Shown here: positions 1 through 64,000 of the stretch, one piece after another
How positions within the stretch are numbered: the stretch's first letter is position 1
Layout of the letters: every line of letters begins with the position of its first letter
DNA from: a virus
DNA: 64,000 bases
Virus record (IMG/VR): IMGVR_UViG_3300020421_001669
Location: 97,407 to 161,406 of that record
Direction: 5' to 3' (one strand)
The notes under the pieces: generated by a model
What the model was told of the DNA's origin: nothing
Seen by the model: only the letters and a program-made list of their open reading frames with translations
Database searches by the model: none
Program-made: the position numbers and the translations under genes

Positions 1-1
1 C

Positions 2-1804
2 AATCGTGAATTGTTGAAGGTTGATATGAAGGGTGTCATTCAACTTGACTACATGGACTTGTACAAAAAGTTTACTTATACTTTCCAAGAAAGTTATCGA
101 CTTGATTACATTGCTGAGGTAGAACTTGGTAAGAAGAAACTGGAGAGTGGATACGAAACATTCCGCGAGTTCTATGAGAATGATTGGAATCGATTCATTG
201 ACTACAACATCATCGATACTGTTCTGGTTGACGAACTTGATGACAAGATGAAATTCTTGGAACTGATTATTACAATGGGATATGACTGTAAATGTAATTA
301 CAATGATATCTTTTCATCTGTGAGAACTTGGGATTGTTTGTTATTCAATCATCTACTTGAAAAGAACATTATGATTCCTCAGAAGAAGGAACACTTCTCT
401 AAGGGATTTGCTGGTGGTTATGTGCAAGACCCGAAGGTGGGTAAGTACAAGTGGGTTGTATCAGTTGATGCGACTTCTCTGTATCCATCTATCATCATGC
501 AACATAATCTATCACCAGAGATGTTGGCAGAGGGACACAAACCTTTGGACTGTACAGTTGATAGTATTCTGGAAAGGAAACATGTTCTCAAAAGATTGAA
601 GGAAGCAGACTTATCCATGGCAGCCAACGGTTATATGTTTGCTAGAAACTCGCAAGGATTCATGGCAGAAATTACTCAGAAGTTTTTTGATGACAGACAG
701 AAGTACAAGAAACTCATGAAGAAGGCAGAACAGGATTTTGAGGATACCAAGAATCCAGAACTCAAGAAAGATATTGCGAAGTTCAACAACTTCCAGATGG
801 CAAGAAAGATTCAATTGAACTCTCTCTTTGGTGCGATAGGTAACAAGTGGTTCAGATATTTCGATGAACGCATCGCAGAGGCAATCACACTAACTGGTCA
901 GTTAATCATTCGTGATACTGGTAAGGCAGTTGATGAGTTTCTAAACAAGTTTCTTGGTACAGAGGATGTTGAGTATTCGTTCTATACTGATACTGATAGT
1001 TGTTATGTGACTCTTGATAAGATGGTGGAAGAACATCTACAGGGTAAATCTCGTGATGAGATTATCAATATACTTGACAACTTTGTCGAGAACAAACTAG
1101 AACCAGCAATCAATGGTAGAATGGTTGAACTTGGTGAGTACATGAATGTATTCCAACCCAAGATATTCTTCAAACGAGAGGCGATTGCGGATACTGGTAT
1201 CTGGGTTGCAAAGAAAAGATACGCATTGAATGTATGGGACAATGAAGGTGTTCGATACAAGGAACCCAAACTCAAGGTGATGGGTCTGGAGATTGTAAGG
1301 TCTTCTACACCAGCACCAGTTCGTTCAAGTCTCAAAAAGGCAGTTGAGTTATGTTTGAACAAGGATGAAAAAGAATTACAGGATTTTGTTGAGGATACAT
1401 GGCAGGCATTTTCTAAGATGTCTCCAGAAGAAATTGCCTTCCCACGCGGATGTAACAATATTGATAAGTATTCCTCAAGAGAAACAGTTTATACTAAGGG
1501 AACTCCGATGCATGTTCGGGGTGCCTTGGTTTACAATCACTTGATTAGGACTCAGAAACTAGAGAAGAAGTATCAAACCATTCAAGATGGTGACAAGATT
1601 AAATTTCTTTATCTGAAAGAACCTAATCATGTGAGAGAAAATACCGTGGCGATGAATGGTCTTATGCCGAAAGAGTTTGACTTGCATCGTTACATTGATT
1701 ATGAAACAATGTTTGAGAAAGCATTTATTGACCCATTGACTACTATAGTCACCAGTTTGGATTGGAAGACTAGACCAGTAGCAACATTGGAGTCGTTATT
1801 TTAG
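2..1804 (+). CDS. 43: T4-type family B DNA polymerase (gp43), 5'-truncated
   Basis: Replicative DNA polymerase with proofreading exonuclease, the core of the phage replisome. The reading frame is open to the window edge, so this is the C-terminal two thirds (about 600 of the roughly 900 residues of T4 gp43). Visible motifs, counted from the TTG at base 11: exonuclease motif III (YNIIDTVLVDEL, about residue 65), polymerase motif A (DATSLYPSII, about 152), motif B (KIQLNSLFG, about 266) and motif C (YTDTDS, about 327) with both catalytic aspartates. The KKRYALN and KVMGLE stretches that follow also match T4 gp43. uvsX begins 8 bases downstream, so the two are probably co-transcribed. No internal start is proposed because the gene clearly continues upstream. 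Confidence 0.97.
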   Translation, partial: NRELLKVDMKGVIQLDYMDLYKKFTYTFQESYRLDYIAEVELGKKKLESGYETFREFYENDWNRFIDYNIIDTVLVDELDDKMKFLELIITMGYDCKCNYNDIFSSVRTWDCLLFNHLLEKNIMIPQKKEHFSKGFAGGYVQDPKVGKYKWVVSVDATSLYPSIIMQHNLSPEMLAEGHKPLDCTVDSILERKHVLKRLKEADLSMAANGYMFARNSQGFMAEITQKFFDDRQKYKKLMKKAEQDFEDTKNPELKKDIAKFNNFQMARKIQLNSLFGAIGNKWFRYFDERIAEAITLTGQLIIRDTGKAVDEFLNKFLGTEDVEYSFYTDTDSCYVTLDKMVEEHLQGKSRDEIINILDNFVENKLEPAINGRMVELGEYMNVFQPKIFFKREAIADTGIWVAKKRYALNVWDNEGVRYKEPKLKVMGLEIVRSSTPAPVRSSLKKAVELCLNKDEKELQDFVEDTWQAFSKMSPEEIAFPRGCNNIDKYSSRETVYTKGTPMHVRGALVYNHLIRTQKLEKKYQTIQDGDKIKFLYLKEPNHVRENTVAMNGLMPKEFDLHRYIDYETMFEKAFIDPLTTIVTSLDWKTRPVATLESLF

Positions 1805-1812
1805 GAGTGAAT

Positions 1813-2871
1813 ATGAGCACATTAGATAAATTAAAAAAGAACTCAACGATAAAACAAACTGAAGTTTTATCCAAGAGTAAATTTCTGAACAACAAAGATG
1901 TGGTTCAGACAACTGTACCCGCCTTGAATGTGGCATTGAGTGGTAAGTTGGATGGTGGATTGAGTACAGGTCTAACAGTTTTTGCTGGCCCATCTAAACA
2001 TTTCAAGACTGCTTTTGCCATGTTATTGTCAAAATCTTATTTGGATAAATATGATGATGGAGTGGTGTTATTTTATGACTCAGAGTTCGGCGCTCCTCAA
2101 GGATATTTCGACAGTTTCGGCATAGATACAGATAGGGTTGTTCACACGCCTGTCACAGACATAGAACAACTCAAACACGATGTGATGTCCCAACTCCAAG
2201 GTATCGAAAGAGGTGACCGAGTAATTATTATTGTGGACTCAGTAGGTAACCTTGCCTCGCGTAAAGAAGTTGAAGATGCGATAGATGGTAAGTCAGTTGC
2301 CGATATGACTCGTGCAAAACAAATGAAATCCCTGTTTCGTATGGTGACTCCTCACCTAACAATCAAAGATATTCCAGCGGTGGTTGTAAACCACACATAC
2401 AAAGAAATCGGCTTGTTCCCCAAAGATATAGTTTCTGGGGGTACTGGTGTATATTATAGTGCTGATAATATCTTTATTATTGGAAGACAACAAGAAAAAC
2501 AAGGGAAGGATGTTGTAGGATACAACTTTATTATCAATGTTGAGAAGTCAAGATTTGTTCGGGAGAAGTCGCGTATACCCATTGAAGTTACATGGGAAGG
2601 TGGCATTAGCAAGTGGTCTGGTCTCCTTGATATGGCTCTTGAGTCTGGTCATGTTGTCAAACCATCAAACGGATGGTATGCGAAATCTGATGACCCAGAT
2701 GCGCCGAAATTCAGAATTAAAGATACATACACAAAAGACTTCTGGATACCTATCCTTAGCGACAAAACTTTCATCCAGTGGATTGAGGACAGATACCTAA
2801 TGTCTGCTGACGCTATCATGCAGTCAGAAGTAAGCGAAGAGGATATACAGGATGCCTACTCCGAAGTGTGA
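1813..2871 (+). CDS. uvsX: UvsX RecA-like recombinase
   Basis: Strand-exchange ATPase that forms filaments on single-stranded DNA for recombination-dependent replication and repair. The T4-type Walker A motif reads GPSKHFKTAF (about residues 58-67) and Walker B reads VIIIVDSVGNLAS (about 137-149), closely matching the unusual P-loop of T4 UvsX. The length of 352 residues compares with 391 in T4. ATG 1813 is chosen over the in-frame GTG 1807 because an AGGAG at 1803-1807 sits five bases before it. It lies between gp43 and the gp41 helicase, a normal T4-like replication neighbourhood. Its 3' end overlaps a small zinc-ribbon ORF. Confidence 0.95.
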   Translation: MSTLDKLKKNSTIKQTEVLSKSKFLNNKDVVQTTVPALNVALSGKLDGGLSTGLTVFAGPSKHFKTAFAMLLSKSYLDKYDDGVVLFYDSEFGAPQGYFDSFGIDTDRVVHTPVTDIEQLKHDVMSQLQGIERGDRVIIIVDSVGNLASRKEVEDAIDGKSVADMTRAKQMKSLFRMVTPHLTIKDIPAVVVNHTYKEIGLFPKDIVSGGTGVYYSADNIFIIGRQQEKQGKDVVGYNFIINVEKSRFVREKSRIPIEVTWEGGISKWSGLLDMALESGHVVKPSNGWYAKSDDPDAPKFRIKDTYTKDFWIPILSDKTFIQWIEDRYLMSADAIMQSEVSEEDIQDAYSEV

Positions 2872-3028
2872 TAGGTGTGGGACTGGCATTGACTTAGAAA
2901 TTGATGCTGGAATATGTTTTAGACACGATGACGGAGAAGCATATCTCTGTGAGAAGTGTGTTGAAGAAGTGAAGACGGATTTTTATAATGAGATTAGAAC
3001 AAACAATACTATCGAATCTGATACATAA
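2852..3028 (+). CDS. small zinc-ribbon protein bridging uvsX and gp41
   Basis: A 58-residue ORF overlapping the end of uvsX by 20 bases and the start of the helicase gene by 41 bases, in a different frame from both. It carries two Cys pairs, CDRC near the N-terminus and CEKC in the middle, about 27 residues apart, the pattern of a small zinc ribbon. An AGGA-like sequence lies upstream of the ATG. Because it fills the only gap between uvsX and gp41 and has metal-binding Cys spacing, it is probably real. Function is unknown; a role in nucleic acid or protein binding within the replication module is inference. Confidence 0.6.
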   Translation: MPTPKCDRCGTGIDLEIDAGICFRHDDGEAYLCEKCVEEVKTDFYNEIRTNNTIESDT

Positions 3029-4367
3029 CGAAGAGTATGTCAGACAATCAATTGCACATTTAAAGGCATCTTATTTTTTGGATGCTGAATACCGAGAAGT
3101 ATTCAAGTGTGTTCGTGATTATGTAACTGCATATAATTCTCCACCACAGACAAGTGCAATCAAGATTGCCTTACAAGACAACAAAAAAATTACAGAAGAC
3201 CTCTACTTAAAATGTGAGGAACTTATTAATAGTTGTAAGGTAGTTGATGTTGATAACAGGTGGTTGATTGACCAGACAGAAAAGTTCTGCAAAGACAAGG
3301 CAGTTTACAATGCTATCATGCAATCTATTCAGATTATCGATGGGCAAGACAAAACACATTCAGTAGATGCTCTGCCTTCTATATTATCTGATGCTCTTAG
3401 TGTTGGGTTTGACAATAACATTGGTCACGATTATGTGGGTGATGCTGAACAACGATTTGATTTCTATCATAGACACGAAGAGAAGTTGCCATTTGACCTA
3501 GATTATTTCAACAAGATTACTGAAGGTGGATTGATAAACAAGACACTGAATATCGCTCTTGCTGGTACAGGTGTTGGTAAATCTCTTTTCATGTGTCATG
3601 TGGGTGCATCCATGATTGCTCAAGGTAAGAATGTTTTGTATATCACATTGGAAATGGCAGAAGAAAGAATCGCTGAAAGAATCGATGCGAACATGATGGA
3701 TGTTTCCATGCAAGATTTGAGAGACTTATCCAAGTCCATGTACACAGACCGTATTCAGAAAATCAAAAACAAAGTTGACGGTAGATTGATTGTCAAAGAA
3801 TATCCAACTGCTACTGCTCATGCTGGTCACTTCAGAGCTCTTCTTGAAGAACTAAAACTAAAACAAAATTTCGCACCAGATATTATCTTTATTGATTACC
3901 TAAACATTTGTGTCAGTCAAAGATTAAGAAACAATGCTGGTGCAAACTCATACACTATTGTCAAGGCAATTGCAGAAGAATTGAGAGGTTTGGCAGTTGA
4001 ATATGATGTTCCTATTGTATCTGCAACACAAACCACGCGAGGTGGATTCAACAATAGTGATGTTGATTTGACAGATACTTCAGAAAGTTTTGGTTTGCCT
4101 GCAACTGCTGATTTGATGTTTGCTCTTATAAGTACAGAGGAATTAGAACAACAAGGTCACATGATGGTCAAACAATTGAAGAACAGGTACAGTGACCCCA
4201 CAAGAAACAAACGATTTATGATTGGTGTTGACAGAGCAAAAATGAGACTTTATGATTTAGATGATGCTCAACAAAATTTGGTAGACTCTGGACAGGAAGA
4301 TGTACAACCAGTGTTCGACAAAGGTGCATTTGGAAGTAGAATGAACTTGTCGGATATAAAAGTATAA
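2988..4367 (+). CDS. 41: DnaB-like replicative helicase (gp41)
   Basis: Hexameric 5'-3' replicative helicase that pairs with the gp61-type primase found at 22386. It has 459 residues (T4 gp41 has 475). The N-terminal domain resembles the gp41/DnaB helical domain. Walker A is AGTGVGKSLF (about residues 191-200), Walker B is DIIFIDYLN (about 298-306), and a RecA-fold continuation includes SATQTTRGG. The stop codon lies within a TATAAATA late promoter serving the next gene. The start overlaps the zinc-ribbon ORF, so translation of the three genes is likely coupled. Confidence 0.95.
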   Translation: MRLEQTILSNLIHNEEYVRQSIAHLKASYFLDAEYREVFKCVRDYVTAYNSPPQTSAIKIALQDNKKITEDLYLKCEELINSCKVVDVDNRWLIDQTEKFCKDKAVYNAIMQSIQIIDGQDKTHSVDALPSILSDALSVGFDNNIGHDYVGDAEQRFDFYHRHEEKLPFDLDYFNKITEGGLINKTLNIALAGTGVGKSLFMCHVGASMIAQGKNVLYITLEMAEERIAERIDANMMDVSMQDLRDLSKSMYTDRIQKIKNKVDGRLIVKEYPTATAHAGHFRALLEELKLKQNFAPDIIFIDYLNICVSQRLRNNAGANSYTIVKAIAEELRGLAVEYDVPIVSATQTTRGGFNNSDVDLTDTSESFGLPATADLMFALISTEELEQQGHMMVKQLKNRYSDPTRNKRFMIGVDRAKMRLYDLDDAQQNLVDSGQEDVQPVFDKGAFGSRMNLSDIKV

Positions 4368-4370
4368 ATA
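4363..4370 (+). promoter_or_regulatory. T4-type late promoter TATAAATA
   Basis: Exact match to the T4 late -10 consensus, overlapping the helicase stop codon. In T4 the start site lies about 6-7 bases after this box, which here would be at or just before the ATG at 4376, so the i-spanin mRNA would be nearly leaderless. No Shine-Dalgarno sequence precedes that ATG. Confidence 0.75.
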
Positions 4371-4375
4371 GGCCT

Positions 4376-4759
4376 ATGATTAGTAAAGTATTATTTGGTG
4401 TCATTTTAGCTGGTGGGCTTGTCGGGTACTTGTATTACACAAATACTCAGGCAGAACTCATTGAGCTTCGTGAATATAATATGGCGATGGAATTACAAGT
4501 CGCCACACAAAATGAAACCATTGATAAGATGTCTAAACAATACGAAACACAAGCAAAAGCGCTTGGTGAGTTGACTTCTAAGAATGCTGAGATTGAAGCG
4601 GAAATGTCAAGATACCTTGATATTTTTCGTAGACATGACCTTAGTAAACTTGCAGCTGCTAAACCAGGCCTAATTGAACCAAGGGTGAATAATGCAACAA
4701 AAGAAGTATTTGACAGCCTCGAAACTGATTCCAGTTTTGAGTTTGATGCTGATAATTAG
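4376..4759 (+). CDS. inner-membrane spanin (Rz-like)
   Basis: A 127-residue protein with one N-terminal membrane segment (about residues 3-21) and then a polar, alpha-helical periplasmic domain ending in an acidic tail. This is the layout of i-spanins, which with an outer-membrane lipoprotein fuse the two membranes in the last step of lysis. The segment around HDLSKLAAAKPGLIE resembles Rz-type proteins of T4-like marine phages as I recall them. The next gene, a lipoprotein, starts inside it in another frame, the classic Rz/Rz1 overlap. A late promoter immediately precedes the start codon. Confidence 0.8.
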   Translation: MISKVLFGVILAGGLVGYLYYTNTQAELIELREYNMAMELQVATQNETIDKMSKQYETQAKALGELTSKNAEIEAEMSRYLDIFRRHDLSKLAAAKPGLIEPRVNNATKEVFDSLETDSSFEFDADN

Positions 4760-5111
4760 TGGTTGTTCTTTAATACCAAAACAACCGCGTGAGGTAGAAA
4801 TCAAAACCGTAGAGGTGCGTATACCTATACAGCATCCTGTGTATCCTAGACCCATCGATATGAAAGAACCCAAGTGGTATGTCGTATCCGATAAAAATTT
4901 AGACGAATTTCTTACTAAGATAGAAAAGGAATCTGGAAAGATGGTCTTTATGGCCATGTCTGTTCCAGACTATGAGCTCATGGCGTATAATCTGCAAGAG
5001 ATTAAACGATTCGTGAAAGAAACTAAAGAAGTGATTGTGTATTACAGAACTGTTATGTCAGATGATGAAGAACCATTAGGAGAAGAATCAAATGGCAAAG
5101 GAAACGATTGA
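4692..5111 (+). CDS. outer-membrane spanin lipoprotein (Rz1-like)
   Basis: A 139-residue lipoprotein whose signal peptide ends in the lipobox LIISGC (lipidated Cys 25). It starts 68 bases before the end of the i-spanin gene in another frame, with AAGGG six bases before the ATG. It is larger than lambda Rz1 but has the expected Pro-containing stretch after the lipid anchor (IPIQHPVYPRP). The role as o-spanin, bridging the periplasm to the i-spanin during lysis, is inferred from the overlap, topology and neighbouring holin-like gene. Confidence 0.78.
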   Translation: MQQKKYLTASKLIPVLSLMLIISGCSLIPKQPREVEIKTVEVRIPIQHPVYPRPIDMKEPKWYVVSDKNLDEFLTKIEKESGKMVFMAMSVPDYELMAYNLQEIKRFVKETKEVIVYYRTVMSDDEEPLGEESNGKGND

Positions 5112-5484
5112 CACAGGAACTAATAAAGTAGATGTTGATTTAGATAGATACACCGACTTAATTTTGAAACTTGACGAAGCGCAAGACAAGATTAGGGAGA
5201 TGGAGAAAATCACAAAAGAGTTAAAGATTACAACCAAGGCTGCACAACCAAGCACAAAATTTTCATTTGGTGCTTTGTTTAGGGACGAAAACGATATCAA
5301 CGAGAAATCTATCATAGGATTTGCATCATTTATCATGATGCTCGCGTTTGGTATTGTTGACCTAGTAACAGGGTTTTGGGGTCAAGATATAACAATATCC
5401 GATACAATCTACACTTCATTTGTGGTAGTAACTCTGGGTGCTTTTGGAATTGCTGAGGCAGGGAAGGCATTCAGTAAACAATAA
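5092..5484 (+). CDS. putative holin or lysis-module membrane protein
   Basis: A 130-residue protein with a charged coiled-coil-prone N-terminal half and two hydrophobic segments in the C-terminal half (about residues 74-97 and 104-122). GGAG precedes the start, which overlaps the o-spanin gene by 20 bases. Position directly after the spanin pair and two membrane segments fit a holin, the inner-membrane pore former that times lysis. No holin family signature is recognised, so the call rests on topology and context; a membrane-anchored virion or unrelated protein is possible. Confidence 0.5.
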   Translation: MAKETIDTGTNKVDVDLDRYTDLILKLDEAQDKIREMEKITKELKITTKAAQPSTKFSFGALFRDENDINEKSIIGFASFIMMLAFGIVDLVTGFWGQDITISDTIYTSFVVVTLGAFGIAEAGKAFSKQ

Positions 5485-5507
5485 CTTGACATAAGGAGAA
5501 AATAGAA

Positions 5508-5723
5508 GTGAAAAAAGCGATAGTTTTCGCAACACTTTTTTTACTAACTACTGGATGTACAACATCTGGACAAAAAATTAAATCAATGAAACAATACTCT
5601 AATCCAGACGAGATGGTATATTGCGAAACTTTTGGCGGAAAGAAGTATTGTACTGTTATGAGTGAAGGGCAGATTAACGAAAAGTTAAATGCCCTTTTAA
5701 GTTCGCCGAGGATGAGGTTTTAG
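5508..5723 (+). CDS. small lipoprotein
   Basis: A 71-residue predicted lipoprotein: short basic N-terminus, hydrophobic segment and lipobox LLTTGC with Cys 17. The start is GTG, supported by an AGGAG about ten bases upstream. The mature part has two further Cys (YCETFGGKKYCTVM) that could form a disulfide in the periplasm. It follows the lysis module, so it may be produced late and affect the outer membrane, but no function is recognised. Confidence 0.7.
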   Translation: MKKAIVFATLFLLTTGCTTSGQKIKSMKQYSNPDEMVYCETFGGKKYCTVMSEGQINEKLNALLSSPRMRF

Positions 5724-6227
5724 GTGACTCGTTTTTCTCCAAATCAATGGTTTGAACTTCCTCTTTCTATATCTGAGGACTTGAAAGAAGAACTACTGAA
5801 CTGGGATATAGAGAACGCGAAAAACTATTTTATCCATGAACCAGAAGAAAACCATAGATTAGAGTTTTTGGAAATTCCTTTAACTAGGGTCAAAGAAGTG
5901 GCAGATAAATTTATGATTACTCCCACTAGAGCAACACTGGTTGCAATAGAACCCAATAGTGGTATTCCATTCCATACGGATGGGCAAACACACGATTATT
6001 GGAGACCAACCATAGCTTGTTTTCCACTATTTCCAAACTCTAAAACCTATGAATGTACTGAGTACAGGGATGGATTTGTGCCATATTGTGACTCTTATAT
6101 CTTTAACACACAAGAAGAACACAGGGCAGCAGCTGGTGATTGTAGGAGAATAAACCTACAATTATGGTTCGACCAACTCTTTGGAGAGGTAAAAACTTTA
6201 TTCGACAGCGGTAAGTTGTTGATTTAA
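5724..6227 (+). CDS. 2OG-Fe(II) oxygenase-like protein
   Basis: A 167-residue protein with the iron-binding pattern of the double-stranded beta-helix oxygenases: HTD (in PFHTDGQTH, about residue 77) and a distal His in EEHRAAAG (about 134), followed by an Arg in CRRINLQLWF that could bind 2-oxoglutarate. This resembles aspartyl/asparaginyl hydroxylase-like proteins common in marine phages. Start is GTG immediately after the lipoprotein stop. The substrate is unknown; protein hydroxylation is the usual activity of the nearest family. Confidence 0.55.
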   Translation: MTRFSPNQWFELPLSISEDLKEELLNWDIENAKNYFIHEPEENHRLEFLEIPLTRVKEVADKFMITPTRATLVAIEPNSGIPFHTDGQTHDYWRPTIACFPLFPNSKTYECTEYRDGFVPYCDSYIFNTQEEHRAAAGDCRRINLQLWFDQLFGEVKTLFDSGKLLI

Positions 6228-6263
6228 AACGATATTTAATTTCACTTTTTTTCGCTTTGGCCC

Positions 6264-6292
6264 TTGACTTTTGGGTCAAAATATGGGATCAT
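6264..6292 (+). promoter_or_regulatory. sigma70-like promoter with GATCATGATC
   Basis: TTGACT at 6264-6269, then a 17-base spacer and GATCAT at 6287-6292; the alternative CATGAT is at 6290. The palindrome GATCATGATC at 6287-6296 recurs in the promoter at 45112. It drives the small early-type genes that follow. GATC is otherwise very rare in this DNA. Confidence 0.65.
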
Positions 6293-6323
6293 GATCATAT
6301 AAATTAGAGAAGTGAGAGAAAAT

Positions 6324-6686
6324 ATGCAAAAACAAATCGAAAACCTACTAACCTTAATCAACGAAGACTACGCGAGGTGGACTACTCGTTCTTGGGAAGC
6401 CAATGACTTTGGTGGAGAAGAAAGGCGAGATGCTCGCATTGCTGAGTTCGCTGATAAACTGGTTGTCAAAGAAGGTCAGAAATACATCAAGATTATTTCA
6501 GACAATTCAGTCTGGGGATTCATTGTCAAGGGTGACAATGATAAGTTATTTCAAAAGGGTGATGTTTTAAAACCCGCTGGTTGGGCTGCCCCCGCTAGGA
6601 ACAAACCTAGAGGCAATGTCTTTGAGATGTTGGAAGGTAAGGGAACTGGTTGGGTAAGATGGACTGGCCCTCAGTACTTACGATAG
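6324..6686 (+). CDS. conserved early-type phage protein, unknown function
   Basis: A 120-residue protein behind a sigma70-like promoter, with ATG 6324 preferred over the upstream in-frame GTG 6312 because GAGA precedes it at usable distance. It has a charged helical N-terminal part and a C-terminal part rich in Gly, Trp and Pro (WGFIVKG, GWAAPARNKPRGNVF, GWVRWTGPQYL). I recall similar short proteins in many phages and plasmids, always uncharacterised. Position suggests early expression. Confidence 0.7.
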   Translation: MQKQIENLLTLINEDYARWTTRSWEANDFGGEERRDARIAEFADKLVVKEGQKYIKIISDNSVWGFIVKGDNDKLFQKGDVLKPAGWAAPARNKPRGNVFEMLEGKGTGWVRWTGPQYLR

Positions 6687-6696
6687 GAGAATGAGA

Positions 6697-7098
6697 ATGA
6701 TTGGTGATATAATTGCTGAAAAAGCTTATCTCAAAACCCAGATAAATAAATGGGAAGAAATTGTAGACAACATTGATTCTGCTGTTCGCAAGGTGAACGA
6801 AGAAACAAAAGTTATCAAGTACAATGATGTTCCTAGTAACATTTATATTACGGTTGAAGGGATTGCCGATGATTTGGGACTAAAGTTAAGTTCCGAAAAA
6901 AGTCAAGAACTGAAAAAAGAACTTGAATGGAAAATCAACGAAGTCCGTGAGGCGGTTAGCACTCTGGAATCTGCCATGTACAATTTGGTAGAACCATTTG
7001 AAGACATGAAAAGTGATGCTGAAAACAAGAAAGATGATTTTGAGTATGAACTTGATGACTTGGAGTGGGAAGAGGAAAAACTTCAAAACGCTTCATAG
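6697..7098 (+). CDS. coiled-coil protein, unknown function
   Basis: A 133-residue, acidic and strongly alpha-helical protein; the heptad-like C-terminal half (about residues 65-130) suggests a coiled coil. AGGAG at 6685-6689 is seven bases before ATG 6697 but only one base from ATG 6691, which decides the start. It is co-directional with the previous early-type gene, ten bases away. No family recognised. Confidence 0.65.
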   Translation: MIGDIIAEKAYLKTQINKWEEIVDNIDSAVRKVNEETKVIKYNDVPSNIYITVEGIADDLGLKLSSEKSQELKKELEWKINEVREAVSTLESAMYNLVEPFEDMKSDAENKKDDFEYELDDLEWEEEKLQNAS

Positions 7099-7112
7099 TT
7101 TTAAGGCGAATA

Positions 7113-7186
7113 CAGGATGCCTGCTAAAGTCTGTATAGGTTGATGACCGAACATCCGCGAGGGGAATGAAAACGCCCCTCAACCTT
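7113..7186 (+). other. structured RNA leader or intercistronic hairpin
   Basis: The 105-base gap between genes contains nested inverted repeats: AGGTTGA (7137-7143) with TCAACCT (7179-7185), GAGGGG (7159-7164) with CCCCTC (7175-7180), and GGATG (7115-7119) with CATCC (7152-7156). Some pairings compete. There is no T run directly after the stem, so it is not a clear terminator; a processed or regulatory 5' leader for the gene at 7204 is possible. Confidence 0.45.
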
Positions 7187-7203
7187 TATTAATTGGAGAA
7201 ATT

Positions 7204-7476
7204 ATGAATCAGAATGATATAGTATCGGTGATTACACCAGCTGGTGAGTTTATAGGTAAACTTGCTTTTGAAACAGACACGCGATTGAAATTAAATGACC
7301 CACGCATGTTGATTACAACAAATGAAGGCATGGGGTTTGCTCGGGGAGTTTGCCTTACTGGTGTTGAGAATCCCGATGAGATGACATTTTACTCTGGTGG
7401 GATTGTTTTTGTTTCCCCAACCAATGAAGATGTGCAAAAATCTTATCGTAAATTCACAAGTGGAATTATAACATGA
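7204..7476 (+). CDS. small beta-rich phage protein, unknown function
   Basis: A 90-residue protein with alternating hydrophobic beta-type stretches (DIVSVITPAGEFIGKL, RLKLNDPRMLI, GGIVFVSP), reminiscent of an Sm/SH3-like small barrel; similar short proteins occur in T4-like marine phages as I recall. A GGAGA lies upstream of the ATG and a structured RNA region precedes it. The end overlaps the next start by four bases (ATGA), so translation is probably coupled. Confidence 0.65.
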   Translation: MNQNDIVSVITPAGEFIGKLAFETDTRLKLNDPRMLITTNEGMGFARGVCLTGVENPDEMTFYSGGIVFVSPTNEDVQKSYRKFTSGIIT

Positions 7477-7694
7477 CCGAAAAATTACAAAAGATTGCTG
7501 ATGAAATTTCAAAGTGGGATGATAAACACGAACCTCTCGCTCAAGATATTTTAGATGCGTACAAATTTATATATAGATTACTAGACCCAGAAGGATTTGG
7601 GTTTGCTGTATCCGCTGAGGTTAGGGATGCTGCTCGAGTAGTCGTAGGACTAGAACCAGTGGAACAAAACCTATACAAAGCGAAAGATGAGTGA
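7473..7694 (+). CDS. hypothetical protein
   Basis: A 73-residue, mostly alpha-helical protein starting at an ATGA junction with the gene before and overlapping the gene after by eight bases. It contains no recognised motif. Tight coupling on both sides supports that it is expressed. Confidence 0.6.
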   Translation: MTEKLQKIADEISKWDDKHEPLAQDILDAYKFIYRLLDPEGFGFAVSAEVRDAARVVVGLEPVEQNLYKAKDE

Positions 7695-8055
7695 CGAAAC
7701 TAAGCAATTAGAATTAGACCTAAAAATACCTAAGTCAGATGAGGGAGAAGAGATGACCCCGAAATTCACTCCAGAAGAGATAGAAAATTCCAAAAGGATT
7801 TTTAAATCTGCTACACCAAAGTATGACCTTAGTTGGTATGTTAAGTGGGCATCTTCAATTCTTATTCTGATTGCTCTTACTATAAGAGCTGCTGATTATC
7901 CACGCATATACGATATGTGGTTTGGATTTGTTGGTATGATTGGTTGGACTTATGTTGGAATTCTATGGAAAGATAGGGCGATAATCATCATGAACATTAT
8001 CAGTACAATCCTTCTGGCTATTGGTCTCTTAACACATTATAGAGGATTATTCTAA
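7687..8055 (+). CDS. three-segment membrane protein, unknown function
   Basis: A 122-residue protein with a charged cytoplasmic N-terminus (about 55 residues) followed by three hydrophobic segments: about residues 56-70, 78-94 and 98-117. Overlaps at both ends place it in one translational unit with its neighbours. Topology suggests an inner-membrane protein; no family is recognised. Confidence 0.65.
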   Translation: MSDETKQLELDLKIPKSDEGEEMTPKFTPEEIENSKRIFKSATPKYDLSWYVKWASSILILIALTIRAADYPRIYDMWFGFVGMIGWTYVGILWKDRAIIIMNIISTILLAIGLLTHYRGLF

Positions 8056-8375
8056 TGCCAATTTACGAAATTGAGAACACCGAAACAGGTGAAGTCTTTG
8101 AAGTCATGATGAGGATTGATGACAAAGAAAAAATGATGAAGAAAAATCCACACTTTCGACAAGTACCATCCGCACCAGCTTTAAACTTTGGTGGTGTTGG
8201 AGATAGGGTAAAACCCGATGGTGGATTTAAAGATGTTCTGTCCAGAATCGCAGATTCAAATCCAACATCAGCTCTTGCAGATGATTATGGAAAGAAAGAT
8301 AAAAAATCAGTCGCTGTCCGTGACAGTATGAAACGAGTCAAAAAGAAATTAGGTTCTATCACAGACGGTTCATAA
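8055..8375 (+). CDS. conserved T4-like phage protein, FmdB-like N-terminus without Cys
   Basis: A 106-residue protein starting MPIYEIENTETGEVFEV, similar to the N-terminus of FmdB-type regulatory zinc-ribbon proteins, but with no Cys, so any metal site is lost. The C-terminal half is basic. It overlaps the membrane-protein gene by one base and is followed four bases later by endonuclease VII. Function unknown. Confidence 0.65.
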   Translation: MPIYEIENTETGEVFEVMMRIDDKEKMMKKNPHFRQVPSAPALNFGGVGDRVKPDGGFKDVLSRIADSNPTSALADDYGKKDKKSVAVRDSMKRVKKKLGSITDGS

Positions 8376-8379
8376 TATT

Positions 8380-8820
8380 ATGAAGATAATGACATTGTGG
8401 GGTGAAGAAGAAGTTCATAACACAAGAATGTGTATACACTGTAAACAGGTAAAACACGAAGACGAATTTGGTATAAGGTCATATACGAAAAATGGAGTTA
8501 AATCAGAAAGAAGAAATGATTGCAATTCCTGTCGTAAAAAAGAAACTAAAATAAGAAATCAATTAAAGAAACAATATCCTAGACCTACTAATAAGGACTA
8601 TAAATGTCCTAGATGTAATAGAAGTCAACAAGACTTTATTGATGAGGGTAGATTTGTTCATACCAAGAAGAAGTCTATATTTGTTTTAGACCATGACCAT
8701 GAAACAGGACAATTCAGAGGATGGATATGTGACTACTGTAATACTATATGTGCAAGAGCATACGATGACCCCAGTATATTAGAGGCAAATGCAAGGGCAT
8801 TAAGAGAATTCAAATTGTGA
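8380..8820 (+). CDS. 49: recombination endonuclease VII (Holliday-junction resolvase, gp49-like)
   Basis: Structure-specific nuclease that resolves branched DNA before packaging. The hallmark LDHDHETGQFRGWICDYCN (about residues 101-119) is the His-Me finger core of the endonuclease VII family. An N-terminal zinc-binding set (CIHC at 18, CNSC at 47, CPRC at 66) precedes it. Length 146 compares with 157 in T4 gp49. The extra CxxC pairs at the N-terminus are usual in phage endonuclease VII relatives. It is the last gene before a new promoter. Confidence 0.88.
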   Translation: MKIMTLWGEEEVHNTRMCIHCKQVKHEDEFGIRSYTKNGVKSERRNDCNSCRKKETKIRNQLKKQYPRPTNKDYKCPRCNRSQQDFIDEGRFVHTKKKSIFVLDHDHETGQFRGWICDYCNTICARAYDDPSILEANARALREFKL

Positions 8821-8839
8821 ATATTACCACTTTTTATTA

Positions 8840-8868
8840 TTGACTTTTGATTCAAATTAGTGTTAAAT
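8840..8868 (+). promoter_or_regulatory. sigma70-like promoter
   Basis: TTGACT at 8840-8845, a 17-base spacer and TTAAAT at 8863-8868 (four of six matches to TATAAT), in the gap before the lipoprotein gene at 8922. Confidence 0.5.
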
Positions 8869-8921
8869 ATATAGGTGTCAAATAAGTGACACAACTCATA
8901 ACTCGACAAGAGGACTATGTT

Positions 8922-9806
8922 ATGAAATGGCTCAAAATGATTACTGCAATCTTTTTGATTTCAGTAGTAAATGTGGGGTGCGCTTCAGCCTCTGGTGGTA
9001 ATTACTATGAAGCCGTGCAAAGGGCAGCAGAGGCGAAAGCTAAAGTGTCTGAAGCACGATATCGAGCTCTCGCTCAAGTCGCATCTAGTGGTGATGGTCA
9101 GGCTGCATCTGCAGCTGTTATGGCAATCGCACTATCGAATGAAGACACAATCGTTCCACAGTATGTCGAATCTTCTGCTCTGAAATGGGCGCAAGTATTG
9201 ACACCAACTATCGGAACACTGGGGTTGGGTATCGTTCAAGCAAATGTTGCTAAGAACGCCGCTAACAAGGCTGCCGAAGTTCAAATGGCTTCTATGCAGG
9301 CAAACGCGGATATCCAATTAGGTCAACAAACCATGATTAGTAACATGGGTGGACAGTGGGCAGAGGTTGCAGCTGCTGGCGGACAGGCAACAGTTGATGT
9401 TGCTCTCGCTGGATTTGGCGCACTCAATACCGCTGGTGACCAAACTGTTACACTCGGTCTCGCTGGGTTAGATACTGCTGACAGTATCGCAACCACTGGT
9501 TTCACCACTGCTGGTGACATTGCTACAGTTGGTATGAACAACCTCAACGATATGGGTCAGTTTGGTATTACCACTGTTGGCGCAGTCGGAATGTACGGTA
9601 TCGATGCAGCTGAAACTTTAGGTATTCAAGGTATGTTGGGTATTCATGAAACCAATGAAGATTGGTTAACTTATACCACTAGTAGTGATACTAACTTTGC
9701 TCAGATTCTTGCAGATTTTAACGCAACAATCTTGCAATTTGGAACTGATTTGGGAACCCCTATCACATGTAACAATGACGGAAATGGAGTATTCAACTGT
9801 CAATAG
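8922..9806 (+). CDS. Ala/Gly-rich lipoprotein with repeats
   Basis: A 294-residue predicted lipoprotein: signal peptide ending in the lipobox VNVGC (Cys about 20), a helical Ala-rich region (about 30-170), then a Gly/Ala/Thr-rich region with imperfect repeats of the type TTAGDIATVG and GLAGLDTAD (about 165-250). ATG 8922 is preferred over the upstream in-frame GTG at 8886 because GAGGA precedes it and it gives a proper signal peptide. It is monocistronic: its own promoter precedes it and a strong terminator follows. Role unknown; an envelope protein altering the host surface is one possibility. Confidence 0.7.
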   Translation: MKWLKMITAIFLISVVNVGCASASGGNYYEAVQRAAEAKAKVSEARYRALAQVASSGDGQAASAAVMAIALSNEDTIVPQYVESSALKWAQVLTPTIGTLGLGIVQANVAKNAANKAAEVQMASMQANADIQLGQQTMISNMGGQWAEVAAAGGQATVDVALAGFGALNTAGDQTVTLGLAGLDTADSIATTGFTTAGDIATVGMNNLNDMGQFGITTVGAVGMYGIDAAETLGIQGMLGIHETNEDWLTYTTSSDTNFAQILADFNATILQFGTDLGTPITCNNDGNGVFNCQ

Positions 9807-9820
9807 TTACATAAAAGTTG

Positions 9821-9828
9821 TATAAATA
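9821..9828 (+). promoter_or_regulatory. T4-type late promoter TATAAATA
   Basis: Exact consensus box placed just before the hairpin of the terminator at 9831. A transcript starting about six bases downstream would begin inside the left arm of that hairpin and so would not be terminated by it. Serves the gene at 9872. Confidence 0.75.
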
Positions 9829-9830
9829 GA

Positions 9831-9855
9831 GGGGACATTGAGTCCCCTTTTTTTT
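9831..9855 (+). terminator. rho-independent terminator
   Basis: GGGGAC (9831-9836), five-base loop, GTCCCC (9842-9847) and eight T. A textbook intrinsic terminator for the lipoprotein gene at 8922. Confidence 0.92.
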
Positions 9856-9871
9856 AATTATGAGGTAAATT

Positions 9872-10342
9872 ATGGCAGATATAAAGAAAATTCTTGACGG
9901 TGAGGAATTCGTAGTTCAACCCCCCGAAGAATTAAAACTAGAAGAACAAACAGTCAATCCAAAATTAATGGGTGACGATGAACTATATGATGAAGACTTA
10001 GATGCTGAAACTGTCAAGGCACTATCACATGCTTTAGAACTTGACTATATTGAGAAGTGGAAAGTCTTTGCTCAAATGAAACTCCTAGAAAGAAATTTTG
10101 CAGTCGCTGAAGCGGCGAGGGTTGTTTTGCGTGACCAGTTAATTAAAGCAAATGCCAATGTACAAATTCTTCTGAGAAACTATGAAGAAAAGAAGATTGG
10201 TTTAGACCACGAGATAAAGCAAAAGTTGAAAGTTCAAGAAGAACTCAAGACAGTTCGTGCTGAGTTAAGGTCGCTTAAAAAAACTAAAGACATTTCCGAA
10301 GCGAAAAGCGCTAAAAATAAATCCGAGCCAAAAAACGCCTAG
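9872..10342 (+). CDS. coiled-coil protein, unknown function
   Basis: A 156-residue, highly charged, helical protein with a long coiled-coil-prone region (about residues 60-140) and a Lys/Ser/Ala-rich tail. It is preceded by a late promoter and GAGG, so it is probably made late; scaffolding or a virion accessory role is conceivable but not shown. No family recognised. Confidence 0.65.
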   Translation: MADIKKILDGEEFVVQPPEELKLEEQTVNPKLMGDDELYDEDLDAETVKALSHALELDYIEKWKVFAQMKLLERNFAVAEAARVVLRDQLIKANANVQILLRNYEEKKIGLDHEIKQKLKVQEELKTVRAELRSLKKTKDISEAKSAKNKSEPKNA

Positions 10343-10351
10343 CTGGTTTTT

Positions 10352-10359
10352 TATAAATA
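10352..10359 (+). promoter_or_regulatory. T4-type late promoter TATAAATA
   Basis: Exact consensus, directly after a short AAAAAAC/GTTTTTT inverted repeat that overlaps the end of the previous gene. It would start transcription near 10365 for the gene at 10393. Confidence 0.75.
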
Positions 10360-10392
10360 GTGGGAAACAGATGTTTATGGAAGAAGCAATTA

Positions 10393-11646
10393 ATGGTCGG
10401 ATTTTTATCATATCTAAACGAAGATGCACAGGGGAAAAACCTACATCTTGAACACCTAGAAGACGAAATTCTTAATTTCGGAATAGGTGGAGCTCGTGGT
10501 GCAATTAATTTCCTACAGTCATTAAGAGATATGCTGTCGGGAAGTTCTCGTTCATCTGTAAACATGACAGTCAAGTGGGATGGCGCACCCGCTATATTTG
10601 CTGGTATAGACCCCAGTGATGGTAAATTCTTTGTTGCTAAGAAAGGTGTATTCAACAAGACACCACTATTATATAAGTCCACGCAAGAGATAAACAAAGA
10701 TAGTAAATTACCACAAGCACTAAAACCCGCCTTTATAATCGCATTACAAGAATTTAGTAAACTCGGAATCAAGGGTGTATTACAGGGTGACTTAATGTTC
10801 ACTTCTGGTTCACTTGAGTCCGAGACCATTGATGGTGAAAGATACACCACATTCCAACCAAATACAATAGTCTATGCTGTTCCTAAAATGTCAGAACTGG
10901 AACAGAAAATCAAAGCGGCTAAAATTGGTGTGGTATGGCACACTACATATACTGGTAACACACTAGAGAGTATGAAGGCATCTTTTGGTGTAAACATTAG
11001 TGGTCTCAGAAAATCAAAAAATGTCTGGATGGATGATGCTAGTTATAGAGATACTAGTGGAACTTCTACATTCACAAAAGCAGAAACCGCCGCTGTAACC
11101 ACGAAGTTGGCTAACTGTGGTAGGATATTTCAGAAAATAAATTCAGCACAATTAAGCAGTTTCTTAAAATTTCAAGCTGGGTTTACGGGCAAAATGGTTG
11201 GCGCCAACATCAAAACATATAACAATTCAAAAGTAAAAGTTGGTGCGAAGATATCAAATGTCGCTGGACATGTGTCTGGATATGCAAAATGGGTAGAAGA
11301 CAAATTTGATTCAGAGATAAATAAGTTAAAGACGGAGAAATCTAAAAGTCAACTAGAAAAAAGAAAGACTGAAACTCTAAGAGAACTATCTAAGTATAGT
11401 GTTCTTCTTACAAATGTCATCAATTTTCAGAACTCTATGGTAGAGGCGAAAATGATAATCGTTAGTAAATTAAATAGAGTAAAACAGTTAATGGATACCT
11501 TTGTTAGAACCAAACAGGGATTTAAAGTTACAAATCCAGAAGGATATGTTGCTATAGATAGGGTTTCTGGTAACGCGGTCAAACTAGTAGACAGAATGGA
11601 ATTCAGTTATAATAATTTTACAGCAATTAAGGCGTGGGATAGATGA
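10393..11646 (+). CDS. T4-like marine phage protein with ligase-type KxDG motif
   Basis: A 417-residue protein that I recall as common and uncharacterised in T4-like cyanophages and relatives (DUF6267-type). The segment VKWDGAPAIFAG (about residues 62-73) has the KxDG pattern of motif I in the nucleotidyltransferase fold of DNA and RNA ligases, where the Lys becomes adenylylated; FFVAKKG follows. The C-terminal half is helical and basic. ATG 10393 has GGAAG upstream, whereas the in-frame GTG 10360 would lie before the late start site. It overlaps the nucleotidylyltransferase gene by four bases. Ligase activity is inference. Confidence 0.7.
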   Translation: MVGFLSYLNEDAQGKNLHLEHLEDEILNFGIGGARGAINFLQSLRDMLSGSSRSSVNMTVKWDGAPAIFAGIDPSDGKFFVAKKGVFNKTPLLYKSTQEINKDSKLPQALKPAFIIALQEFSKLGIKGVLQGDLMFTSGSLESETIDGERYTTFQPNTIVYAVPKMSELEQKIKAAKIGVVWHTTYTGNTLESMKASFGVNISGLRKSKNVWMDDASYRDTSGTSTFTKAETAAVTTKLANCGRIFQKINSAQLSSFLKFQAGFTGKMVGANIKTYNNSKVKVGAKISNVAGHVSGYAKWVEDKFDSEINKLKTEKSKSQLEKRKTETLRELSKYSVLLTNVINFQNSMVEAKMIIVSKLNRVKQLMDTFVRTKQGFKVTNPEGYVAIDRVSGNAVKLVDRMEFSYNNFTAIKAWDR

Positions 11647-12230
11647 AAACATTAGTATATGCATTTGGTAGGATGAACCCACCCACGGCGGGACACGGAA
11701 AACTTATCCAGAAAGTAAAACAACTTGCTCAAAGAGAAAGAGCAGACCATCTTATTGTAGTCAGTCACAGTCAAGATAAAATTAAAAACCCACTGACACC
11801 ACAAAGAAAGGTTGCACATCTCAAAAAGATGTTTCCACAAACAAAATTTAAAGCATCTGATAGAGTCAACCCGAATTTTATCAAACAACTTGGATTACTT
11901 ACAGGTAAATATGATAAAGTTATCATGGTTGCTGGTTCAGATAGGGTTCAAGAATTCCAAAGAATATTGGACAGGTACAACGGTAAAGATTTTAAATTTG
12001 ATGAAATAGATGTTATCTCTGCTGGTGCAAGAGACCCAGACGCGGAAGGCGTAACTGGTATAAGTGCTAGTAAAATGAGACTATTTGTCAAGAACAATGA
12101 TTTTAACTCCTTCAAACGAGGACTGCCCGCTGGATATAGTGGGTCTCAAGCTTTGTTTAATGATGTGAAGAAGGGAATGGAGTTGAAAGAAGGAAACTAC
12201 AACACTTTTTCACAGTTTTTAAGAGGATAA
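11643..12230 (+). CDS. nucleotidylyltransferase (HxGH superfamily)
   Basis: A 195-residue protein of the NMN/cytidylyl-type transferase superfamily: GRMNPPTAGHGKLI (about residues 9-22) supplies the [HT]xGH nucleotide-binding motif and ISASKMR (about 152-158) the second conserved ISSTxxR motif. Such enzymes transfer AMP or CMP to a phosphate-containing substrate. The ATGA junction with the ligase-like gene suggests the two proteins work together, perhaps on a nucleic acid end or cofactor. A second member of the superfamily is at 61882. Confidence 0.75.
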   Translation: MKTLVYAFGRMNPPTAGHGKLIQKVKQLAQRERADHLIVVSHSQDKIKNPLTPQRKVAHLKKMFPQTKFKASDRVNPNFIKQLGLLTGKYDKVIMVAGSDRVQEFQRILDRYNGKDFKFDEIDVISAGARDPDAEGVTGISASKMRLFVKNNDFNSFKRGLPAGYSGSQALFNDVKKGMELKEGNYNTFSQFLRG

Positions 12231-12233
12231 CTT

Positions 12234-12938
12234 ATGTCAAAATATTTAAAGGGTTTATTACCCACAACAGGATTGGAGTTCGACCCTAGTTCGGCACCTC
12301 ATGGATACGCAGACGAAACTTCTAGTGGGGATGCTGCTTTACCAGATATTGATTTTCCAAATGGGAAATGGGGAATGTTTGGATTAAAATCAAGTGGGCC
12401 TGGCATCAGTGAACCAACTGATTTACCAGATGAATACTATGAAGAAGTCGCTGAAAGAGAAGAACTTCTCGAACAACTAAAAGAGGATGAGGGAGTAAAA
12501 TATGAAGTCTATCTTGACCATCTTGGGTACGCCACCTGTGGTATCGGTCACCTCATTAAACCAGAAGATGCCGAAGCGAAACTCGACATTGGAGATGAAG
12601 TCTCAGAAGAAAGAGTCATCGAACTCTTCAAACAAGATATCGGAATTGCCTGCCGAGACGCCGTTAATCTATACGGCTGGTCTGGATTTTGTGAATGGCC
12701 CGAGGAAGTCCAAAATATCCTTATTAATATGATTTTTAATTTGGGTATGACTAGACTCAGCAAGTTTAAAAACATGCATAGGGCATTAGAACAACAGAAC
12801 TGGAAACAAGCAGCTATCGAAGGACGCGATAGTAAATGGCACAAACAAGTTACTAACAGGGCAGAAAGATTGATGTCCAAACTAGAAACAATTCCAAACA
12901 TTGTCCGTCAATCGGGCCCGATTGGAATTGTTGGTTAA
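12234..12938 (+). CDS. T4-type lysozyme (GH24 muramidase) with N-terminal extension
   Basis: Peptidoglycan hydrolase. The catalytic region (about residues 75-225) follows phage T4 lysozyme: DEGVKYEVYLDHLGYATCGIGH carries the Glu, Asp and Thr of the GH24 triad, and the C-terminal NMIFNLG, WKQAA, WHKQVTNRAERL segments match. The first 75 or so residues have no counterpart in T4 gpe and are acidic and Gly/Pro-rich, with no signal peptide. AGGATAA lies upstream. It may be the endolysin used with the spanins at 4376, or a virion-bound lysozyme carried by its extension. Confidence 0.88.
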   Translation: MSKYLKGLLPTTGLEFDPSSAPHGYADETSSGDAALPDIDFPNGKWGMFGLKSSGPGISEPTDLPDEYYEEVAEREELLEQLKEDEGVKYEVYLDHLGYATCGIGHLIKPEDAEAKLDIGDEVSEERVIELFKQDIGIACRDAVNLYGWSGFCEWPEEVQNILINMIFNLGMTRLSKFKNMHRALEQQNWKQAAIEGRDSKWHKQVTNRAERLMSKLETIPNIVRQSGPIGIVG

Positions 12939-12958
12939 TTAAAGGAAAGGAGACCCAA

Positions 12959-13543
12959 ATGTTGCAAGTCATTTTAGACCTTGCGGTTACCTTCTGGATG
13001 TGGACTATTCTAATCGCCATCATCCTAGTAGGCTGGATTATTGATAGATTAGATATGAGACAAAAAACGAATTTGACATTTACCATGAAGGAAATGCCAC
13101 AATTAAGACCGATTGTCATAGAGACAAAAGGAAAAGGTTTTTGGAAATCAATGTTACATTGGTTTTTATCAACTAGAAATTGGGAAGTTACCAAAGACTG
13201 GCACTATACAATAGATGATATTGAGTATGTGATTCCAAAAGGATTCCAGTTTGATGGTGCTAGTATACCTAAATTTTTAAGAACTTTTTTCTCGCCAGTA
13301 GGCATTATGTTAGTCGGTGGGTTGGTTCATGATTATGGATATAAGTATGAAACCTTATTACTAAAAGGTAAAAAGGATACTATCGGAACCAAAAATCAAA
13401 AATTTATGGATGAGGTTTTCAAAGATATTAATATCAATGTAAATGGGTTTTATCTATTCAATATACTCTCTTATTGGTCATTGCGACTGGCAGGGTTTAT
13501 TGCGTGGAACGGACACAGAAAAAGAAATCTCTCCCCAGTATAA
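12959..13543 (+). CDS. DUF1353-like membrane-anchored protein
   Basis: A 194-residue protein: one N-terminal membrane segment (about 6-26), then a domain with the DUF1353 pattern IPKGFQFDGASIPKFL (about 89-104) and GGLVHDYGYK (about 119-128). DUF1353 proteins are widespread phage proteins, often near lysis or tail genes, with conserved His/Asp suggestive of hydrolase activity but no settled function. AAGGAG upstream of ATG. It follows the lysozyme gene, so a lysis-related role is plausible. Confidence 0.72.
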   Translation: MLQVILDLAVTFWMWTILIAIILVGWIIDRLDMRQKTNLTFTMKEMPQLRPIVIETKGKGFWKSMLHWFLSTRNWEVTKDWHYTIDDIEYVIPKGFQFDGASIPKFLRTFFSPVGIMLVGGLVHDYGYKYETLLLKGKKDTIGTKNQKFMDEVFKDININVNGFYLFNILSYWSLRLAGFIAWNGHRKRNLSPV

Positions 13544-13558
13544 TATCAAGGAGTGAAA

Positions 13559-13774
13559 ATGAATGAGAAGATTCTCATAGAACATTATTCAAAGAAACTT
13601 GCAGAACTAAACGAATTATTGGATAGTGGTATGTTAAGTTTCTCGGAGTATGATGAATTAGTGAAAGATTTTAGAGATGTAAGGGCAATTGAGTCCGATA
13701 TTGAGGATATTAAGTTAAAAGTATTCGCTGGTGCGGTGGTATCTAGCCTCTCGCCCCAAATTAAATCTTTATAA
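13559..13774 (+). CDS. small helical protein
   Basis: A 71-residue, charged helical protein. ATG 13559 is preferred over GTG 13553, which overlaps the AGGAG Shine-Dalgarno at 13549-13553. The late promoter for the next gene overlaps its last codons. No family recognised. Confidence 0.62.
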   Translation: MNEKILIEHYSKKLAELNELLDSGMLSFSEYDELVKDFRDVRAIESDIEDIKLKVFAGAVVSSLSPQIKSL

Positions 13775-13777
13775 ATA
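13770..13777 (+). promoter_or_regulatory. T4-type late promoter TATAAATA
   Basis: Exact consensus overlapping the stop codon of the small gene at 13559. The next ATG, at 13786, is only eight bases after the box and lacks a Shine-Dalgarno sequence, again implying a nearly leaderless late mRNA. Confidence 0.78.
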
Positions 13778-13785
13778 GTCATACT

Positions 13786-16092
13786 ATGGAAAAGACTTTT
13801 GCAGACTTTGTAGATATACCAGAGCTTGAAGAAGGTGTCAATGACCCTGCTATCTTCAAAGCAGTTTTCCTTGCCGGCGGGCCTGGGTCTGGTAAGTCTT
13901 TCATGGTTGGACAAACAGGTCTAACTGGATTGGGTTTCAAGATAGTCAACTCTGACACGGCATTTGAGATGGCCATCAAAAAAGAATTCTCAGATAAAAT
14001 ATCACCCATGTCTCCCGAAAATATTTTTTCACTCAAAGGTCAATCTCTCAGAGACCGCGCTAAATTTACAACACAAAAAAGAAAAGATGGATATCTTGCT
14101 GGTAGACTTGGATTAGTTATTGACGGTACTGGTAGAGAGTACGACAAAATATCAAAACAAAAAGCAGAACTAGAAAAACTGGGATATGAAACTGCCATGA
14201 TAATGGTAAATACATCCCTACAAACTGCTGTTGGCAGAGACCAAGCAAGAGACAGGACATTGGGTAAGGCCGCTATCACTCCAATGTGGAAAGCAGTTCA
14301 ACAAAACATTGGTAAATTTTCAAACCTTTTTAAACAGAATTTTTATATTGTAGATAATTCAGATGGTGCCGACTTTAAAAAGGGTGCGTTGTCTGTATAT
14401 AGAAGTCTTATGTCTTGGTCAAAGAGACCACCACAAGACAGACGGGCGAAGGCATGGATTAAAGACCAGAAACAACAACGCAATATTAAAGAGGAATTAC
14501 CACCACATTTAAAAAGACATTTCGATAAGAAAGGAAATGTAATCAAGGGTACATGGAAGGATGGTAAGTGGAGTCCAAATAAGAAACAACCAAAAATAAA
14601 AACCACTATCAAGGATGTGACACCAAAAGGATATGGCCCAACCGAAGATATCAAGAACATGGATATGGGTGATGTCATCAAAGATTTTTACAAGAGTGAT
14701 GCACCTCAGTTCAAAGGCAAATCCAAGAAGAAACGCAGAGAGATGGCGATTGCCGCTAAACTTTCCACTGAAGGAGTTTTTGACAGGGATTCCAAATCAA
14801 ACTCTTTCAACAGAACTAAGTCTAAAACCACAAAAGTAAAATTGGGTACTAAGGGTGGTAAACCAGTATACGGAAAATCTACTGCACCACAAGGATTCCC
14901 AAAACTATCTAGTGAAGAAAGAGCTCAAATGGCAATGGAAGATTTACGCAAGTGGTTTGGTAAAGGCCCAAAAGGTGATTGGGTTCGCGTAGGTACAGAC
15001 GGTGAAATTAAAGGAGATTGTGCAAGAGAGCCTGGCGAAGGTAAACCAAAGTGTATGCCTCGTTCAAAAGCTCACAGTATGTCTAAAGATGACAGAGCAA
15101 CATCTGCCAGAAGAAAACGCAGAAAAGACCCAGTTGCAGACAGAAAGGGTAAAGGTGGAAAACCAGTTATGGTTAAAACCGATGTCAAAGAAGATGTCCA
15201 AATTAGTAGGTACGAATGGGGTAGACCAGATGGTACTGCTTATATGAAAGCATTAACGCCTGGCGAGCCTGGAAAAACTACTAAAAAGAACAGGTCTAAT
15301 GGAAATAAGAAACATTACAAAGCAGTAATGGAAGCAGGAGATACAGAAGAATTAAAATCAATAGCATCTGCAACCCATGACCAAATGCACAAAGATGTAG
15401 ATGGGACTCAAGATGACTTTGAGGGAATTATCACTCTTGATACCATTGATAACGATTGGACTGCAATATTCACGGAACCAGAAATAGAAGCACTTGAACA
15501 CGAAGTTGATGAATTATCTTTTGAAGATATGATGGGTCTGGGAATGTATGACGAAGACGAATTAGAAGATTTTGAGGCATTTGACCAAGATATAGACTGG
15601 CACGATGAAGTACAAATAACTGAAGTTCTATCCATTCAAGGTAGAATGAAAAGACGATTCGCTGCTAGAAGAAACAGACAAAAACTCAAAGTTGCTCGTA
15701 TGAGAGCCGCGAGGAGGGCAGCTGACCCAACTAGATTGAAGAGGCGTGCTACTCGTGGTGCAAGAAATATGTTGAAGAACAGGATTGCGAGAGGTAGGGA
15801 TTTAAGTGCATTGCCACCTGCTGAGAAGGCTCGTATTGAAGGTATGGTTATGAGATTTTCTGGATTAGTATCTAGGATTGCTCAGAGAATGATACCTATT
15901 GTTCGTAAGAACGAAATGAAAAGATTGAAATCTGGTTCAAGACAGAAATCCCAGAAGGCGAAGAAGTATAATCCAAAGAAAGCATTGGCTTCTGCTTCAA
16001 AACAGAAGGGTAAAAAGTTTAAGGCAAGTAAAAAAACATTTGCTAAACCAAAATTAGCAAGTAAACCAAAGGCGGCGAAGAAAACGAAATGA
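13786..16092 (+). CDS. P-loop kinase-domain protein with long basic tail, probably virion-associated
   Basis: A 768-residue multi-part protein. Residues about 20-210 form a P-loop kinase domain like zeta toxin or polynucleotide-kinase relatives: Walker A AGGPGSGKS (about 31-39) and VIDGTGRE (about 108-115). A middle region holds a Gly/Lys-rich module with GDWVRVGTDGEIKGDC and KCMPRSKAHSMSKDDRA, which I recall from uncharacterised T4-like phage proteins (DUF6321-type). An acidic stretch (about 510-605) is followed by a strongly Lys/Arg/Ala-rich tail resembling histone tails. The late promoter and basic tail suggest packaging with the DNA and injection, but this is inference. Confidence 0.72.
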   Translation: MEKTFADFVDIPELEEGVNDPAIFKAVFLAGGPGSGKSFMVGQTGLTGLGFKIVNSDTAFEMAIKKEFSDKISPMSPENIFSLKGQSLRDRAKFTTQKRKDGYLAGRLGLVIDGTGREYDKISKQKAELEKLGYETAMIMVNTSLQTAVGRDQARDRTLGKAAITPMWKAVQQNIGKFSNLFKQNFYIVDNSDGADFKKGALSVYRSLMSWSKRPPQDRRAKAWIKDQKQQRNIKEELPPHLKRHFDKKGNVIKGTWKDGKWSPNKKQPKIKTTIKDVTPKGYGPTEDIKNMDMGDVIKDFYKSDAPQFKGKSKKKRREMAIAAKLSTEGVFDRDSKSNSFNRTKSKTTKVKLGTKGGKPVYGKSTAPQGFPKLSSEERAQMAMEDLRKWFGKGPKGDWVRVGTDGEIKGDCAREPGEGKPKCMPRSKAHSMSKDDRATSARRKRRKDPVADRKGKGGKPVMVKTDVKEDVQISRYEWGRPDGTAYMKALTPGEPGKTTKKNRSNGNKKHYKAVMEAGDTEELKSIASATHDQMHKDVDGTQDDFEGIITLDTIDNDWTAIFTEPEIEALEHEVDELSFEDMMGLGMYDEDELEDFEAFDQDIDWHDEVQITEVLSIQGRMKRRFAARRNRQKLKVARMRAARRAADPTRLKRRATRGARNMLKNRIARGRDLSALPPAEKARIEGMVMRFSGLVSRIAQRMIPIVRKNEMKRLKSGSRQKSQKAKKYNPKKALASASKQKGKKFKASKKTFAKPKLASKPKAAKKTK

Positions 16093-16565
16093 TTACATTC
16101 AAACAACTATTAGAAAAAAATGTACCGACCAATCCAAAGTTATGGTCTAAATTTAAATCACAAGCAAAATCAAAGTTTGATGTCTATCCTTCAGCATATG
16201 CGAATGGATGGGCTGCTAAACAGTACAAGAAAGCTGGTGGTGGATGGAAGACTGTATCTGAATCTTTATCTGAAGAGACTGGCGAAGAAATCACTATTAT
16301 TACAGAAGAAGGTGAAAAGAAAAAAGTCAAATTAGGTAAAGTCCAGAGAGGTGGTAGTAAGAAATTTTATGTACATGTCAAGAACGATAAAGGCAATGTT
16401 GTCAAAGTATCGTTTGGAGACCCAAATATGGAAATCAAACGAGATGACCCAGAACGCAGAAAGTCATTTCGTGCAAGGCACAATTGTGACAATCCAGGCC
16501 CTCGCTGGAAAGCAAGATACTGGAGTTGTAAGCAATGGAGGGCCGGTTCCAAAGTAGAGGATTAG
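16089..16565 (+). CDS. DUF5872-like basic phage protein
   Basis: A 158-residue basic protein. The N-terminal KFDVYPSAYANGWAAKQYK (about residues 32-50) is the pattern I associate with DUF5872; the C-terminal RARHNCDNPGPRWKARYWSC (about 127-146) is a Cys/Trp motif I recall from virion or prohead-related proteins of marine T4-like phages. ATGA junction with the kinase-domain gene suggests a shared late transcript. Function unknown. Confidence 0.65.
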   Translation: MITFKQLLEKNVPTNPKLWSKFKSQAKSKFDVYPSAYANGWAAKQYKKAGGGWKTVSESLSEETGEEITIITEEGEKKKVKLGKVQRGGSKKFYVHVKNDKGNVVKVSFGDPNMEIKRDDPERRKSFRARHNCDNPGPRWKARYWSCKQWRAGSKVED

Positions 16566-16566
16566 T

Positions 16567-16806
16567 ATGATTGAGTGGTTAAAGCGGTTACTTTACGAAG
16601 AGTGGGAGATAACAATTTTCTATCCCGCTGAGACAAGAGTATTAGCAGATGGAACCAGAGTCGAAAGTTTGAAACCAAAAACATATAGGGCGAAAGCTTT
16701 AAAAAAGATATCGGAAAAACATTTTAAGTTCGTTGATACTGAAGGTGTATTGCACGAAATTAGAGTGGTAAGTCCTGTAGGATATGATATCAAGAAGGTT
16801 TACTAA
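16567..16806 (+). CDS. hypothetical protein
   Basis: A 79-residue protein with alternating strands (WEITIFYPAETRVL, TYRAKALKKISEKHFKFVD, HEIRVVSPVGYDIKK). It starts one base after the previous stop. Similar small proteins occur next to virion genes in T4-like marine phages as I recall. No function recognised. Confidence 0.62.
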   Translation: MIEWLKRLLYEEWEITIFYPAETRVLADGTRVESLKPKTYRAKALKKISEKHFKFVDTEGVLHEIRVVSPVGYDIKKVY

Positions 16807-16846
16807 TATTATGTTCCTGTGATTGGAATCCCTAGCACTTGAACTT

Positions 16847-16854
16847 TATAAATA
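16847..16854 (+). promoter_or_regulatory. T4-type late promoter TATAAATA
   Basis: Exact consensus about 35 bases before the ATG at 16889. Unlike several other late boxes here it leaves room for a leader with TTGGAGA as ribosome-binding site. Confidence 0.78.
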
Positions 16855-16888
16855 ATACCTATAAACAAATTTATATTGGAGACACCAA

Positions 16889-18817
16889 ATGTCCAGCAGA
16901 TTAGACAGAATAATTAGGGAAGTTCTTGAAGGCGGAGAAAGTACCCTATTAGAAGCGGATATGTCAAGAAGACTTGATATGCTCGTAAGACAGGGATTAA
17001 TGCCTGCATCACAATTACCCATTTTAAAACGCGGTTTAGAGAAATTCAATCAAGGTAAAGTGCCTGCGCCGAATGAAAGAAACGCGGTCAACACACTATT
17101 GAACGGTATGATGTTCATCGTACTAGGTGACGATACTGTATTCAATAGAGCAAGAACCTCTGTACAACAGAAGAAATATCAAACAGAAGAAGAGAAAAAA
17201 GATTACGATTCTGATAAAGAACACACTATGGATCCTACTAGTCATGTCAAGAAAGAGGGTGAGAAGTTCTGCGTATATGATATGAAAGGTAAGAAAGTTG
17301 CTAGTTTTGAGACAAAAGACGAAGCAGATGCATATGCTAAAAAGAATCACGATGACCTCATGAACGAAGAACTAGAAGAAAACAGAGCAGCTTTCTCAGG
17401 CGCTGCTGACAGAAATAGACTTCTAAAAAAATTACAAAAAACTGGTAAGGTCGCTGATGAAATTGGTGAACCAAAAAAACGAGCGGCCGCCAAAAAAGAA
17501 CTTCCTAAAATAATGAAACAGTTGGACACAGGAATTAGGGAAGAAGAACAACTAGACGAGTACGGTGCAATGTCAAGTGATAAGGCATCACATAATACTG
17601 GTGGATTCAGAATTTCAAATAAAGACGCAGCTGCTGCTAAAGAAAGAGCAAAGAAAAAGAGTGCAGAGAAACGCGACAAGTTATCAAATATAATCAAAAA
17701 GAACACCATTCAGAAAGGGCCTATGAAAGGTTACATGACGGATGAAGTTAATCAAGGGGAAGAAAAAATGGATATTGATTGGACAAAAAATCCTTTCGCT
17801 CAAGCAAAAGCCATAGAGGAAGGTAAATTTAAGGATATGGCTACTAGGGCATCCGAAGACGAAAGACTCAAGGCAGAGAAAAAAGCTAAAAGACTTTCTG
17901 ATAAGAAGGGTAGAGAAGAAAAAGAAACTGACCCAGGCTTGAAGACTGAAGGTGTTGCTAAGAATACTCTTGATATCTATCAGGCTGCTAAAGACTCGAA
18001 AGATAAAAAATCTCTCAAGTCTATGGAAAAACAGATGGACAAGGCAGTTGATAAAGCAAACGCTAAACTCAAGGAAGAACTAGAAGGACTACCAGAGTTA
18101 GATGCAATGGACTATGAGATGTGGGAAGCATATCAGTCCCCTACAAAGAACAACTACACCGACAAGGAACTTAGACAGGCGAAAGGTATCGCATTTGATA
18201 AGAGATACAAAGGCGGTAACATGACAGGTGCTGCTAAGGCAATGGAGAAAATCAAGAAAGGTTTATCCGACCATCCTGTTGCTTCTAAAGCATTAAGAAA
18301 AGCAAACGAAGAGAACATGAAAGATGAGTGGTTGGACTTGTTTGATGGTGTAGAAGATTTCAATGAAATTATGGAGATGTCTTACAAAGAGAAGTTTACT
18401 TCTATGTTGAAGAAGACAGGTAAATCTCTTGCTGGTATGTCACCAGAAGAGAAGAAGAAATTCTTTAACAAAGTAGATGGCGCCCACGATGCAGTAAACG
18501 AGAACAAAGCATTTAGAGATGCTGCTAGGGATTACTCAAAAGATGATAAAAGAGGTATGGCACCCTTAAAGAAGGATGCACCTAAAGTATCAGACGCGAA
18601 GAACGCCAAAGAAATCGAACATATCGTTCCTCAAATGAGGAAAGCTATTTCAGTAGGTAAGAAAGTACAATTCAAAGATGGTAAACATCACACAGTTTCC
18701 AAGGCACACGCCGCTAAATTCTTGAATAAATACATGAGTGGCAAACCTGCTGATAAAGAAAAAATGCAATCGCATGCCCACGCAAGTCATAAGAACTTTA
18801 TGGATCATGCAAAATAG
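16889..18817 (+). CDS. large highly charged helical protein, probably virion-associated
   Basis: A 642-residue, Lys/Glu/Ala-rich protein. The N-terminal 100 residues (SRLDRIIREVLEGGES, MSRRLDMLVRQGLM, ERNAVNTLLNGMMF) look folded; the rest alternates acidic and basic helical stretches and ends in a His/Lys-rich tail (HTVSKAHAAKFL, SHAHASHKN). Several segments of the form EEL-ENRAAF, EELEGLPELDAMDYE and WLDLFDGVEDF resemble short conserved elements separated by linkers. A late promoter and strong ribosome site precede it. No enzyme motif is seen; an internal virion or core protein is the likeliest role. Confidence 0.62.
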   Translation: MSSRLDRIIREVLEGGESTLLEADMSRRLDMLVRQGLMPASQLPILKRGLEKFNQGKVPAPNERNAVNTLLNGMMFIVLGDDTVFNRARTSVQQKKYQTEEEKKDYDSDKEHTMDPTSHVKKEGEKFCVYDMKGKKVASFETKDEADAYAKKNHDDLMNEELEENRAAFSGAADRNRLLKKLQKTGKVADEIGEPKKRAAAKKELPKIMKQLDTGIREEEQLDEYGAMSSDKASHNTGGFRISNKDAAAAKERAKKKSAEKRDKLSNIIKKNTIQKGPMKGYMTDEVNQGEEKMDIDWTKNPFAQAKAIEEGKFKDMATRASEDERLKAEKKAKRLSDKKGREEKETDPGLKTEGVAKNTLDIYQAAKDSKDKKSLKSMEKQMDKAVDKANAKLKEELEGLPELDAMDYEMWEAYQSPTKNNYTDKELRQAKGIAFDKRYKGGNMTGAAKAMEKIKKGLSDHPVASKALRKANEENMKDEWLDLFDGVEDFNEIMEMSYKEKFTSMLKKTGKSLAGMSPEEKKKFFNKVDGAHDAVNENKAFRDAARDYSKDDKRGMAPLKKDAPKVSDAKNAKEIEHIVPQMRKAISVGKKVQFKDGKHHTVSKAHAAKFLNKYMSGKPADKEKMQSHAHASHKNFMDHAK

Positions 18818-18850
18818 TTTTAATAACCAAAAACACATAGGAGAGAAAAA

Positions 18851-19441
18851 ATGAGTGGATGGGGAGCAACTGATTCAGACGAATCAAAACCAAAGTGGTT
18901 AACAGCAGACCAAAAAGAAGATGTCTTTGCTAACTCTAGTGGTTGGGTTGTAAAAGCTGGGTCAACTATGACAGGAAATGGCAATACAAGTGCCACTCCA
19001 GAAGTTTTAGTTGCACTTGGTTCACTTGCGACTTCACTAGGACAAGCAACTATTGATGCTGTAGATTTTGTAAGCACAGCGTTTGATGTTTCAGACGGAG
19101 GCGTAATTTCAGCTGAAGTCAGTTACAACGAACAAGTAACCGTAGCAACAGCATTCCCGCTGTTAGTTTTAACAAACAACCAAGCGGGTGGTGGTTCAGC
19201 AGCTAGTGTTACACTAACAATGGATGGAACTTTACCAGTAACTTCTGATAAACTTACATTTAGTGTTACAATAGGTGCTGGTGGTTCAACAATTGTTGCA
19301 GACGATGTACTTTCAATTGGAGCACAATCACTTAACCTCAACGGCGGTACAATCGTTGACACAATCGGTGGTGGAAATGCAGAAAGAGCAATCACAGCTG
19401 CACAGGGAACTGCTGGTGGAACACTAACCGCAACTGCATAA
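18851..19441 (+). CDS. beta-rich structural protein (decoration or fibre-like)
   Basis: A 196-residue, acidic Thr/Ser/Gly-rich protein with no signal peptide. The start MSGWGATDSDESKPKWL is a form I recall in structural proteins of pelagic T4-like phages. The rest is made of repetitive beta-type stretches (VSVTLTMDGTLP-type, GAGGSTIVADDVLSIG) as in phage decoration or fibre proteins. AGGAGAG precedes the start. It is followed by a Cys-rich microORF and another beta-rich gene, apparently one operon. Confidence 0.68.
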   Translation: MSGWGATDSDESKPKWLTADQKEDVFANSSGWVVKAGSTMTGNGNTSATPEVLVALGSLATSLGQATIDAVDFVSTAFDVSDGGVISAEVSYNEQVTVATAFPLLVLTNNQAGGGSAASVTLTMDGTLPVTSDKLTFSVTIGAGGSTIVADDVLSIGAQSLNLNGGTIVDTIGGGNAERAITAAQGTAGGTLTATA

Positions 19442-19452
19442 GGAGATAAAGC

Positions 19453-19503
19453 ATGTGTAAATGTTGCAAGTGTTGTACATGTACATGCCCAGAGTGTAAC
19501 TAA
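19453..19503 (+). CDS. cysteine-rich micropeptide, metallothionein-like (8 Cys in 16 residues)
   Basis: Sixteen codons encoding MCKCCKCCTCTCPECN. An AGGAG at 19441-19445 lies seven bases upstream, and the stop codon overlaps the next ATG (TAATG), so it is translationally coupled to the flanking beta-rich virion-type genes. Half the residues are Cys, in CC, CxC and CxxC arrangements that suit binding of zinc, copper or another soft metal. No known family is recognised. It could be a metal-binding peptide, a disulfide-linked virion component, or a translational-coupling leader whose product is unimportant. Confidence 0.62.
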   Translation: MCKCCKCCTCTCPECN

Positions 19504-19949
19504 TGGCTGATAGTAAACTTTCAGAATTAACGGCAGCTACATCTGTAGCTGCCGCTGACACCTTTTATCTAGTACAAAGTTCTACTAGTAAAGGTGTGAC
19601 AGCTGCAAATCTATTCGCTGATGTGGCGACACCTGTATCTTTTTCAGATAAGGTATCAATCGCGGATGTGGATACAGTAACAGGGCCAGGCGCAGTCTCA
19701 GTCGCAACGAATGTGACTAGATTGACAAACCCAGGCACAGGTGGTACACTAACCATTGGTGCTGGTACAGAAGGTCAATTGAAAATTATTGTTATGGATG
19801 GCAATTCTAGTGCGGTAACACTGACACTAGATGATTCAGACTTGGGTCACGACACCATTACATTCAATAATGCTGGTGATACGGCAACCCTCATATATAC
19901 TAATAGTAAATGGTGGATGATAGGGGGAACTGCTACAGTTGCCAATTAG
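19503..19949 (+). CDS. beta-rich structural protein
   Basis: A 148-residue Thr/Ala/Gly-rich protein. The opening MADSKLSELTAATSVAAADTFYLVQS is the form typical of N-termini of phage tail-fibre or surface proteins; the C-terminal VTLTLDDSDLGHDTITF and ATLIYTNSKWWMIGG suggest a beta-sandwich or fibre-head fold. ATG overlaps the stop of the Cys-rich micropeptide. Probably exposed on the virion; receptor contact is inference. Confidence 0.68.
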   Translation: MADSKLSELTAATSVAAADTFYLVQSSTSKGVTAANLFADVATPVSFSDKVSIADVDTVTGPGAVSVATNVTRLTNPGTGGTLTIGAGTEGQLKIIVMDGNSSAVTLTLDDSDLGHDTITFNNAGDTATLIYTNSKWWMIGGTATVAN

Positions 19950-19969
19950 ATAATAAAAAGATTTTATGA

Positions 19970-20347
19970 ATGATTGAATTGAATGAAGAGAACTATTTAG
20001 TATACGCATTGAAGAATTATAATAGTCCAGAGTGTTCTGGAATGGATGATTTTGAAGAAGATATCAAGCGTTTTAAATACCTAAAAAGGTTATTTCGTAG
20101 GTACGAAAGAACAGAGGTTTTAAACGACAGACTTATTTTAAATCATCTTATAGTATTATACAATGTTTTCGACAAGGCGGCGACACCCTTGCTGTTCTAT
20201 AAAATAGACAAAGAACATTGGCCTATACTAAAAACTTTTCTGGTATTCTTGAATAGGATGCCAATGGAACAGATAATCACTGGTGGTGTTAGGGGAGATG
20301 ATATCCAACTAGACATGAAAGTGATTAATATTTTAAGGAAAATTTAA
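19970..20347 (+). CDS. conserved T4-like phage protein, unknown function
   Basis: A 125-residue helical protein (DDFEEDIKRFKYLKRLFRRYER, LNHLIVLYNVFDKAATPLLF). I recall similar proteins as conserved unknowns in T4-like cyanophages. The stop overlaps the next start (TAATG), placing it in one unit with the following gene. Conserved company with virion genes suggests an assembly role, not proven. Confidence 0.65.
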   Translation: MIELNEENYLVYALKNYNSPECSGMDDFEEDIKRFKYLKRLFRRYERTEVLNDRLILNHLIVLYNVFDKAATPLLFYKIDKEHWPILKTFLVFLNRMPMEQIITGGVRGDDIQLDMKVINILRKI

Positions 20348-20892
20348 TGTCCAGAGTTGTAGACAGTTTAATCGCATATAGGATACTTAGGATGTTCTCA
20401 CAACCTATTAAGAAACATCCAGCGTATCTCATGGGAATTGTCGATGCAGACGGTAACAAGATAAAAGAACCATCTGGTTCTCAAGAATTGGATGCATATA
20501 CTTTACTGGACAAACTCGCTTTTAAAATTAAGCGAGCGTTAATGAAGTCTCCAGATAGAACCTCTAAAAGACTTCTTACATTTGCTGCCGCTATTGCTCT
20601 TCTACGCGAAAATAAAAATGTAGAAGATATGGAAGATGGTGAGTTTGAGGCATTGATTGATTTGTATTCAGAAGATGAAGATGTAATCAAAGAATCAAAA
20701 ATGTTAGAAATGGGTAGAACACCTTTCACCTATTTCGCCTTGGATGAAGAGATTGCAAATGTAGCAGGCCCGATGGGTGGTGGTGCAATTGCTGGTATAG
20801 GAACAGGCCCACAAGGAGAACCCGGCCGAAACCCTAGTCTCATGCCTCTTCAAAGAAGGAAGAAAAAGAGGCAATCTAATGGCAAACGGTAG
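20347..20892 (+). CDS. conserved T4-like phage protein, possible virion component
   Basis: A 181-residue protein: helical N-terminal part (VVDSLIAYRILRMF; YTLLDKLAFKIKRAL) and a Gly/Pro-rich, basic C-terminus (GPMGGGAIAGIGTGPQGEPGRNPS then KKKRQ). Translationally coupled upstream by TAATG and overlapping downstream by 14 bases. No enzymatic motif; I recall uncharacterised homologues in T4-like marine phages. Confidence 0.65.
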   Translation: MSRVVDSLIAYRILRMFSQPIKKHPAYLMGIVDADGNKIKEPSGSQELDAYTLLDKLAFKIKRALMKSPDRTSKRLLTFAAAIALLRENKNVEDMEDGEFEALIDLYSEDEDVIKESKMLEMGRTPFTYFALDEEIANVAGPMGGGAIAGIGTGPQGEPGRNPSLMPLQRRKKKRQSNGKR

Positions 20893-21328
20893 TATCGAAA
20901 CGAAAATCGCAGTTATGGAACAAGACCTCAAACAAATGACAGGTTTGTTTGATAGACTAGACATTTCCATAGAAAAAATCACTGAACTAAATATTAGTAT
21001 AAAGGAAGTTTTAGCTGTGCATGAACAACGAATTACCGCAACGGAGGTTGACATAGAAAGAACATACGATACTTTTGAGGAGAAGTACGAACAACTACAC
21101 TCTCGTATATCAACAGTAAACCGAGAGATATCTAAAGAACTAAAAGACAATACTAATTCTGTACAAGATGCATTAAAAGAACTTACTCTTTTAATCTCAG
21201 AACACGCGAATCAACATGATGACAGAATTAGGTCTCTTGAAAAGAGACAATGGATGATGATGGGTGCTGCTGCTGTTCTGGGCTTTTTAATAGGGAATAC
21301 CGAGTTTTTTCAATTGATTCTCTCTTAA
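20879..21328 (+). CDS. coiled-coil protein with C-terminal membrane anchor
   Basis: A 149-residue protein: a long heptad-like helical region (about residues 5-120) and a single hydrophobic C-terminal segment (about 126-147, MMMGAAAVLGFLIG). This XhlA-like topology suggests a membrane-tethered coiled coil facing the cytoplasm. A similar minus-strand protein with the order reversed is at 50058. No specific function is recognised. Confidence 0.65.
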   Translation: MANGSIETKIAVMEQDLKQMTGLFDRLDISIEKITELNISIKEVLAVHEQRITATEVDIERTYDTFEEKYEQLHSRISTVNREISKELKDNTNSVQDALKELTLLISEHANQHDDRIRSLEKRQWMMMGAAAVLGFLIGNTEFFQLILS

Positions 21329-21346
21329 ATTTTATGGATTTTTGTT

Positions 21347-22336
21347 ATGATTATTTTATCAACTTTTGATGAAAGATTTGATGATTTGATAAGAGGTGAC
21401 TATGAACATGAAGATGTCATGGTCTACAATGCCGAAGAAATAGAAATCAGGTCAGATTTCGATTACTCCAAACTAAAAACAAAATCTTATACTGAAGTTA
21501 CTGGTAACATTGATGGCATCGACTCTATCGATTCACCTGTTTATCCTTGGTTCTGGTTGACAGATACGATTAGACACTGCTGGGATTTATCTTGGAATAA
21601 AGAACAACAGGACACATTGTCTGGAACAGACCCCAAACAATACTGGCAAACATCAAAGGAACCATCGACACTTTTTACATGTATGTTAGGACAAGGCCGT
21701 CCACATAGAAAAGTCATTTTTGATTTTCTTGAATTTTATAACATGCCGTTAAAATATGTAAGTTTTGCTACCAAGGGTATCTGGATAGATTTGAGACCAG
21801 AAACAATTTACCACAACAAGAATATAGATGAATTAGATTATCTGGTATGGACAGGTCAAAATAGACAGAAGACACATAGATTTCCTCCTTGGTATGATGA
21901 GGTATTGATAGACTTAGTAGTGGAAACACATGACGATGCAGTTTTTTATACAGAGAAAACTTGGAAACCTTTTTTGGGTATGAGACTGCCTATGATTTTT
22001 GGTGGTGCTGGTATGAATGTCTTTTTAAAAGATAATGGATTTAAATTTGCAGACAATTTAATTGATTATTCTTATGATAAAGTAGAAGACCCATATCTCA
22101 GAGCACAAGCCTTAGTTTCAGAACTTAAAAGACTCAATGAATTAGACTTGAATACATTACATCATGAGACTTTGGAAATACGAAAATATAACCAGAAAAG
22201 AGCCCTAGAGATACCAAAAGAGATTGATGTGCCAAAGTTCCGCAAATATGAGGAAACCCACCAACACGCGATTGGTATTGGTAGTGCTATAATTAACGAA
22301 GATTATAGCTATTTTGTAGAAGATTTTTCAAAATAA
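21347..22336 (+). CDS. glycosyltransferase-like protein (GT10/fucosyltransferase-type C-terminus)
   Basis: A 329-residue protein. The segment ETHDDAVFYTEKTWKPF (about residues 203-219) followed by LPMIFGGAG and LKDNGFKF resembles the nucleotide-sugar-binding C-terminal domain of GT10-type fucosyltransferases and related phage enzymes, where FxEK and a later Gly-rich stretch are conserved. No signal peptide. Acceptor unknown: phage DNA, virion protein or host glycan are all possible. No Shine-Dalgarno sequence is evident. Confidence 0.5.
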   Translation: MIILSTFDERFDDLIRGDYEHEDVMVYNAEEIEIRSDFDYSKLKTKSYTEVTGNIDGIDSIDSPVYPWFWLTDTIRHCWDLSWNKEQQDTLSGTDPKQYWQTSKEPSTLFTCMLGQGRPHRKVIFDFLEFYNMPLKYVSFATKGIWIDLRPETIYHNKNIDELDYLVWTGQNRQKTHRFPPWYDEVLIDLVVETHDDAVFYTEKTWKPFLGMRLPMIFGGAGMNVFLKDNGFKFADNLIDYSYDKVEDPYLRAQALVSELKRLNELDLNTLHHETLEIRKYNQKRALEIPKEIDVPKFRKYEETHQHAIGIGSAIINEDYSYFVEDFSK

Positions 22337-22349
22337 TTTAAAAAATCGC

Positions 22350-22378
22350 TTGACTTCTGCCCCCGGCGAATGTATAAT
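22350..22378 (+). promoter_or_regulatory. consensus sigma70 promoter
   Basis: TTGACT (22350-22355), 17-base spacer, perfect TATAAT (22373-22378). The primase ATG is eight bases after the -10 box, so the transcript has essentially no leader. Confidence 0.85.
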
Positions 22379-22385
22379 ATGACCT

Positions 22386-23429
22386 ATGCTTTATGTAGAT
22401 GTGAAATATATCAACTTGATATCTCATCATTTTGAGAAATTCAAGAAAAAGAATGATTATCTTTGGAATGTAAGATGCCCGTTCTGTGGCGATTCACGCA
22501 AGAATCAAAACAAGATGCGTGGATATTTTTTCCGCAAAGAAAACAATATGATTTACAAATGCCACAACTGTGGTTTTGGTGCTAGCGTTGCGACTGTTCT
22601 CAAAGAACTCGCACCTACTACACACAAGGAATATTGTCTTGAAAGATTTGGTGAGAATGAGAATAAAAACTGGGAACCAAAGGGCGCAAACTGGACTCCA
22701 AACGGACACAAATTGTTTGATGATAAACCAGTAGAACCACCCAAGTTCACACCAAAATTTAGTTTATTTGATAAACTTGTGGATAGATTGGATACACTTC
22801 CATATGACCATGAGGCAGTTCAATATGTGAAAAGTAGAAATATTCCAAATGATAAATTGGATCGACTTTACTATATTGATAACATAAAAAATATAGTACA
22901 ACTTAATGACAAATACTCTAAATCGATAGTAACAGAAGAACCCAGATTGGTCATTCCCTTCTTTGACCAAGATGGACAGTTGATGTCGGTGTCATTAAGA
23001 GCTATGAGAGGGGAAACACTGAGGTATATTCTAGTTAAAGTTAAAGAGGATGCACCTACAGTATTCGGTTTGGATAGAGTTGATATGTCTAAACCTATAT
23101 CAGTTGTTGAAGGGCCGATAGATAGTCTGTTTCTTGAAAACAGTATTGCCTGTTCTGGCACTTCATTCAACAAAATTGAACAATTGGGAATCAACCATGA
23201 TAAGATTACAATCGTGTTCGACAATCAACCGCGTAACAAAGATGTTGTTAAGTTGGTTGAAAAATATGTTGACCTTGATTATAATGTTGTCATATGGCCA
23301 GAATCAATTGTACAAAAAGATATAAATGATATGGTGAACGATGGTATTGATGTACGCGATGTTATTAGTAGTAATACACAGAGTGGACTGACTGCCAAGT
23401 TTTTATTAAATCAATGGAAAAAATGTTAG
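22386..23429 (+). CDS. 61: DnaG-type primase (gp61)
   Basis: Makes RNA primers for lagging-strand synthesis with the gp41 helicase at 2988. A zinc-binding domain (CPFC about 31-34, CHNC about 59-62) is followed by a TOPRIM domain with ISVVEGPIDSLF (about 237-248). Its 347 residues match T4 gp61 (342). It stands behind its own consensus promoter instead of beside gp41. The ATG lies very close to the predicted transcription start, so early mRNA may be leaderless. Confidence 0.93.
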   Translation: MLYVDVKYINLISHHFEKFKKKNDYLWNVRCPFCGDSRKNQNKMRGYFFRKENNMIYKCHNCGFGASVATVLKELAPTTHKEYCLERFGENENKNWEPKGANWTPNGHKLFDDKPVEPPKFTPKFSLFDKLVDRLDTLPYDHEAVQYVKSRNIPNDKLDRLYYIDNIKNIVQLNDKYSKSIVTEEPRLVIPFFDQDGQLMSVSLRAMRGETLRYILVKVKEDAPTVFGLDRVDMSKPISVVEGPIDSLFLENSIACSGTSFNKIEQLGINHDKITIVFDNQPRNKDVVKLVEKYVDLDYNVVIWPESIVQKDINDMVNDGIDVRDVISSNTQSGLTAKFLLNQWKKC

Positions 23430-23439
23430 GAGCAAATAC

Positions 23440-23760
23440 ATGATTGAAGAAAATGTACTAGCAGCTACTGATACACTCATATTACTTGGTGTTCTGGTAA
23501 TTTCTGCACTCTTCATCGGCGCTTTCACTATTAGACCAAAGGTAGAAAAAAGTCTGCAAAATGTTACAGATAAAACTGTGACTATGGAAGACAAAATCAA
23601 AGAACAGTCTACTGTCGATTTTGGTAAAATGACAAAAGCAAAGCTTGATGAGTACGGAGAGTCAAAAGGAATTAAACTTGACCGAAGAAAAACCAAAGCA
23701 AATATGATTGCGGATTTAGAAGCTGCAATGAAAGGTAACAATCACAAACTAGGAAAATAA
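23440..23760 (+). CDS. membrane protein with SAP/HeH-like C-terminus
   Basis: A 106-residue protein: one membrane segment (about 9-31), then a charged linker and a C-terminal helix-extension-helix-like stretch (MTKAKLDEYGESKGIKLD...KANMIADLEAAM, about 62-95) resembling SAP or Rho-N domains that bind nucleic acid. AGGAG precedes the start. It could tether DNA or RNA to the membrane; function is not known. Confidence 0.65.
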   Translation: MIEENVLAATDTLILLGVLVISALFIGAFTIRPKVEKSLQNVTDKTVTMEDKIKEQSTVDFGKMTKAKLDEYGESKGIKLDRRKTKANMIADLEAAMKGNNHKLGK

Positions 23761-23765
23761 AAATT

Positions 23766-24449
23766 ATGAACCATGAAGTGAGTTTGATAGGTTTAACACA
23801 ACCTTCAGCCTATACTGGTTGTCGTACTGCAAATGAACTAATTGCATACGCGGCTAGGGTTAGTAACCCAGAAAACCAGATGAATGTAAAAACCGCACCA
23901 AAGTTATTGGCTTATCTTATTAAGCATGAACATTGGTCACCTTTTGAAATTGTTTCTTTGACGATGGAAATTAAAACAACGCGAGATATTGGTAGACAAA
24001 TACTAAGACATCGTAGTTTTTCTTTCCAAGAGTTTAGTCAAAGATATGCTGTATCAGAAGATTTTGTAACTAGGGATGCTAGATTACAGGATGAGAAGAA
24101 CAGACAAAATTCTATCGAAATTGGTGAGGCTATTGAAGAACAACAATTCAAAGAGCAGTGGTCTATGCAACAGGCGAAAGTTATGCATGAATCTAAAAAA
24201 GCTTACCAGTGGGCCCTAGATAATGGGATTGCTAAGGAACAAGCTAGAGCAGTGTTACCAGAAGGTAATACTATGACCACCATATACATGGCTGGTACAC
24301 TGCGGTCTTGGATTCATTATTGTGGTCTTAGGGGTGGACATGGTACACAGTTAGAACACACTAAGATAGCAAACATATGCTGGGAAATAATAGGACAACA
24401 CTTCCCAGATGTAGTAAAGGCGGTACAAGATGCGAGACAAGGCGACTAG
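23766..24449 (+). CDS. thyX: flavin-dependent thymidylate synthase ThyX
   Basis: Converts dUMP to dTMP using methylene-tetrahydrofolate, FAD and NADPH. The ThyX signature RHRSFSFQEFSQRY (about residues 81-94) is intact, and the C-terminal RSWIHYCGLRGGHGTQLEH contains the conserved Arg/His region. 227 residues, full length. It opens the nucleotide-metabolism cluster with NrdA, NrdB and dCMP deaminase, which supplies its dUMP. Confidence 0.95.
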   Translation: MNHEVSLIGLTQPSAYTGCRTANELIAYAARVSNPENQMNVKTAPKLLAYLIKHEHWSPFEIVSLTMEIKTTRDIGRQILRHRSFSFQEFSQRYAVSEDFVTRDARLQDEKNRQNSIEIGEAIEEQQFKEQWSMQQAKVMHESKKAYQWALDNGIAKEQARAVLPEGNTMTTIYMAGTLRSWIHYCGLRGGHGTQLEHTKIANICWEIIGQHFPDVVKAVQDARQGD

Positions 24450-25272
24450 TAGGTATAAAGCATTTGAAAGGATTTATTTCGGTAAAACCGAGGATGAAGA
24501 TAAACACATTGATTTAGTCAAGGGTAGAATACCATATGCCTTTGGTTGGAATAGGAAACTAAACGAACCAGTAAGACATAAATGGAGTTCTACTGATAGT
24601 GAAGATGCTTGGGAGTCTAATTTAAAAAACCAGAAAGACCTTTTGGAAAAGTATGGTTGGTTGGACACTGAAGTTTACTATGACCTTAACTCACATGGAT
24701 ATCGTACAGATGAATTTCGGGAGTCGCCGGACTCTATTGTTGCTATAGGAGAATGTTTTACCTATGGCACTGGACTACCAGTAGAGATGACATGGCCATA
24801 TCTATTGGGTAAAGAGATTGATACTAAGATATGGAACTTGGGATTATGTACTACAGGACTTGATGTTAGTTTTAGAAGTCTGATAAGTTGGTTACCTGTA
24901 ATAAAACCTAAGATGGTTCTATTATTAGAGAACAGTCAATTGGGTAGAGAAGTATGGTACATAGATGAAGAGAAGGATGAGTGGAATACTCAGATTGGAT
25001 TTTGGTCTGACCACGACTGGCAAAGAGAATTGGTAGAATCTAAAACAGAAAGATTTATATCAAGACAAAAGAATTTACTTGCCATAAAACAGTTGTGTCA
25101 AATACACGACATAGAGTTGAAAATCATATCCGCGAGAGAAAGAAACGAGATAGGATTGTCAAATTGGAATGAACATAAAGAAGAAAAGTATGCATTGTCT
25201 AGGGATTTAATGCACCCAGGCCTTGCATTTCATCAAGAGATGGTAAAACGCTGGAAAGAGGAACAACTATAA
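24430..25272 (+). CDS. SGNH/GDSL hydrolase-like protein
   Basis: A 280-residue protein with a variant of the SGNH layout: block I GECFTYG (about residues 100-106) where Ser of GDSx is replaced by Cys, a downstream NLGL, and a C-terminal DLMHPG block carrying the Asp and His. Three further proteins here share this layout (34757, 41170, 44259). Such enzymes act on esters or acyl groups, often of glycans. Cys in place of the nucleophilic Ser leaves activity uncertain. It overlaps thyX by 20 bases and abuts nrdA (TAATG). Confidence 0.55.
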   Translation: MRDKATSRYKAFERIYFGKTEDEDKHIDLVKGRIPYAFGWNRKLNEPVRHKWSSTDSEDAWESNLKNQKDLLEKYGWLDTEVYYDLNSHGYRTDEFRESPDSIVAIGECFTYGTGLPVEMTWPYLLGKEIDTKIWNLGLCTTGLDVSFRSLISWLPVIKPKMVLLLENSQLGREVWYIDEEKDEWNTQIGFWSDHDWQRELVESKTERFISRQKNLLAIKQLCQIHDIELKIISARERNEIGLSNWNEHKEEKYALSRDLMHPGLAFHQEMVKRWKEEQL

Positions 25273-27071
25273 TGGCGACAGAAGATTATTTAGGAATTAA
25301 AATAGACAGGGAGAGAGACCAGTTATTCGATAAGTTGGGTATTCAGCGTCTACAAGAAAGTTACATGAAAGAGGAAGAAGATAGTCCACAACAGAGGTTT
25401 GCTTTTGTGAGCAAGTCATTTGCTTCAAATGATGAACACGCACAGAGGTTATACGACTATTCTAGTAAACACTGGTTGTCTTACTCTACACCTATCCTAT
25501 CATTTGGTAGGTCTAATAAGGGACTACCTATTTCATGTTTTTTAAATTACATTAACGATACAGCGGAGGGATTAGTTGAAAATCTATCAGAAACAAATTG
25601 GCTTAGTATGCTTGGGGGCGGTGTTGGTATTGGGTTTGGTATCCGAGCTAGCGATGATAAGTCTACTGGCGTCTTGCCACATCTCAAAACCTATGACTCA
25701 AGTTCACTCGCCTATAGACAGGGTAAGACACGAAGGGGTAGTTATGCCGCTTACCTCGACATTAGTCACCCCGATATTACAATGTTTCTCGAAATGCGTA
25801 AACCAACAGGAGACCAAAACCTCAGATGTCTAAATCTACATCACGGTATTAATATCAGTGATAGGTTTATGCAACTAATTGAGAAGTGCATGTCAGACCC
25901 AGATGCTGATGATAGGTGGAATCTAACAGACCCACACACAGGGGAAGTGCGAGATACAGTATCAGCGAAAGCATTGTGGCAGAAAATACTAGAAATGAGA
26001 ATGGAGACAGGAGAACCTTATTTACATTTTGTTGATGCAAGTAATCGTGGATTGCCAGAGTGGTTAAAAGAGAAGGGATTAAAAATTAATCAGTCTAATC
26101 TTTGTTCAGAGATTATATTACCAACCAATGAAAACAGAACTGCTGTTTGTTGTTTATCATCTGTGAACCTAGAACACTATGACGCATGGTCAAAGAGTAC
26201 CACATTCTTGAGAGATGTGGCAGAGATGTTAGATAATGTATTACAGTATTTTATTGACAACGCACCAGATACAGTATCAAGAGCAGTATTTTCAGCGAAA
26301 CAGGAAAGAAGTATTGGGATTGGTGCATTAGGATTTCATGCATATCTCCAGAAAAACAGTATACCATTTGAAGGATTTATGGCGAAGTCAACAAATATCA
26401 GAATGTTCAAACTAATAAGGGGAAAACTAGATGAAGCAAACTTGGACTTGGGTAAAGAAAGAGGGGAAGCTATTGATGCGAAGGGGACAGGAAGAAGATT
26501 TAGTCATGTTATGGCTATCGCTCCCAATGCTAGTAGCTCTATTATTATGGGAAACACCTCGCCGTCTATTGAACCGTATCGTGCAAACGCTTACAGGCAG
26601 GACACATTATCTGGAGCGTATCTCAATAAGAATAAGCACTTGGATATTATTATTAAAGATAAATGCGAGACTAACAAAAGACTCGATTATGACAAAATTT
26701 GGTCATCGATAATTGCCAACGATGGGTCAGTACAACATGTAACATGTCTGGATGATAAAGAAAAAGAAATCTACAAGACTGCCATGGAGATTGACCAACG
26801 ATGGGTAGTAGAACATGCATCTACTAGACAAGAGTGGATTGACCAAGCACAGTCTGTTAATTTATTTTTCAGACCAGATGTTAATATTAAATATTTACAC
26901 GCGATACATTATCTAGCATGGAAACAAGGGATGAAGACTCTATACTATTGTAGGTCAGAAAAACTTGGTAAAGCAGATAAGGTCTCTAAAAGAATTGAAA
27001 GGGAAGCAATAAAAGAGATTGATTTTCAGAGTATGATTGATGGTGAAAATTGTGTTGCATGTGAAGGATGA
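25272..27071 (+). CDS. nrdA: class I ribonucleotide reductase, large subunit, without ATP cone
   Basis: Reduces ribonucleoside diphosphates to deoxy forms with NrdB (27681). Catalytic features are present: redox Cys in LPISCFL (about residue 89), active-site Cys in NLCSE (about 277), partner Cys in TAVCCLSS, the radical-transfer Tyr pair in TLYYCRS (about 557), and a C-terminal CVAC pair for re-reduction. At 599 residues it is much shorter than E. coli NrdA (761), and its start aligns after the N-terminal ATP-cone region, so the overall-activity allosteric site seems absent. That would make it insensitive to dATP inhibition. Confidence 0.95.
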   Translation: MATEDYLGIKIDRERDQLFDKLGIQRLQESYMKEEEDSPQQRFAFVSKSFASNDEHAQRLYDYSSKHWLSYSTPILSFGRSNKGLPISCFLNYINDTAEGLVENLSETNWLSMLGGGVGIGFGIRASDDKSTGVLPHLKTYDSSSLAYRQGKTRRGSYAAYLDISHPDITMFLEMRKPTGDQNLRCLNLHHGINISDRFMQLIEKCMSDPDADDRWNLTDPHTGEVRDTVSAKALWQKILEMRMETGEPYLHFVDASNRGLPEWLKEKGLKINQSNLCSEIILPTNENRTAVCCLSSVNLEHYDAWSKSTTFLRDVAEMLDNVLQYFIDNAPDTVSRAVFSAKQERSIGIGALGFHAYLQKNSIPFEGFMAKSTNIRMFKLIRGKLDEANLDLGKERGEAIDAKGTGRRFSHVMAIAPNASSSIIMGNTSPSIEPYRANAYRQDTLSGAYLNKNKHLDIIIKDKCETNKRLDYDKIWSSIIANDGSVQHVTCLDDKEKEIYKTAMEIDQRWVVEHASTRQEWIDQAQSVNLFFRPDVNIKYLHAIHYLAWKQGMKTLYYCRSEKLGKADKVSKRIEREAIKEIDFQSMIDGENCVACEG

Positions 27072-27681
27072 TATAGAAAAAGAAATACCACTAAATAAGA
27101 AGATTGCGGTTTTAGTTAGTGGTGGATGGGACAGTGCCATTATGTGGTATCTGGTCAAATCAGTGTGTATGGAACGCAATCAAGAGTGTAATCCGTTTAC
27201 AGTACCAAAGATTGATGGTGCGGAACATTACGCTAATATGGTGCTAGAATGGTCTTCTAACCGTCTAGGACACGCCAAGATAAAGACAACCATTGTAGGG
27301 GATGTATCATCCGATAATCCTTCTGATTATGTTACCAGTGGTGGTTGGGATATCTGGAACAGAGGTTTGGGTGAACATTTATTCAGCGCAGTAAATGCCT
27401 ACCCACCAAATCAAAGGTCTATGCTACCAGAGGGTTACCCTTTACCCAATGATAGATTTATTAAGACCGATGAACACAAGCATTTAAGTGTGCCTTTCGC
27501 AGACTTTACAAAAGATAAAATTGTACAGTTAGGATTTGATTTAGGTATAGCAGAAGACATTATGCCTATCACTCATAGTTGTACGGAATTGGACAGGGGC
27601 CGATGTGGTAACTGCTGGTGGTGTAAAGAAAGAGAGTGGGCTTTTAACGAAATAGGTCAAAAAGATACTGGAGAGAACTAA
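27040..27681 (+). CDS. QueC-like PP-loop ATPase (7-deazaguanine type)
   Basis: A 213-residue protein with a PP-loop, VLVSGGWDSAIMWYL (about residues 25-39), and a C-terminal zinc site HSCTELDRGRCGNCWWCKERE that matches the Cys arrangement of QueC, which makes 7-cyano-7-deazaguanine (preQ0). No QueD, QueE, FolE or transglycosylase is in this window. It lies between nrdA and nrdB, overlapping nrdA by 32 bases. The start is uncertain: ATG 27040 or GTG 27061, either before the PP-loop. Its product could feed DNA or tRNA modification; a different amide-forming reaction is possible. Confidence 0.72.
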   Translation: MVKIVLHVKDDIEKEIPLNKKIAVLVSGGWDSAIMWYLVKSVCMERNQECNPFTVPKIDGAEHYANMVLEWSSNRLGHAKIKTTIVGDVSSDNPSDYVTSGGWDIWNRGLGEHLFSAVNAYPPNQRSMLPEGYPLPNDRFIKTDEHKHLSVPFADFTKDKIVQLGFDLGIAEDIMPITHSCTELDRGRCGNCWWCKEREWAFNEIGQKDTGEN

Positions 27682-28670
27682 TGACACCTAAACAAGATTT
27701 AACAAGTAAAAGAGAATATTTTAAACCCTTCAACTACCCTTGGGCATACGAGGCATGGTTGAAACATGAACAGTCTCATTGGTTACATACCGAAGTACCG
27801 ATGGCAGAAGATGTAAAAGATTGGAAGGAACGATTATCACAAGAAGAGAAAGCATTTCTCACTAATATATTTCGATTCTTCACACAGGGTGACATAGATG
27901 TGGCAGATGGGTATGTGACTAACTATCTGCCATATTTTCCGCAACCAGAAATACGAATGATGTTATCTGGATTTGCCGCTCGAGAAGCATTGCATGTTGC
28001 CGCTTACTCACATCTAATTGAGACTCTTGGGATGCCTGAAAGTACATACAGTGAGTTCTTGGAGTATCAGGCAATGGCAGATAAACACGAATACTTTATG
28101 GACTTATCAAAAGCAAATGGAACCGCAGAGAGTGTTGCCACTAATATCGCCGCCTTTAGTGCATTTACTGAGGGTATGCAGTTGTTTAGTTCTTTCATTA
28201 TGTTATTGAACTTTCCGCGTCACGGTAAGATGAAAGGTATGGGTCAGATTATTACATGGTCTATTGTAGATGAGACTATGCACGCTGAGTCTATGATTAA
28301 GTTGTTTAGAACTTACATAGAGGAGAACAGAAGACTATGGAAGGATTCTCTTAAAAGAGAAATATATACCATTGCTGAAAATATGGTAGAGTTAGAAGAA
28401 AAATTTATTGACCTTGCATTTGCTATGGGGCCAATGGAGAATCTAAAACCAGAAGATGTTAAAACATATATTCGATACATTGCTGACAGGAGATTGATTA
28501 GTTTGGGTATGAGAGGTATATTCAAGGTAAAAAGAAATCCACTATTGTGGGTAGAAGAAATGATTAACGCACCTACACATACAAACTTCTTTGAAAATAG
28601 AGCAACTGATTATGCGAGGGGGGCGCTCCAAGGGAAGTGGGATGATGTCTGGGGGACAGCAGTAGCATAA
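27681..28670 (+). CDS. nrdB: class I ribonucleotide reductase, small subunit
   Basis: Holds the diiron-tyrosyl radical cofactor for NrdA. Ligand motifs are visible: Asp in the FTQGDIDVADGY helix, REALHVAAY (about residues 101-109) with Glu, His and the radical Tyr four residues on, TEGMQL (about 164) and DETMHAE (about 196). All residues of a normal tyrosyl-radical class Ia type are in place, so there is no sign of the metal-free class Ie. 329 residues, full length. Starts at a TAATG junction with the QueC-like gene. Confidence 0.95.
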   Translation: MTPKQDLTSKREYFKPFNYPWAYEAWLKHEQSHWLHTEVPMAEDVKDWKERLSQEEKAFLTNIFRFFTQGDIDVADGYVTNYLPYFPQPEIRMMLSGFAAREALHVAAYSHLIETLGMPESTYSEFLEYQAMADKHEYFMDLSKANGTAESVATNIAAFSAFTEGMQLFSSFIMLLNFPRHGKMKGMGQIITWSIVDETMHAESMIKLFRTYIEENRRLWKDSLKREIYTIAENMVELEEKFIDLAFAMGPMENLKPEDVKTYIRYIADRRLISLGMRGIFKVKRNPLLWVEEMINAPTHTNFFENRATDYARGALQGKWDDVWGTAVA

Positions 28671-28671
28671 T

Positions 28672-28854
28672 ATGACTGAACCTTCAAAACATATAGAGTG
28701 TGTCAAATGTGATGCAGTTTACCGAATAAAACATGATATGTCGGATTCCCATTATCGTATGGAGTATTGTACATTCTGTGGTTCGAGATTAGAACTTGAA
28801 GAAGAGTTAGAACAAGAGGATTGGGATAAAGAAGAGGTAATTGAGGATTGGTAG
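28672..28854 (+). CDS. small zinc-ribbon protein
   Basis: A 60-residue acidic protein with two Cys pairs, CVKC (10-13) and CTFC (33-36), spaced as a zinc ribbon, followed by a Glu/Asp-rich tail. It begins one base after nrdB and its stop overlaps the GTG start of the dCMP deaminase gene. Function unknown. Confidence 0.7.
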   Translation: MTEPSKHIECVKCDAVYRIKHDMSDSHYRMEYCTFCGSRLELEEELEQEDWDKEEVIEDW

Positions 28855-29288
28855 TGGATAAGTTTGATAAAGCGCATATGCAAACAGCAAATGTATATGC
28901 AAAATTATCACCCGCCAAGAGATTAAAGGTTGGGTGTATATTGGTGAAAGAGAATAGAATTGTCTCTATTGGATACAATGGTACGCCATCTGGATGGAGT
29001 AACGATTGCGAATATCCAAGTAAAAGAGGCGCATTGACAGGCAATGTCATAGAACTAAAAACTAAACCAGAGGTATTACACGCGGAGACAAATGCAATTG
29101 CTAAAGTTGCGAGGTCTACAGAAAGTGCTGAGGGTACTACATTGTACACCACTCACGCACCATGTTTAGATTGTTCTAAGTTGATATATCAGTCTGGTAT
29201 TAGTGCGGTTTACTACGAGAAGGAATATAGAACAGAGGAAGGCATTAAGTTTTTAAAGAAATCTGGAGTACCAGTTTTCAAAATGTAG
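28854..29288 (+). CDS. cd: dCMP deaminase
   Basis: Zinc enzyme converting dCMP to dUMP for thymidylate synthesis by ThyX. The zinc and catalytic motifs HAETNAIAKVA (about residues 75-85) and PCLDCSKLI (about 102-110) are intact. About 144 residues (T4 Cd has 193). GTG 28854 with GAGG seven bases upstream is preferred to the TTG at 28848. Part of the nrdA-nrdB-thyX nucleotide block. Confidence 0.93.
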   Translation: MDKFDKAHMQTANVYAKLSPAKRLKVGCILVKENRIVSIGYNGTPSGWSNDCEYPSKRGALTGNVIELKTKPEVLHAETNAIAKVARSTESAEGTTLYTTHAPCLDCSKLIYQSGISAVYYEKEYRTEEGIKFLKKSGVPVFKM

Positions 29289-29296
29289 GAGTAAAT

Positions 29297-29968
29297 ATGG
29301 TTGAATTTTATGGGCATGAGTTGAAACATGATGATAGTTGTTTTACACCAACTACAATAACAAAGTTTACGGCAATCAATGTGCCAGTCGAAGGTAAAAA
29401 GGTTTTAGACCTTGGTTGTGGTATTGGCCCACTTGCTATATACTATGCAAAGAATGGTGCTGAATCTGTGACTGCTGTTGATGTTTATGAGAAACATTGT
29501 TTTTATACCATGATTAATGCTGCTACGAATAATGTACAAGACAAAGTAAAAGTTATCAAGAGTGATTTGTTTGAAGATGTACACGAAAAATTTGATGTTA
29601 TATCGTGTGATGTGTCTGGTGTAGATAGAAGGGTAGCAGAGATGACAGGGTGGTTCCCCGATGGAGTACCCAAGGCAGATGAGACAGGTGCTGATATTAT
29701 ATGTCGTGCAATCAAAGATGCCCCTAATTATCTAAATGAGGGTGGCGATTTCTATTTGTGTACTGCTCAGTTTTCAGACTTACAAAAGATACAAGTACAG
29801 ATGTCACAGACTCAAGGGTTGAATCAAGGGGAGAAAGTATTTGAAAAGTCTATACCTTTTTCTAAGAGGTTATTAGAAAATATAGATAACTTAGACCCCA
29901 AACATTATAACAAAAGGGGTTCAAGATATTTTTGGAATTTTGCTCTATGGAGAATGGGTCTATTATGA
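29297..29968 (+). CDS. class I SAM-dependent methyltransferase
   Basis: A 223-residue Rossmann methyltransferase: motif I VLDLGCGIGPLA (about residues 36-47), acidic motif II in AVDVYEKH, and motif IV-like VISCDVSG where N6-adenine or protein-glutamine methyltransferases would have NPP[YF]. Lack of NPP argues against a DNA amino-methyltransferase. AGGAG upstream. Substrate unknown; a short membrane protein gene overlaps its stop by ATGA. Confidence 0.75.
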   Translation: MVEFYGHELKHDDSCFTPTTITKFTAINVPVEGKKVLDLGCGIGPLAIYYAKNGAESVTAVDVYEKHCFYTMINAATNNVQDKVKVIKSDLFEDVHEKFDVISCDVSGVDRRVAEMTGWFPDGVPKADETGADIICRAIKDAPNYLNEGGDFYLCTAQFSDLQKIQVQMSQTQGLNQGEKVFEKSIPFSKRLLENIDNLDPKHYNKRGSRYFWNFALWRMGLL

Positions 29969-30261
29969 AAAAGTTGACTACATTATGGATGATATTTTTG
30001 TGGTTTCTTTTACTACCTATCATAGCATTCATACCACATTCTAATTGTTGGTACTATTCTGTTAAAAGATGGGTACTAGAAGGATTCAAGGGTAAAGTAA
30101 TACCAGTTGAAAGTAGAAGGTGGAGAGGATATCACTGTGTCTATCAAGATGCTAATGGAGAACTATGGGAGTATACATTAAAAAGGATGCCTAGGTTTAT
30201 GCCTTGGTGGCAATTAATAGTATACAGGGGTGTTGAAAGACGATACCGTGGAAAAATATAA
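29965..30261 (+). CDS. small membrane-anchored protein
   Basis: A 98-residue protein with one N-terminal membrane segment (about 5-24) and a basic, aromatic-rich domain (RRWRGYHCVYQD, RFMPWWQLIVYRGVERRYRGK). Start at the ATGA junction with the methyltransferase gene. Not recognised. Confidence 0.62.
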   Translation: MKKLTTLWMIFLWFLLLPIIAFIPHSNCWYYSVKRWVLEGFKGKVIPVESRRWRGYHCVYQDANGELWEYTLKRMPRFMPWWQLIVYRGVERRYRGKI

Positions 30262-30264
30262 AAT

Positions 30265-30900
30265 ATGATTTATGAAGATTTTTTAACTGAAACAGTGTTT
30301 CCTGTAGTCAAAGACAAAAATGTCTTAGAAATAGGTGCATTGAATGATAAAATTACAGAATGTATTAAAAACGCTGGTGCTTATTATGTGGAGACAGTAG
30401 ACCCAGTTGGTTTGGTTAAACCAATTTTCAAGGGTACTGCTAATGATTATTATAAACAATTCAATCCAGATGACGGCAGATATCGTGATACTGATGTTGT
30501 AGTGGTCATGGGGTTATTATATCACTTACATAGTCCTTGGCATTTACTAGAACTAATCATCAACTATTCACAACCAGATACATTAATAATTGAAACCAGT
30601 AATGGTGTTACTCTTGACAAAGGTATAAAGGTGATAGAACCATTTAAAACCATTGGTGAAGAAGTATATTCTACATTAGGTAATGCGTGGCCAGATAAAG
30701 ATATCAAACATCCTATATCGATACACACTTCTGTGACCAGACAAGATTTCATAAAAGGTATAGAAACAACACCCATGAAGTTAGATAAATACTGGAATTA
30801 CCCAGACATGGAAGATTTTTCATTTAATTCTGAAGCATTTTCTAAATCAAAACACGACATGTGGTTAGGAGTATTTAATCGTGAAGAAGAAAAACTATAA
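30265..30900 (+). CDS. SAM-dependent methyltransferase-like protein
   Basis: A 211-residue protein with a weak motif I, NVLEIGALND (about residues 18-27), and VVVVMGLLYHLHSPWHLLELI (about 72-92), a motif IV/V form shared with CmoB-like and small-molecule methyltransferases. The usual Gly-rich GxGxG is reduced, so cofactor binding is less certain. It is one of three methyltransferase-like proteins in the window (with 29297 and 55845). Confidence 0.6.
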   Translation: MIYEDFLTETVFPVVKDKNVLEIGALNDKITECIKNAGAYYVETVDPVGLVKPIFKGTANDYYKQFNPDDGRYRDTDVVVVMGLLYHLHSPWHLLELIINYSQPDTLIIETSNGVTLDKGIKVIEPFKTIGEEVYSTLGNAWPDKDIKHPISIHTSVTRQDFIKGIETTPMKLDKYWNYPDMEDFSFNSEAFSKSKHDMWLGVFNREEEKL

Positions 30901-31063
30901 TGCAAAAAAACCCAAACTCAAAACTGTGCCGAAAGAGGAAGCATGGGATAGATTATGGGGTTCTGGAAAGACCATAAATAGTAATTCCGCAAGTGAGGAA
31001 TTACCAAATGGTTATGAATGGAACGAAAAGAAAACGAAAATCATCCCCAAAGAAGAAACATAG
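30881..31063 (+). CDS. small basic hypothetical protein
   Basis: A 60-residue Lys/Glu-rich protein starting at a GTG with GGAG upstream, overlapping the methyltransferase-like gene by 20 bases and the GIY-YIG-like gene by 56. It contains no motif. Heavy overlap on both sides makes it less secure. Confidence 0.42.
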   Translation: MKKKNYNAKKPKLKTVPKEEAWDRLWGSGKTINSNSASEELPNGYEWNEKKTKIIPKEET

Positions 31064-31385
31064 GGTTTATTGCACCTATTTTCCAGATGGGAGATACTAC
31101 ATAGGTTATTCATGCAAGACTGAAAAATTGTATGAGAAATATTATGGTAGCTCTAACATAGTAAAAGAGTACGAAGGTGAACTAACCAAAGAAACCATTG
31201 TCGAGTATGACACTAGAGCTCCTGCCAAGATACAAGAATTCTTGCTACAATGGCAACAACGCGAAGACGAAAACTGTTTGAATGATATGATTCATATAAG
31301 ACTAAGAATGAGTTTTCTGAAAGATTTTAAACCAATCGAATGGAAACCACATGGACAAAATAATGTTAGTACTAGAAACCAGTAA
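31008..31385 (+). CDS. GIY-YIG-like nuclease fragment or small endonuclease
   Basis: A 125-residue basic protein. RVYCTYFPDGRYYIGYS (about residues 19-35) has the two-strand pattern of the GIY-YIG catalytic core, with YIG intact and GIY degraded to VYC; a Lys/Tyr-rich segment and a helical part follow, but the catalytic Glu region is not clear. ATG 31008 has GAGG upstream. It may be a free-standing homing-type nuclease, active or decaying. Confidence 0.5.
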   Translation: MVMNGTKRKRKSSPKKKHRVYCTYFPDGRYYIGYSCKTEKLYEKYYGSSNIVKEYEGELTKETIVEYDTRAPAKIQEFLLQWQQREDENCLNDMIHIRLRMSFLKDFKPIEWKPHGQNNVSTRNQ

Positions 31386-31821
31386 ACATGCATTTGGAAT
31401 AATGGGTAGGTGTGGTTCTACTACCATGATAAGACGGTCTAGGAAAACACGCGAACAGAATACTAGAACATATGAATACTTCAATGAGTTGGAGAAAGAG
31501 AAATATGTTTTTTTAAGAAACCCTATCAGCAGATGGTATTCAGCAGAACAATCTGGTATGGGTATTGACCCATATCACGCTTTACCATATATGCATAATA
31601 TTATTTGGGATAAGGTTCATGGTATAGTGCCGTTTGAAGATTTGGAACAATATTTACCAAAGGGCAACTATATCCACAGGGGTAGTGGTAGAGTATACAA
31701 AGGGAATCAACCTTCATCCGTGTTAGACGGTGAGATGATGTTATACCACATGTGGAGAAAGAAGAAACCAGTTCTTACCCCAGAGAAATTTAGGGAGATA
31801 ATTAAAGAATGGGACACTTAA
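31351..31821 (+). CDS. sulfotransferase-like protein
   Basis: A 156-residue protein with the two landmarks of PAPS-dependent sulfotransferases: a 5'-phosphosulfate loop IMGRCGSTTMI (about residues 17-27) and a 3'-phosphate-binding KYVFLRNPISRWYSA (about 51-65). It is short for the family (usually 250 or more), so it may be a minimal or truncated enzyme. A second one is at 63520 and an APS-kinase-like enzyme at 61547. Start ATG 31351; ATG 31363 is an alternative. Confidence 0.6.
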   Translation: MDKIMLVLETSKHAFGIMGRCGSTTMIRRSRKTREQNTRTYEYFNELEKEKYVFLRNPISRWYSAEQSGMGIDPYHALPYMHNIIWDKVHGIVPFEDLEQYLPKGNYIHRGSGRVYKGNQPSSVLDGEMMLYHMWRKKKPVLTPEKFREIIKEWDT

Positions 31822-33149
31822 TAGGATTATTATTTTCAGCACTCGCAGTATCGGCAGTCGCCGCTTACTTCTCGATTGTTGGATTGATGGCAATCTTTAG
31901 TGGACTACCACAGTCCATACTTGCCATGGGTGTAGTGTTGGAGATTGCTAAACTAGTAACTGCCTCTTGGGTGTATCAGTATTGGAAGAAGACCTCGTTG
32001 CTGATGCGAAGTTACATGGTGTCTGCCGTGATTATACTATCAGTTATTACATCTATAGGTATATTTGGATTCCTATCTAAGGCACACCTAGACCAATCCG
32101 CATCCACAGGTGACGCGGTAGCACAGGTAGAGAGAATACAAGACCTTATACAACGAGAGAACCTAAGAATCACCACAGCAGAAGAACAAATAACCAGAGT
32201 AGAATCTGGTGGTAGTTTGGATGTGTCGGAGAGTATCAAACAACAGGAAGAGATACGAGATACAGCATGGGACAGGATACAAGATGATGTGCAATATGCA
32301 GAAAACCAGATTGAAAAGATACGAGAAGGATTAGAATCAGATTTAAATAAGAAACAATCAGAGTTAGATGCCCTTGACGATATAGTAAAGTCATACACAG
32401 ACCAAGGAACTACAGGTGGTGTATTCAGTAGAGAAGATAATGTAGCGAAGGGTATAGAGATAAGAGAGTCACAGAAAACAGAGAGAGACAGGATTGCTCT
32501 GGAGATGGGTGAACTGAGAGGATACGCGGAGACCCAGATTGCTGGATATCGTAACCAAATAGGTGAGTACAGGGCATCTGTACAGGATACCATTGATGGT
32601 GCGAACAGAGAGATAAACAGATTACGAGAACAGGGTGCTGATGACCAAGCATCCAGAGATGAACAAATTGACACTATACAAGAAAGAATTGATAGTGCAT
32701 ATGCAAAGATTGATGAGTACAATGTAGAGTTGTTCGATAAACAATCTATTGTAAGGGACATAGAAAAAGAAGTTGGCCCGATTAAATATGTTGCCCAGTT
32801 GCTCTATGGTAACAGCGGTGCTGGTGCGGTAGATAATGCCGTCACACTTCTTATTTTATTACTAGTGTTTGTATTTGACCCATTGGCTATTGTGTTAGTA
32901 CTTGCCGCCAACCTTAGTTTTAAGGAAAGGCAAGGAGAACTCATAACACCAATGTCAGTTGATGAAACAGTAGTCGAAGAGCAAATTATACCAGAGGAAG
33001 AACCATCTGGAATGCCTACCGATGATTTACCAGAGATGGATGATTGGGTTAAGGATAAGTATGGTACTAGTTCTGGAATGGCCAACCTTTCCAAGACCGA
33101 TAAAAAGAAATTGGAATGGTTGATTGATAAACAAAAAAACACGGAGTAA
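31809..33149 (+). CDS. membrane protein with long periplasmic or cytoplasmic coiled coil
   Basis: A 446-residue protein: three N-terminal membrane segments (about 4-30, 33-58, 68-92), a 230-residue coiled coil (about 100-330), then one or two C-terminal membrane segments (about 345-375) and an acidic tail. I recall such proteins as unknowns in T4-like marine phages. It overlaps the sulfotransferase-like gene by 13 bases and precedes the TonB-receptor gene by one base. A membrane organiser is conceivable; no function is known. Confidence 0.65.
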   Translation: MGHLIGLLFSALAVSAVAAYFSIVGLMAIFSGLPQSILAMGVVLEIAKLVTASWVYQYWKKTSLLMRSYMVSAVIILSVITSIGIFGFLSKAHLDQSASTGDAVAQVERIQDLIQRENLRITTAEEQITRVESGGSLDVSESIKQQEEIRDTAWDRIQDDVQYAENQIEKIREGLESDLNKKQSELDALDDIVKSYTDQGTTGGVFSREDNVAKGIEIRESQKTERDRIALEMGELRGYAETQIAGYRNQIGEYRASVQDTIDGANREINRLREQGADDQASRDEQIDTIQERIDSAYAKIDEYNVELFDKQSIVRDIEKEVGPIKYVAQLLYGNSGAGAVDNAVTLLILLLVFVFDPLAIVLVLAANLSFKERQGELITPMSVDETVVEEQIIPEEEPSGMPTDDLPEMDDWVKDKYGTSSGMANLSKTDKKKLEWLIDKQKNTE

Positions 33150-33150
33150 A

Positions 33151-34746
33151 GTGAAATATATAATTGCGTTAATAGTTTTGACATTCGCTTTCAATGTCAA
33201 TGCTAGTGAAGAAATAGAAGAAAGTATAATAGTCGGTGCCAAAGTATACAATGGATACTCAGACCCAATATATGACAGAAACCTTTTAGAAAGTATTCAA
33301 TACACTAAAAGATATGTCGCTGGTGGTTTGGGTGGATTCAACGGTATACAGTTAAATGGTACAGATACTAAACACACTGCTGTATATAAGAATGGTGTAC
33401 CAGTTAATGACCCTAGTGCTGGGTGGTACGATTTCGGTACAGACCTACCCGCTCATCAAAACATAACTACTATATCTGGGCCAAACAGCGTCAAGTATGG
33501 TAGTGGTTCGATGGCTGGTGTAGTGCTTATAGAAGATAACTTTGAAAGAAATCTAACCATAGAGGGTGGAGAAGACCTTGCAAAGATAGTTGCTAGTTAT
33601 GAGTGGTTCAATGAGAATCAAGAAGTTGGTTTTCAATTAGCACATTATAATGGTAGTAACGGTTCAGTCATGACTGATAATGATGAACAGGATTGGTATG
33701 AAAACACCACGATAAAATTTGGATACGCGAATGAGTATGCCAAGATAAATGTGGAGAATATCAAATACTATTATGATTATGATGCATGTTGGATGATGAT
33801 GCCACCAAATGAGTGGGAAGAGTGGGACTTCTGTAATACAGAGGGTGAGAAAAACACAATATCAGTGAGAAACGAATGGTTTGTTTTAGGTCATACAGAT
33901 AACAAGGCAAAACATAACACTGGATATGAGATGGACTCACAGAGAACCTACCTTGATGCTACTGTATGGAGGGGTGCTGGTCATGAAATAGGTTTCACTG
34001 CTCAAGAAGAGGAATTTGACGATAAAAGTAGGGATTCTTATTCCGCGTATTACCGATGGTCAAATGACTTTGTTGGGATTGGATATAAATTTCTTGAGGG
34101 TACTGCGCCATCATCTGAACAACACATTGTTAGAGTTGGTGTAGAGTGGCAAGAGGCAAGATTCTCAATTGCAAATAGTTACAGACTGCCTAATTTATAT
34201 GAGCAATATGGTGATGGATGGGTAGCACCAAACCCATCATTACAACCAGAAGAGGGTTTAGGCACAGAATTTGGATACAAGGATGTGTCCATTTACTACT
34301 ATGAATTTGAGGAAGGTATAGATTTTGACTACAACAGGTATCAATATGTAAATTCTGGGGAGTATTCTACACATGGAATCCGCTATCAAGACCAATTTTT
34401 GCTTGACAATGGGTCTCTTTTCGTGTATACTGAGTACACAGAAACAGATAAAATTAGAGTACCTAAATATAGGACTAAATTAAGTTACTGGACATCTGGA
34501 CAATTTGGTGGTATTCAATGGGATACCGCTTTGGAATATCTAGGTGAATTTGAAAAAGGTAGAGATTTTGATACAAGACGAATTGATGATGTTAATACTT
34601 TTAATTTTAAGTTCGGGTTGTATTTACAGCGCAATGTTTACATGATGATTTCTATTGATGACATATTGGACAACAATTTCGAGATATTACCAGATTATGC
34701 TGCTGGTGGGAGAACAGTACGACTTAGTATCGACAAAATATTATAA
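33151..34746 (+). CDS. TonB-dependent outer-membrane receptor (BtuB-like)
   Basis: A 531-residue protein with a Sec signal peptide (cleavage after NVNA, about residue 19), a TonB-box-like EESIIVGA, a plug domain with VYKNGVPVNDPSAG and ISGPNSVKYGSGSMAGVVLIED (the BtuB-type GPxSxxYGxxAxGGVI element), and a C-terminal region of repeated aromatic beta-strands. It is shorter than BtuB (614 residues), suggesting a reduced barrel. GTG 33151 with GGAG five bases upstream gives the signal peptide. Such receptors are normally bacterial; in a phage it may replace a host receptor, supply cobalamin or metal uptake, or block superinfection. Confidence 0.82.
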   Translation: MKYIIALIVLTFAFNVNASEEIEESIIVGAKVYNGYSDPIYDRNLLESIQYTKRYVAGGLGGFNGIQLNGTDTKHTAVYKNGVPVNDPSAGWYDFGTDLPAHQNITTISGPNSVKYGSGSMAGVVLIEDNFERNLTIEGGEDLAKIVASYEWFNENQEVGFQLAHYNGSNGSVMTDNDEQDWYENTTIKFGYANEYAKINVENIKYYYDYDACWMMMPPNEWEEWDFCNTEGEKNTISVRNEWFVLGHTDNKAKHNTGYEMDSQRTYLDATVWRGAGHEIGFTAQEEEFDDKSRDSYSAYYRWSNDFVGIGYKFLEGTAPSSEQHIVRVGVEWQEARFSIANSYRLPNLYEQYGDGWVAPNPSLQPEEGLGTEFGYKDVSIYYYEFEEGIDFDYNRYQYVNSGEYSTHGIRYQDQFLLDNGSLFVYTEYTETDKIRVPKYRTKLSYWTSGQFGGIQWDTALEYLGEFEKGRDFDTRRIDDVNTFNFKFGLYLQRNVYMMISIDDILDNNFEILPDYAAGGRTVRLSIDKIL

Positions 34747-34756
34747 GGATAAATTC

Positions 34757-35908
34757 ATGGAAGGGCCAGGCCGCGACCCTAATCGTATAAAAAAGACTAA
34801 ATTTCTGGATTCCATAGTTTACCGAAAACTTGATACAAAAGTAGAGAAGGATAAATCTATGCCCAAACTTTTAACTAATGGATGTTCTATAACTATTGGC
34901 GCAGAACTTGGTGAGAAAAAAGTAATGCACAAAAACGGATTTGAATACCAAGACTGTGACACCACTTATAGACATAACAATAGATGGTCAACTAAACTAG
35001 CCTTGAAGTTGGATATGCAACCGATTAATATAGCAAGAGGTGGCGGTTCTAATTGGAGAATATGGAGAAACACACAAGACTACCTATTAGAAAATCAAGT
35101 TGATTTTGCCGTCATACAAATGACAGAACCAAGTAGATTCCAGATACCTATAAGTTATGATTTTGTATCGAAATGGAAACCTACTAGTACTGTTTCTGAA
35201 TTTAGTGATTGGGCTTCTGGTGGTATATACGGCGCTGAAGATTTTGGTGGTCAGTTTGAGGAATATAGTCACTGGAATTGGGGTGAACAACACCAGTTGC
35301 AAAGTTTTATGAATGACAGGAAGGCAAACCCAGGCCAAATAGCGGATTGGGACAAAGAAACTATGCTAGATGAAAATCATTATGTAGATATGGCAGATGA
35401 GATTACAGGATATTTCCTAATCAATGACCAGATACATTCTTACTTTGATTATCTTAGACATATTCTATATCTACATAATTTATTTGAGACACATGGCGTA
35501 CCACATTTAATTGTAGATATGCTAGAAGGGTTTACCATGTGCCAGTATATACTAGATGAATTGGATCAAGTCGAATCTATGCCACTTGATGCTTCGGTTG
35601 GTAAGTTTTTCAATTACATCATACCACAAGACCCAGACCCAGAATTGAAGAAAGTGTGGTTTGATTATATCAAAAAATCAAAAATACACTCTAAATTTAA
35701 CAACTTATTCAAAGAGGTGGCATCTGCCAAGTGGTTCGATGGTCACCCATATAGGAATTATTTTTCAAAAATAACCAGAGATTGCCCACGCGAGGGCATG
35801 AATGACATGTATGTCGGGGAAATGCCTAATGGCCATCCCGATGAGGTATGTCATACAATATTCGCGGAAAGAATGTTCAGTGAAATTAAAAGGAGAAATT
35901 TATTATGA
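34757..35908 (+). CDS. SGNH hydrolase-like protein
   Basis: A 383-residue protein with SGNH-like blocks: LLTNGCSITIG (about residues 38-48, nucleophile block with Cys-Ser), NIARGGGSNWRI (about 92-103, block II Gly), VIQMTEPSRF (about 118-127) and a C-terminal GHPDEVCH block. The GCS form at block I is shared with 41170. AAGGA precedes ATG 34757. No signal peptide, so it acts in the cytoplasm or on the virion. Possible role: acyl-ester chemistry on glycans. It may be in the same unit as the TonB receptor. Confidence 0.6.
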   Translation: MEGPGRDPNRIKKTKFLDSIVYRKLDTKVEKDKSMPKLLTNGCSITIGAELGEKKVMHKNGFEYQDCDTTYRHNNRWSTKLALKLDMQPINIARGGGSNWRIWRNTQDYLLENQVDFAVIQMTEPSRFQIPISYDFVSKWKPTSTVSEFSDWASGGIYGAEDFGGQFEEYSHWNWGEQHQLQSFMNDRKANPGQIADWDKETMLDENHYVDMADEITGYFLINDQIHSYFDYLRHILYLHNLFETHGVPHLIVDMLEGFTMCQYILDELDQVESMPLDASVGKFFNYIIPQDPDPELKKVWFDYIKKSKIHSKFNNLFKEVASAKWFDGHPYRNYFSKITRDCPREGMNDMYVGEMPNGHPDEVCHTIFAERMFSEIKRRNLL

Positions 35909-36153
35909 ACGCAGTGAAATATAGTAGGTCACAAATCAGTGACATTTTGGTAGAACACCAAGCAACTATTGGTTATGTCAAGAAGGATGGCACTTCAAGA
36001 GATGTAAAAGCTACATTGATGCCTAGTGTTATTCCAGAGGTGAAAAATCCCGCTCCAGTTAAGGAGACTCACTTGACAGTATTTGATACTGAAAAACAGC
36101 AGTGGAGAACTCTGCTTATGGATGGTATCATCAATATTTCTTCAGTTAAGTAA
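35905..36153 (+). CDS. small WYL_2/DUF2693-like protein
   Basis: An 82-residue protein with a TIGYVKKDGTSRDVKATLMP stretch and a FDTEKQQWRTL stretch, the pattern I associate with the small phage family DUF2693 (WYL_2), an SH3-like fold possibly involved in regulation. AGGAG and an ATGA junction with the SGNH-like gene support the start. It ends just before the next promoter. Confidence 0.62.
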   Translation: MNAVKYSRSQISDILVEHQATIGYVKKDGTSRDVKATLMPSVIPEVKNPAPVKETHLTVFDTEKQQWRTLLMDGIINISSVK

Positions 36154-36161
36154 AAAAACGC

Positions 36162-36191
36162 TTGACACTTGGACTAGACTTGTGTTATCAT
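36162..36191 (+). promoter_or_regulatory. sigma70 promoter
   Basis: Perfect TTGACA at 36162-36167 and TATCAT at 36186-36191 (spacer 18). Followed by a short leader with AGGAG before the ATG at 36222. Confidence 0.82.
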
Positions 36192-36221
36192 ATATAGCTA
36201 TGATACACAAGGAGTCCAATA

Positions 36222-36734
36222 ATGGCAAAAAGAATAACTAAGGACGATTTTCGTCCAGACAAACCGAAGCGTAGGCGTAGAAAACCTATGACTGAGGAAC
36301 AAAAAGCTGCCGCTGTTGAAAGACTAGCGAAGGCGCGTGAAGCGAGGTTGTTAAAGAACCCGCCTAAATTGAAGCATGTACATCCAGATGTATTAGCGAA
36401 ACCCGATGACGATTGGTTATCATATAACAAGGTCAAGGGTTGGATTAAATACAACAAAGAGATGATACCCTCTCTTAAACAAGAGATAAGGGCGAATCAA
36501 AAGGGTGCAATTGCTAAATTAGAATCAGTTAAAGGTTACATTAGACAAATGGAAACTTATCTGAAACATGGAGTATGGTTATCTAATTTCGCAGGCGAAG
36601 ACCAAAATAGGAAGGTAGTCTGGGAATGTATTGTTCCAGCATACGACAAAGAGGGTAATATCAAACGCCAGAATGGGGTTTATTACAAAGACCTTGGTTT
36701 TGTATGGGGGGAGCAATCCGATGATATTGATTGA
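36222..36734 (+). CDS. basic T4-like phage protein, unknown function
   Basis: A 170-residue protein with an Arg/Lys-rich N-terminus (DKPKRRRRKPM), a helical middle part and a C-terminal beta-type segment (VVWECIVPAYDKEGNIKR, YYKDLGFVWG). I recall it as a conserved unknown next to replication genes in T4-like marine phages. It starts the RNase H operon behind a strong promoter, so a DNA-linked early function is likely. Confidence 0.66.
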   Translation: MAKRITKDDFRPDKPKRRRRKPMTEEQKAAAVERLAKAREARLLKNPPKLKHVHPDVLAKPDDDWLSYNKVKGWIKYNKEMIPSLKQEIRANQKGAIAKLESVKGYIRQMETYLKHGVWLSNFAGEDQNRKVVWECIVPAYDKEGNIKRQNGVYYKDLGFVWGEQSDDID

Positions 36735-37605
36735 TTATAATCAAATTAGTATCGGCAATCTTATGGTGGAGTTGAATAATTCCAAAGATGGCGATATTAA
36801 CATAGACTTGGTTCGGCATATGATACTCAATACTTTGCGAAGTTATAAAACAAAGTATGGTGAGGAGTATGGTGACCTAGTAATTGCCTGTGATAATAGA
36901 AGATACTGGAGAAGAAGTATATTTCCACAGTACAAGGCGAGTCGTAAAAAGACACGCGAAGACAGTGGATATGATTGGGTGTCTATATTTGAAGGGTTGT
37001 CACTAGTTAGACAAGAGTTGCAACAACACATGCCATATCCAGTTATTGATGTGGATGGTGCTGAGGCAGATGATGTGATTGGTACACTGGCGGCATGGAG
37101 TCAGACAAATGATTTGGTACAGGATGGTTTATTTGAATCACCCAAACCATTTCTCATTGTGTCTGGTGACCATGATTTCCAACAGTTGCAGAAGTGGGAT
37201 AATGTTGCCCAGTTTTCGCCATTGAAGAAAAGGTTTATCAAGATTAAAGAACCCGCTGACCAGATTCTAAGAGAACATATCATACGCGGTGATAAGGGAG
37301 ATGGAGTGCCTAACATTCTCAGCGAAGACAATTCATTCGTTGAGGGTATACGACAAAGACCTATCAGAAAAACACTGGTTGCTGAATGGAAAATGCAGAA
37401 ACCAGAAGAATGGGTCACTGGAGAAATGGCCGCTGCTTACATCCGAAATAAAACTATGGTGGATTTATCACAAACACCAGAAGATATTAAGGAACAAATC
37501 ATATTCCAGTACACGGCGCAGTTGAATAAGTCGGCTGAAGACATGTATAAATACTTTACGAACTTTAGTCTTGATAGACTTATTGAAGTGATTGATGAAT
37601 TTTAA
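36721..37605 (+). CDS. rnh: T4-type RNase H (FEN-like 5'-3' nuclease)
   Basis: Removes RNA primers and 5' flaps during lagging-strand synthesis. Metal-binding acidic residues are present in LIDYNQ (start), ACDNRRYWRR (about 54-63), VDGAEADDVIG (about 112-122) and SGDHDFQQ (about 147-154), and IRGDKGDGVPN (about 188-198) is the helix-hairpin motif of the family. 294 residues against 305 in T4. ATG 36721 with GGGGGAG upstream overlaps the previous gene by 14 bases. Confidence 0.93.
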   Translation: MILIDYNQISIGNLMVELNNSKDGDINIDLVRHMILNTLRSYKTKYGEEYGDLVIACDNRRYWRRSIFPQYKASRKKTREDSGYDWVSIFEGLSLVRQELQQHMPYPVIDVDGAEADDVIGTLAAWSQTNDLVQDGLFESPKPFLIVSGDHDFQQLQKWDNVAQFSPLKKRFIKIKEPADQILREHIIRGDKGDGVPNILSEDNSFVEGIRQRPIRKTLVAEWKMQKPEEWVTGEMAAAYIRNKTMVDLSQTPEDIKEQIIFQYTAQLNKSAEDMYKYFTNFSLDRLIEVIDEF

Positions 37606-37616
37606 ATGAGGAAATT

Positions 37617-38108
37617 ATGCGAAAATTTAGACAAATGAATGAAGGTTTCGACTTTGTATTTGAAGGCGAAACCGTAGACGAACAAGTAACTCGTCTAAAA
37701 GAATGGGGACAGAACAACCAATGCCTAGTTCCAGTAGTTAGAATGGGAGTTGGTGCGGAGAAACCAGAATGGAATTTACCAGAAGGGATGCCCGAAACTG
37801 TCAAACTAGAAGAAGATACGCCAGATGGATTGGGTGCAACATCTATCCAGATAGAGTGGCGTAGAATTAAACAATTCACAGACCCCAATTCCAACATGAA
37901 AAATCTACCCGATTGGAAACAGGAGATGAATTGGTTACAGATTCTTGAGGGTGTACATCCAGAAGAGGCAAAGATACTAACTGCCGTGAAGGATGGCAGT
38001 CTACTTGGACTATACCCGAAGTTAGAAAAACTCATGGAACCCTTGGGCATTACCGAGTATAACAAACCCAAGAAAGTTAGAAAACCCAGAAAGAAAAAGG
38101 AAGTGTAA
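37617..38108 (+). CDS. DUF6433-like T4 phage protein
   Basis: A 163-residue protein: N-terminal region unlike anything recognised, a middle EWRRIKQFTDPNSNMKNLP, then EMNWLQILEGVHPEEAKILTAVKDG (about residues 104-128), which recalls the DUF6433 proteins of T4-like marine phages, and a Lys/Arg/Pro-rich tail. It sits directly after RNase H, where T4 has dsbA and gene 33, and could be a late-transcription or DNA-binding accessory protein; no sequence proof. Confidence 0.6.
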   Translation: MRKFRQMNEGFDFVFEGETVDEQVTRLKEWGQNNQCLVPVVRMGVGAEKPEWNLPEGMPETVKLEEDTPDGLGATSIQIEWRRIKQFTDPNSNMKNLPDWKQEMNWLQILEGVHPEEAKILTAVKDGSLLGLYPKLEKLMEPLGITEYNKPKKVRKPRKKKEV

Positions 38109-38362
38109 TGGCAGATTTGACCAAACAATTAACCCATACCTTGAAAATCTATTTCGAGAGTCAGATAAACAAGCACAAAATCAATGTACAGGTTTTGATG
38201 CAGAAAGGCGTGGGGGTTGCAGAACATCCAGATATAATGCAAACGATTGAGGATGAACTTGGCAAGATTGCTGAATTCAAGGATAAACTAGAAGCACTAG
38301 ATACACTTGATATTACAGACGAGAATCAGCTGAGTTTTTTGAAGGAAGATGGAACGAGCTAG
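38108..38362 (+). CDS. small helical protein in RNase H operon
   Basis: An 84-residue, helical protein (TLKIYFESQINKHKINVQVLM; IEDELGKIAEFKDKLEAL) coupled to the gene before by TAATG and overlapping the gene after by 14 bases. T4 gene 33 or 59 relatives would be expected near here, but no signature is visible. Confidence 0.6.
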   Translation: MADLTKQLTHTLKIYFESQINKHKINVQVLMQKGVGVAEHPDIMQTIEDELGKIAEFKDKLEALDTLDITDENQLSFLKEDGTS

Positions 38363-38879
38363 TAGATTCTTTTTATTCAAGTGTGGTGGTTGGAAGAATG
38401 AATTTTGGATTGTAGATGAACACAGTTTACAGGAAGTACCAAAACCACGCGAGATGATAATCAAATTCTCTACCGTTGAAAAGGTCAGAGAATATGTTAT
38501 TACACAAAATCCAACAGACCTACCAATAGTCGATAGGTGCAGAGACCGTACCGCTTGGCACACGCCAGAGGGTCGAGAACGCATAAAACAGGCGAAACTA
38601 GGGGGAAGTAACCCTAATGCCAGTGGACTATCAGAAACGCACAAAATGAAGATTTCACAGACCATGACAGGTACTAGGCAAGGTGAATTCAATCCCATGT
38701 ATGGGAGACAACACAAACAACAAACCATAGAACTAATACGACAGAAGGCATATGCCCGCCCCAAAATGAGGTGGTGCGTAGAACCTTCTGGCAAGTCCCA
38801 TTTGGTGAGAGCTGACGGCGATATACCAGAATCTTGGCAATGGGGACGATATTACGACAAATATAGACCAAATGAGTGA
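38349..38879 (+). CDS. NUMOD3-containing protein (homing-endonuclease-related)
   Basis: A 176-residue protein with two NUMOD3-like DNA-binding modules: GGSNPNASGLSETHKMKIS and GEFNPMYGRQHKQQTIELI (about residues 88-140). These modules usually accompany GIY-YIG or HNH homing nucleases. The N-terminal domain (FFLFKCGGWKNEFWIV...) has no recognised nuclease core, so this may be a nuclease with a diverged catalytic domain or a DNA-binding remnant. Confidence 0.6.
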   Translation: MERASRFFLFKCGGWKNEFWIVDEHSLQEVPKPREMIIKFSTVEKVREYVITQNPTDLPIVDRCRDRTAWHTPEGRERIKQAKLGGSNPNASGLSETHKMKISQTMTGTRQGEFNPMYGRQHKQQTIELIRQKAYARPKMRWCVEPSGKSHLVRADGDIPESWQWGRYYDKYRPNE

Positions 38880-38912
38880 ATTTTTTTATCAATTTTTTTG
38901 TTTTTCCCAGTT

Positions 38913-38935
38913 AAATCAATGACTTACAGAGGCGG
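38913..38935 (+). promoter_or_regulatory. conserved 23-base upstream element (copy 1)
   Basis: AAATCAATGACTTACAGAGG and three further bases, nearly identical (20 of 23) to a copy at 45082-45104. Both lie between a T-rich stretch and a sigma70-like promoter. It could be an activator site, a processing site or a recombined promoter cassette. Confidence 0.5.
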
Positions 38936-38952
38936 ATTTATTGATATTTCGC

Positions 38953-38981
38953 TTGACTTTTGCCCCTATTTCTGTCATGAT
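38953..38981 (+). promoter_or_regulatory. sigma70-like promoter, CATGAT -10 with GATC
   Basis: TTGACT (38953-38958), 17-base spacer, CATGAT (38976-38981), overlapping a TCATGATCA palindrome. The same -10 form occurs at 42848. Confidence 0.68.
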
Positions 38982-39014
38982 CATAATGTAAGATAAATCA
39001 TGAGAGGAAAAAAT

Positions 39015-39263
39015 ATGACAAATAAAATTGATTTCGTTGGTGCAAATAATGGTGGTCTTGAGTTCACACTTGAGAATGACAATTATGAGAACAAACTTGT
39101 GGGCAAAAACCTTGAAGAGTGTGCTTTGATTATCGCAAAATATGGTCTTGCTGACAGTGTGATGGGTTCTTCTTCAATGGATTTCGCAAGTGAATCTGGT
39201 TTTGAGAACGATGAAGACGCGATGACCATGTACCAATATGCAATCAAATTGGCGGGAGTTTAA
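39015..39263 (+). CDS. small early-type protein
   Basis: An 82-residue acidic protein behind a promoter. ATG 39015 has AGAGG at good distance; the ATG at 39000 is too far upstream. Beta-type start (KIDFVGANNGGLEFTL) and helical end. Not recognised. Confidence 0.62.
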   Translation: MTNKIDFVGANNGGLEFTLENDNYENKLVGKNLEECALIIAKYGLADSVMGSSSMDFASESGFENDEDAMTMYQYAIKLAGV

Positions 39264-39264
39264 T

Positions 39265-39489
39265 ATGGCAGAACAAGAAATCGCATTAACAGTAACTATG
39301 AACCAATTGATTGAGAAAATGGGTGCCCCAAAAGGCACTACCTATGACCAGTTAGATGCTGGACAACAAGCACATATCGATGGATATTGTGAACAGTTTG
39401 ATGATGAAATTGACCATGACGGAGGTCAATGTTATTGTGGTACTTATGGATGCCCAGATGCATACATTTGTGCTACTAGTGGTTGGTAA
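39265..39489 (+). CDS. small acidic protein with Cys-rich C-terminus
   Basis: A 74-residue protein with a C-terminal CYCGTYGCPDAYIC cluster (four Cys in 14 residues) after an acidic His/Asp stretch, possibly a small metal site. GGGAG precedes ATG 39265. No family recognised. Confidence 0.62.
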   Translation: MAEQEIALTVTMNQLIEKMGAPKGTTYDQLDAGQQAHIDGYCEQFDDEIDHDGGQCYCGTYGCPDAYICATSGW

Positions 39490-39491
39490 TT

Positions 39492-40094
39492 ATGGTACAG
39501 ATAAACAAAGAAAAAGTAATTTTAACGGATTGTGATGGGGTCTGCCTAGATTGGGAGACTGCATTTTTCACATGGATGGCTCATAATGGAATGAATCCAG
39601 TGGGCGAGGATTGGAAACTCAAGTATAAAGTTTCTGATAGATTTGGTGTCAGTGTTGCCGAGGGGCAAAGATTGACTAACCAATTCAACAGTAGTGCTGC
39701 TATCGGGTTTCTGCCCCCGCTTAGAGATGCACAACATTATATGAAGTTGTTGGCAGAAAAACACGGTTATAAGTTTGTAGCAGTCACTAGTCTACACAGT
39801 GACCCCTATGCTCAAGAGTTAAGAACGCAAAACCTTAAAAAGTTATTCGGAGAGGATACATTTATTGAGTACCACTATCTTGATTGTGGTGCTGACAAGG
39901 ATGAAATCCTATTGGAATTAGCGAATAAATACGAAGGATGCCCTTGGATTGAAGACAAGTATATCAATGTCGAAGTTGGTATGAAAGTTGGATTCAAAGG
40001 TTACTTAATTGAACATGGTCACAATTTGAGATACCAAGGTAACGCTATTGTGGTCAAGAACTGGGAGCAAATCTATGAGTCAATTACTAAGTGA
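39492..40094 (+). CDS. HAD-family 5'-nucleotidase-like phosphatase
   Basis: A 200-residue protein of the haloacid dehalogenase superfamily, close to 5'(3')-deoxyribonucleotidases: motif I LTDCDGVCLDWE (about residues 11-22) with the nucleophilic and acid-base Asp, motif II AVTSL, and motif IV WIEDKYINVEVG (about 157-168). It probably dephosphorylates nucleotides or trims nucleotide pools. The start lacks a clear Shine-Dalgarno sequence. Confidence 0.72.
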   Translation: MVQINKEKVILTDCDGVCLDWETAFFTWMAHNGMNPVGEDWKLKYKVSDRFGVSVAEGQRLTNQFNSSAAIGFLPPLRDAQHYMKLLAEKHGYKFVAVTSLHSDPYAQELRTQNLKKLFGEDTFIEYHYLDCGADKDEILLELANKYEGCPWIEDKYINVEVGMKVGFKGYLIEHGHNLRYQGNAIVVKNWEQIYESITK

Positions 40095-40272
40095 AGTCGA
40101 TTTTGATGGTGTAGAGTTTGATACATTTTGCCATGAATTCTTTCATCGCAATTGTGAAGAACGCGAAGCCTACAATGAACCTCTACTGAGTTTTGAACAG
40201 TACTTGGAAAAGAACAGGTCTTTTCTGGTCGAAGAGTATAACAAGCAGAACAAACAACAACTTTTATTTTAA
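40075..40272 (+). CDS. small acidic protein
   Basis: A 65-residue protein rich in Glu, Phe and aromatic residues, overlapping the nucleotidase gene by 20 bases in another frame. No motif recognised. Confidence 0.55.
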   Translation: MSQLLSEVDFDGVEFDTFCHEFFHRNCEEREAYNEPLLSFEQYLEKNRSFLVEEYNKQNKQQLLF

Positions 40273-40281
40273 GAGGATAAA

Positions 40282-40506
40282 ATGATTGGATTAGAATTAT
40301 CAGCAATGCTGGTGGGAATCACTGCAATGTTAGCATATAGATGGGGATTTAGGAAAGGTACTGCATCCTCAGCAACCGCAACGATGTTTATCATGCGAGA
40401 GTTTTTGAATGAGAGTCAAGGTTCTGATTGGACTGACATCACACTAGGCAAAAACTTTAACAGGGTACACAGGTGGATGGATAAATTAGAAAATGGCGAG
40501 GAGTAG
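40282..40506 (+). CDS. small membrane protein
   Basis: A 74-residue protein with one N-terminal membrane segment (about 3-20) and a polar cytoplasmic part. Agreeing AGAGGA upstream; overlaps the next start by 14 bases. Not recognised. Confidence 0.6.
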   Translation: MIGLELSAMLVGITAMLAYRWGFRKGTASSATATMFIMREFLNESQGSDWTDITLGKNFNRVHRWMDKLENGEE

Positions 40507-40828
40507 AAAACCAAGTCTAAGGCAATTCGACACTATGCTCGATGACCACAATTTTAAATGGTTGATGGACATCGAAATGAAATCTATGCAAACGCCGGCA
40601 GCAGAAGTTCGCCGGCGTTTTGAAGCAAAAGAGGATGAGTTATTGTCCTACACAGATATTTCTGAAATGCATATGGAATTATGGAACGCCTACTACAATC
40701 ACGCCACTGAAGATGGGCCAAAACCAAAGTTGGTGGAGGCAGGAAGAGAACACGGAAAAATCGTCTATAAAATAATTCATGACAATGGGGACGGTTTAAT
40801 TTTTGATTGGAGAAAACAACATGTATGA
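40493..40828 (+). CDS. hypothetical protein containing a GC-rich hairpin sequence
   Basis: A 111-residue helical protein of unknown function. Its coding sequence includes a perfect 10-base inverted repeat at 40590-40620. The C-terminal GKIVYKIIHDNGDGLIFDW looks beta-type. It overlaps the SNase gene by eight bases. Confidence 0.6.
   Translation: MARSRKPSLRQFDTMLDDHNFKWLMDIEMKSMQTPAAEVRRRFEAKEDELLSYTDISEMHMELWNAYYNHATEDGPKPKLVEAGREHGKIVYKIIHDNGDGLIFDWRKQHV
40590..40620 (+). repeat. GC-rich inverted repeat inside a gene (terminator-like)
   Basis: AAACGCCGGC (40590-40599), an 11-base loop, and GCCGGCGTTT (40611-40620): a perfect 10-base stem ending in T residues. It is much richer in G+C than its surroundings and could attenuate transcription or shape mRNA stability. 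Confidence 0.6.
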
Positions 40829-41186
40829 ATATAATGTAGTAATACAACGCTGGGTGGATGGCGATACAGTCGATGTCGATATAGATTTAGGCTTTGGTGT
40901 GTGGTTGAATGACCAGCGCGTAAGACTGGCAGGCATCAATGCCCCAGAGAGCAGAACGCGAGACCTAGAAGAGAAGAAACTAGGACTGGCGGCAAAAGAG
41001 TTCTGTAAGAATTTTGCAAAGGAAGGCGAGTATGCTAAATTGGTATGTAAGAAATACGATTCCAAGGGCAAGTTCGGTAGGATTCTGGGCGAGATTTGGA
41101 GTATCACCAATTTCGCAGATAAATCATTGAACGAATATTTACTTGATAAAGGACACGCGACAGAATATCATGGTGGCAAAAGGTAG
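40821..41186 (+). CDS. SNase-like thermonuclease
   Basis: A 121-residue nuclease of the staphylococcal nuclease family: WVDGDTVDVDID (about residues 12-23), RVRLAGINAPES (about 33-44) and KFGRILGEI (about 84-92) supply the calcium-binding Asp, both catalytic Arg and Glu. Cleaves DNA or RNA 5' phosphodiester bonds. No signal peptide, so it acts in the cytoplasm, perhaps in host genome breakdown. GGAG upstream. Confidence 0.87.
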   Translation: MYEYNVVIQRWVDGDTVDVDIDLGFGVWLNDQRVRLAGINAPESRTRDLEEKKLGLAAKEFCKNFAKEGEYAKLVCKKYDSKGKFGRILGEIWSITNFADKSLNEYLLDKGHATEYHGGKR

Positions 41187-42147
41187 TCTATCCAGAAATC
41201 TAATTACAGGAGGTTGCTCATTCACAGCACATCTGAGTGAAGATACGCTTTCGTGGGCAAACCAATTAGAACAGAAATACGATAATGTGATTAACACCGC
41301 TGAGATGGCAAGCGGTAATCAGATTATTTGTGACAGAATATGTTACGAATTAAGTAAGCCTGAGGTAACGAGTGATAACACAATGGTCGCTGTCATGTGG
41401 AGTTCGCCCTTTAGAAAAGAATTCCTATTCACATACGATGACCCAGACTATAACGAAATACAGCATCTCTTTCCTAGAGACAAGCCAGGCTTCAGTAATT
41501 ACTTTCTAACAGATAAACCCCACGAGAAACATCCAACATCTAACTGGCTTATCGTAGGGGGCGGATATGGCATCTGGAATTACGAAGTAACGCCGCTGGA
41601 CGCTAGATTGAAAAACTATTTTAGTGATATATACAATCCCGAAGAGGCATATGTGAGCACTCTGAGGGCCATGATTACTGTACAGAGTTTATGTCAGGCG
41701 AAAAACATTCCGCTGTTAAACATGTGTTGGCAGAGTATCTTTCATGATTTGGGGAGTAAGGATTTTGAAGCTGAGGAGAGTTTTTGGAAGAAAGATGTGG
41801 TTAGCACTACAGGATGGTTATATACGCGACTGAGAACAGCATTTAGCAACAGAGAACGCAATAAAGGATTACTGACAAAGCAGGAATTATTGAGCGATTA
41901 TCATAACAAAAGAATTGATAAACTGTACCCTAATACAAAACACTGGTTTGAGCTAATCGATTGGGGTACATGGCACTTCTATGAGAACGATTTAATTCAG
42001 AAAGGTGGATTACAGGAGTTTTCGCATTATGAGTGTAAAACAAAAAGTGAAGATTTAAAACTTCATCCGAGTACTGAGGTACAAAGAAAATGGATGAAAA
42101 GAATAATGAAAGTGATAGAGGAAAAATATGGCATGGAAATCAATTAA
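41170..42147 (+). CDS. SGNH hydrolase-like protein
   Basis: A 325-residue protein with LITGGCSFTAH (about residues 10-20, block I), NTAEMASGNQII (about 41-52, block II), MVAVMWSSPFR (about 73-83, block III-like) and DLKLHPSTEVQ (about 300-310, block V with His). Related in layout to 34757. ATG 41170 overlaps the SNase gene by 17 bases. Cytoplasmic by lack of signal. Substrate unknown. Confidence 0.6.
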   Translation: MVAKGSLSRNLITGGCSFTAHLSEDTLSWANQLEQKYDNVINTAEMASGNQIICDRICYELSKPEVTSDNTMVAVMWSSPFRKEFLFTYDDPDYNEIQHLFPRDKPGFSNYFLTDKPHEKHPTSNWLIVGGGYGIWNYEVTPLDARLKNYFSDIYNPEEAYVSTLRAMITVQSLCQAKNIPLLNMCWQSIFHDLGSKDFEAEESFWKKDVVSTTGWLYTRLRTAFSNRERNKGLLTKQELLSDYHNKRIDKLYPNTKHWFELIDWGTWHFYENDLIQKGGLQEFSHYECKTKSEDLKLHPSTEVQRKWMKRIMKVIEEKYGMEIN

Positions 42148-42328
42148 AGAAACATTATGGGGAAATCCTAATAAAGGCATTAGTGGAGAACCAGACCCAA
42201 ACGATTTAACACTAGAGAACGCATATAAGACGCGCTGGATATGGTATCACACTATATTGGGAATCGAATTATTAATCGTTATTATAGTACAGGTTGCTAT
42301 ATTGACGCTTCTGGCAGTGAAATTATGA
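42128..42328 (+). CDS. small C-terminally anchored membrane protein
   Basis: A 66-residue protein with a polar N-terminal half and one C-terminal membrane segment (about 43-65). GAGGAAA upstream, overlaps the SGNH-like gene by 20 bases, ATGA junction with a 37-residue ORF downstream. First of a run of tiny membrane proteins. Confidence 0.58.
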   Translation: MAWKSIKETLWGNPNKGISGEPDPNDLTLENAYKTRWIWYHTILGIELLIVIIVQVAILTLLAVKL

Positions 42329-42438
42329 GTGCATTTATAGAAAGAGCAATATGGTTGGGTCTAGGATACTGGATTGGGATTGGTGCGCCTCTACCCGATT
42401 GTATACTAGGATGGTGTCAGACAGTGGGGAGTGTTTAA
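42325..42438 (+). CDS. tiny membrane protein
   Basis: A 37-residue ORF (MSAFIERAIWLGLGYW...) with one hydrophobic segment and a Cys pair, starting at an ATGA junction. Plausible by coupling only. Confidence 0.45.
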   Translation: MSAFIERAIWLGLGYWIGIGAPLPDCILGWCQTVGSV

Positions 42439-42441
42439 GAT

Positions 42442-42513
42442 ATGCTTGGATGCGCCATACCCATAGTAATAGGGTTTATATTGGGGTTTCTCATTGGAAA
42501 GTATACCCGATAG
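42442..42513 (+). CDS. tiny membrane peptide
   Basis: A 23-residue ORF, mostly a single hydrophobic helix (PIVIGFILGFLIG) with a basic end, three bases after the previous stop. GGGGAG lies rather far upstream. Weak evidence. Confidence 0.35.
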   Translation: MLGCAIPIVIGFILGFLIGKYTR

Positions 42514-42542
42514 TTCTGTACTTGAACTGTGGAGGGAAAAAA

Positions 42543-42695
42543 GTGGGAAATAGTGGTTATCTAAATCCGCGAGTGAGCAGGAGTGAGCGCCGCTGCCCGA
42601 CCAAAAAATCTGACACCGCTGCCGCTCCCAGACGCGGTAAAGAGAGATCATACCACAGCACGGCACTAATGTCAAGCACTTTCCGCCATAATTAA
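42543..42695 (+). CDS. basic 50-residue ORF
   Basis: GTG start with GGAGGG six bases upstream, encoding a Ser/Arg-rich peptide (NPRVSRSERRCP, APRRGKERSYH). It is in a G+C-rich stretch unlike its surroundings. The ribosome site is strong, but no family or length match supports it. Confidence 0.4.
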   Translation: MGNSGYLNPRVSRSERRCPTKKSDTAAAPRRGKERSYHSTALMSSTFRHN

Positions 42696-42718
42696 TTCGT
42701 TTTATTTGAAGAAAACGC

Positions 42719-42747
42719 TTGACAACTGCTATTCCGATGTGTATAAT
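42719..42747 (+). promoter_or_regulatory. perfect consensus sigma70 promoter
   Basis: TTGACA (42719-42724), 17-base spacer, TATAAT (42742-42747), both hexamers exact. It is followed by a five-codon ORF (MAAAK) and a second promoter, with no long gene until 42883. Confidence 0.88.
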
Positions 42748-42824
42748 AAGGTGTCGCCTTTAAGAAGAGATATGGCTGCTGCTAAGTGATTGATATATAA
42801 GGGAAATAAAAGATAAAATAATCC

Positions 42825-42853
42825 TTGACATCTGGTGTAGCCTGTGTCATGAT
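42825..42853 (+). promoter_or_regulatory. sigma70-like promoter, CATGAT -10 with GATC
   Basis: TTGACA (42825-42830), 17-base spacer, CATGAT (42848-42853). TGTCATGATCA matches the promoter at 38953. Tandem to the one at 42719. Confidence 0.7.
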
Positions 42854-42882
42854 CACTATGTATTGAGATGAGGGAATCACAT

Positions 42883-43311
42883 ATGCGTTTAGTTATCCAT
42901 ACCCAGTACCGAGAGAATTACGGCGCCCACGATTGGGACGGTAAGGGTGAATGCCCGCAGTACTGGAAGTTTAAGGGTGGCAGCACCTATGTGGTGGGGT
43001 GTGACCTACAACAGGCACAAGACCCCGCCTTCTATGACTCTGTGGCCAAGTGCATTGAGCATAAGTCGGAGTACTGTGAAGAGTACTTCATAGGCGAATC
43101 ACTCGTTGATGATTGTGATTTTGATAAGGATAGTGTGGTGGACTCATGGGACACGGCCATCTATGCTGAATACATAGGTGGGCAATTGCACTGCCAAGAG
43201 GATGTAAAAGACTATACTATGGAGCGCAATGTTATCGGTCAGCGCTCGTGGTTACAGTGTAAGGATGGCCGATATGAAATGGAATTAGAAATGTTTGAAG
43301 AGGCAGCGTGA
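42883..43311 (+). CDS. Cys/Trp-rich phage protein, unknown function
   Basis: A 142-residue protein with many Cys and aromatic residues; HTQYRENYGAHDWDGKGECPQYWKFKGG is its start region. I recall similar marine phage proteins without function. Its G+C content is higher than its neighbours. ATG 42883 follows GAGGGA; two tandem promoters precede it and a structured non-coding region follows its stop. Confidence 0.66.
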   Translation: MRLVIHTQYRENYGAHDWDGKGECPQYWKFKGGSTYVVGCDLQQAQDPAFYDSVAKCIEHKSEYCEEYFIGESLVDDCDFDKDSVVDSWDTAIYAEYIGGQLHCQEDVKDYTMERNVIGQRSWLQCKDGRYEMELEMFEEAA

Positions 43312-43500
43312 GCTGCTGACTACTCGACTCCCTAAAGGAGCCGTGCCGAACCGAGTCGAGTAGCACATTCACAGGCGCGGAGGTGTTGTGACCTAATACA
43401 CACGCGGCCCCCCACGGTTAGGGGGCCATCCCCAGCAGTCGGGCCTATGCTTTGGGATCGGTGTGGACGCCCTTACAAGGGCATCTGGCATCCCCCCATA
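43312..43500 (+). ncRNA. candidate structured non-coding RNA
   Basis: About 190 bases with no convincing ORF, G+C-rich and full of stems: CTACTCGACTC (43320-43330) with GAGTCGAGTAG (43353-43363), a perfect 11-base stem; GGCCCCC (43406-43412) with GGGGGCC (43421-43427); GCCCTT/AAGGGC around 43469-43482 nested inside GGGAT (43454-43458) with ATCCC (43490-43494). It would be transcribed from the promoters at 42719 and 42825. No known RNA family is recognised. The remaining bases to 43568 are A/T-rich with a T run at about 43550. Confidence 0.58.
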
Positions 43501-43568
43501 TGCATTACTAAAAAAAGTTTTTGCCCAGTATAGGAAACCGCCACAGAATTTTTTTCGGGATATAAATT

Positions 43569-44006
43569 ATGGCAGATATAATTTTTGATGTAGACGGCAC
43601 TCTTATGGATATTACTCATAGGAGGCATTTTGTTGCACAGCGTCCCAAGGATTTTGATTCGTTTCGGAGTCATACTGAATTCGATACCCGAAAGGAACAC
43701 ATTTTTTCGGTTGCGGATGCGTTACAGGCACAGGGGCATCGTATTCTTATATCTACTGGTAGGAATAAGTCTCAAAGGGATATTACTATTAAACAGATAA
43801 GGGATGGCGGTATAGACTTTGAGCAGATATACATGCGTTCTGACAGTGACTATACACCAGATGATGAGTTAAAGTCACGATTCTTAGACCGTATGATATC
43901 AGATGGTTACAATCCTACTATGGCATTTGATGACCGTCAAAGGGTTGTGGACATGTTTCGTTCACGAGGTTTAACAGTCTTCCAAGTTGCGGAAGGCAAT
44001 TTTTAG
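43569..44006 (+). CDS. HAD phosphatase like the T4 PNK 3'-phosphatase domain
   Basis: A 145-residue HAD-type protein: motif I FDVDGTLMD (about residues 6-14), ISTGRNKS (motif II, about 61-68), IYMRSDSDYTPDDELK (about 86-101) and FDDRQRVVDMF (motif IV, about 118-128). Order and spacing resemble the 3'-phosphatase half of T4 polynucleotide kinase, so it may repair RNA or DNA ends. It lacks the kinase half. No Shine-Dalgarno sequence is evident. Confidence 0.75.
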   Translation: MADIIFDVDGTLMDITHRRHFVAQRPKDFDSFRSHTEFDTRKEHIFSVADALQAQGHRILISTGRNKSQRDITIKQIRDGGIDFEQIYMRSDSDYTPDDELKSRFLDRMISDGYNPTMAFDDRQRVVDMFRSRGLTVFQVAEGNF

Positions 44007-44013
44007 GAAAATT

Positions 44014-44259
44014 ATGGGAGTATACGATTATCAAAAAGAACTACTTAGAAAAAATGATACCTATGAGTCAACGGACAGTGAATATTATAGTTCACAGTCT
44101 CTTTTGGGGAACAATTTTCGTGTTGTTCGTTCTAGCGGTACAACCTACACCAGTTTATTGACAGGTGTGGGACTAGCATTCGCGTTTGGATATCTTTATG
44201 ATGAGATATACATGTTAGTGTTAGAACTCTGGTGTGTGGCATATGGGATTCTCATGTAA
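44014..44259 (+). CDS. small membrane protein
   Basis: An 81-residue protein with a polar N-terminal half and two hydrophobic segments at the C-terminus (about 45-60 and 65-81). TAATG junction with the next gene. Not recognised. Confidence 0.58.
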   Translation: MGVYDYQKELLRKNDTYESTDSEYYSSQSLLGNNFRVVRSSGTTYTSLLTGVGLAFAFGYLYDEIYMLVLELWCVAYGILM

Positions 44260-45050
44260 TGACAATTAAAATAAAGGGTGGCGGATATCCCCCAGATGGA
44301 TTACCCCCCAAGATGAACAGAGAAATATCTTTTGAGTTGTCTGGAAGTACAGGCAAGCATAATCTTTGGGTGTATGGAGACTCATTTGCATCTCAACCAT
44401 CGCCTTGGTTGTCTATGATTGCAAAAGAATTTAATCTCACTCAGCAGAATCATGCATGGCCTGGGTCTTCACTCGACTATGCCAGCGTACAAATCAATAA
44501 AACAATGAACTCGTGGACAAAAAAGGATGTTGTCATTGTTTGTCTTACTGAGGTATTGCGTATCTGGGAAAGATGGGAACATAAAGACCACGGCAGTAAG
44601 AATTTCAAAGGGAGACATATCCCCCGATCTGCAATTCTTGATATGAAAGACAGCAAGGGTTCCAAGGGTCTTGAGACTATGCCTCTTCAACCTACCATAC
44701 AGATTAACACATCACTACGCAATCATCTCATAAGAATTTTATCCCATGCGGATGTGCGTGCCGTGGTGGTGCTTGATGGGTTCAAGAACAAGGCAAACAG
44801 TTCCATCGATATCCCCGACAATATCACATACAGTGATAAGGGGTATCTCATGGAGGTGAGTATTAAGGAACCGATTGGGTGGTACAATTTCAGTACACTC
44901 GGGCCAGACCACCGCGACAATCACCTATCGGAAGTTAACCACCCTATCCTAGCGGAAAAAGTCTGTAATGCAGTGAAAAACGGCACCAATATAGACCTAA
45001 CAGATGGCTTTGAGGCGGATATTTTTAGAGTTGGTGAACCCGAAGAGTAA
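44259..45050 (+). CDS. SGNH hydrolase-like protein with canonical GDS
   Basis: A 263-residue protein with block I VYGDSFA (about residues 38-44), block II-like GSSLDYA, block III-like VIVCLTEVLR and block V DNHLSEVNHP (about 217-226) with the conserved His. Of the four SGNH-like proteins in the window this one keeps the canonical GDS nucleophile motif, so it is the best candidate for activity. Coupled to the previous gene by TAATG. Confidence 0.66.
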   Translation: MTIKIKGGGYPPDGLPPKMNREISFELSGSTGKHNLWVYGDSFASQPSPWLSMIAKEFNLTQQNHAWPGSSLDYASVQINKTMNSWTKKDVVIVCLTEVLRIWERWEHKDHGSKNFKGRHIPRSAILDMKDSKGSKGLETMPLQPTIQINTSLRNHLIRILSHADVRAVVVLDGFKNKANSSIDIPDNITYSDKGYLMEVSIKEPIGWYNFSTLGPDHRDNHLSEVNHPILAEKVCNAVKNGTNIDLTDGFEADIFRVGEPEE

Positions 45051-45081
45051 AAAAAATCGATCTTTTTTGCTTTCCTTTGGA

Positions 45082-45104
45082 AAATCAATGGCTTACGGAG
45101 GCAG
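45082..45104 (+). promoter_or_regulatory. conserved 23-base upstream element (copy 2)
   Basis: AAATCAATGGCTTACGGAGG plus three bases, matching the copy at 38913-38935 at 20 of 23 positions. It lies seven bases before the -35 box of the next promoter, against 17 bases in copy 1. Confidence 0.5.
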
Positions 45105-45111
45105 CTTTTCC

Positions 45112-45140
45112 TTGACATTTGCCCCGATATATGGGATCAT
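45112..45140 (+). promoter_or_regulatory. sigma70-like promoter with GATCATGATC
   Basis: TTGACA (45112-45117), 17-base spacer, GATCAT (45135-45140). The palindrome GGATCATGATCC covers the -10 region, as at 6287. Confidence 0.66.
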
Positions 45141-45173
45141 GATCCTGTAATCAATTGAGAGAGGTTAAAAATT

Positions 45174-45536
45174 ATGGCTTATGTATCCCAAGAAAAGAAA
45201 AAAGAACTTGCGGTTGGTATCAAAGCGGTACTTAAAAAGTACAAGATGAAAGGTACTATCGCGGTCAACAATCATTCTACTTTGGTTGTCAATCTAAAGT
45301 CTGGGCCCATCAACTTCAAGGCGCAAAACGAACATTATCAAGTTAATCCTTACCATGTCGAGTCTCAGTGGACTGGCGTTGCTAAGGAGTTTCTGCTTGA
45401 GTTGTTGGAAGCGATGAAGGGTGAAGGTACTGGATGGTTTGACAAGTCCGATATCATGACCGACTACTTCCATACTGCTTGGTACAATGATATCAACATT
45501 GGAAAGTGGAACAAATCTTACGAACTAACTGCTTAA
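45174..45536 (+). CDS. conserved early-type phage protein, unknown function
   Basis: A 120-residue protein with a start (MAYVSQEKKKELA) and a distal pattern (VAKEFLLELLEAM; DIMTDYFHTAWYNDINIGKWNK) that I recall in many phage and plasmid proteins of unknown role. First gene after a promoter, so early expression is likely. The family is widespread enough to be a general anti-host or replication accessory, but no function is known. Confidence 0.72.
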   Translation: MAYVSQEKKKELAVGIKAVLKKYKMKGTIAVNNHSTLVVNLKSGPINFKAQNEHYQVNPYHVESQWTGVAKEFLLELLEAMKGEGTGWFDKSDIMTDYFHTAWYNDINIGKWNKSYELTA

Positions 45537-45546
45537 GGAGAGAGAT

Positions 45547-45810
45547 ATGACAGTTGAAACTATCAAAAAAGAAATGCTGACGATGAGTCAGTCCGAGTTG
45601 AGTATGATTATTAACTATGCTCAACAAATCAAGAAGGTATCCGCGACTGCCACCTTTTCGGTGGGTGACAAGGTTATCGTGGTTCAGAAAACCAAACGCC
45701 GTGAGGGTGTGATTCTCAAGATGAACACCAAGAAGGCTGTTGTCGAGATGCCTTGGCAAGGTCGAATCGCTTCGGTGAATGTTCCTTACTCTATGTTGGA
45801 GGCAGCTTAA
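45547..45810 (+). CDS. small KOW/SH3-like protein
   Basis: An 87-residue protein: helical N-terminus, then FSVGDKVIVVQKTKRREGVILKMN and AVVEMPWQGRIASVNVP, a beta-barrel pattern as in KOW or SH3-like domains that bind RNA, DNA or polymerase. AAGGAGAG upstream; TAATG with the next ORF. Confidence 0.65.
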   Translation: MTVETIKKEMLTMSQSELSMIINYAQQIKKVSATATFSVGDKVIVVQKTKRREGVILKMNTKKAVVEMPWQGRIASVNVPYSMLEAA

Positions 45811-45935
45811 TGAGCTGCCACTACACTGAGGCTTTTCTTGAGCGTTATTTTGAAGAGGGTCTTGAGATGGGCATGACCGATGAACAAGCAGAAGCATACG
45901 CATACAAAATGCTAGAGGAGGCGCCCCAACCTTGA
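45810..45935 (+). CDS. 41-residue acidic protein
   Basis: A 41-residue helical, Glu-rich peptide starting at a TAATG junction and ending at the TTG start of the metallopeptidase gene. Coupling on both sides supports it. The MTDEQAEAYAYKMLEE stretch looks like a short UBA-like or helical hairpin. Confidence 0.5.
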   Translation: MSCHYTEAFLERYFEEGLEMGMTDEQAEAYAYKMLEEAPQP

Positions 45936-46426
45936 GTCTGGTTCTTCGTGTGACAGGTGGAAACAAATTCCAAAAACAGTTGGCGTTCGGCACCATACAG
46001 TTTGCTGTCAAGCGCCTCATTCCTACTATTAGAAAACTTGATATCAACATTCACATTCGGAGTTTCAAAAAAGAGGGTAGTACAATCGGATATTGTACCG
46101 ATGATTCATCTGACTTCTGTGACTTTGTTGGTAAGTCACCTAGGCGATTTCAAATTGAAGTATCAAAAGACTTGAACTTGACGGATTTCATTAGATGTAT
46201 TTTACATGAGTTTGTCCACCTCAAGCAATTTGTCAATCGTGAGATGGTAGAGTTAGATACTGGCAAGACCCGATGGAAGGGCAAAACCATTTCCAAAAAA
46301 GTTACATACAAAGACCAACCGTGGGAAAAAGAAGCTTACAGGTTGGAAGAGAAATTGCTCTGGGAGTGTTTAGAGCAACAAGAGTTTTTGACAACGGATA
46401 TTAATCGTAATGGAGTAAGAGCATGA
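45932..46426 (+). CDS. SprT-like zinc metallopeptidase
   Basis: A 164-residue protein with HEFVH (in CILHEFVHLKQF, about residues 91-102) and a downstream WEKEAYRLEE (about 130-139), the zinc ligand pattern of SprT/Wss1-like or related peptidases that act on DNA-bound or stress proteins. The start is TTG at 45932, overlapping the previous stop. Substrate unknown. Confidence 0.68.
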   Translation: MSLVLRVTGGNKFQKQLAFGTIQFAVKRLIPTIRKLDINIHIRSFKKEGSTIGYCTDDSSDFCDFVGKSPRRFQIEVSKDLNLTDFIRCILHEFVHLKQFVNREMVELDTGKTRWKGKTISKKVTYKDQPWEKEAYRLEEKLLWECLEQQEFLTTDINRNGVRA

Positions 46427-46587
46427 TTAGATGGATTATAGGGTTTTTCTTAATACTTGGTAGTGCTGGTGGTCTGGAACAAGACACCATGACTATCTCA
46501 CAAACACTGGCGTTTGCCACTTTGGGTTTTGCACTCATGGGGTGGGCGACTTCCGATTTCAATAAGCAATATGGAGAAGATGTATGA
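46423..46587 (+). CDS. 54-residue membrane protein
   Basis: A 54-residue ORF with two hydrophobic segments (about 3-15 and 28-42), starting at an ATGA junction and ending at another ATGA junction. Both couplings and topology support it. Function unknown. Confidence 0.62.
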   Translation: MIRWIIGFFLILGSAGGLEQDTMTISQTLAFATLGFALMGWATSDFNKQYGEDV

Positions 46588-46835
46588 TTCGTGTAAAAAG
46601 CAAAAACTACAAACAGGTCATTGACCTTGATGGGCCTGACGGCAATGCTTTCGTTTTGATGGGTACTGCCCGTGGTGTATTGCGAAAAGGTGGCGAGAAC
46701 GACTTCAGTGAAATGGTTCTCAAAGAAATGGCATCAAGTGACTACACCAATCTAGTCAAGACCTTTGACAAGTACCTTGGTTCGTACTTCACTCTTGAGA
46801 CTTCTAATGAAGAGTTGTTAGAGGCGTTATCTTGA
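46584..46835 (+). CDS. conserved small phage protein
   Basis: An 83-residue protein (DLDGPDGNAFVLMGTARGVL, then a helical part) with the form I recall in many phages as an unknown early protein. Couplings by ATGA on the upstream side and TTG overlap on the downstream side. Confidence 0.64.
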   Translation: MIRVKSKNYKQVIDLDGPDGNAFVLMGTARGVLRKGGENDFSEMVLKEMASSDYTNLVKTFDKYLGSYFTLETSNEELLEALS

Positions 46836-47029
46836 GTTATACCTATCTGAAAGAAATCACCGATTGGGGTGAACAGAAAGTTAAGAACCACACCTATATC
46901 TTCAATGAGAAGAATCAGAATGTTGGTTATATCATATCGGGAACCAAGGAAGAACTTTTCTACAATAAACCTTCCAAGTTGTTTAGTAAGGCGCGTAGAA
47001 AGTTCGTGGAGGTAAAACAATGGGCATGA
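46832..47029 (+). CDS. small basic protein
   Basis: A 65-residue protein with a TTG start overlapping the previous stop. Basic C-terminus (SKARRKFVEVKQW). No motif. Confidence 0.55.
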   Translation: MSYTYLKEITDWGEQKVKNHTYIFNEKNQNVGYIISGTKEELFYNKPSKLFSKARRKFVEVKQWA

Positions 47030-47349
47030 TGAACATGGGCGGTAGCCTTCGATACGATATGTCTGGGCGTAAGCGTAGAGCATATAAGAAGAATAATCCT
47101 ACGCGAAAAACCAAGATACAGGATTCTGGAAAACCTTTGCGTGTAGATAGTTCTCGTCTTGAAGAGATGAATGAACACAGGCGAAAGTATCCATCACTTA
47201 ATTCCTTTGGGCAGACTTCAGGCACTAAGGACGATAAGTGGATACGCGAGAAGCAAGAAATCTCGCAAGGTTATACTGTTGCACCCGCTTACAATAAAGG
47301 GGCGTATCAAGTAATTGGGAAGAGTAATATCAAAGATATTGGTAAATAA
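47020..47349 (+). CDS. small basic protein
   Basis: A 109-residue Lys/Arg/Ser/Asn-rich protein, N-terminus rich in Met and Gly, no folded motif seen. GGAGG precedes the ATG. Last gene before the tRNA. Confidence 0.6.
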   Translation: MGMMNMGGSLRYDMSGRKRRAYKKNNPTRKTKIQDSGKPLRVDSSRLEEMNEHRRKYPSLNSFGQTSGTKDDKWIREKQEISQGYTVAPAYNKGAYQVIGKSNIKDIGK

Positions 47350-47354
47350 CTTCT

Positions 47355-47431
47355 CTCCCAATAGCTCAACTGGATAGAGCAACGGCCTTCTAAGCCGTAG
47401 GTTGTAGGTTCGAGTCCTACTTGGGAGGCCA
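47355..47431 (+). tRNA. tRNA-Arg(UCU)
   Basis: A complete cloverleaf: acceptor CTCCCAA/TTGGGAG with discriminator G and encoded CCA, D stem GCTC/GAGC, anticodon stem ACGGC/GCCGT with loop CTTCTAA and anticodon TCT (47389-47391), and T arm with GTTCGAGT. It reads AGA, which dominates Arg codons in these AT-rich genes, so it likely supports phage translation. Confidence 0.95.
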
Positions 47432-47459
47432 AACAAAGGAAAAAAAATTAAAAAAACGC

Positions 47460-47488
47460 TTGACATTTGCAAAAAAGATCAGTATAAT
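47460..47488 (+). promoter_or_regulatory. perfect consensus sigma70 promoter
   Basis: TTGACA (47460-47465), 17-base spacer, TATAAT (47483-47488). A GATC lies in the spacer next to the -10 box. It drives the structured non-coding region. Confidence 0.88.
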
Positions 47489-47494
47489 GTTTAC

Positions 47495-47850
47495 TAAGTT
47501 GTATAAATAAGCATGCGGTGGACTGAATAGTACGATTCATTTCCAGTGAATTAGGTAAGGTGAAACTCCTTGACGCCGCTCCAAATTAACAGTTGTAGTC
47601 CTAGGCAAAGACTCCATCCTGTCACACTTTAAACTGCCTCGACTGAATGACGGTACTATGAGTACGATGCAGAGTAGGTCGTTAAACACATAAGGAGCCC
47701 TGAGCAGTGGCGCATGGTAACACACAGACCGAAAAAGGCTCAGTCCATCAGACTATGAGGGCAGTGATGGCCTCGATTAACATAGATGGACAAAGAGAGC
47801 TGGGCATCTCTCTTCATCCTAAACTGCCCACTACTTAGAAGGACAACAAG
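47495..47850 (+). ncRNA. candidate structured RNA with predicted pseudoknot
   Basis: About 350 bases without a credible ORF, behind a perfect consensus promoter. Helices: GCGGTG (47515-47520) with CGCCGC (47574-47579); GTACT/AGTAC (47653-47665); CTGAGC (47700-47705) with GCTCAG (47738-47743); CCATCA (47745-47750) with TGATGG (47765-47770); AAGAGAG (47793-47799) with CTCTCTT (47808-47814). The loop of the last helix contains TGGGCA (47801-47806), which pairs with TGCCCA (47825-47830), an H-type pseudoknot. GGGCAGT at 47760 offers a competing partner for ACTGCCC. It matches no RNA family that I recognise and ends just before a lipoprotein gene. Confidence 0.65.
47502..47509 (+). promoter_or_regulatory. 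T4-type late promoter TATAAATA
   Basis: Exact late consensus 14 bases after the early-type -10 box, so the downstream RNA could be made both early and late. Confidence 0.65.
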
Positions 47851-47852
47851 AA

Positions 47853-48014
47853 ATGAAGTACTTGAGTATATTAGTTGTTTGTATTATGATTAGTGCATGT
47901 AGCGGAAGAATAAATTTAATCGCTGAATTACCAAAAGACCAAGACCTAGATGTAAGAATTAAAACATCCAAGTCTGGTGGTGTGCATAAATCTAATACAC
48001 CAACAGCAGAATGA
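47853..48014 (+). CDS. small lipoprotein
   Basis: A 53-residue predicted lipoprotein with lipobox MISAC (Cys 16) and a short polar mature part. AAGGA lies upstream. It directly follows the structured RNA region, which may be its 5' leader. Function unknown. Confidence 0.62.
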   Translation: MKYLSILVVCIMISACSGRINLIAELPKDQDLDVRIKTSKSGGVHKSNTPTAE

Positions 48015-48083
48015 AAAGACGATAAGATTTGTCTTTCATACGCACCGAACTTTTGTTACGATGCGAATAAATGAATTGTGGGT

Positions 48084-48102
48084 GATTAACTTTTTGTTAA
48101 TC
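48084..48102 (+). repeat. A/T-rich hairpin
   Basis: GATTAAC, five T, GTTAATC: a perfect seven-base stem between the lipoprotein gene and the HTH gene. It could be a weak terminator or operator. Confidence 0.4.
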
Positions 48103-48127
48103 TTAATTGAAAAAAACGGAGTATAGT

Positions 48128-48418
48128 ATGAAAAAGAAAACTTCACAAGCAACAAAGGTTATTTCAGCCTTGGAGAAGGCAGACCAAGGTCTGACTGCTA
48201 ACGAAATGAAAAATAGGTTTGGCGTAACTAATGCGAGAGCATTGGTGACACACCTTCGTCAGAATGGTTTCGCCATTTATTTGAACAAAACACCTAAGTA
48301 CACTGACAGAAATGGCAATGTAAGAAAGGGTGTTTCACGATACCGTTTAGGTACACCATCTAGGGCAATTATTGCCGCTGGATACAAAGCTTTAGCAGCC
48401 TCAAGAGGTCTTGCTTAA
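48128..48418 (+). CDS. winged-helix DNA-binding protein
   Basis: A 96-residue basic protein with a helix-turn-helix pattern, QGLTANEMKNRFGVTNARALVTHLRQNG (about residues 20-47), then a wing (YLNKTPKYTDRNGNVRKGVSRYRLG). I recall close relatives in T4-like marine phages. Probably a transcription regulator. ATG 48128 with GGAG is preferred to the upstream in-frame start at 48107. Followed by a strong terminator. Confidence 0.75.
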   Translation: MKKKTSQATKVISALEKADQGLTANEMKNRFGVTNARALVTHLRQNGFAIYLNKTPKYTDRNGNVRKGVSRYRLGTPSRAIIAAGYKALAASRGLA

Positions 48419-48455
48419 GTTTTAACATTCGTTAGTTAATTATTCACAATGGAAT

Positions 48456-48484
48456 AAAGGGCGTCTTAGGATGCCCTTTTTTTT
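48456..48484. terminator. bidirectional rho-independent terminator
   Basis: AAAGGGCGTC, loop TTA, GGATGCCCTTT with T tract on the plus strand and the mirror A tract giving a T tail on the minus strand. It separates the convergent HTH gene and the minus-strand operon. Confidence 0.9.
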
Positions 48485-49883
48485 AGCTTATCTTTACAAA
48501 GAAAGAAGATTGGTCAACATCTGAACTTGCGTATCTAAACATCTTTGTTATAAGGTCGTGTTGTTTTGCCTTACTTGTGCCAGTTGATGCAAATGCTTCT
48601 AGGAACATTAGACAGATAGACTTAGACATTCTAAAGTTGTCACCTTGTTCGTGGTTTGCCCACTGTTGTAGAAAGACCTTTTCCGATACTAGGTCTATTG
48701 ATGGTTTACTTTTAGAATTATGTTTCTTATAAAGTTGATATGCCTGTGATGGCCATTTTTTATCAGCCTTAATTGACGCGAGAAATGCTTTCTCAGAACC
48801 CTTTCCATTGTAGATGTCATTATTGAATACTTGTTTACAATAGAAGTCTACATTACCCCCACCTATCTTACCACCAGCGGCTGCACCACCTTTAATCTCA
48901 CCCTGCCATGAAGTGTCACCACCGAATGTTCTGAATTGTATTTCACCACCACTAGTGTCTATGTAGATGTCTTGAGAACTAAAGAAGTCTCCAGTTTTAC
49001 CATATTTAAAACTGTTATATGTAAATGTATCTTTGTTCGCCATTTGTTTTGGTGTATTGAACTCTTTCGCGGTTGCTGGAGTACTCTTACCTATTTTCTT
49101 GAGTGATATACCAAGAAGTTTGCCCGCCTTTGCAAGTTTCATTACTTGGTTATTTAATTCACCCCAACTAGATGTGCTTTCTGATAATGGTTGTTCTAAA
49201 GCACCAAATGTAGTTGCCCATATATCGCCTGGATTCCATTTGTCATGAGAGAATGAACCTGGCGCCTGTGGGTCATCTGAATTTTTATCTATCTTATGGC
49301 ACTCTGCTTTGGCACTATACAAACTATTCATGAATGGTGACCCTCGATGAAAATGCACAGCACCATTCCTAGTCATTGTCCTGCCATATTTTTCCCACAG
49401 TTTATTTGCGGTCTTTATATAAACATCCGTTTCAATCCAATCAGCAGGCCCTTTATTTAAACAGTCTGCGAGTGATTTGTCAGTGTGGGCAAATTTAGAT
49501 GAGGATTTAAGTTGTGTTGGGGATACAGATGAACATGCACCCTTCTTTACATTGAATACATAAGCATTGTAGAAACATTGTAGACATTCTGTCAGTGCGG
49601 TATCAGCTGCACCCCCACCAGAACCACCACCGCCACCGAAATCTTTATCCTTGAATATCTGTGACCGTCTTGCTTCTTTGGTTTGTCTGTTAGATTCGTA
49701 GGTTAGTATTTCAGCTCTTCTATCATAAGATATACCGACTACTTTTGTACCAGACGCAGATGAACCTACAACAAAAGGTTTTCCGTCTTTTATTTTTAGG
49801 TCGAATATGTCTAACCGCGACTCACCAGCGTAATCGCCAGCGGAAGACTTCTTTCGCATATCATCTGCTGTCAGAGTGGGCAT
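48483..49883 (-). CDS. conserved T4-like phage protein, probably virion-associated
   Basis: A 466-residue protein of unknown fold, Gly/Ser/Lys-rich with several Cys (TECLQCFYNAY, GACSS). A Gly-rich linker (FGGGGGSGGGAADT, about residues 82-95) separates an N-terminal domain from a larger C-terminal one containing VHFHRGSPFMNS, DIYIDTSGGEIQFRTFGG and WQGEIKGGAAAGGKIGGG. I recall similar unknowns in marine T4-like phages. It is the last gene of the minus-strand late operon. Confidence 0.62.
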   Translation of the reverse strand: MPTLTADDMRKKSSAGDYAGESRLDIFDLKIKDGKPFVVGSSASGTKVVGISYDRRAEILTYESNRQTKEARRSQIFKDKDFGGGGGSGGGAADTALTECLQCFYNAYVFNVKKGACSSVSPTQLKSSSKFAHTDKSLADCLNKGPADWIETDVYIKTANKLWEKYGRTMTRNGAVHFHRGSPFMNSLYSAKAECHKIDKNSDDPQAPGSFSHDKWNPGDIWATTFGALEQPLSESTSSWGELNNQVMKLAKAGKLLGISLKKIGKSTPATAKEFNTPKQMANKDTFTYNSFKYGKTGDFFSSQDIYIDTSGGEIQFRTFGGDTSWQGEIKGGAAAGGKIGGGNVDFYCKQVFNNDIYNGKGSEKAFLASIKADKKWPSQAYQLYKKHNSKSKPSIDLVSEKVFLQQWANHEQGDNFRMSKSICLMFLEAFASTGTSKAKQHDLITKMFRYASSDVDQSSFFVKIS

Positions 49884-49884
49884 T

Positions 49885-50043
49885 TTATCTCCCCTGTCCC
49901 CTATATTTCTTATAAGATCTTTTCTTGTGCTTGTTCATCGTGGAAGTATTAATCTTCACACTGCGGCCTCGTCCACCGATACCTTGAGATGTTCCTTTTT
50001 TTGTCGGTTCATGTACTGCAACCGCGTTCCATTTTCTAGCCAT
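49885..50043 (-). CDS. 52-residue basic phage protein
   Basis: A small Lys/Arg-rich protein, MARKWNAVAVHEPTKKG to KKRSYKKYRGQGR, with GGAGGAG before the ATG. The form (AVAVHEPTKKGTSQG then TMNKHKKRSYKKYRGQG) is one I recall as conserved in T4-like marine phages. Possibly a DNA- or head-associated protein. Confidence 0.68.
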   Translation of the reverse strand: MARKWNAVAVHEPTKKGTSQGIGGRGRSVKINTSTMNKHKKRSYKKYRGQGR

Positions 50044-50057
50044 TCACTCCTCCATTA

Positions 50058-50477
50058 TTATTGTGTATTAGATAGTGGATTTTCAAGCGCTTCTTCAATC
50101 TGTGTTCGTATAGATTTTCTGATTTCGATAAGTTCCTTACTAGTATCTCTTTCAAGTTCATATAGTCTCTTATCAGACGCTCTTACATCCGAAAACAGAG
50201 ATTGCATATCTCCGTCTATCCTATTTATAGACTCTTTAGACATGTCTGTTACAAGGACTGTTGACCCCATTCTTTCCTCAAGAACTGATAATCTTTCTTC
50301 TATACCCGACAAATCTGGTGCCTCGTAGGTAGAAATTGCCTCTTGCATGTCTTGATATGTCTTGTATACCTCAAATGCACCATATAGCGCACCGATTAGT
50401 GTACCAAGAGCACCCAAGACCATGAAAAGTCTTCCACCTTTGATTTTTATTCCACCAACATCTATTTCTGTACTCAT
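50058..50477 (-). CDS. membrane-anchored coiled-coil protein
   Basis: A 139-residue protein with one N-terminal membrane segment (about 16-35) and a long coiled-coil region (about 38-130). Overlaps the previous operon gene by four bases (ATGA). Similar in composition, with reversed order, to the plus-strand gene at 20879. Confidence 0.64.
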   Translation of the reverse strand: MSTEIDVGGIKIKGGRLFMVLGALGTLIGALYGAFEVYKTYQDMQEAISTYEAPDLSGIEERLSVLEERMGSTVLVTDMSKESINRIDGDMQSLFSDVRASDKRLYELERDTSKELIEIRKSIRTQIEEALENPLSNTQ

Positions 50478-52588
50478 TTGTATTGACTCCTAATCATTTT
50501 TCGGATAGTTCCGTGGTTACTTTTAGACAAATTGTATATTAATCTCGCGTTATCGTCAAGTTTATTTTCATAAACGATGTAATTGACATTGTAAAAGTCT
50601 CCATCTGCTAAATTTGAATCGTAATATGAACCCAAATCGATATTATTTTGGAGTGAAGCGATTGCTGCCGTTTGTCCAGAAGCAACTTTGTTGGAATTTT
50701 CCCTTTTTTGTTGTGCCACTTGTTCTGAAATAACCTCCGCAAGAGATTTTCGTGGCGCCTCTTGCTCTGGTTGTACCGTCACTACCTCTACAGGAATGAT
50801 TGTAACACCCACAACTGGGTTTCCTGTAGACATTAAATTATTTTCTATCTCCATTTGCATTTGTTCTGACTGTGTTTCTACTGACATATCATTTATTTCT
50901 GCATTTTGTTCTAGTGTTTCTACCGTGATTCCACTCATATCAGAGAAAAGTTGGGTGTCTGTACTAAAAAATTGTTGATTCATCATGCTTACATTGTTTT
51001 GTGATGATGAAGAAGCACTTTGTTGTTCAATTTGGGCAGTTTGGTTACTTTCTAAAATCTGGCCAGGGCCTGAATTTTGCCCGCCCGACTGATTTTCACC
51101 ACTTTGTGACTGTTGACCTTGGTCAGAACTACCTTTTGATGACTCTTGACTCATTGAAACCGCACTTTGACTAATTCTCAATGCATTTTTAGTCTGAGCC
51201 ATTGCTATTCGCGTTGCAATTGGTGAAGTTTTGGGTTCAGATGCAGTTTCAGTGGTTTCTTCCTCTAAAATGTCCTCTTCTAACAACAATTCATCGGTTT
51301 CTTCTATGATATTATCTTCTGCAATCTCTTCAAACAAGTCTTCTTCTAAAAGTTCATCGAATAACTCTTCTTCTTCAAACAGTTCTTCAAGGTATTCTTC
51401 AACCTCTTCTACATTTAATTCAATTTCTTCCACGATATCGGCTTGAAGGTCTTCAATGATTGAGACTTCTGGTGACTCAGCAGTGGGTGTGGAGAGAAAG
51501 TCCTCTTCGACAAGTAATAACTCAATATCGGGTGTGGCAAAAATGTCGAACCCTTCGTCCTCCATAAAGTATTCTTCTGGAAGTCCTGTGAAGAATTCGT
51601 CTTCTTCATCAATTCCTCCAAATTCTTCTTCGTCATCGACATATCCATACATTGCTTCTTCGTCTTCATCTGTCATCCACTCCTCTTCATCCATATTTTC
51701 TAGTTGTTCTTCTACAAATGCTTCATAGTAACCATCGCAACTATCACTATACAGTGGGTCTAAGTCACATTGTAAGTCATCAAAGGCATCTTGATATCCA
51801 TCACACTCAGTAGAGTAAAATGAATCATTATCACACTGTTGCGATAGAAAAGCCGCGTCATATCCATCACATTCTTGACTTGATAGTGGGTCATAAGCAC
51901 ATGCGAGTCCTTCACTTGCATATACTTTAGTACCAGCATTTCCTGCCGCTGTACCGTAGATGTAATTAGTTGTGTTTGACTTGGCATAGAATTCGTGTTG
52001 AGTAAATTCGTCTTGTGTTAGGTCACCCATTACACCTATGGTTATACTGTGATTGTCAACTTTTAAATCACCATACTCCATGGCGTAATCACCAGATGGA
52101 AAAATCTCTAAACTGATATTATTTTCATTATTATTTCTATACTCTTCAATTCTATGCCACCAATACTTTGTTGATGTAGAGCTTGTTTGTGAATAGAATC
52201 CACCATCCGAATCTTTTTGTATAAGGTCTGTCCAGAAAGGTGCTATTGAAAAACTAAATTTTTGTTCATTACTAGCAGCTATGTTTGCAATTTCCATTCC
52301 GTCACAACACCAACCCTTATTAGGCCAATTTTGTAAATTATATGTTGCTGGATTTCTAAACATGACAACACCGTTTGCCATCATGTAAGAAGTAGTAAAG
52401 GTCTCTCCATAGAAAGGAAAACTATGTCCTAGTGGTACAACCGCGTAACAGTCATCACATATACTATGAGATGTTGCACCTGTGCCAGGCGCTTGGTATT
52501 GTGCCTCAGCTGGCCCTGCTGCCATGAGAATGAAGTAAAATAAAATTACTCCAATACCCAGATGTCTCCCTTTCACTTTTGACCACAT
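50474..52588 (-). CDS. secreted NIDO-like protein with Cys repeats and acidic region
   Basis: A 704-residue protein: signal peptide (about 1-28), a nidogen-like domain (PLGHSFPFYGETFTTSYMMANG, IAPFWTDLIQKDSDGG, about 50-150), three Cys repeats of about 25 residues (form CDGYxxAFxxxQCDxDxxYSxxCDGY, about 232-300), a Glu/Asp-rich stretch (about 300-455) and a Gln/Ser/Asn-rich region before a charged C-terminus. NIDO domains are extracellular, adhesion-type. Either secreted to the host envelope or part of the virion. I recall related proteins in marine T4-like phages. Confidence 0.68.
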   Translation of the reverse strand: MWSKVKGRHLGIGVILFYFILMAAGPAEAQYQAPGTGATSHSICDDCYAVVPLGHSFPFYGETFTTSYMMANGVVMFRNPATYNLQNWPNKGWCCDGMEIANIAASNEQKFSFSIAPFWTDLIQKDSDGGFYSQTSSTSTKYWWHRIEEYRNNNENNISLEIFPSGDYAMEYGDLKVDNHSITIGVMGDLTQDEFTQHEFYAKSNTTNYIYGTAAGNAGTKVYASEGLACAYDPLSSQECDGYDAAFLSQQCDNDSFYSTECDGYQDAFDDLQCDLDPLYSDSCDGYYEAFVEEQLENMDEEEWMTDEDEEAMYGYVDDEEEFGGIDEEDEFFTGLPEEYFMEDEGFDIFATPDIELLLVEEDFLSTPTAESPEVSIIEDLQADIVEEIELNVEEVEEYLEELFEEEELFDELLEEDLFEEIAEDNIIEETDELLLEEDILEEETTETASEPKTSPIATRIAMAQTKNALRISQSAVSMSQESSKGSSDQGQQSQSGENQSGGQNSGPGQILESNQTAQIEQQSASSSSQNNVSMMNQQFFSTDTQLFSDMSGITVETLEQNAEINDMSVETQSEQMQMEIENNLMSTGNPVVGVTIIPVEVVTVQPEQEAPRKSLAEVISEQVAQQKRENSNKVASGQTAAIASLQNNIDLGSYYDSNLADGDFYNVNYIVYENKLDDNARLIYNLSKSNHGTIRKMIRSQYK

Positions 52589-53722
52589 TTATTTGTCCTT
52601 AAGCAAATCGATTGGTTCGTCACAAATTTCCTCATCTGGATTTACAGAACAGAAATCTTCTTTACGGTGTACTCTGTAATCAACCCATTCGCCTTGTTTG
52701 TTTTTGAAAGTTCCAGAAACACCATCCTGTGCAATGAGGGCTTCTTCTGGTGCCAAGTCTGGTTGTACTTGCCATGCAGTTAAAGCTTCGTCACCAATTT
52801 TACCTCTGAACGGGCAGGGCGTGCCGGCCATTAGCATCGCATTGAACACGCGAGCATCTTGGCACATTAAAGATACAGCAGCTACCTTCATTCCCATGTC
52901 ATATAAACCACGGCTTAATTTTATCCTTTCACAGTTTTCATCCCGAACTGTTTTACCAGCACTAATACCAAACACTTGGGTTTGTACCGCACCACCAACT
53001 CCAGTGGTACACAAATCCTGTGAGTAAGACCCACCTATTGCCGGCGCAATAGCGCTCGGAGGCGGAGACTTGATATCTTGTTCAATCTTTTGGACAGTTT
53101 CATTTCTGTTGATGTTCTCGTTTCTATTGTTTGATGTAACATTAGAATCACTGGTACTGTTAGATTGATTGATGTTAGTGTTTGTATTACTGTTGGTGTT
53201 ATTCGTAGTTGTGTTATTGGTAATGTTGCTGTTGTTATTACTTGTGCTGTTTGATGTCACATTACTAGTATTATTATTAGTATTTGTTTGGTTTACCGTC
53301 TGGTTAACAGTACTATTGTTATTGTTAGTATTGGTATTATTACTGGTGCTATTAATCGTATTATTATTAGTATTGTAATTGGTGTTAGTACTAGTACCAG
53401 TATAATTTGTGGTATTAGTATTGTTATTTGTGTTAGTACTAGTGCCAGTATAATTTGTGGTATTGTTATTATTATTGGTATTAGTATTTGTACCAGTATA
53501 ATTTGTAGTATTGGTATTATTATTGGTATTGGTGTTGGTATTAGTACCAGTATAATTGGTCGTATTGGTGTTAGTATTAGTGTTAGTATTGGTATTATTA
53601 GAGGTGCTGTCTACCGTACTGTCTGTTGTGGTGTTAACAGTACTAGTAGTATCGCTAGCAAAAACTTGGCCAGCTAACAACACTCCGCCGACTAACAAGC
53701 AGACCTGTTTCGTAAATTTCAT
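52589..53722 (-). CDS. secreted Asn/Thr-repeat protein
   Basis: A 377-residue protein: signal peptide (cleaved after QVFA, about residue 22), then about 190 residues almost entirely Asn and Thr with some Ser, including four NYTGT repeats at roughly 18-22 residue spacing, then a folded Cys-containing C-terminal domain (LCTTGVGG, NCERIKLSRGLYDMGMKVAA, CPFRGKIGDEA). ATG 53722 with GGAGAG and the signal peptide decide the start; the longer frame to 53791 is not used. First gene after a minus-strand late promoter. Confidence 0.72.
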   Translation of the reverse strand: MKFTKQVCLLVGGVLLAGQVFASDTTSTVNTTTDSTVDSTSNNTNTNTNTNTNTTNYTGTNTNTNTNNNTNTTNYTGTNTNTNNNNNTTNYTGTSTNTNNNTNTTNYTGTSTNTNYNTNNNTINSTSNNTNTNNNNSTVNQTVNQTNTNNNTSNVTSNSTSNNNSNITNNTTTNNTNSNTNTNINQSNSTSDSNVTSNNRNENINRNETVQKIEQDIKSPPPSAIAPAIGGSYSQDLCTTGVGGAVQTQVFGISAGKTVRDENCERIKLSRGLYDMGMKVAAVSLMCQDARVFNAMLMAGTPCPFRGKIGDEALTAWQVQPDLAPEEALIAQDGVSGTFKNKQGEWVDYRVHRKEDFCSVNPDEEICDEPIDLLKDK

Positions 53723-53774
53723 TTCTCTCCTCGTTGGAATGTTAAACATCCATCCCGAAAAATAGGAAATCTGC

Positions 53775-53803
53775 TTGACTTCCTCTCTCACTTATGTTAT
53801 AGT
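53775..53803 (+). promoter_or_regulatory. sigma70 promoter overlapping an inverted repeat
   Basis: TTGACT (53775-53780), 17-base spacer, TATAGT (53798-53803). The -10 box is the left arm of TTATAGT/ACTATAA (53797-53803 and 53808-53814), a possible operator. It points toward the desaturase gene. Confidence 0.72.
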
Positions 53804-53814
53804 ATACACTATAA
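53797..53814. repeat. inverted repeat, possible operator
   Basis: Perfect seven-base arms TTATAGT and ACTATAA around ATAC, covering the -10 box of the plus-strand promoter in a divergent intergenic region. Confidence 0.5.
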
Positions 53815-53818
53815 CCAC

Positions 53819-53826
53819 TATTTATA
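53819..53826 (-). promoter_or_regulatory. T4-type late promoter TATAAATA on the minus strand
   Basis: TATTTATA on the plus strand reads TATAAATA on the minus strand, about 97 bases upstream of the Asn/Thr-repeat gene. It would drive the minus-strand operon late in infection. Confidence 0.7.
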
Positions 53827-53846
53827 AAGAGGCGCTCTGTACAGCA

Positions 53847-53854
53847 CATAAATA
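53847..53854 (+). promoter_or_regulatory. late-promoter variant CATAAATA
   Basis: One mismatch from the late consensus, six bases before the desaturase ATG, which has no Shine-Dalgarno sequence. Same geometry as at 4363 and 13770. Confidence 0.5.
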
Positions 53855-53860
53855 GTTACT

Positions 53861-54589
53861 ATGAAAGGACTACAAAACTTATTAAGACCTACCCCTATCA
53901 GTCTACTGGTAGGGCAGACTATAGCCCAAATTTCAGTCATACCGATGTTCTTTATCGGTACACCTGTGACTTGGGCGATTTGTGCATTTATGTACTTTGG
54001 AATTATGACCTTTGGTATCACGATGGGATATCATAGATACTGGAGTCACTATAGTTTCAAGTGTTCTAAATGGTTAGAATATGTTATGATGTTTTTCGCC
54101 CACATTATGATGGTCGGCCCAGCACTAGCATGGGTTGCTCAACATAGGGAACATCATGTACACGCGGATACAGATAAAGACCCTCACTCTCCAGAGTATC
54201 AAGGATTAATTCGTTGTTACTACTCACAAGTGATGTCTTTACCTAAAATGCAATATGTAAAGAAAGATTTGATGAGGGATAAATTATGCAAGACACAACA
54301 TCGCTATTACTGGCATTTTATGCTACTATGGTTATTTGTTCTATTGTTATTTGGTGGCGCTGAAGCAGTCATATACGCATGGTTAGCTCCAGCAGGATTT
54401 GCAAAACTTATAGGTTCATTGGTATTCATACATTCACATCGAGGCGGAAAACCTAGAAGTGATTATTGGTTGGGTTTATTGACATTCGGTGAAGGGTTTC
54501 ACGCGAAACATCATGATGAACCTTGGAATTGGGATTTTCACTCTTGGGACATAGGTGGAAAAATTATTCGGTTATTAAAACATGCTTAA
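53861..54589 (+). CDS. membrane fatty acid desaturase
   Basis: A 242-residue acyl desaturase with the three His boxes of the membrane diiron family: HRYWSH (about residues 58-63), HREHH (about 95-99) and HAKHH (about 213-217), separated by membrane segments. It introduces a double bond in an acyl chain, likely Delta9-type. It is short for the family (about 280-350). An auxiliary metabolic gene that could alter host membrane fluidity or supply an unsaturated chain to the island's product. First gene of the accessory island. Confidence 0.9.
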   Translation: MKGLQNLLRPTPISLLVGQTIAQISVIPMFFIGTPVTWAICAFMYFGIMTFGITMGYHRYWSHYSFKCSKWLEYVMMFFAHIMMVGPALAWVAQHREHHVHADTDKDPHSPEYQGLIRCYYSQVMSLPKMQYVKKDLMRDKLCKTQHRYYWHFMLLWLFVLLLFGGAEAVIYAWLAPAGFAKLIGSLVFIHSHRGGKPRSDYWLGLLTFGEGFHAKHHDEPWNWDFHSWDIGGKIIRLLKHA

Positions 54590-55280
54590 AAAAAGAAATT
54601 TACCAGCTTGCGCTCCTATACCAAATATAAAGTTTAGTATTGAACGCATGAAAGAAGAACTAGATATTATTGGAGACAAGTATCAAAACATTTATGAGGC
54701 AAACCCAGGCATAACAAAAATACATGACCAAGGGTTTCTTGCTCAAATTTACAGTACGCTCCATGAAATACCTTTGATGTCAATGTCACCAGAAAACATG
54801 AAGAAAGCAGAAGACTTTCAAATAGAAGACATTGGAAAAAGTAAAATAGAAAGGGTAAGAAATAAAACAAAGAAAGGTGATAACTTACCACCAACCGCAA
54901 ATGAAATGTTGTGGGATTATCCTTTACCAGAATATAAAGGAAGTTACTTTGAGGAAGCGATATCAAACAAATTTAAAGCAGAAGCTTGTCGTGCAAGAAT
55001 ACACTTGTTAGAGCCGGGCAAAGATATTTCTCCCCATATTGATTATGACCCTTCTTATGGAGTTCGTGTTATATGTCCTATATCTGGAACGGATGGTGTA
55101 ACAAATTATTTTTGGTATAACGGAGAAAAACAAGAATATAATTTACCAGCAGACGGTAGTGTATATTTTCTTAATACAGGATTCAAACACTCAGTTGAAC
55201 ATCGTGGAAATGAAAATAGAATTGCTTTAGTATTGACTTTGAAATCCCAAGAAGATATAGAATGCCTAGCTATGAAATAA
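54582..55280 (+). CDS. 2OG-Fe(II) oxygenase (aspartyl/asparaginyl hydroxylase-like)
   Basis: A 232-residue protein with HIDYDPSYGVRV (about residues 149-160) giving the HxD iron ligands, and FKHSVEHRGNENRIALVLTL (about 205-224) giving the distal His and the 2OG-binding Arg. This is the beta-hydroxylase type. Substrate unknown. It overlaps the desaturase gene by eight bases and the GNAT gene by 19, so all three are probably made together. Confidence 0.72.
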   Translation: MLKKRNLPACAPIPNIKFSIERMKEELDIIGDKYQNIYEANPGITKIHDQGFLAQIYSTLHEIPLMSMSPENMKKAEDFQIEDIGKSKIERVRNKTKKGDNLPPTANEMLWDYPLPEYKGSYFEEAISNKFKAEACRARIHLLEPGKDISPHIDYDPSYGVRVICPISGTDGVTNYFWYNGEKQEYNLPADGSVYFLNTGFKHSVEHRGNENRIALVLTLKSQEDIECLAMK

Positions 55281-55873
55281 AAACATATACGCCAGATAAA
55301 AGGGCAGAAATAGAATCATTTAGAGAGTTATCCTTTAGAGAGGGTAACGATAGTATTTCTCATGAAAAGTATGACCCAGATAACATTGATGGGGAAACTT
55401 GGATGTCATATGTTGATAATGAATTGGCATGTATCAGTGTTGCTGAGTCTAGTCACTATACAGGTGACCCAGATATATCTGCTAGAATCTGTAGACTTCA
55501 TATCGCAAAAAAATTTAGACCAGCGTGGTTGGGTATACCCATATTACCACTGCAAATTGATTGGGCAAAAGAAAGAGGATTTAAGATATTATACTTCACG
55601 CATGATGTGAATAATAGGGCGATAAATTTGATGTATCAACATAAAAGATTTGGTGCAGCTGTTACACCCCTACAAAAAGAAATAAAAGAAATGTGGCACA
55701 GTGATTGGTATAGGTCATTACAAACAGATGACAGGTATCTTTTTCAAGTTGATAAAAGGATAGAATTATTACAGTACATTTATTACTGGGTGTTAGAAGA
55801 TGGATATGTCTGGCATCCGAAAACAAATATTATGGAGATGGATGATGAAAATAGGTCAAGAATCAGTAGCTAG
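55262..55873 (+). CDS. GNAT-like acyltransferase
   Basis: A 203-residue protein with a GNAT-type core: ARICRLHIAKKFRPAWLGIPIL (strand and start of the CoA loop, about residues 75-96), then WAKERGFKILYF and VNNRAINLMYQHKRFG (about 121-136). The acyl-CoA loop lacks the classic Q/RxxGxG/A, so donor binding is less certain. It fits an amine or hydroxyl acylation step in the island. Confidence 0.6.
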   Translation: MPSYEIKTYTPDKRAEIESFRELSFREGNDSISHEKYDPDNIDGETWMSYVDNELACISVAESSHYTGDPDISARICRLHIAKKFRPAWLGIPILPLQIDWAKERGFKILYFTHDVNNRAINLMYQHKRFGAAVTPLQKEIKEMWHSDWYRSLQTDDRYLFQVDKRIELLQYIYYWVLEDGYVWHPKTNIMEMDDENRSRISS

Positions 55874-56435
55874 GTGGTTTAACTATGTTAGAGAAAAACA
55901 TGACCCTTGGTTTACTCAAAGCTTCTGGGATACCCAGTTAAAATCTAAAGAAGAAATCATAGACAACATTCCACAACACTTTCACGGAAAGTATTATGTT
56001 TGTGGTGGTTGGTTTGGTGTCTTAGCACATTTATTAAATGACAATGTTGTCGCGGATGAAATCCATACAATTGACATTGACCCCCAATGCAAAGAGGTTG
56101 GTGATAGATATTTCTGTATGGACAATTTAACTTATGTTACAGCAGATATGTGTAAGTGGGATTATTCAGATGCAGATGTTGTAATCAATACAAGTACAGA
56201 ACACTTACATCAATACGCATACGATGAGTGGTGGGATAAAATACCTTCTAATACTTTCTATGCGGTACAAGGAAATGACCTTGATATACCAGACCATGTT
56301 CGTAACTTCAAATCATTAGAATACTTCACGGAATGGAATAGATGTACAAACACTGTTTATGAATCGGGTATAGAACTACGCGGGCCAAACAACTCAACTT
56401 ATACAAGATACACTGTTATGGGATACAAAGAATGA
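55845..56435 (+). CDS. class I methyltransferase-like protein
   Basis: A 196-residue protein with a modified motif I, YYVCGGWFGVLAHLL (about residues 41-55), acidic IHTIDIDPQC (about 64-73), ADMCKWDYSDADVVINTSTEHLH (about 90-112). The form recalls small Rossmann methyltransferases of phages. ATG 55845 has GGAG upstream and overlaps the GNAT-like gene by 29 bases. Substrate unknown. Confidence 0.62.
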   Translation: MKIGQESVARWFNYVREKHDPWFTQSFWDTQLKSKEEIIDNIPQHFHGKYYVCGGWFGVLAHLLNDNVVADEIHTIDIDPQCKEVGDRYFCMDNLTYVTADMCKWDYSDADVVINTSTEHLHQYAYDEWWDKIPSNTFYAVQGNDLDIPDHVRNFKSLEYFTEWNRCTNTVYESGIELRGPNNSTYTRYTVMGYKE

Positions 56436-57193
56436 AGACACAGGTTGCAATCATTGGACACGGATTTGTCGGAAAAGCAACGGAGAGGTTATTAAAAACT
56501 TCTAAACATGTGGGAAGAATACACATACAAGATATAAAATATAAAAAAAGAATTAGTCCCGATGAGTGGGATTTTATTAGTTATGCTTTTATATGTGTCC
56601 CTACACCACTGGAACTTGATGTAAGAGTTTCGTCTTGGGAATATGAAAAGAATAGATTTGATATGTCTCATATTGAAAAGGCAATCAAAGATATACCAAA
56701 GAAAGTACAGATAGTTATTCGTAGTACTGTTGGGCCAGAAAACCTAGAACCAGAATGGATACACATGCCAGAATTTTTGCGTGAGAAACATTGGGAGAAA
56801 GATATAGATGATAAATCAATACCTATTATGATTGGTTGTCCTTATGATGAAGAACTGTTAGATTGGTTTCCAGAGAGAACAACTCTTTGTTTAGAACCAA
56901 AAGAAGCTGCCATGTATAAACTATCAAGAAATGCCATGTTAGCAGCTAAGGTTACATTAGTTAATTACTTGTACAAAGCTTGTAACGAACACAATGTAGA
57001 CTACGATAATGTTAAAGATATGTTACAACAATATGCAGACTTAGGTAATTCTCATTGGGATGTGCCGGGCCCAGATGGTGAATTTGGTTTTGGTGGAACT
57101 TGTTTTCCAAAAGACACTACTCATTTCGCGTCACTGACTAGGGGAAAAAATATATTTGAAAGTATTTTAAAGATAAATGAACGAACTCGCTAA
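56432..57193 (+). CDS. UDP-glucose/GDP-mannose dehydrogenase-like protein, C-terminally short
   Basis: A 253-residue protein of the nucleotide-sugar 6-dehydrogenase family: NAD-binding IGHGFVGKA (about 8-16), CVPTP (about 56-60), RSTVGP, MPEFLRE, the connecting helix KLSRNAMLAAKVTLVNYL and catalytic GFGGTCFPKD (about 225-234). The family is usually 390-450 residues; the C-terminal nucleotide-sugar-binding domain is missing. It may bind a partner or a smaller substrate, or be inactive. Suggests sugar-acid or glycan chemistry in this island. Confidence 0.8.
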   Translation: MKTQVAIIGHGFVGKATERLLKTSKHVGRIHIQDIKYKKRISPDEWDFISYAFICVPTPLELDVRVSSWEYEKNRFDMSHIEKAIKDIPKKVQIVIRSTVGPENLEPEWIHMPEFLREKHWEKDIDDKSIPIMIGCPYDEELLDWFPERTTLCLEPKEAAMYKLSRNAMLAAKVTLVNYLYKACNEHNVDYDNVKDMLQQYADLGNSHWDVPGPDGEFGFGGTCFPKDTTHFASLTRGKNIFESILKINERTR

Positions 57194-58454
57194 ACACTAT
57201 CAAGATATTACTGACAGAAATAATGCAGTCGGTAAAGGATTTTGTGTACTCAAGTGGTGGCACTTAGAGATGCATTTGGGAACAGGGAACTATCATTCTT
57301 GTTTTCATTGTCCACAACAAAATCTAAAACTTGATGAAGACATGCATAACACCCTTCACAAAATGCAACAAAGAAAAACAATGTTGGAAGGTGGTAGACC
57401 AGATGAGTGTTCCTATTGTTGGAAGGCAGAAGATGCTGGTGCGGTAAGTCCAAGAACAACACTTACTCCAATATATCTTGACATGCAAGATGACATCATA
57501 GAAACCACATCACAATTGTCATGGGATGAATATGTCTACCCAAAATATCTTGAGATGAGTTTTTCAAATACATGTCAAATGAAATGTTCCTACTGCGCTC
57601 CATCTTTGAGTTCTACATTGTTAAAAGAAATAAAAGAAAAAGGAATATATCCATTACAGGATGCAGAGAATCGCGGTCAATATGAATTGAATGGAACAGA
57701 AGAACTTTATAAGGATGATGACAATCCTCTCATAGAAAAATTTTGGGGATGGTTTGATACCGCAGTAAATCATCTTGAGACACTAAGAATAACTGGTGGA
57801 GAACCCCTACTACACAAGAGCACATTTGATATGATGGAGAGATTAAAAAATGAAAATATTAACTTTCATGTAAACAGTAATCTGTCAATATCAAATAGAA
57901 GAGTAACCGATGCATGTAATCTTTTACCACCAAAGTCTAGGATATATGCCAGTATTGATACGCATGGCAAACAAGCGGAGTGGATTAGACACGGATTAAA
58001 CTGGGAACTGTTTGAACAAAATGTTCTCACCGTTCTTAATTATAAAATACCACTTAGTTTTATGACTACATTTTGTTTATTAAGTATACCAAAATTTAAA
58101 GACTTCTTATATTGGATTATACAAGCAAAAGAATTTGGGGATGTTACATTAGATACTCCCTTTATGACAAACCCACCACACTTATCTTGTTTGATTATGG
58201 ATGACAACTTGAGAAATATGTTAGAAGACTCATATCAATTTATGAAAGAAAATAGTGAGTTCAAACAACAAGAAGTAATCAAGTTTGAAAGAGTGCTAAA
58301 ATGGGTTGATGCAAATAGGTTCTCTGGAGAACGCCTAAATAGTCACAGAAAAGATTTTAAAACATTTGTCGATGAACATGATAAAAGAAGAAACACTAAC
58401 TGGCATGAATCGTTTCCAGAGTTGACATATTTTTATGAGTTGTGTGATGGCTGA
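57177..58454 (+). CDS. radical SAM protein 1 (twitch-type)
   Basis: A 425-residue radical SAM enzyme: CxxxCxxC motif in CQMKCSYC (about residues 133-140), the GGE motif in RITGGEPLL (about 208-216), and an N-terminal Cys patch (CFHC about 43, CSYCW about 79) found in phage radical SAM proteins with a small auxiliary cluster domain. These use S-adenosylmethionine and an iron-sulfur cluster to make a radical. Three more copies follow. Substrate unknown; peptide, sugar or nucleotide chemistry are all possible. Confidence 0.88.
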   Translation: MNELAKHYQDITDRNNAVGKGFCVLKWWHLEMHLGTGNYHSCFHCPQQNLKLDEDMHNTLHKMQQRKTMLEGGRPDECSYCWKAEDAGAVSPRTTLTPIYLDMQDDIIETTSQLSWDEYVYPKYLEMSFSNTCQMKCSYCAPSLSSTLLKEIKEKGIYPLQDAENRGQYELNGTEELYKDDDNPLIEKFWGWFDTAVNHLETLRITGGEPLLHKSTFDMMERLKNENINFHVNSNLSISNRRVTDACNLLPPKSRIYASIDTHGKQAEWIRHGLNWELFEQNVLTVLNYKIPLSFMTTFCLLSIPKFKDFLYWIIQAKEFGDVTLDTPFMTNPPHLSCLIMDDNLRNMLEDSYQFMKENSEFKQQEVIKFERVLKWVDANRFSGERLNSHRKDFKTFVDEHDKRRNTNWHESFPELTYFYELCDG

Positions 58455-59835
58455 AAATAAACCCAATGAATACTGGATAGAACAACTAAAACAGAAAAGA
58501 GAAAAGATTAACGATATTAGTCCTTCCTTTTGTTCTGCTAAATGGTTGCAAACTACTCTGTACTTACAGAATGGTTATAATCACTCTTGTCACCATCCAT
58601 CACCACACAAGATACCTGTAAAGGAAGTCTTGGAAAACCCAGCAGCCCTTCACAATAGTAATTATAAGAAGGAACAGAGGGTTAAGATGTTAAATGGTGT
58701 TAGACCAAAAGAGTGTGATTATTGTTGGCGTATAGAAGACCAAGGCAAAGACCACTTCTCTGACCGACATTATAAAACTGCTGATTGGTGGTCATGGGAT
58801 AAGGTTGATGTTATTGCAAGTGATAATCCAACCAGAGATGTATATCCAACATACTTAGAAGTATCGTTTTCAAATGCATGTAATTTCGCGTGTGCATATT
58901 GTTCACCAGAGATTAGTTCCAAGTGGATGAAGGATATAGAAAAGAATGGTGACTACCCTGTTGAGTTTGGTTCTGGTAATCTTGATTATTTGCGTTCTGT
59001 AGATAAGTTTCCATACAAACACTCTGACCCAAATCCATATGTTGATGCATTTTGGAAATGGTTTCCAGAAGCACTACCCCACTTAAAAGTATTCCGAATG
59101 ACAGGTGGTGAACCCACTATGAGTAAGGATGTGTGGAAAACTTTAGATTACATATATGAAAATGCAAACCCAGAATTGTCTATCGCAATCAATAGTAACT
59201 TAGGTACACCACCAGAATTAATACAGCGACTTGTTGACGCGGTAAATAAATTAAAAGATAAAGTCAAACAAATTGAGATATATACTAGCGCAGAAGCAAT
59301 AGGAGAACAAGCAGAATATATTAGAGATGGAATGGATTATGATTATTGGCGTTCTAATGTAGAAAAAGTTTTATCAGAAACAGACGCGAATGTAGCAATT
59401 ATGACTACATTGAATATATTGAGTATGACTACATTTGAAAGTTTCATTGAAGACATAATGCAGTTAAGAATCAAATATAATAAAGATTTAGCAAATAATA
59501 GAATACCGCTAAGTATAAACTATTTAAGATTCCCCCCACATTTACAATGTACTCTATTGGATAGAAATACCAGAATATCCTATGCATCTGATTATGAACT
59601 AATAGCAAAGGTTTGGTTAAAGTATAATTCACCAGACAAGTTTGCAAGAATTTATTTGGAAGAGTATGACCAGATACAAAGGTTTTGTGAATATCTAAGA
59701 CAAGAACACGAAGGTGCTGAAAAATATAGAGCAGACTTTGTAAATTATATAAAAGCCTACGATATCAGAAGAGAGAAAAACTTTAGCAAAACTTTTCCAG
59801 AATATAAACATTTATTGGAGTGGTGGGATGCCTAA
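58447..59835 (+). CDS. radical SAM protein 2 (twitch-type)
   Basis: A 462-residue paralogue of 57177: N-terminal CHHP (about 48) and CDYCW (about 91), core motif CNFACAYC (about 144-151), and RMTGGEPTM (about 217-225). ATG 58447 is preferred to 58435, which lacks a ribosome site. It overlaps the preceding gene by eight bases. Distinct from copy 1 in sequence, so the copies probably act on different positions or substrates. Confidence 0.87.
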   Translation: MAENKPNEYWIEQLKQKREKINDISPSFCSAKWLQTTLYLQNGYNHSCHHPSPHKIPVKEVLENPAALHNSNYKKEQRVKMLNGVRPKECDYCWRIEDQGKDHFSDRHYKTADWWSWDKVDVIASDNPTRDVYPTYLEVSFSNACNFACAYCSPEISSKWMKDIEKNGDYPVEFGSGNLDYLRSVDKFPYKHSDPNPYVDAFWKWFPEALPHLKVFRMTGGEPTMSKDVWKTLDYIYENANPELSIAINSNLGTPPELIQRLVDAVNKLKDKVKQIEIYTSAEAIGEQAEYIRDGMDYDYWRSNVEKVLSETDANVAIMTTLNILSMTTFESFIEDIMQLRIKYNKDLANNRIPLSINYLRFPPHLQCTLLDRNTRISYASDYELIAKVWLKYNSPDKFARIYLEEYDQIQRFCEYLRQEHEGAEKYRADFVNYIKAYDIRREKNFSKTFPEYKHLLEWWDA

Positions 59836-60055
59836 AAAATACATTCATGTAAACATGCATAAGATTCGTGCTAATAAAAAACATGGAACAAACGAACCTG
59901 TTCTTACAGTAAAAGAGGGAAGAAAAAATACTTATGGTCACAGTGTAAAAATACATGGCCCCAGTGAAGTAATATATGGTGGAAATGATAAACCATTGTT
60001 ACCATGTGGGGCGAGAGTTGTTATAATGACAGAAGCGGAGATTGAAATTGAATAA
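59828..60055 (+). CDS. small protein between radical SAM genes
   Basis: A 75-residue protein (MPKKYIHVNMHKIRANKKHG; VKIHGPSEVIYGGNDKPLLPCGARVVIMTE) that I recall from marine phage genomes next to metabolic genes, always unknown. It overlaps radical SAM gene 2 by eight bases and ends inside the start of radical SAM gene 3. It might be a substrate, a chaperone or an unrelated conserved small protein. No leader/core structure of a ribosomal peptide precursor is clear. Confidence 0.65.
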   Translation: MPKKYIHVNMHKIRANKKHGTNEPVLTVKEGRKNTYGHSVKIHGPSEVIYGGNDKPLLPCGARVVIMTEAEIEIE

Positions 60056-61550
60056 AGAGTATGATTTGATAAAATATCGTAAAGATATTCTTGATACCAA
60101 GTCAACAAGTTTTTGTGGTGCGAAGTGGTATAATGCTACTACATGGTTAGGTAGTGGTACTACTGCTTCTTGTCATCACCCCCCAGCACATAAAATTCCG
60201 TTACATGAGATTGCAGCTGACCCATCTGCTATTCACAACACGCAACATAAGAAAGCAATGCGTAAGATGATGCAACGCGGAGAAAGACCGCGTGAGTGTG
60301 AGTATTGTTGGAAAGTTGAAGACATGGGAACCGATGCTGTTAGTGACAGGGTATATAAGTCAATCATATACACTAATGAAGATTTAAAGAAGGCACACGA
60401 AGCAGACCACAACGATAATACATTACTAAAAACATTTGAGATTGCATTTGACCGAACATGTAACCTTGCTTGTTCTTATTGTAACTCAAGTTTCTCTACT
60501 ACATGGGCAAAGGATATAAAGAAACATGGCCCTTATCAAAACATGGTATCAGATGGTGCAGCCGCCTTCCAACATGACGGTGCGTGGGCAGACCCATATG
60601 GTAAGAAAGAAGAGAATCCATATGTAACTGCTTTCTGGGATTGGTGGGAAGATGGACTATCGGAAAGTCTTGAAGAATTGAGAGTTACAGGTGGAGAACC
60701 TTTAATGTCTGACCAAGTATGGAAGTTGTTTGATTGGTTTGAGAATAATCCTTCTGATATGCGATTTGCAGTAAACTCTAATCTTATTGCCAAAGAAAGC
60801 ATTGTTGATAGATTGATAGAAAAATCAAAGGGTGTTAAGAAGTTTCATCTTTATACTAGTTGTGAGGCAACAGGAAAACAAGCTGAGTATATAAGGGACG
60901 GATTGGACTACGAACTCTGGACTAAAAATATAACACGATTTATTAAAGAAGGCAACTATGAAGGTATCAATATAATGATGACTATTAATAGTTTGTGTTT
61001 GTTTAGTATAACAGACTTCTTAGATGATGTATTTAAATTGAAAGAGTTAACAAAAAGTAAATCGCCAGTGTTTAGTGTAAACCTATTGAGATTTCCAAGT
61101 TTCCAAAGTCCTCTTTCATTACCAGACCATATCAAAGATTACCTTAGAGAAAATCTATCTAAGTGGTATGAAGAAAACAAAGACAGACCATATTGGCATG
61201 ACTTTGAAAAAGCAAGTGTTGAAAGGTTGATAGACTATCTAGTAATTGTTGATGCACCACACAGAAGAACTAGTGACAAAATGACTTTGTGGAGAGACTT
61301 TAAAACATTCTATGGACAGTATGATAAAAGAAGAGATAAAAGTTTGTCAGTGTTCCCAGAAATTCTTACTGATTGGGTTGATACAATCCCAGATACAGAA
61401 ACTAAACCTATTACAGTTATGCCAAGTGGTGATAGTACAGAACAATACGCGGATGACCCAGACTTGAAAAAGATTGCAGAAGAAGAAGGTTGGGTATTAA
61501 AACCAGACAATAAAAATATAGATGAGGCACTAGGAGATTACGACAAATGA
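60048..61550 (+). CDS. radical SAM protein 3 (twitch-type)
   Basis: A 500-residue paralogue: N-terminal CHHP (about 42) and CEYCW (about 84), core CNLACSYC (about 136-143) and RVTGGEPLM (about 211-219). It carries an acidic C-terminal tail of about 60 residues not seen in the other copies. TTG 60048, seven bases after GGAG, is the best start; TTG 60042 is too close to it. Closest to copy 2. Confidence 0.87.
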   Translation: MNKEYDLIKYRKDILDTKSTSFCGAKWYNATTWLGSGTTASCHHPPAHKIPLHEIAADPSAIHNTQHKKAMRKMMQRGERPRECEYCWKVEDMGTDAVSDRVYKSIIYTNEDLKKAHEADHNDNTLLKTFEIAFDRTCNLACSYCNSSFSTTWAKDIKKHGPYQNMVSDGAAAFQHDGAWADPYGKKEENPYVTAFWDWWEDGLSESLEELRVTGGEPLMSDQVWKLFDWFENNPSDMRFAVNSNLIAKESIVDRLIEKSKGVKKFHLYTSCEATGKQAEYIRDGLDYELWTKNITRFIKEGNYEGINIMMTINSLCLFSITDFLDDVFKLKELTKSKSPVFSVNLLRFPSFQSPLSLPDHIKDYLRENLSKWYEENKDRPYWHDFEKASVERLIDYLVIVDAPHRRTSDKMTLWRDFKTFYGQYDKRRDKSLSVFPEILTDWVDTIPDTETKPITVMPSGDSTEQYADDPDLKKIAEEEGWVLKPDNKNIDEALGDYDK

Positions 61551-61987
61551 GAATACTAATATGTGGATTGCCGGGCTCTGGAAAAACTACTCTTGCGAGA
61601 GAGTTGTCATATCATTTTTGTCTGCCACATTTTAACGCAGACACAATACGAGAACATTTTAATGATTGGGATTTCTCTCCAGAAGGAAGAGAAAGACAAG
61701 CTTGGCGTTTTGCTAACGATTATCCCTTTGGGATATTTGACTTTGTTGCACCACTTGAACACTATCGAAAGTTGGTTGCAGCTGATTGTACTATCTTTAT
61801 GAACACGATAGGTGAAGGTAGATACAAAGATACAAATAAAATATTTGAACCACCACTATCGTGTGATTATGAGGTAAAAAAATGGATAGAACTAAACCAA
61901 CTACGCAGCTCCTTGGAAGGTTTCAACCGTGGCATAGAGGGCATACAGAACTATTTAAAAGAGCAATTTCCAAAACTGGTCAAGTAA
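61547..61987 (+). CDS. APS-kinase-like P-loop kinase
   Basis: A 146-residue P-loop protein: CGLPGSGKTTLAREL (about residues 6-20) and FNADTIREHFNDW (about 29-41), the DxxR pattern of adenylylsulfate kinases, which make the sulfate donor PAPS. It is shorter than CysC. Sulfotransferase-like proteins at 31351 and 63520 would use PAPS. Its last 106 bases overlap the next gene in another frame. Other phosphoryl acceptors are possible. Confidence 0.7.
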   Translation: MRILICGLPGSGKTTLARELSYHFCLPHFNADTIREHFNDWDFSPEGRERQAWRFANDYPFGIFDFVAPLEHYRKLVAADCTIFMNTIGEGRYKDTNKIFEPPLSCDYEVKKWIELNQLRSSLEGFNRGIEGIQNYLKEQFPKLVK

Positions 61988-62232
61988 TAATACTGTTAAG
62001 ACAAACACCGATTGATGAAAACAATCCATACACTATTGAAGATAGAAGAAGTATGATTGCTATTGCACTCAATGAATCTGGATATGTTTATGGAGAGGAC
62101 TATGAAGTTATGGGCGTACCTAATATAACACATATTACATATGGTAGAGATGTTGGATATACAATTGAAAAGGAGAACTTAGAGGAGGATATAGAAAATA
62201 TCTCAGCTACCAAAATTCGTAATGAAAGATAG
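61882..62232 (+). CDS. nucleotidylyltransferase (HxGH superfamily)
   Basis: A 116-residue protein with GRFQPWHRGHTELF (about residues 12-25, HxGH motif) and ISATKIR (about 107-113). Family members transfer AMP or CMP onto phosphate-containing small molecules. GAGG precedes its ATG, and the frame is fully open for 116 codons, so the 106-base overlap with the APS-kinase-like gene appears real. In this setting it could charge sulfate (as APS), a sugar phosphate or NMN. Confidence 0.75.
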   Translation: MDRTKPTTQLLGRFQPWHRGHTELFKRAISKTGQVIILLRQTPIDENNPYTIEDRRSMIAIALNESGYVYGEDYEVMGVPNITHITYGRDVGYTIEKENLEEDIENISATKIRNER

Positions 62233-63523
62233 ACCTTACCTTTGCACCGCACCGTGGACACATACATATGTCTCCCCACAAGGAGAACGAAGGTTGTGTT
62301 GTGCTAGCAGAGAAGAGGCGTCTTTTCAAAAACAATATTTGGATAGTGGTACTGCGGAAGGAAAGTTTGAACCACAGTCCTTAAAAGAACATTGGAATAG
62401 TGACTATATGAAAGACATCCGTAAAAGGATGTTAGCAGGAGAAAAATTAAAACAATGTCAAGTATGTAACGACCAAGTTTTGAATCTACATACTTATCGT
62501 CAATATTTTACAGAGACATTGTTCCCCCATAAAGTAAAAGACATTATAGCGACTACGCGAGAAGACGGACATTATGATAAGATGCCAGTCTCGTATGATT
62601 ATCGTATTTCTAATCTATGTAACTTTAAATGTCGGATGTGTGGGGAACAATTGTCTTCTAGTTGGGAAGCAGAGAAGAAGAAACACAACCTTATTGATGT
62701 AAAACAAGACCCTTGGATGGAACCCACCACCAGAAAAAAGATATCTAAATTTCAAGATGAAATATTAGAAGAAGAGTTACAACGAGCAGTAGATAATAAA
62801 ACTATAGAGGAAATATACTGGGTTGGTGGTGAACCGTTGATGTTTGAACGACACTGGACTGTTATGCAAGAACTAGTGGATAACGGTCACGCGAAGAATG
62901 TTACTATTCGATATAACACAAACTTGAGTCGGGTAAAATACAAGGATTATAATCTGTGGGAAATGTTACCACACTTTAAAAGTGTAAACATATGTGCCAG
63001 TATTGATGGTGCATATGATGTAGGTGAATATATCAGAGATGGTTTAGTATGGAGTGAGTGGATAGAAAATTTCAAGTCTGGTATGTTTTTGATAGACCAG
63101 TTTGGGGACGATGCACTGGTGTTTGATGTTACACTTACAACGCCAGGCTTATTTCATCTTGATAAGTTGATTGATGTTGCCAGTTCTCTTGACATAAAGT
63201 CATACTTTAAATTTACATATGCATTTGACCCAAGTGTTGTTATGTCACCATTCTGTCTTCCTAAAGATGTGCTTTTACCTCAAGTTGATTCATTAATGCA
63301 ACATATAGAGGAACGACTAACATGGAAAACAAAAGTTTATAAAGATTCACTAGTTAACCTAATAAATAGAGAGTCATTTGATGAACAATGGCCTAAAACA
63401 TATAAAAACGGATTGAAACGCGGAAAAGAGTTTCAAGAATATCTTGATAATTTAAGAAATACCAAATTGAAGTTTGTTGATACTCTTCACGGTAACGCCG
63501 TGGATTGGTGGAATGAAATATGA
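62222..63523 (+). CDS. radical SAM protein 4 (twitch-type)
   Basis: A 433-residue radical SAM enzyme: N-terminal LCTAPWTH (about residue 7), CCAS (about 26) and CQVC (about 80), core motif CNFKCRMC (about 132-139) and WVGGEPLM (about 201-208). The N-terminal AxW and CC pattern differs from copies 1-3, so it belongs to another branch of the same superfamily. It overlaps the nucleotidylyltransferase gene by 11 bases and the last gene by four. Confidence 0.87.
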   Translation: MKDRPYLCTAPWTHTYVSPQGERRLCCASREEASFQKQYLDSGTAEGKFEPQSLKEHWNSDYMKDIRKRMLAGEKLKQCQVCNDQVLNLHTYRQYFTETLFPHKVKDIIATTREDGHYDKMPVSYDYRISNLCNFKCRMCGEQLSSSWEAEKKKHNLIDVKQDPWMEPTTRKKISKFQDEILEEELQRAVDNKTIEEIYWVGGEPLMFERHWTVMQELVDNGHAKNVTIRYNTNLSRVKYKDYNLWEMLPHFKSVNICASIDGAYDVGEYIRDGLVWSEWIENFKSGMFLIDQFGDDALVFDVTLTTPGLFHLDKLIDVASSLDIKSYFKFTYAFDPSVVMSPFCLPKDVLLPQVDSLMQHIEERLTWKTKVYKDSLVNLINRESFDEQWPKTYKNGLKRGKEFQEYLDNLRNTKLKFVDTLHGNAVDWWNEI

Positions 63524-64000
63524 TATTAATAATTGCAAATTACAGAACTGGTTCTACCACATTTGCTCAAGAACTGGGTGGTACTGGTGAGGAGCATTTA
63601 CAAGACCATATTTACAAACCACCAAATAGTATTTGGGAAGATGGTAAAAAATTTTTACCTCGCCCACATGTTTATAAAATTATGCCTGACCAATTTGAAT
63701 ATGAAAAAAATTATGAATCTTTTAAAAAAGATTATATTGAAAAAGCAAAGAAAATATATTATACCTTGAGAGAAGATATAAACGCTCAAATTGAATCCAA
63801 TATGTACGCAAGTGTAACAGCTGACTGGCACCCACATGGTGTCGGTTGGAATGAACTTGCTAGTGAGGAGGAACAGGAAAAAGGAAAAAAATTTTGGGGA
63901 GAAGGTAGTGGTAATATAAAAACTTTATTTAAAAACCTTGAATGGCAAAGAAACATATACAAAGAGTTTGGTGGAGAACTGGTCTGGTTAGAAAATAGGA
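63520..64000 (+). CDS. sulfotransferase-like protein, 3'-truncated by window edge
   Basis: At least 160 residues, open to the window end. A 5'-phosphosulfate-binding loop ANYRTGSTTFAQEL (about residues 7-20) and a 3'-phosphate-binding-like YYTLREDINAQIESNM (about 90-105) fit the PAPS sulfotransferase family. It starts at an ATGA junction with radical SAM gene 4. With the APS-kinase-like gene it suggests that a product of this island, or a host glycan, is sulfated. Confidence 0.68.
   Translation, partial: MILIIANYRTGSTTFAQELGGTGEEHLQDHIYKPPNSIWEDGKKFLPRPHVYKIMPDQFEYEKNYESFKKDYIEKAKKIYYTLREDINAQIESNMYASVTADWHPHGVGWNELASEEEQEKGKKFWGEGSGNIKTLFKNLEWQRNIYKEFGGELVWLENR

Follow-up and report, generated by a model that had tools for sequence, protein, structure and literature searches.

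A BtuB-like TonB-dependent receptor encoded by uncultured T4-like marine phages

We describe a phage gene whose product is, almost certainly, a functional-looking TonB-dependent receptor (TBDR) of a BtuB-like kind. Judging from sequence comparisons, purifying selection maintains the gene across many marine T4-like phages, and the results suggest that many uncultured phages of this type may make infected cells import vitamin B12 or a similar compound. As the best explanation of its function we propose, with a probability of about 0.5, that the receptor would allow infected cells to take up cobalamin, or a ligand resembling it, via the TonB of the host, the ligand being the part of this reading that we infer. 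The gene lies in a stretch of 64,000 bases (hereafter the window), which comprises positions 97407–161406 of a 161,406-base IMG/VR virus record and in which the relevant features are arranged as follows:

31809–33149, + strand: upstream neighbor, encoding a 446-aa coiled-coil membrane-like protein (context)
33143–33146, + strand: GGAG, likely ribosome-binding site, overlapping the 3' end of the upstream gene (read from the sequence)
33151–34746, + strand: BtuB-like TBDR gene, 531 aa (ORF, Pfam, NCBIfam, model, fold and PDB sequence)
33151–33207, + strand: signal-peptide-like residues 1–19 (by eye)
33211–33240, + strand: TonB box EIEESIIVGA, residues 21–30 (E23 in 50/50 members; pattern in 52/52)
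33250–33549, + strand: plug domain, residues 34–133 (Pfam Plug and model)
33550–34743, + strand: predicted 22-strand barrel, residues 134–531 (model)
33658–33693, + strand: loop L2, residues 170–181, with invariant S172, N177, E179 and D181 (model and 50-row alignment)
33766–33846, + strand: loop L3 and its edges, residues 206–232, with invariant Y206, Y210, D211, C213, C228 and G232
34757–35908, + strand: downstream neighbor, about 383 aa (context; start position chosen by hand)

The receptor ORF is intact and runs from a GTG at 33151 to a stop codon ending at 34746. We prefer this GTG over an alternative, longer TTG start at 33124, because GGAG is located just 5' of it and because the same GTG is found again in relatives. 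A single base separates the gene from its upstream neighbor, the TAA stop codon of which occupies positions 33147–33149; this spacing, together with the GGAG preceding the GTG, suggests that both genes are probably translated together. A search of the window revealed no T4-like late promoter TATAAATA close 5' of the receptor gene, the motif occurring nine times in the window versus 5.3 times expected. GC content and skew of the gene resemble those of its neighbors.

In a Pfam search, the 531-aa receptor gave Plug as its sole match (E = 8.8e-8, above the cut-off), and Plug matched all 50 aligned members of the family at E ≤ 0.001. None of these members matched a Pfam barrel family at the same threshold; the barrel is a prediction. 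An AlphaFold2 model computed from 50 sequences (pLDDT 86.5, pTM 0.86), which supersedes an earlier model from 14 sequences (pLDDT 55.3), consists of a plug and a barrel, with 22 predicted strands between residues 134 and 530 as counted by hand, excluding the hairpins 213–225 and 509–519. Within the TonB box, E23 is found in 50/50 members and V at position 27 in 48/50, and the TonB-box pattern is present in all 52 distinct complete members. Thus, the TonB-box-like segment and the plug, which an initial annotation had read from the sequence, are borne out across the family; the signal-like N-terminus that it reported is likewise visible by eye, and the structure prediction it had called for returned the beta-rich barrel as a model.

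The same annotation had placed the receptor in a phage setting, which agrees with the virus record, with the matching GC content and skew and with the T4-type RNase H and class I ribonucleotide reductase encoded near the receptor gene. The terminase region of the window's phage is nearest to those of cyanophages, pelagiphages and methylophages. Over successive IMG/VR scans, the number of distinct loci bearing receptor relatives rose from 17 to 36 and finally to 78 (in the last scan 83 loci were confirmed and 80 kept, representing 78 distinct contigs), and further searches added 11 records (3/21 and 8/23). Outside the window's clade, these loci share few or no other window proteins with the window. 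In the window's lineage (A), the receptor gene is positioned between the genes for the 446-aa coiled-coil protein and the ~383-aa protein; in lineage B, it has a peptidase-CobS pair on one side and, on the other, either a ClpP-like protease gene or a small gene; in lineage C (L058), it adjoins the gene for a single-strand binding protein; in lineage D (L067), it is flanked by one gene for an AAA protein and one for a DNA helicase; and in one further locus (L080), it resides in the baseplate region. As regards the flanks in the window's clade, the upstream 446-aa protein is mostly 88–97% identical among members, while the product of the downstream gene (34757–35908), which weakly matches DUF6071, is about 52–83% identical, excluding the near-identical contig L012, and is more variable in the clade than the receptor.

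The distribution of the gene at the window's site was followed in 80 loci fetched via their RNase H. Sixteen of them encode an RNase H at least 85% identical to that of the window; 11 of the 16 reach the site and all 11 bear the receptor gene there, while the other five end earlier. Among the 64 more distant loci, the upstream gene and RNase H are both retained in 53 (a hand count), with no receptor gene between them in any of the 53. Moreover, the receptor is absent altogether from one 162-kb relative found via CobS. Presence in close and absence in distant RNase H loci indicate that the receptor gene is accessory and was acquired at this site within the window's clade. In three of the 64 loci (L106–L108), a different family member is encoded at 11736–12932, downstream of the RNase H gene by about 5 kb.

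One could suppose, then, that a bacterial gene has been joined to phage DNA by an assembly error or was captured recently and neutrally, given that the nearest E. coli relatives of the receptor are cellular transporters and that distant phages keep the flanking genes with no receptor at the window's site. We consider this highly improbable. The same junctions recur in 11/11 close relatives that reach the site, which rules out an assembly join, and the family extends over 78 contigs, none of its 83 locus rows being interrupted by an internal stop. Absence from related phages together with an assembly join, the combination named beforehand as speaking against a phage-borne receptor, is thus not what these relatives present. 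In addition, pairwise comparison of relatives with the window copy gave pN/pS values of 0.20–0.33, and two pattern-limited scans of the genomes of 84,980 species revealed no bacterial relative.

As to kind, the label "BtuB-type" is correct: in comparisons that covered eight E. coli TBDRs, PDB entries and NCBIfam models, BtuB came out closest among the E. coli receptors, among PDB sequences and by fold. Profile A3 of the phage family scored BtuB with 87.2 bits, CirA with 15.8 bits and the six other E. coli TBDRs with at most 12.5 bits; hhalign gave E-values of 2.3e-20 for BtuB versus 6.6e-6 for CirA, and BtuB was the best blastp partner among the eight for 48/50 members. Among PDB sequences, BtuB (87.7 bits) was followed by BtuB1 (23.1 bits) and Cir (15.7 bits). 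In a fold comparison, the top 15 of 50 listed rows were cobalamin receptors, with Z-scores of 37.1–33.5 for E. coli BtuB and 33.1–32.7 for Bacteroides B12 receptors, the heme receptor ChuA coming next (31.8); its small size may favor E. coli BtuB in this ranking, but the larger Bacteroides receptors lead as well.

Equivalence to BtuB does not follow from this nearness. The scores reached with BtuB equivalog models are far below the cut-offs (45.7 of 836 for NF007926, 44.3 of 599.7 for TIGR01779), indicating a separate phage clade. In a tree with the eight E. coli TBDRs, which took up the phylogeny check proposed at the outset, all 50 phage rows group in a single clade (support 100/100) on a stem of 2.56 changes per column; this clade joins BtuB with support of 99/93, in a part of the tree that carries a long-branch warning. 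Like BtuB and the Bacteroides receptors BtuB1–3, the phage receptor combines a TonB box, a plug and a predicted 22-strand barrel. It is shorter than E. coli BtuB (531 versus 614 aa) and has two invariant loop cysteines, whereas mature E. coli BtuB has none; unlike BtuB, it is encoded by a phage and without a detected cobalamin riboswitch, as Rfam at gathering thresholds matched nothing but tRNAs, both in the window and in the 16 loci of relatives that were scanned. The two cysteines, C213 and C228 (window 33787–33834), flank a loop hairpin in the model and likely form a disulfide.

The putative ligand site lies in loops L2 and L3. S172, N177, E179, D181, Y206, Y210, D211, C213, C228 and G232 are invariant in 50/50 members, and D176 is retained in 37/50. 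Both hhalign and HMMER align phage D176-N177 with D193-N194 of BtuB and phage Y210-D211 with Y229-D230 of BtuB; adding the E. coli TBDRs to A3 with MAFFT --add placed the BtuB loops otherwise and was not relied on. We take D193, D195, Y229 and D230 to be the calcium ligands of BtuB; the BtuB sequence has these residues at these positions, and solved BtuB entries list bound calcium and cyanocobalamin. D199 was dismissed as a further calcium ligand, as the residue at this position is S199.

These alignments bear on the question of whether the receptor may instead import a different ligand such as heme, siderophores or other metal chelates, its likeness to BtuB reflecting ancestry and fold. The distance from BtuB would allow for such a ligand, with an identity of 17% in the fold alignment and the long stem of the phage clade, and heme/hemoglobin-type NCBIfam models come second (18/50 and 6/50 members, best E = 2.5e-10) and are the best models for some members of lineage D, which partly leans to the heme type (in L074, 39.4 bits versus 26.5 bits for the TonB-B12 model). 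However, the B12 model matches more members and does so more strongly (39/50, best E = 7.4e-19), the leading fold matches are all cobalamin receptors, and loop residues align with what we take to be the calcium site of BtuB. Import of another ligand thus appears possible but rather doubtful. Of the suggested help with cobalamin or iron uptake during infection, we retain cobalamin, a putative ligand, as the best reading and regard iron as less likely by sequence.

Regional conservation was assessed on pooled pairs of ten members of the window's clade. The plug is the most conserved region of the receptor (mean identity 0.87), extracellular loops are about as conserved as strands (0.77 versus 0.75), and the signal peptide is unconstrained (pN/pS 1.00). 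The invariant TonB-box and loop residues and the conservation of the loops at the level of the strands fit the expectation for energized ligand import.

The same data do not support the idea, raised in the initial annotation, that the phage copy masks or replaces the host's receptor. More broadly, by tying up the TonB of the host or by taking the place of the host's receptor, the phage receptor might shield the infected cell from other phages or from bacteriocins. TBDRs do serve as phage receptors, and some phages inactivate a TBDR, as described for Cor acting against FhuA (PMC11436027). The conserved TonB box would also suit competition for TonB, and such competition may provide a weaker model of exclusion. 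On the other hand, loop residues distant from the TonB box are invariant in all 50 members, and the loops are not hypervariable. Cor-type superinfection-exclusion proteins are small. To our knowledge, exclusion proteins directed at TBDRs function as small blockers and none is a receptor, whereas the phage product is a 531-aa plugged barrel rather than a small protein inactivating a host receptor. We therefore regard protection as quite unlikely.

Among 80 CobS loci, 46 include 400 bases or more of sequence 5' of the peptidase gene, and in 32 of these 46 the receptor gene is found there, directly 5' of the peptidase-CobS pair. In the tree, the window's lineage and lineage C are nested among receptors encoded at or near the CobS locus, so that the CobS-side place looks ancestral for that part of the clade. 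A strong CobS-like match (E below 1e-100) is present in 24/48 receptor-bearing records, none of them belonging to lineage C or D. The phage of the window encodes its CobS about 43 kb from the receptor gene, and the CobS-like copy in L033 scores 79.5 of 558.55, far under the CobS equivalog cut-off. CobS has been described as a core gene of T4-like cyanophages (PMC3037559); adjacency to CobS is therefore weak evidence for a B12 function, as the gene belongs to the cyanophage core anyway. As there described, the CobS-like auxiliary gene likewise bears a cobalamin-related label in marine T4-like phages. The cyanophage CobS-like protein is an intracellular ATPase, whereas the phage product described here is a receptor.

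In three loci, a radical-SAM gene follows the receptor gene after 15 nt (L027, 5377–6840; L050, 9557–11005; L052, 9494–10942) and shows weak B12-binding matches, one of the three passing the Pfam cut-off, with neighbors in frame. We rejected an association of the receptor with B12-binding radical-SAM genes at the genome level, given that such matches are no rarer in control records without the receptor (10/27) than in records with it (15/46 and 2/5), the records compared being fragments of unequal length. A class II ribonucleotide reductase was discarded as a B12 consumer as well: class I models identified NrdB in 11/11 larger records, and a class I enzyme would not need B12. The larger records encode neither TonB nor an inner-membrane FecCD transporter (0/11 for each) and thus would rely on those of the host. 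Taken together, the B12 context is suggestive near the receptor gene and neutral across genomes. That the receptor, a CobS-like ATPase and its partner at the inferred ancestral place, in some lineages with a radical-SAM enzyme of B12-binding-like domain encoded 15 nt away, form a phage module for B12 acquisition, through which the virus would remodel the vitamin uptake of the infected cell, is a tentative possibility.

No cultured-phage relative was detected by tblastn in 50,697 phage records with three family members as queries. Together with the outcome of the pattern-limited genome scans, this points to a phage-specific clade of BtuB-like receptors. Plasmid records gave 14 weak matches, annotated BtuB genes among them. 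An N-terminal BtuB search returned 46 records; the 30 listed mostly look like bacterial contigs or unannotated records, with Acinetobacter phage Ab105-3phi as a prophage-like exception. In a viral structure library, one convincing TBDR was found, the 805-aa SusC protein A0A8D9FQQ5 of an uncultured marine phage, which is 12% identical to the receptor in the Foldseek alignment. A SusC-like TBDR has been reported for the marine megaphage Mar_Mega_1 (PMC9723777); we would guess that A0A8D9FQQ5 is this protein. Mar_Mega_1 thus likewise has a TBDR in a marine phage genome, but of the SusC type. A "TonB-dependent receptor" is also annotated among tail and capsid genes of the pelagiphage Polarivirus skadi, and its authors (PMC10504331) read the annotation as a pointer to the entry receptor; this is again a TBDR annotation in a marine phage, and tblastn with the receptor described here matched no phage record. 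A BtuB-like phage family was not found in the literature covered, outside of which subscription papers mostly and preprints wholly fell.

For uptake of cobalamin or a similar ligand, we envisage the following sequence of events. During infection, the receptor would be exported and inserted in the outer membrane, where it would bind cobalamin or a related corrinoid or tetrapyrrole via loops L2 and L3. TonB-ExbBD and an inner-membrane transporter of the host would drive import of the ligand, and B12-dependent reactions of the infected cell could thereby be kept running. Life in some regions of the ocean is limited by vitamin B12, and genes of phages are known to change how infected cells photosynthesize and use phosphate. 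If the proposal is true, infected cells would take up scarce cofactors for the benefit of the virus, and the receptor would be one of the rare energized transporters that a phage places in the outer membrane.

Elsewhere in the window, two long ORFs lack a PHROG match, one of 642 aa (16889–18817) where the AT skew is strong (about 0.3), the other of 704 aa (50474–52588) in a block of minus-strand genes with opposite GC skew (48483–53791). Four radical-SAM genes are clustered at 57177–63523 (57177–58454, 58435–59835, 60042–61550 and 62222–63523), and two short ORFs at 61547–62232 match one PHROG kinase family in two parts.

Follow-up and report, generated by a model that had tools for sequence, protein, structure and literature searches.

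A conserved, compact tRNA-Gly(UCC)-like element behind early and late promoters in a marine T4-like phage

tRNA-Pyl has a single base between its acceptor and D stems, a mini D-loop without GG and an altered T-loop, and the non-proteinogenic tRNA-Gly of Staphylococcus epidermidis carries U54-G55. The canonical tRNA elbow is formed by G18-Psi55 and G19-C56 (PMC4810234), and the non-proteinogenic tRNA-Gly of S. aureus has UU or CU at positions 18-19 together with an A51-U63 pair (PMC4052509). Among phages, several T4-like members encode tRNA-Gly(UCC) (PMC1524935), and the described defence-evading phage tRNAs act through anticodon-loop changes or by supplying the tRNA that was cut (PMC10264068, PMC11555353).

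The element described here lies in the terminal 64 kb of an IMG/VR record of 161,406 bases, and by the window we mean the whole of that 64 kb stretch. Its source is a marine T4-like phage, with genes for a T4-like DNA polymerase, UvsX, a DnaB-type helicase and ribonucleotide reductase. Like canonical tRNA-Gly(UCC), the element has four arms, a seven-base UCC anticodon loop, U33, a purine at 37, a U73-CCA end and the glycine identity set; unlike it, the element is 69-70 nt long, with a six-pair acceptor followed by a G7/A66 mismatch, a T-loop of UGARACU and a three-pair D-arm whose 4-5 base loop lacks G18G19, and it stands at the front of an operon, followed by a conserved structured 3' RNA. 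With the Staphylococcus tRNA-Gly it shares the missing G18G19 and a weak 51-63 pair (A-U/U-A, an EF-Tu feature), but it belongs to a marine phage and has A56, a mini D-arm and U-G at 49-65. As with defence-evading phage tRNAs, its form is not the normal one and it could withstand host attack on tRNAs, although here the elbow is altered and the anticodon loop is ordinary. The one-base gap between acceptor and D stem, the GG-less mini D-loop and the altered T-loop recall tRNA-Pyl, whereas the glycine identity, UCC anticodon, six-pair acceptor and five-pair anticodon stem do not, and the element is no CUA suppressor.

Carriers, promoters and transcription unit

Relatives came from two protein-guided scans and then from blastn with the non-coding stretch, which returned two contigs at ~87% and one far relative. 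Pattern and neighbour-protein scans widened the set to six carrier contigs: the window, L152 (=L082/L120), L154 (=L083/L107), L155 (=L125), L153 (=L147) and L128 (=L081/L084). These six hold four distinct tRNA-like sequences, and our statistics are limited accordingly. Among GenBank phages no homologue of the stretch was found at blastn sensitivity, wider scans giving chance matches only, and a pattern scan of bacterial (GTDB) genomes gave just three chance-like matches. An earlier sequence-only reading of this DNA recognised no RNA family in the stretch, and an Rfam scan agrees: the stretch matches none, nor do three homologues at E 10.

The features of the locus are as follows.

47355-47431: tRNA-Arg(UCU), neighbour of the RNA in the window
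47460..47488, plus strand: sigma-70 type promoter, TTGACA-17-TATAAT, for early transcription
47502..47509, plus strand: T4-type late promoter TATAAATA, predicted +1 at G1 of the tRNA-like RNA (47515)
47853..48014, plus strand: small lipoprotein-like ORF, 53 aa, missing from carrier L081/L128
48128..48418, plus strand: winged-helix protein (Pfam HTH_39), 96 aa, 3' of the RNA in 6/6 carriers
48456..48484, plus strand: intrinsic terminator, the first one 3' of the promoters

Both promoters had been picked out by the sequence-only reading, and both hold up: the sigma-70 promoter is perfect (12/12 consensus positions), and the exact TATAAATA box begins 13 bases 3' of its -10 box. Exact sigma-70 consensus with 16-18 base spacing occurs twice in the window against 0.15 expected; TATAAATA by itself is not rare (nine against 5.3 expected). 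The sigma-70 hexamers and their 17-base spacer are identical in all six carriers, and the late box is also kept in each of the five others. In T4 the late promoter box spans -13 to -6 (PMC1524935). From the last base of the box to G1 the distance is six bases in five carriers and five in L081, so that the late start is predicted on the mature tRNA terminus or a single base away, and with this predicted start the box is placed as the -13 to -6 span of a T4-type late unit would have it. The sigma-70 box of L081 lies 47 bases ahead of G1, as against 26-27 elsewhere, with the late spacing unchanged.

The lipoprotein gene follows the RNA in 5/6 carriers, and L152, L155 and L153 have a terminator at the equivalent site. 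Because the next terminator comes only at 48456, the lipoprotein/winged-helix transcript probably has this RNA at its head as well. The suggestion that the stretch is a regulatory RNA or a long leader for the lipoprotein thus survives in part, as a conserved, structured non-coding RNA at the probable head of that transcript; its 5' domain, however, is tRNA-like. The adjoining tRNA noted before does exist as tRNA-Arg(UCU), the sole recognised tRNA of the window phage, but this neighbour is incidental and lacks conservation: none of the five other carrier contigs, which measure 43-137 kb and may be fragments, matches the Rfam tRNA model.

In three other contigs (L156, L157 and L158), HTH_39 winged-helix relatives sit in or beside the tRNA clusters of other phages, in L158 about 90 bases 3' of tRNA-Tyr. 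Compared with L082 over 46400-48420, the window shows a four-fold site identity of 0.45-0.51 in the upstream genes, rising to 0.98-1.0 in those for the lipoprotein and the winged-helix protein, and its tRNA-like RNA is nearer to that of the distant L128 than to that of L082; the identity jump and the L128-like RNA together point to a recombination edge at the RNA. Further along, window positions 53861-63523 hold four consecutive radical-SAM proteins, in a block that also has fatty-acid desaturase, aspartyl-hydroxylase-like and UDP-glucose dehydrogenase-like proteins.

The cloverleaf and its 3' region

The long stretch without a plausible gene that had been described behind the promoters is real (~340 bases, up to the lipoprotein start at 47853). 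As a conserved reading frame, a 43-aa frame at 47707-47838 was rejected: it has no family match and changes among relatives, being 85 aa and fused to the lipoprotein in L152 and 47 aa in L154. The stretch contains the following parts.

47515..47583, plus strand: tRNA-Gly(UCC)-like cloverleaf, 69 nt, with encoded U73-CCA, recognised by descriptor, compensation, MFE and homologues
47515..47520, plus strand: acceptor 5' strand GCGGTG, pairing with CGCCGC at 47574-47579 and followed by unpaired G7
47522..47531, plus strand: mini D-arm ACT-GAAT-AGT, in relatives ACG-GTATT-CGT, a U-A to G-C compensation; no G18G19
47535..47551, plus strand: anticodon arm ATTCA-TTTCCAG-TGAAT, with anticodon TCC at 47542-47544 (Gly), U33 and A37
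47556..47572, plus strand: T-arm TAAGG-TGAAACT-CCTTG, two stem pairs changing on both sides; T-loop UGARACU
47580..47583, plus strand: discriminator U73 and encoded CCA, invariant in all carriers
47584..47842, plus strand: structured 3' region, conserved, with two compensated helices and kept strings

The 5' domain, whose conserved block reads GCGGTG-G-ACT-GAAT-AGT-ACG-ATTCA-TTTCCAG-TGAAT-TAGG-TAAGG-TGAAACT-CCTTG-A-CGCCGC-T-CCA, is very probably a tRNA-derived, conserved cloverleaf. A descriptor that asked for a seven-base acceptor with at most one mismatch, five-pair anticodon and T stems, U33 and an NCCA end, with other loops free, matched only tRNA-Arg and this element on both strands of the window, against a chance rate of 0.017 per 64 kb in random sequence of the same order-1 composition. 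Among the four distinct sequences, 97.4% of cloverleaf pairs are kept, and five pairs change on both sides: one in the D stem, from U-A to G-C, and two each in the anticodon and T stems, one of them showing three pair types; in L152, L154 and L155, pair 27-43 of the anticodon stem is disrupted. The covariation score of the cloverleaf is 0.377, as against 0.150 for shuffles and 0.000-0.114 with the partner slid. The compensatory changes in homologues that would support a structured RNA are therefore found for the cloverleaf, though none occur for the pseudoknot or the switch first proposed. The minimum free energy fold is a four-arm cloverleaf in 4/4 distinct sequences, at an energy not below that of shuffles. 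A covariance model built from the element only finds the canonical tRNA-Glu(CUC) of another phage (35 bits, E 1e-5, 1.17 Mb). From these patterns, a chance origin of the cloverleaf would be hard to keep.

The element has the four arms of a canonical tRNA and is missed by ARAGORN and by the Rfam tRNA model RF00005, the latter giving no match even at E 10, and its loop bases are not the canonical ones; it is a tRNA variant, by sequence tests outside the canonical class. It is identical to that of L128 at 64/69 positions, while four-fold sites of the neighbouring genes agree at only 0.27-0.61, and this, with the lack of any other tRNA match on the five carriers, indicates that the element is kept alone, under constraint. 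A viral 3' tRNA-like structure was considered and set aside, the element being a contiguous cloverleaf at the 5' end with a continuous acceptor, as was tmRNA: there is no domain split around a tag frame, and ARAGORN detects none.

Near relatives share 86-90% identity over the 3' region and L128 54%, and its conservation reaches the ribosome-binding site. In both the helix CTGARC/GYTCAG (47700-47705 with 47738-47743) and the helix GAGR/YCTC (47757-47760 with 47771-47774), one pair is altered on both strands; a hairpin lies at 47597-47613, and the strings AGTCCTAGRCA, AAACTGYCTCG and CGTTAAA are kept. Over the whole stretch, the folding energy is no better than that of shuffles (z -0.31). For the full-length transcripts of L152 and L128, the cloverleaf is predicted as the dominant fold only if the RNA is cut. 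A group I intron and a cobalamin or FMN riboswitch, prompted by GGTGAAACTCC, were without Rfam support and were rejected; CTGARC..GYTCAG-UCCA, considered as another tRNA-like domain further 3', has one compensated pair in its outer helix but neither T-arm nor anticodon arm, and we do not propose it as one; and an early/late folding switch was predicted for the window and is absent in relatives.

Glycine identity, possible function and competing readings

The bacterial tRNA-Gly identity set comprises U73, G1-C72, C2-G71, G3-C70, C35 and C36 (PMC9976931). All six are present and invariant in every carrier, as are U33, U34 and A37, and because the full set is present we propose charging by the host glycyl-tRNA synthetase (GlyRS); judged from these bases, the element can probably be charged with glycine. 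The elbow departs from convention: the T-loop UGARACU (G55, A56) stands in place of UUCRANY with U54-U55-C56, and the D-loop of 4-5 bases is GAAU, GUAU or GUAUU and always contains AU. On our placing of positions 18 and 19 in so short a loop, A18-G55 and U19-A56 would restore the elbow.

We propose, with a probability of roughly 0.55 for the whole, that the element is a compact, glycine-charged tRNA-Gly(UCC), made early and late, with a rebuilt elbow and most likely used in decoding. Early RNA would come from the host-type promoter and late RNA from the T4-type promoter, the latter beginning at tRNA nucleotide 1; RNase P would trim ~20 leader bases from early transcripts, and late ones would need no trimming. 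The gene itself would supply the CCA end, the tRNA would be released from the 3' RNA, and host GlyRS would charge it. The A18-G55/U19-A56 elbow would preserve the L shape at the loss of the host mark at U55 and of the standard elbow. The phage would thereby gain a Gly-tRNA(UCC) open to different handling by host factors or by defences directed against normal tRNAs, and its most likely use would be in reading GGA/GGG codons. Decoding as the main use falls a little short of an even chance, and glycine codon usage in the phage (GGA 28%, GGU 51%) suggests no strong decoding need.

It is a real, though lesser, possibility that this tRNA-Gly is no longer used for ordinary decoding: charged by host GlyRS, leaderless when made late and with a recoded elbow that keeps it from EF-Tu and from host factors that bind the elbow, it might serve as a decoy, donate glycine or form a 5' element of its mRNA that responds to charging, together with a conserved 3' RNA of new fold. 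An outright non-decoding mimic, Gly-charged or uncharged, is a live but less likely rival; it would titrate GlyRS, RNase P, modifying enzymes or a defence that cuts tRNAs, or else give glycine to a non-ribosomal transferase, as the Staphylococcus non-proteinogenic tRNA-Gly does. Such a role would suit the combination of full GlyRS identity with a non-standard elbow, and GGA is not over-used; moreover, the other carrier contigs have no Rfam-detectable tRNA, which places the element outside any codon-compensation set. The missing G18G19 and the A-U/U-A pair at 51-63 are shared with the S. aureus cell-wall tRNA-Gly (PMC4052509), and for this reason we retain a non-decoding reading. Against the mimic, the anticodon loop is invariant, U33, U34 and A37 included, pair 49-65 is U-G here and A-U in the S. 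aureus tRNA, and a search of the phage for a FemXAB-type partner (FemAB, PF02388; Acetyltransf_6, PF13480) found none, though the host could supply one. Less likely still is a tRNA-like 5' element that stays on the lipoprotein/winged-helix mRNA, as a decay shield or for regulation through GlyRS or RNase P, with the 3' region. The late transcript would begin paired at G1, no terminator precedes 48456, the same winged-helix gene lies downstream in 6/6 carriers and conservation of the 3' region extends to the ribosome-binding site; yet a 5' cap needs neither U73-CCA nor a complete anticodon loop, L128 has no lipoprotein, and the window's predicted difference between early and late folds is lost in relatives.

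Two further explanations carry very little weight. A tRNA-Gly pseudogene in decay, the remnant of a tRNA cluster, would account for the non-standard loops and for the adjoining tRNA-Arg in the window phage, and T4 encodes both tRNA-Gly(UCC) and tRNA-Arg(UCU). Such decay is very improbable, however, and is contradicted by five pairs that change on both sides, invariant identity elements, two kept promoters and 93% identity to L128 where four-fold sites stand at 0.27-0.61. The model first put forward, a regulatory RNA with a pseudoknot and a GGGCAGT/ACTGCCC switch, is scarcely credible: the strings are present and the 3' region is conserved and structured, but the switch helix shows no compensatory change and has one pair broken in one homologue, and of two helices that share two bases, only the overlapping GAGG/CCTC compensates. 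The H-type pseudoknot had been proposed with its strands unnamed; the example that we tested, GGACU/AGUCC, is reduced to four pairs in 3/5 distinct carriers, never compensates, and would occupy acceptor and covarying D-stem bases.

By standard tools the carrier phages come out as tRNA-poor or tRNA-free, although each retains a single tRNA-shaped gene behind two strong promoters. If the proposed tRNA-Gly(UCC) is charged, it would offer a minimal natural test of tRNA elbow function and of why phages retain tRNAs: a lone tRNA for a single amino acid, outside any codon-compensation set, whose elbow may escape recognition by host enzymes.

Elbows and possible permuted genes among other phage tRNAs

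A 98 kb phage contig unrelated to the window (L321, IMGVR_UViG_3300049719_000225, bases 73500-89600; also L132) has 33 ARAGORN tRNAs, and G55 is found in all 33, with T-loops mostly UGC or AGC. Its D-loops mostly have AG in place of GG, an apparent swap of the G18-Psi55 tertiary pair for A18-G55 over the whole tRNA set. Across all loci, a D-loop GG goes with U55 in 74 tRNAs and AG with G55 in 31, the latter mostly from one phage, with one GG/G55 exception and five unclassified; in L322, the sole G55 tRNA among ten (His) is also the AG one. These bona fide tRNAs support the A18-G55 pair proposed for the element. The swap throughout the tRNAs of one phage suggests a wider, overlooked phenomenon of elbow recoding among phage tRNAs, partly concealed by tRNA finders. 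Within the incomplete literature covered, we found no publication on elbow-recoded phage tRNAs.

On the minus strand of L321, 12541-12603 holds the 3' half of a tRNA-Arg(UCU) with the T-loop UGAAAAU, and 45 bases 3' of it, from ~12506 downwards, come an acceptor 5' strand GGGGGCC and a D-stem strand GTCC, making this a candidate circularly permuted phage tRNA gene. The T4-like phage contig L086, which encodes DNA polymerase, Hsp20 and a DNA methylase, has a permuted two-piece tmRNA at 482-808 (tag ANDNDFAIAA). At 11715-12790 of L086 lies a probable intein with a homing-endonuclease-like insert, judged by eye, which interrupts a relative of the window's phrog_455 gene (10360-11646).
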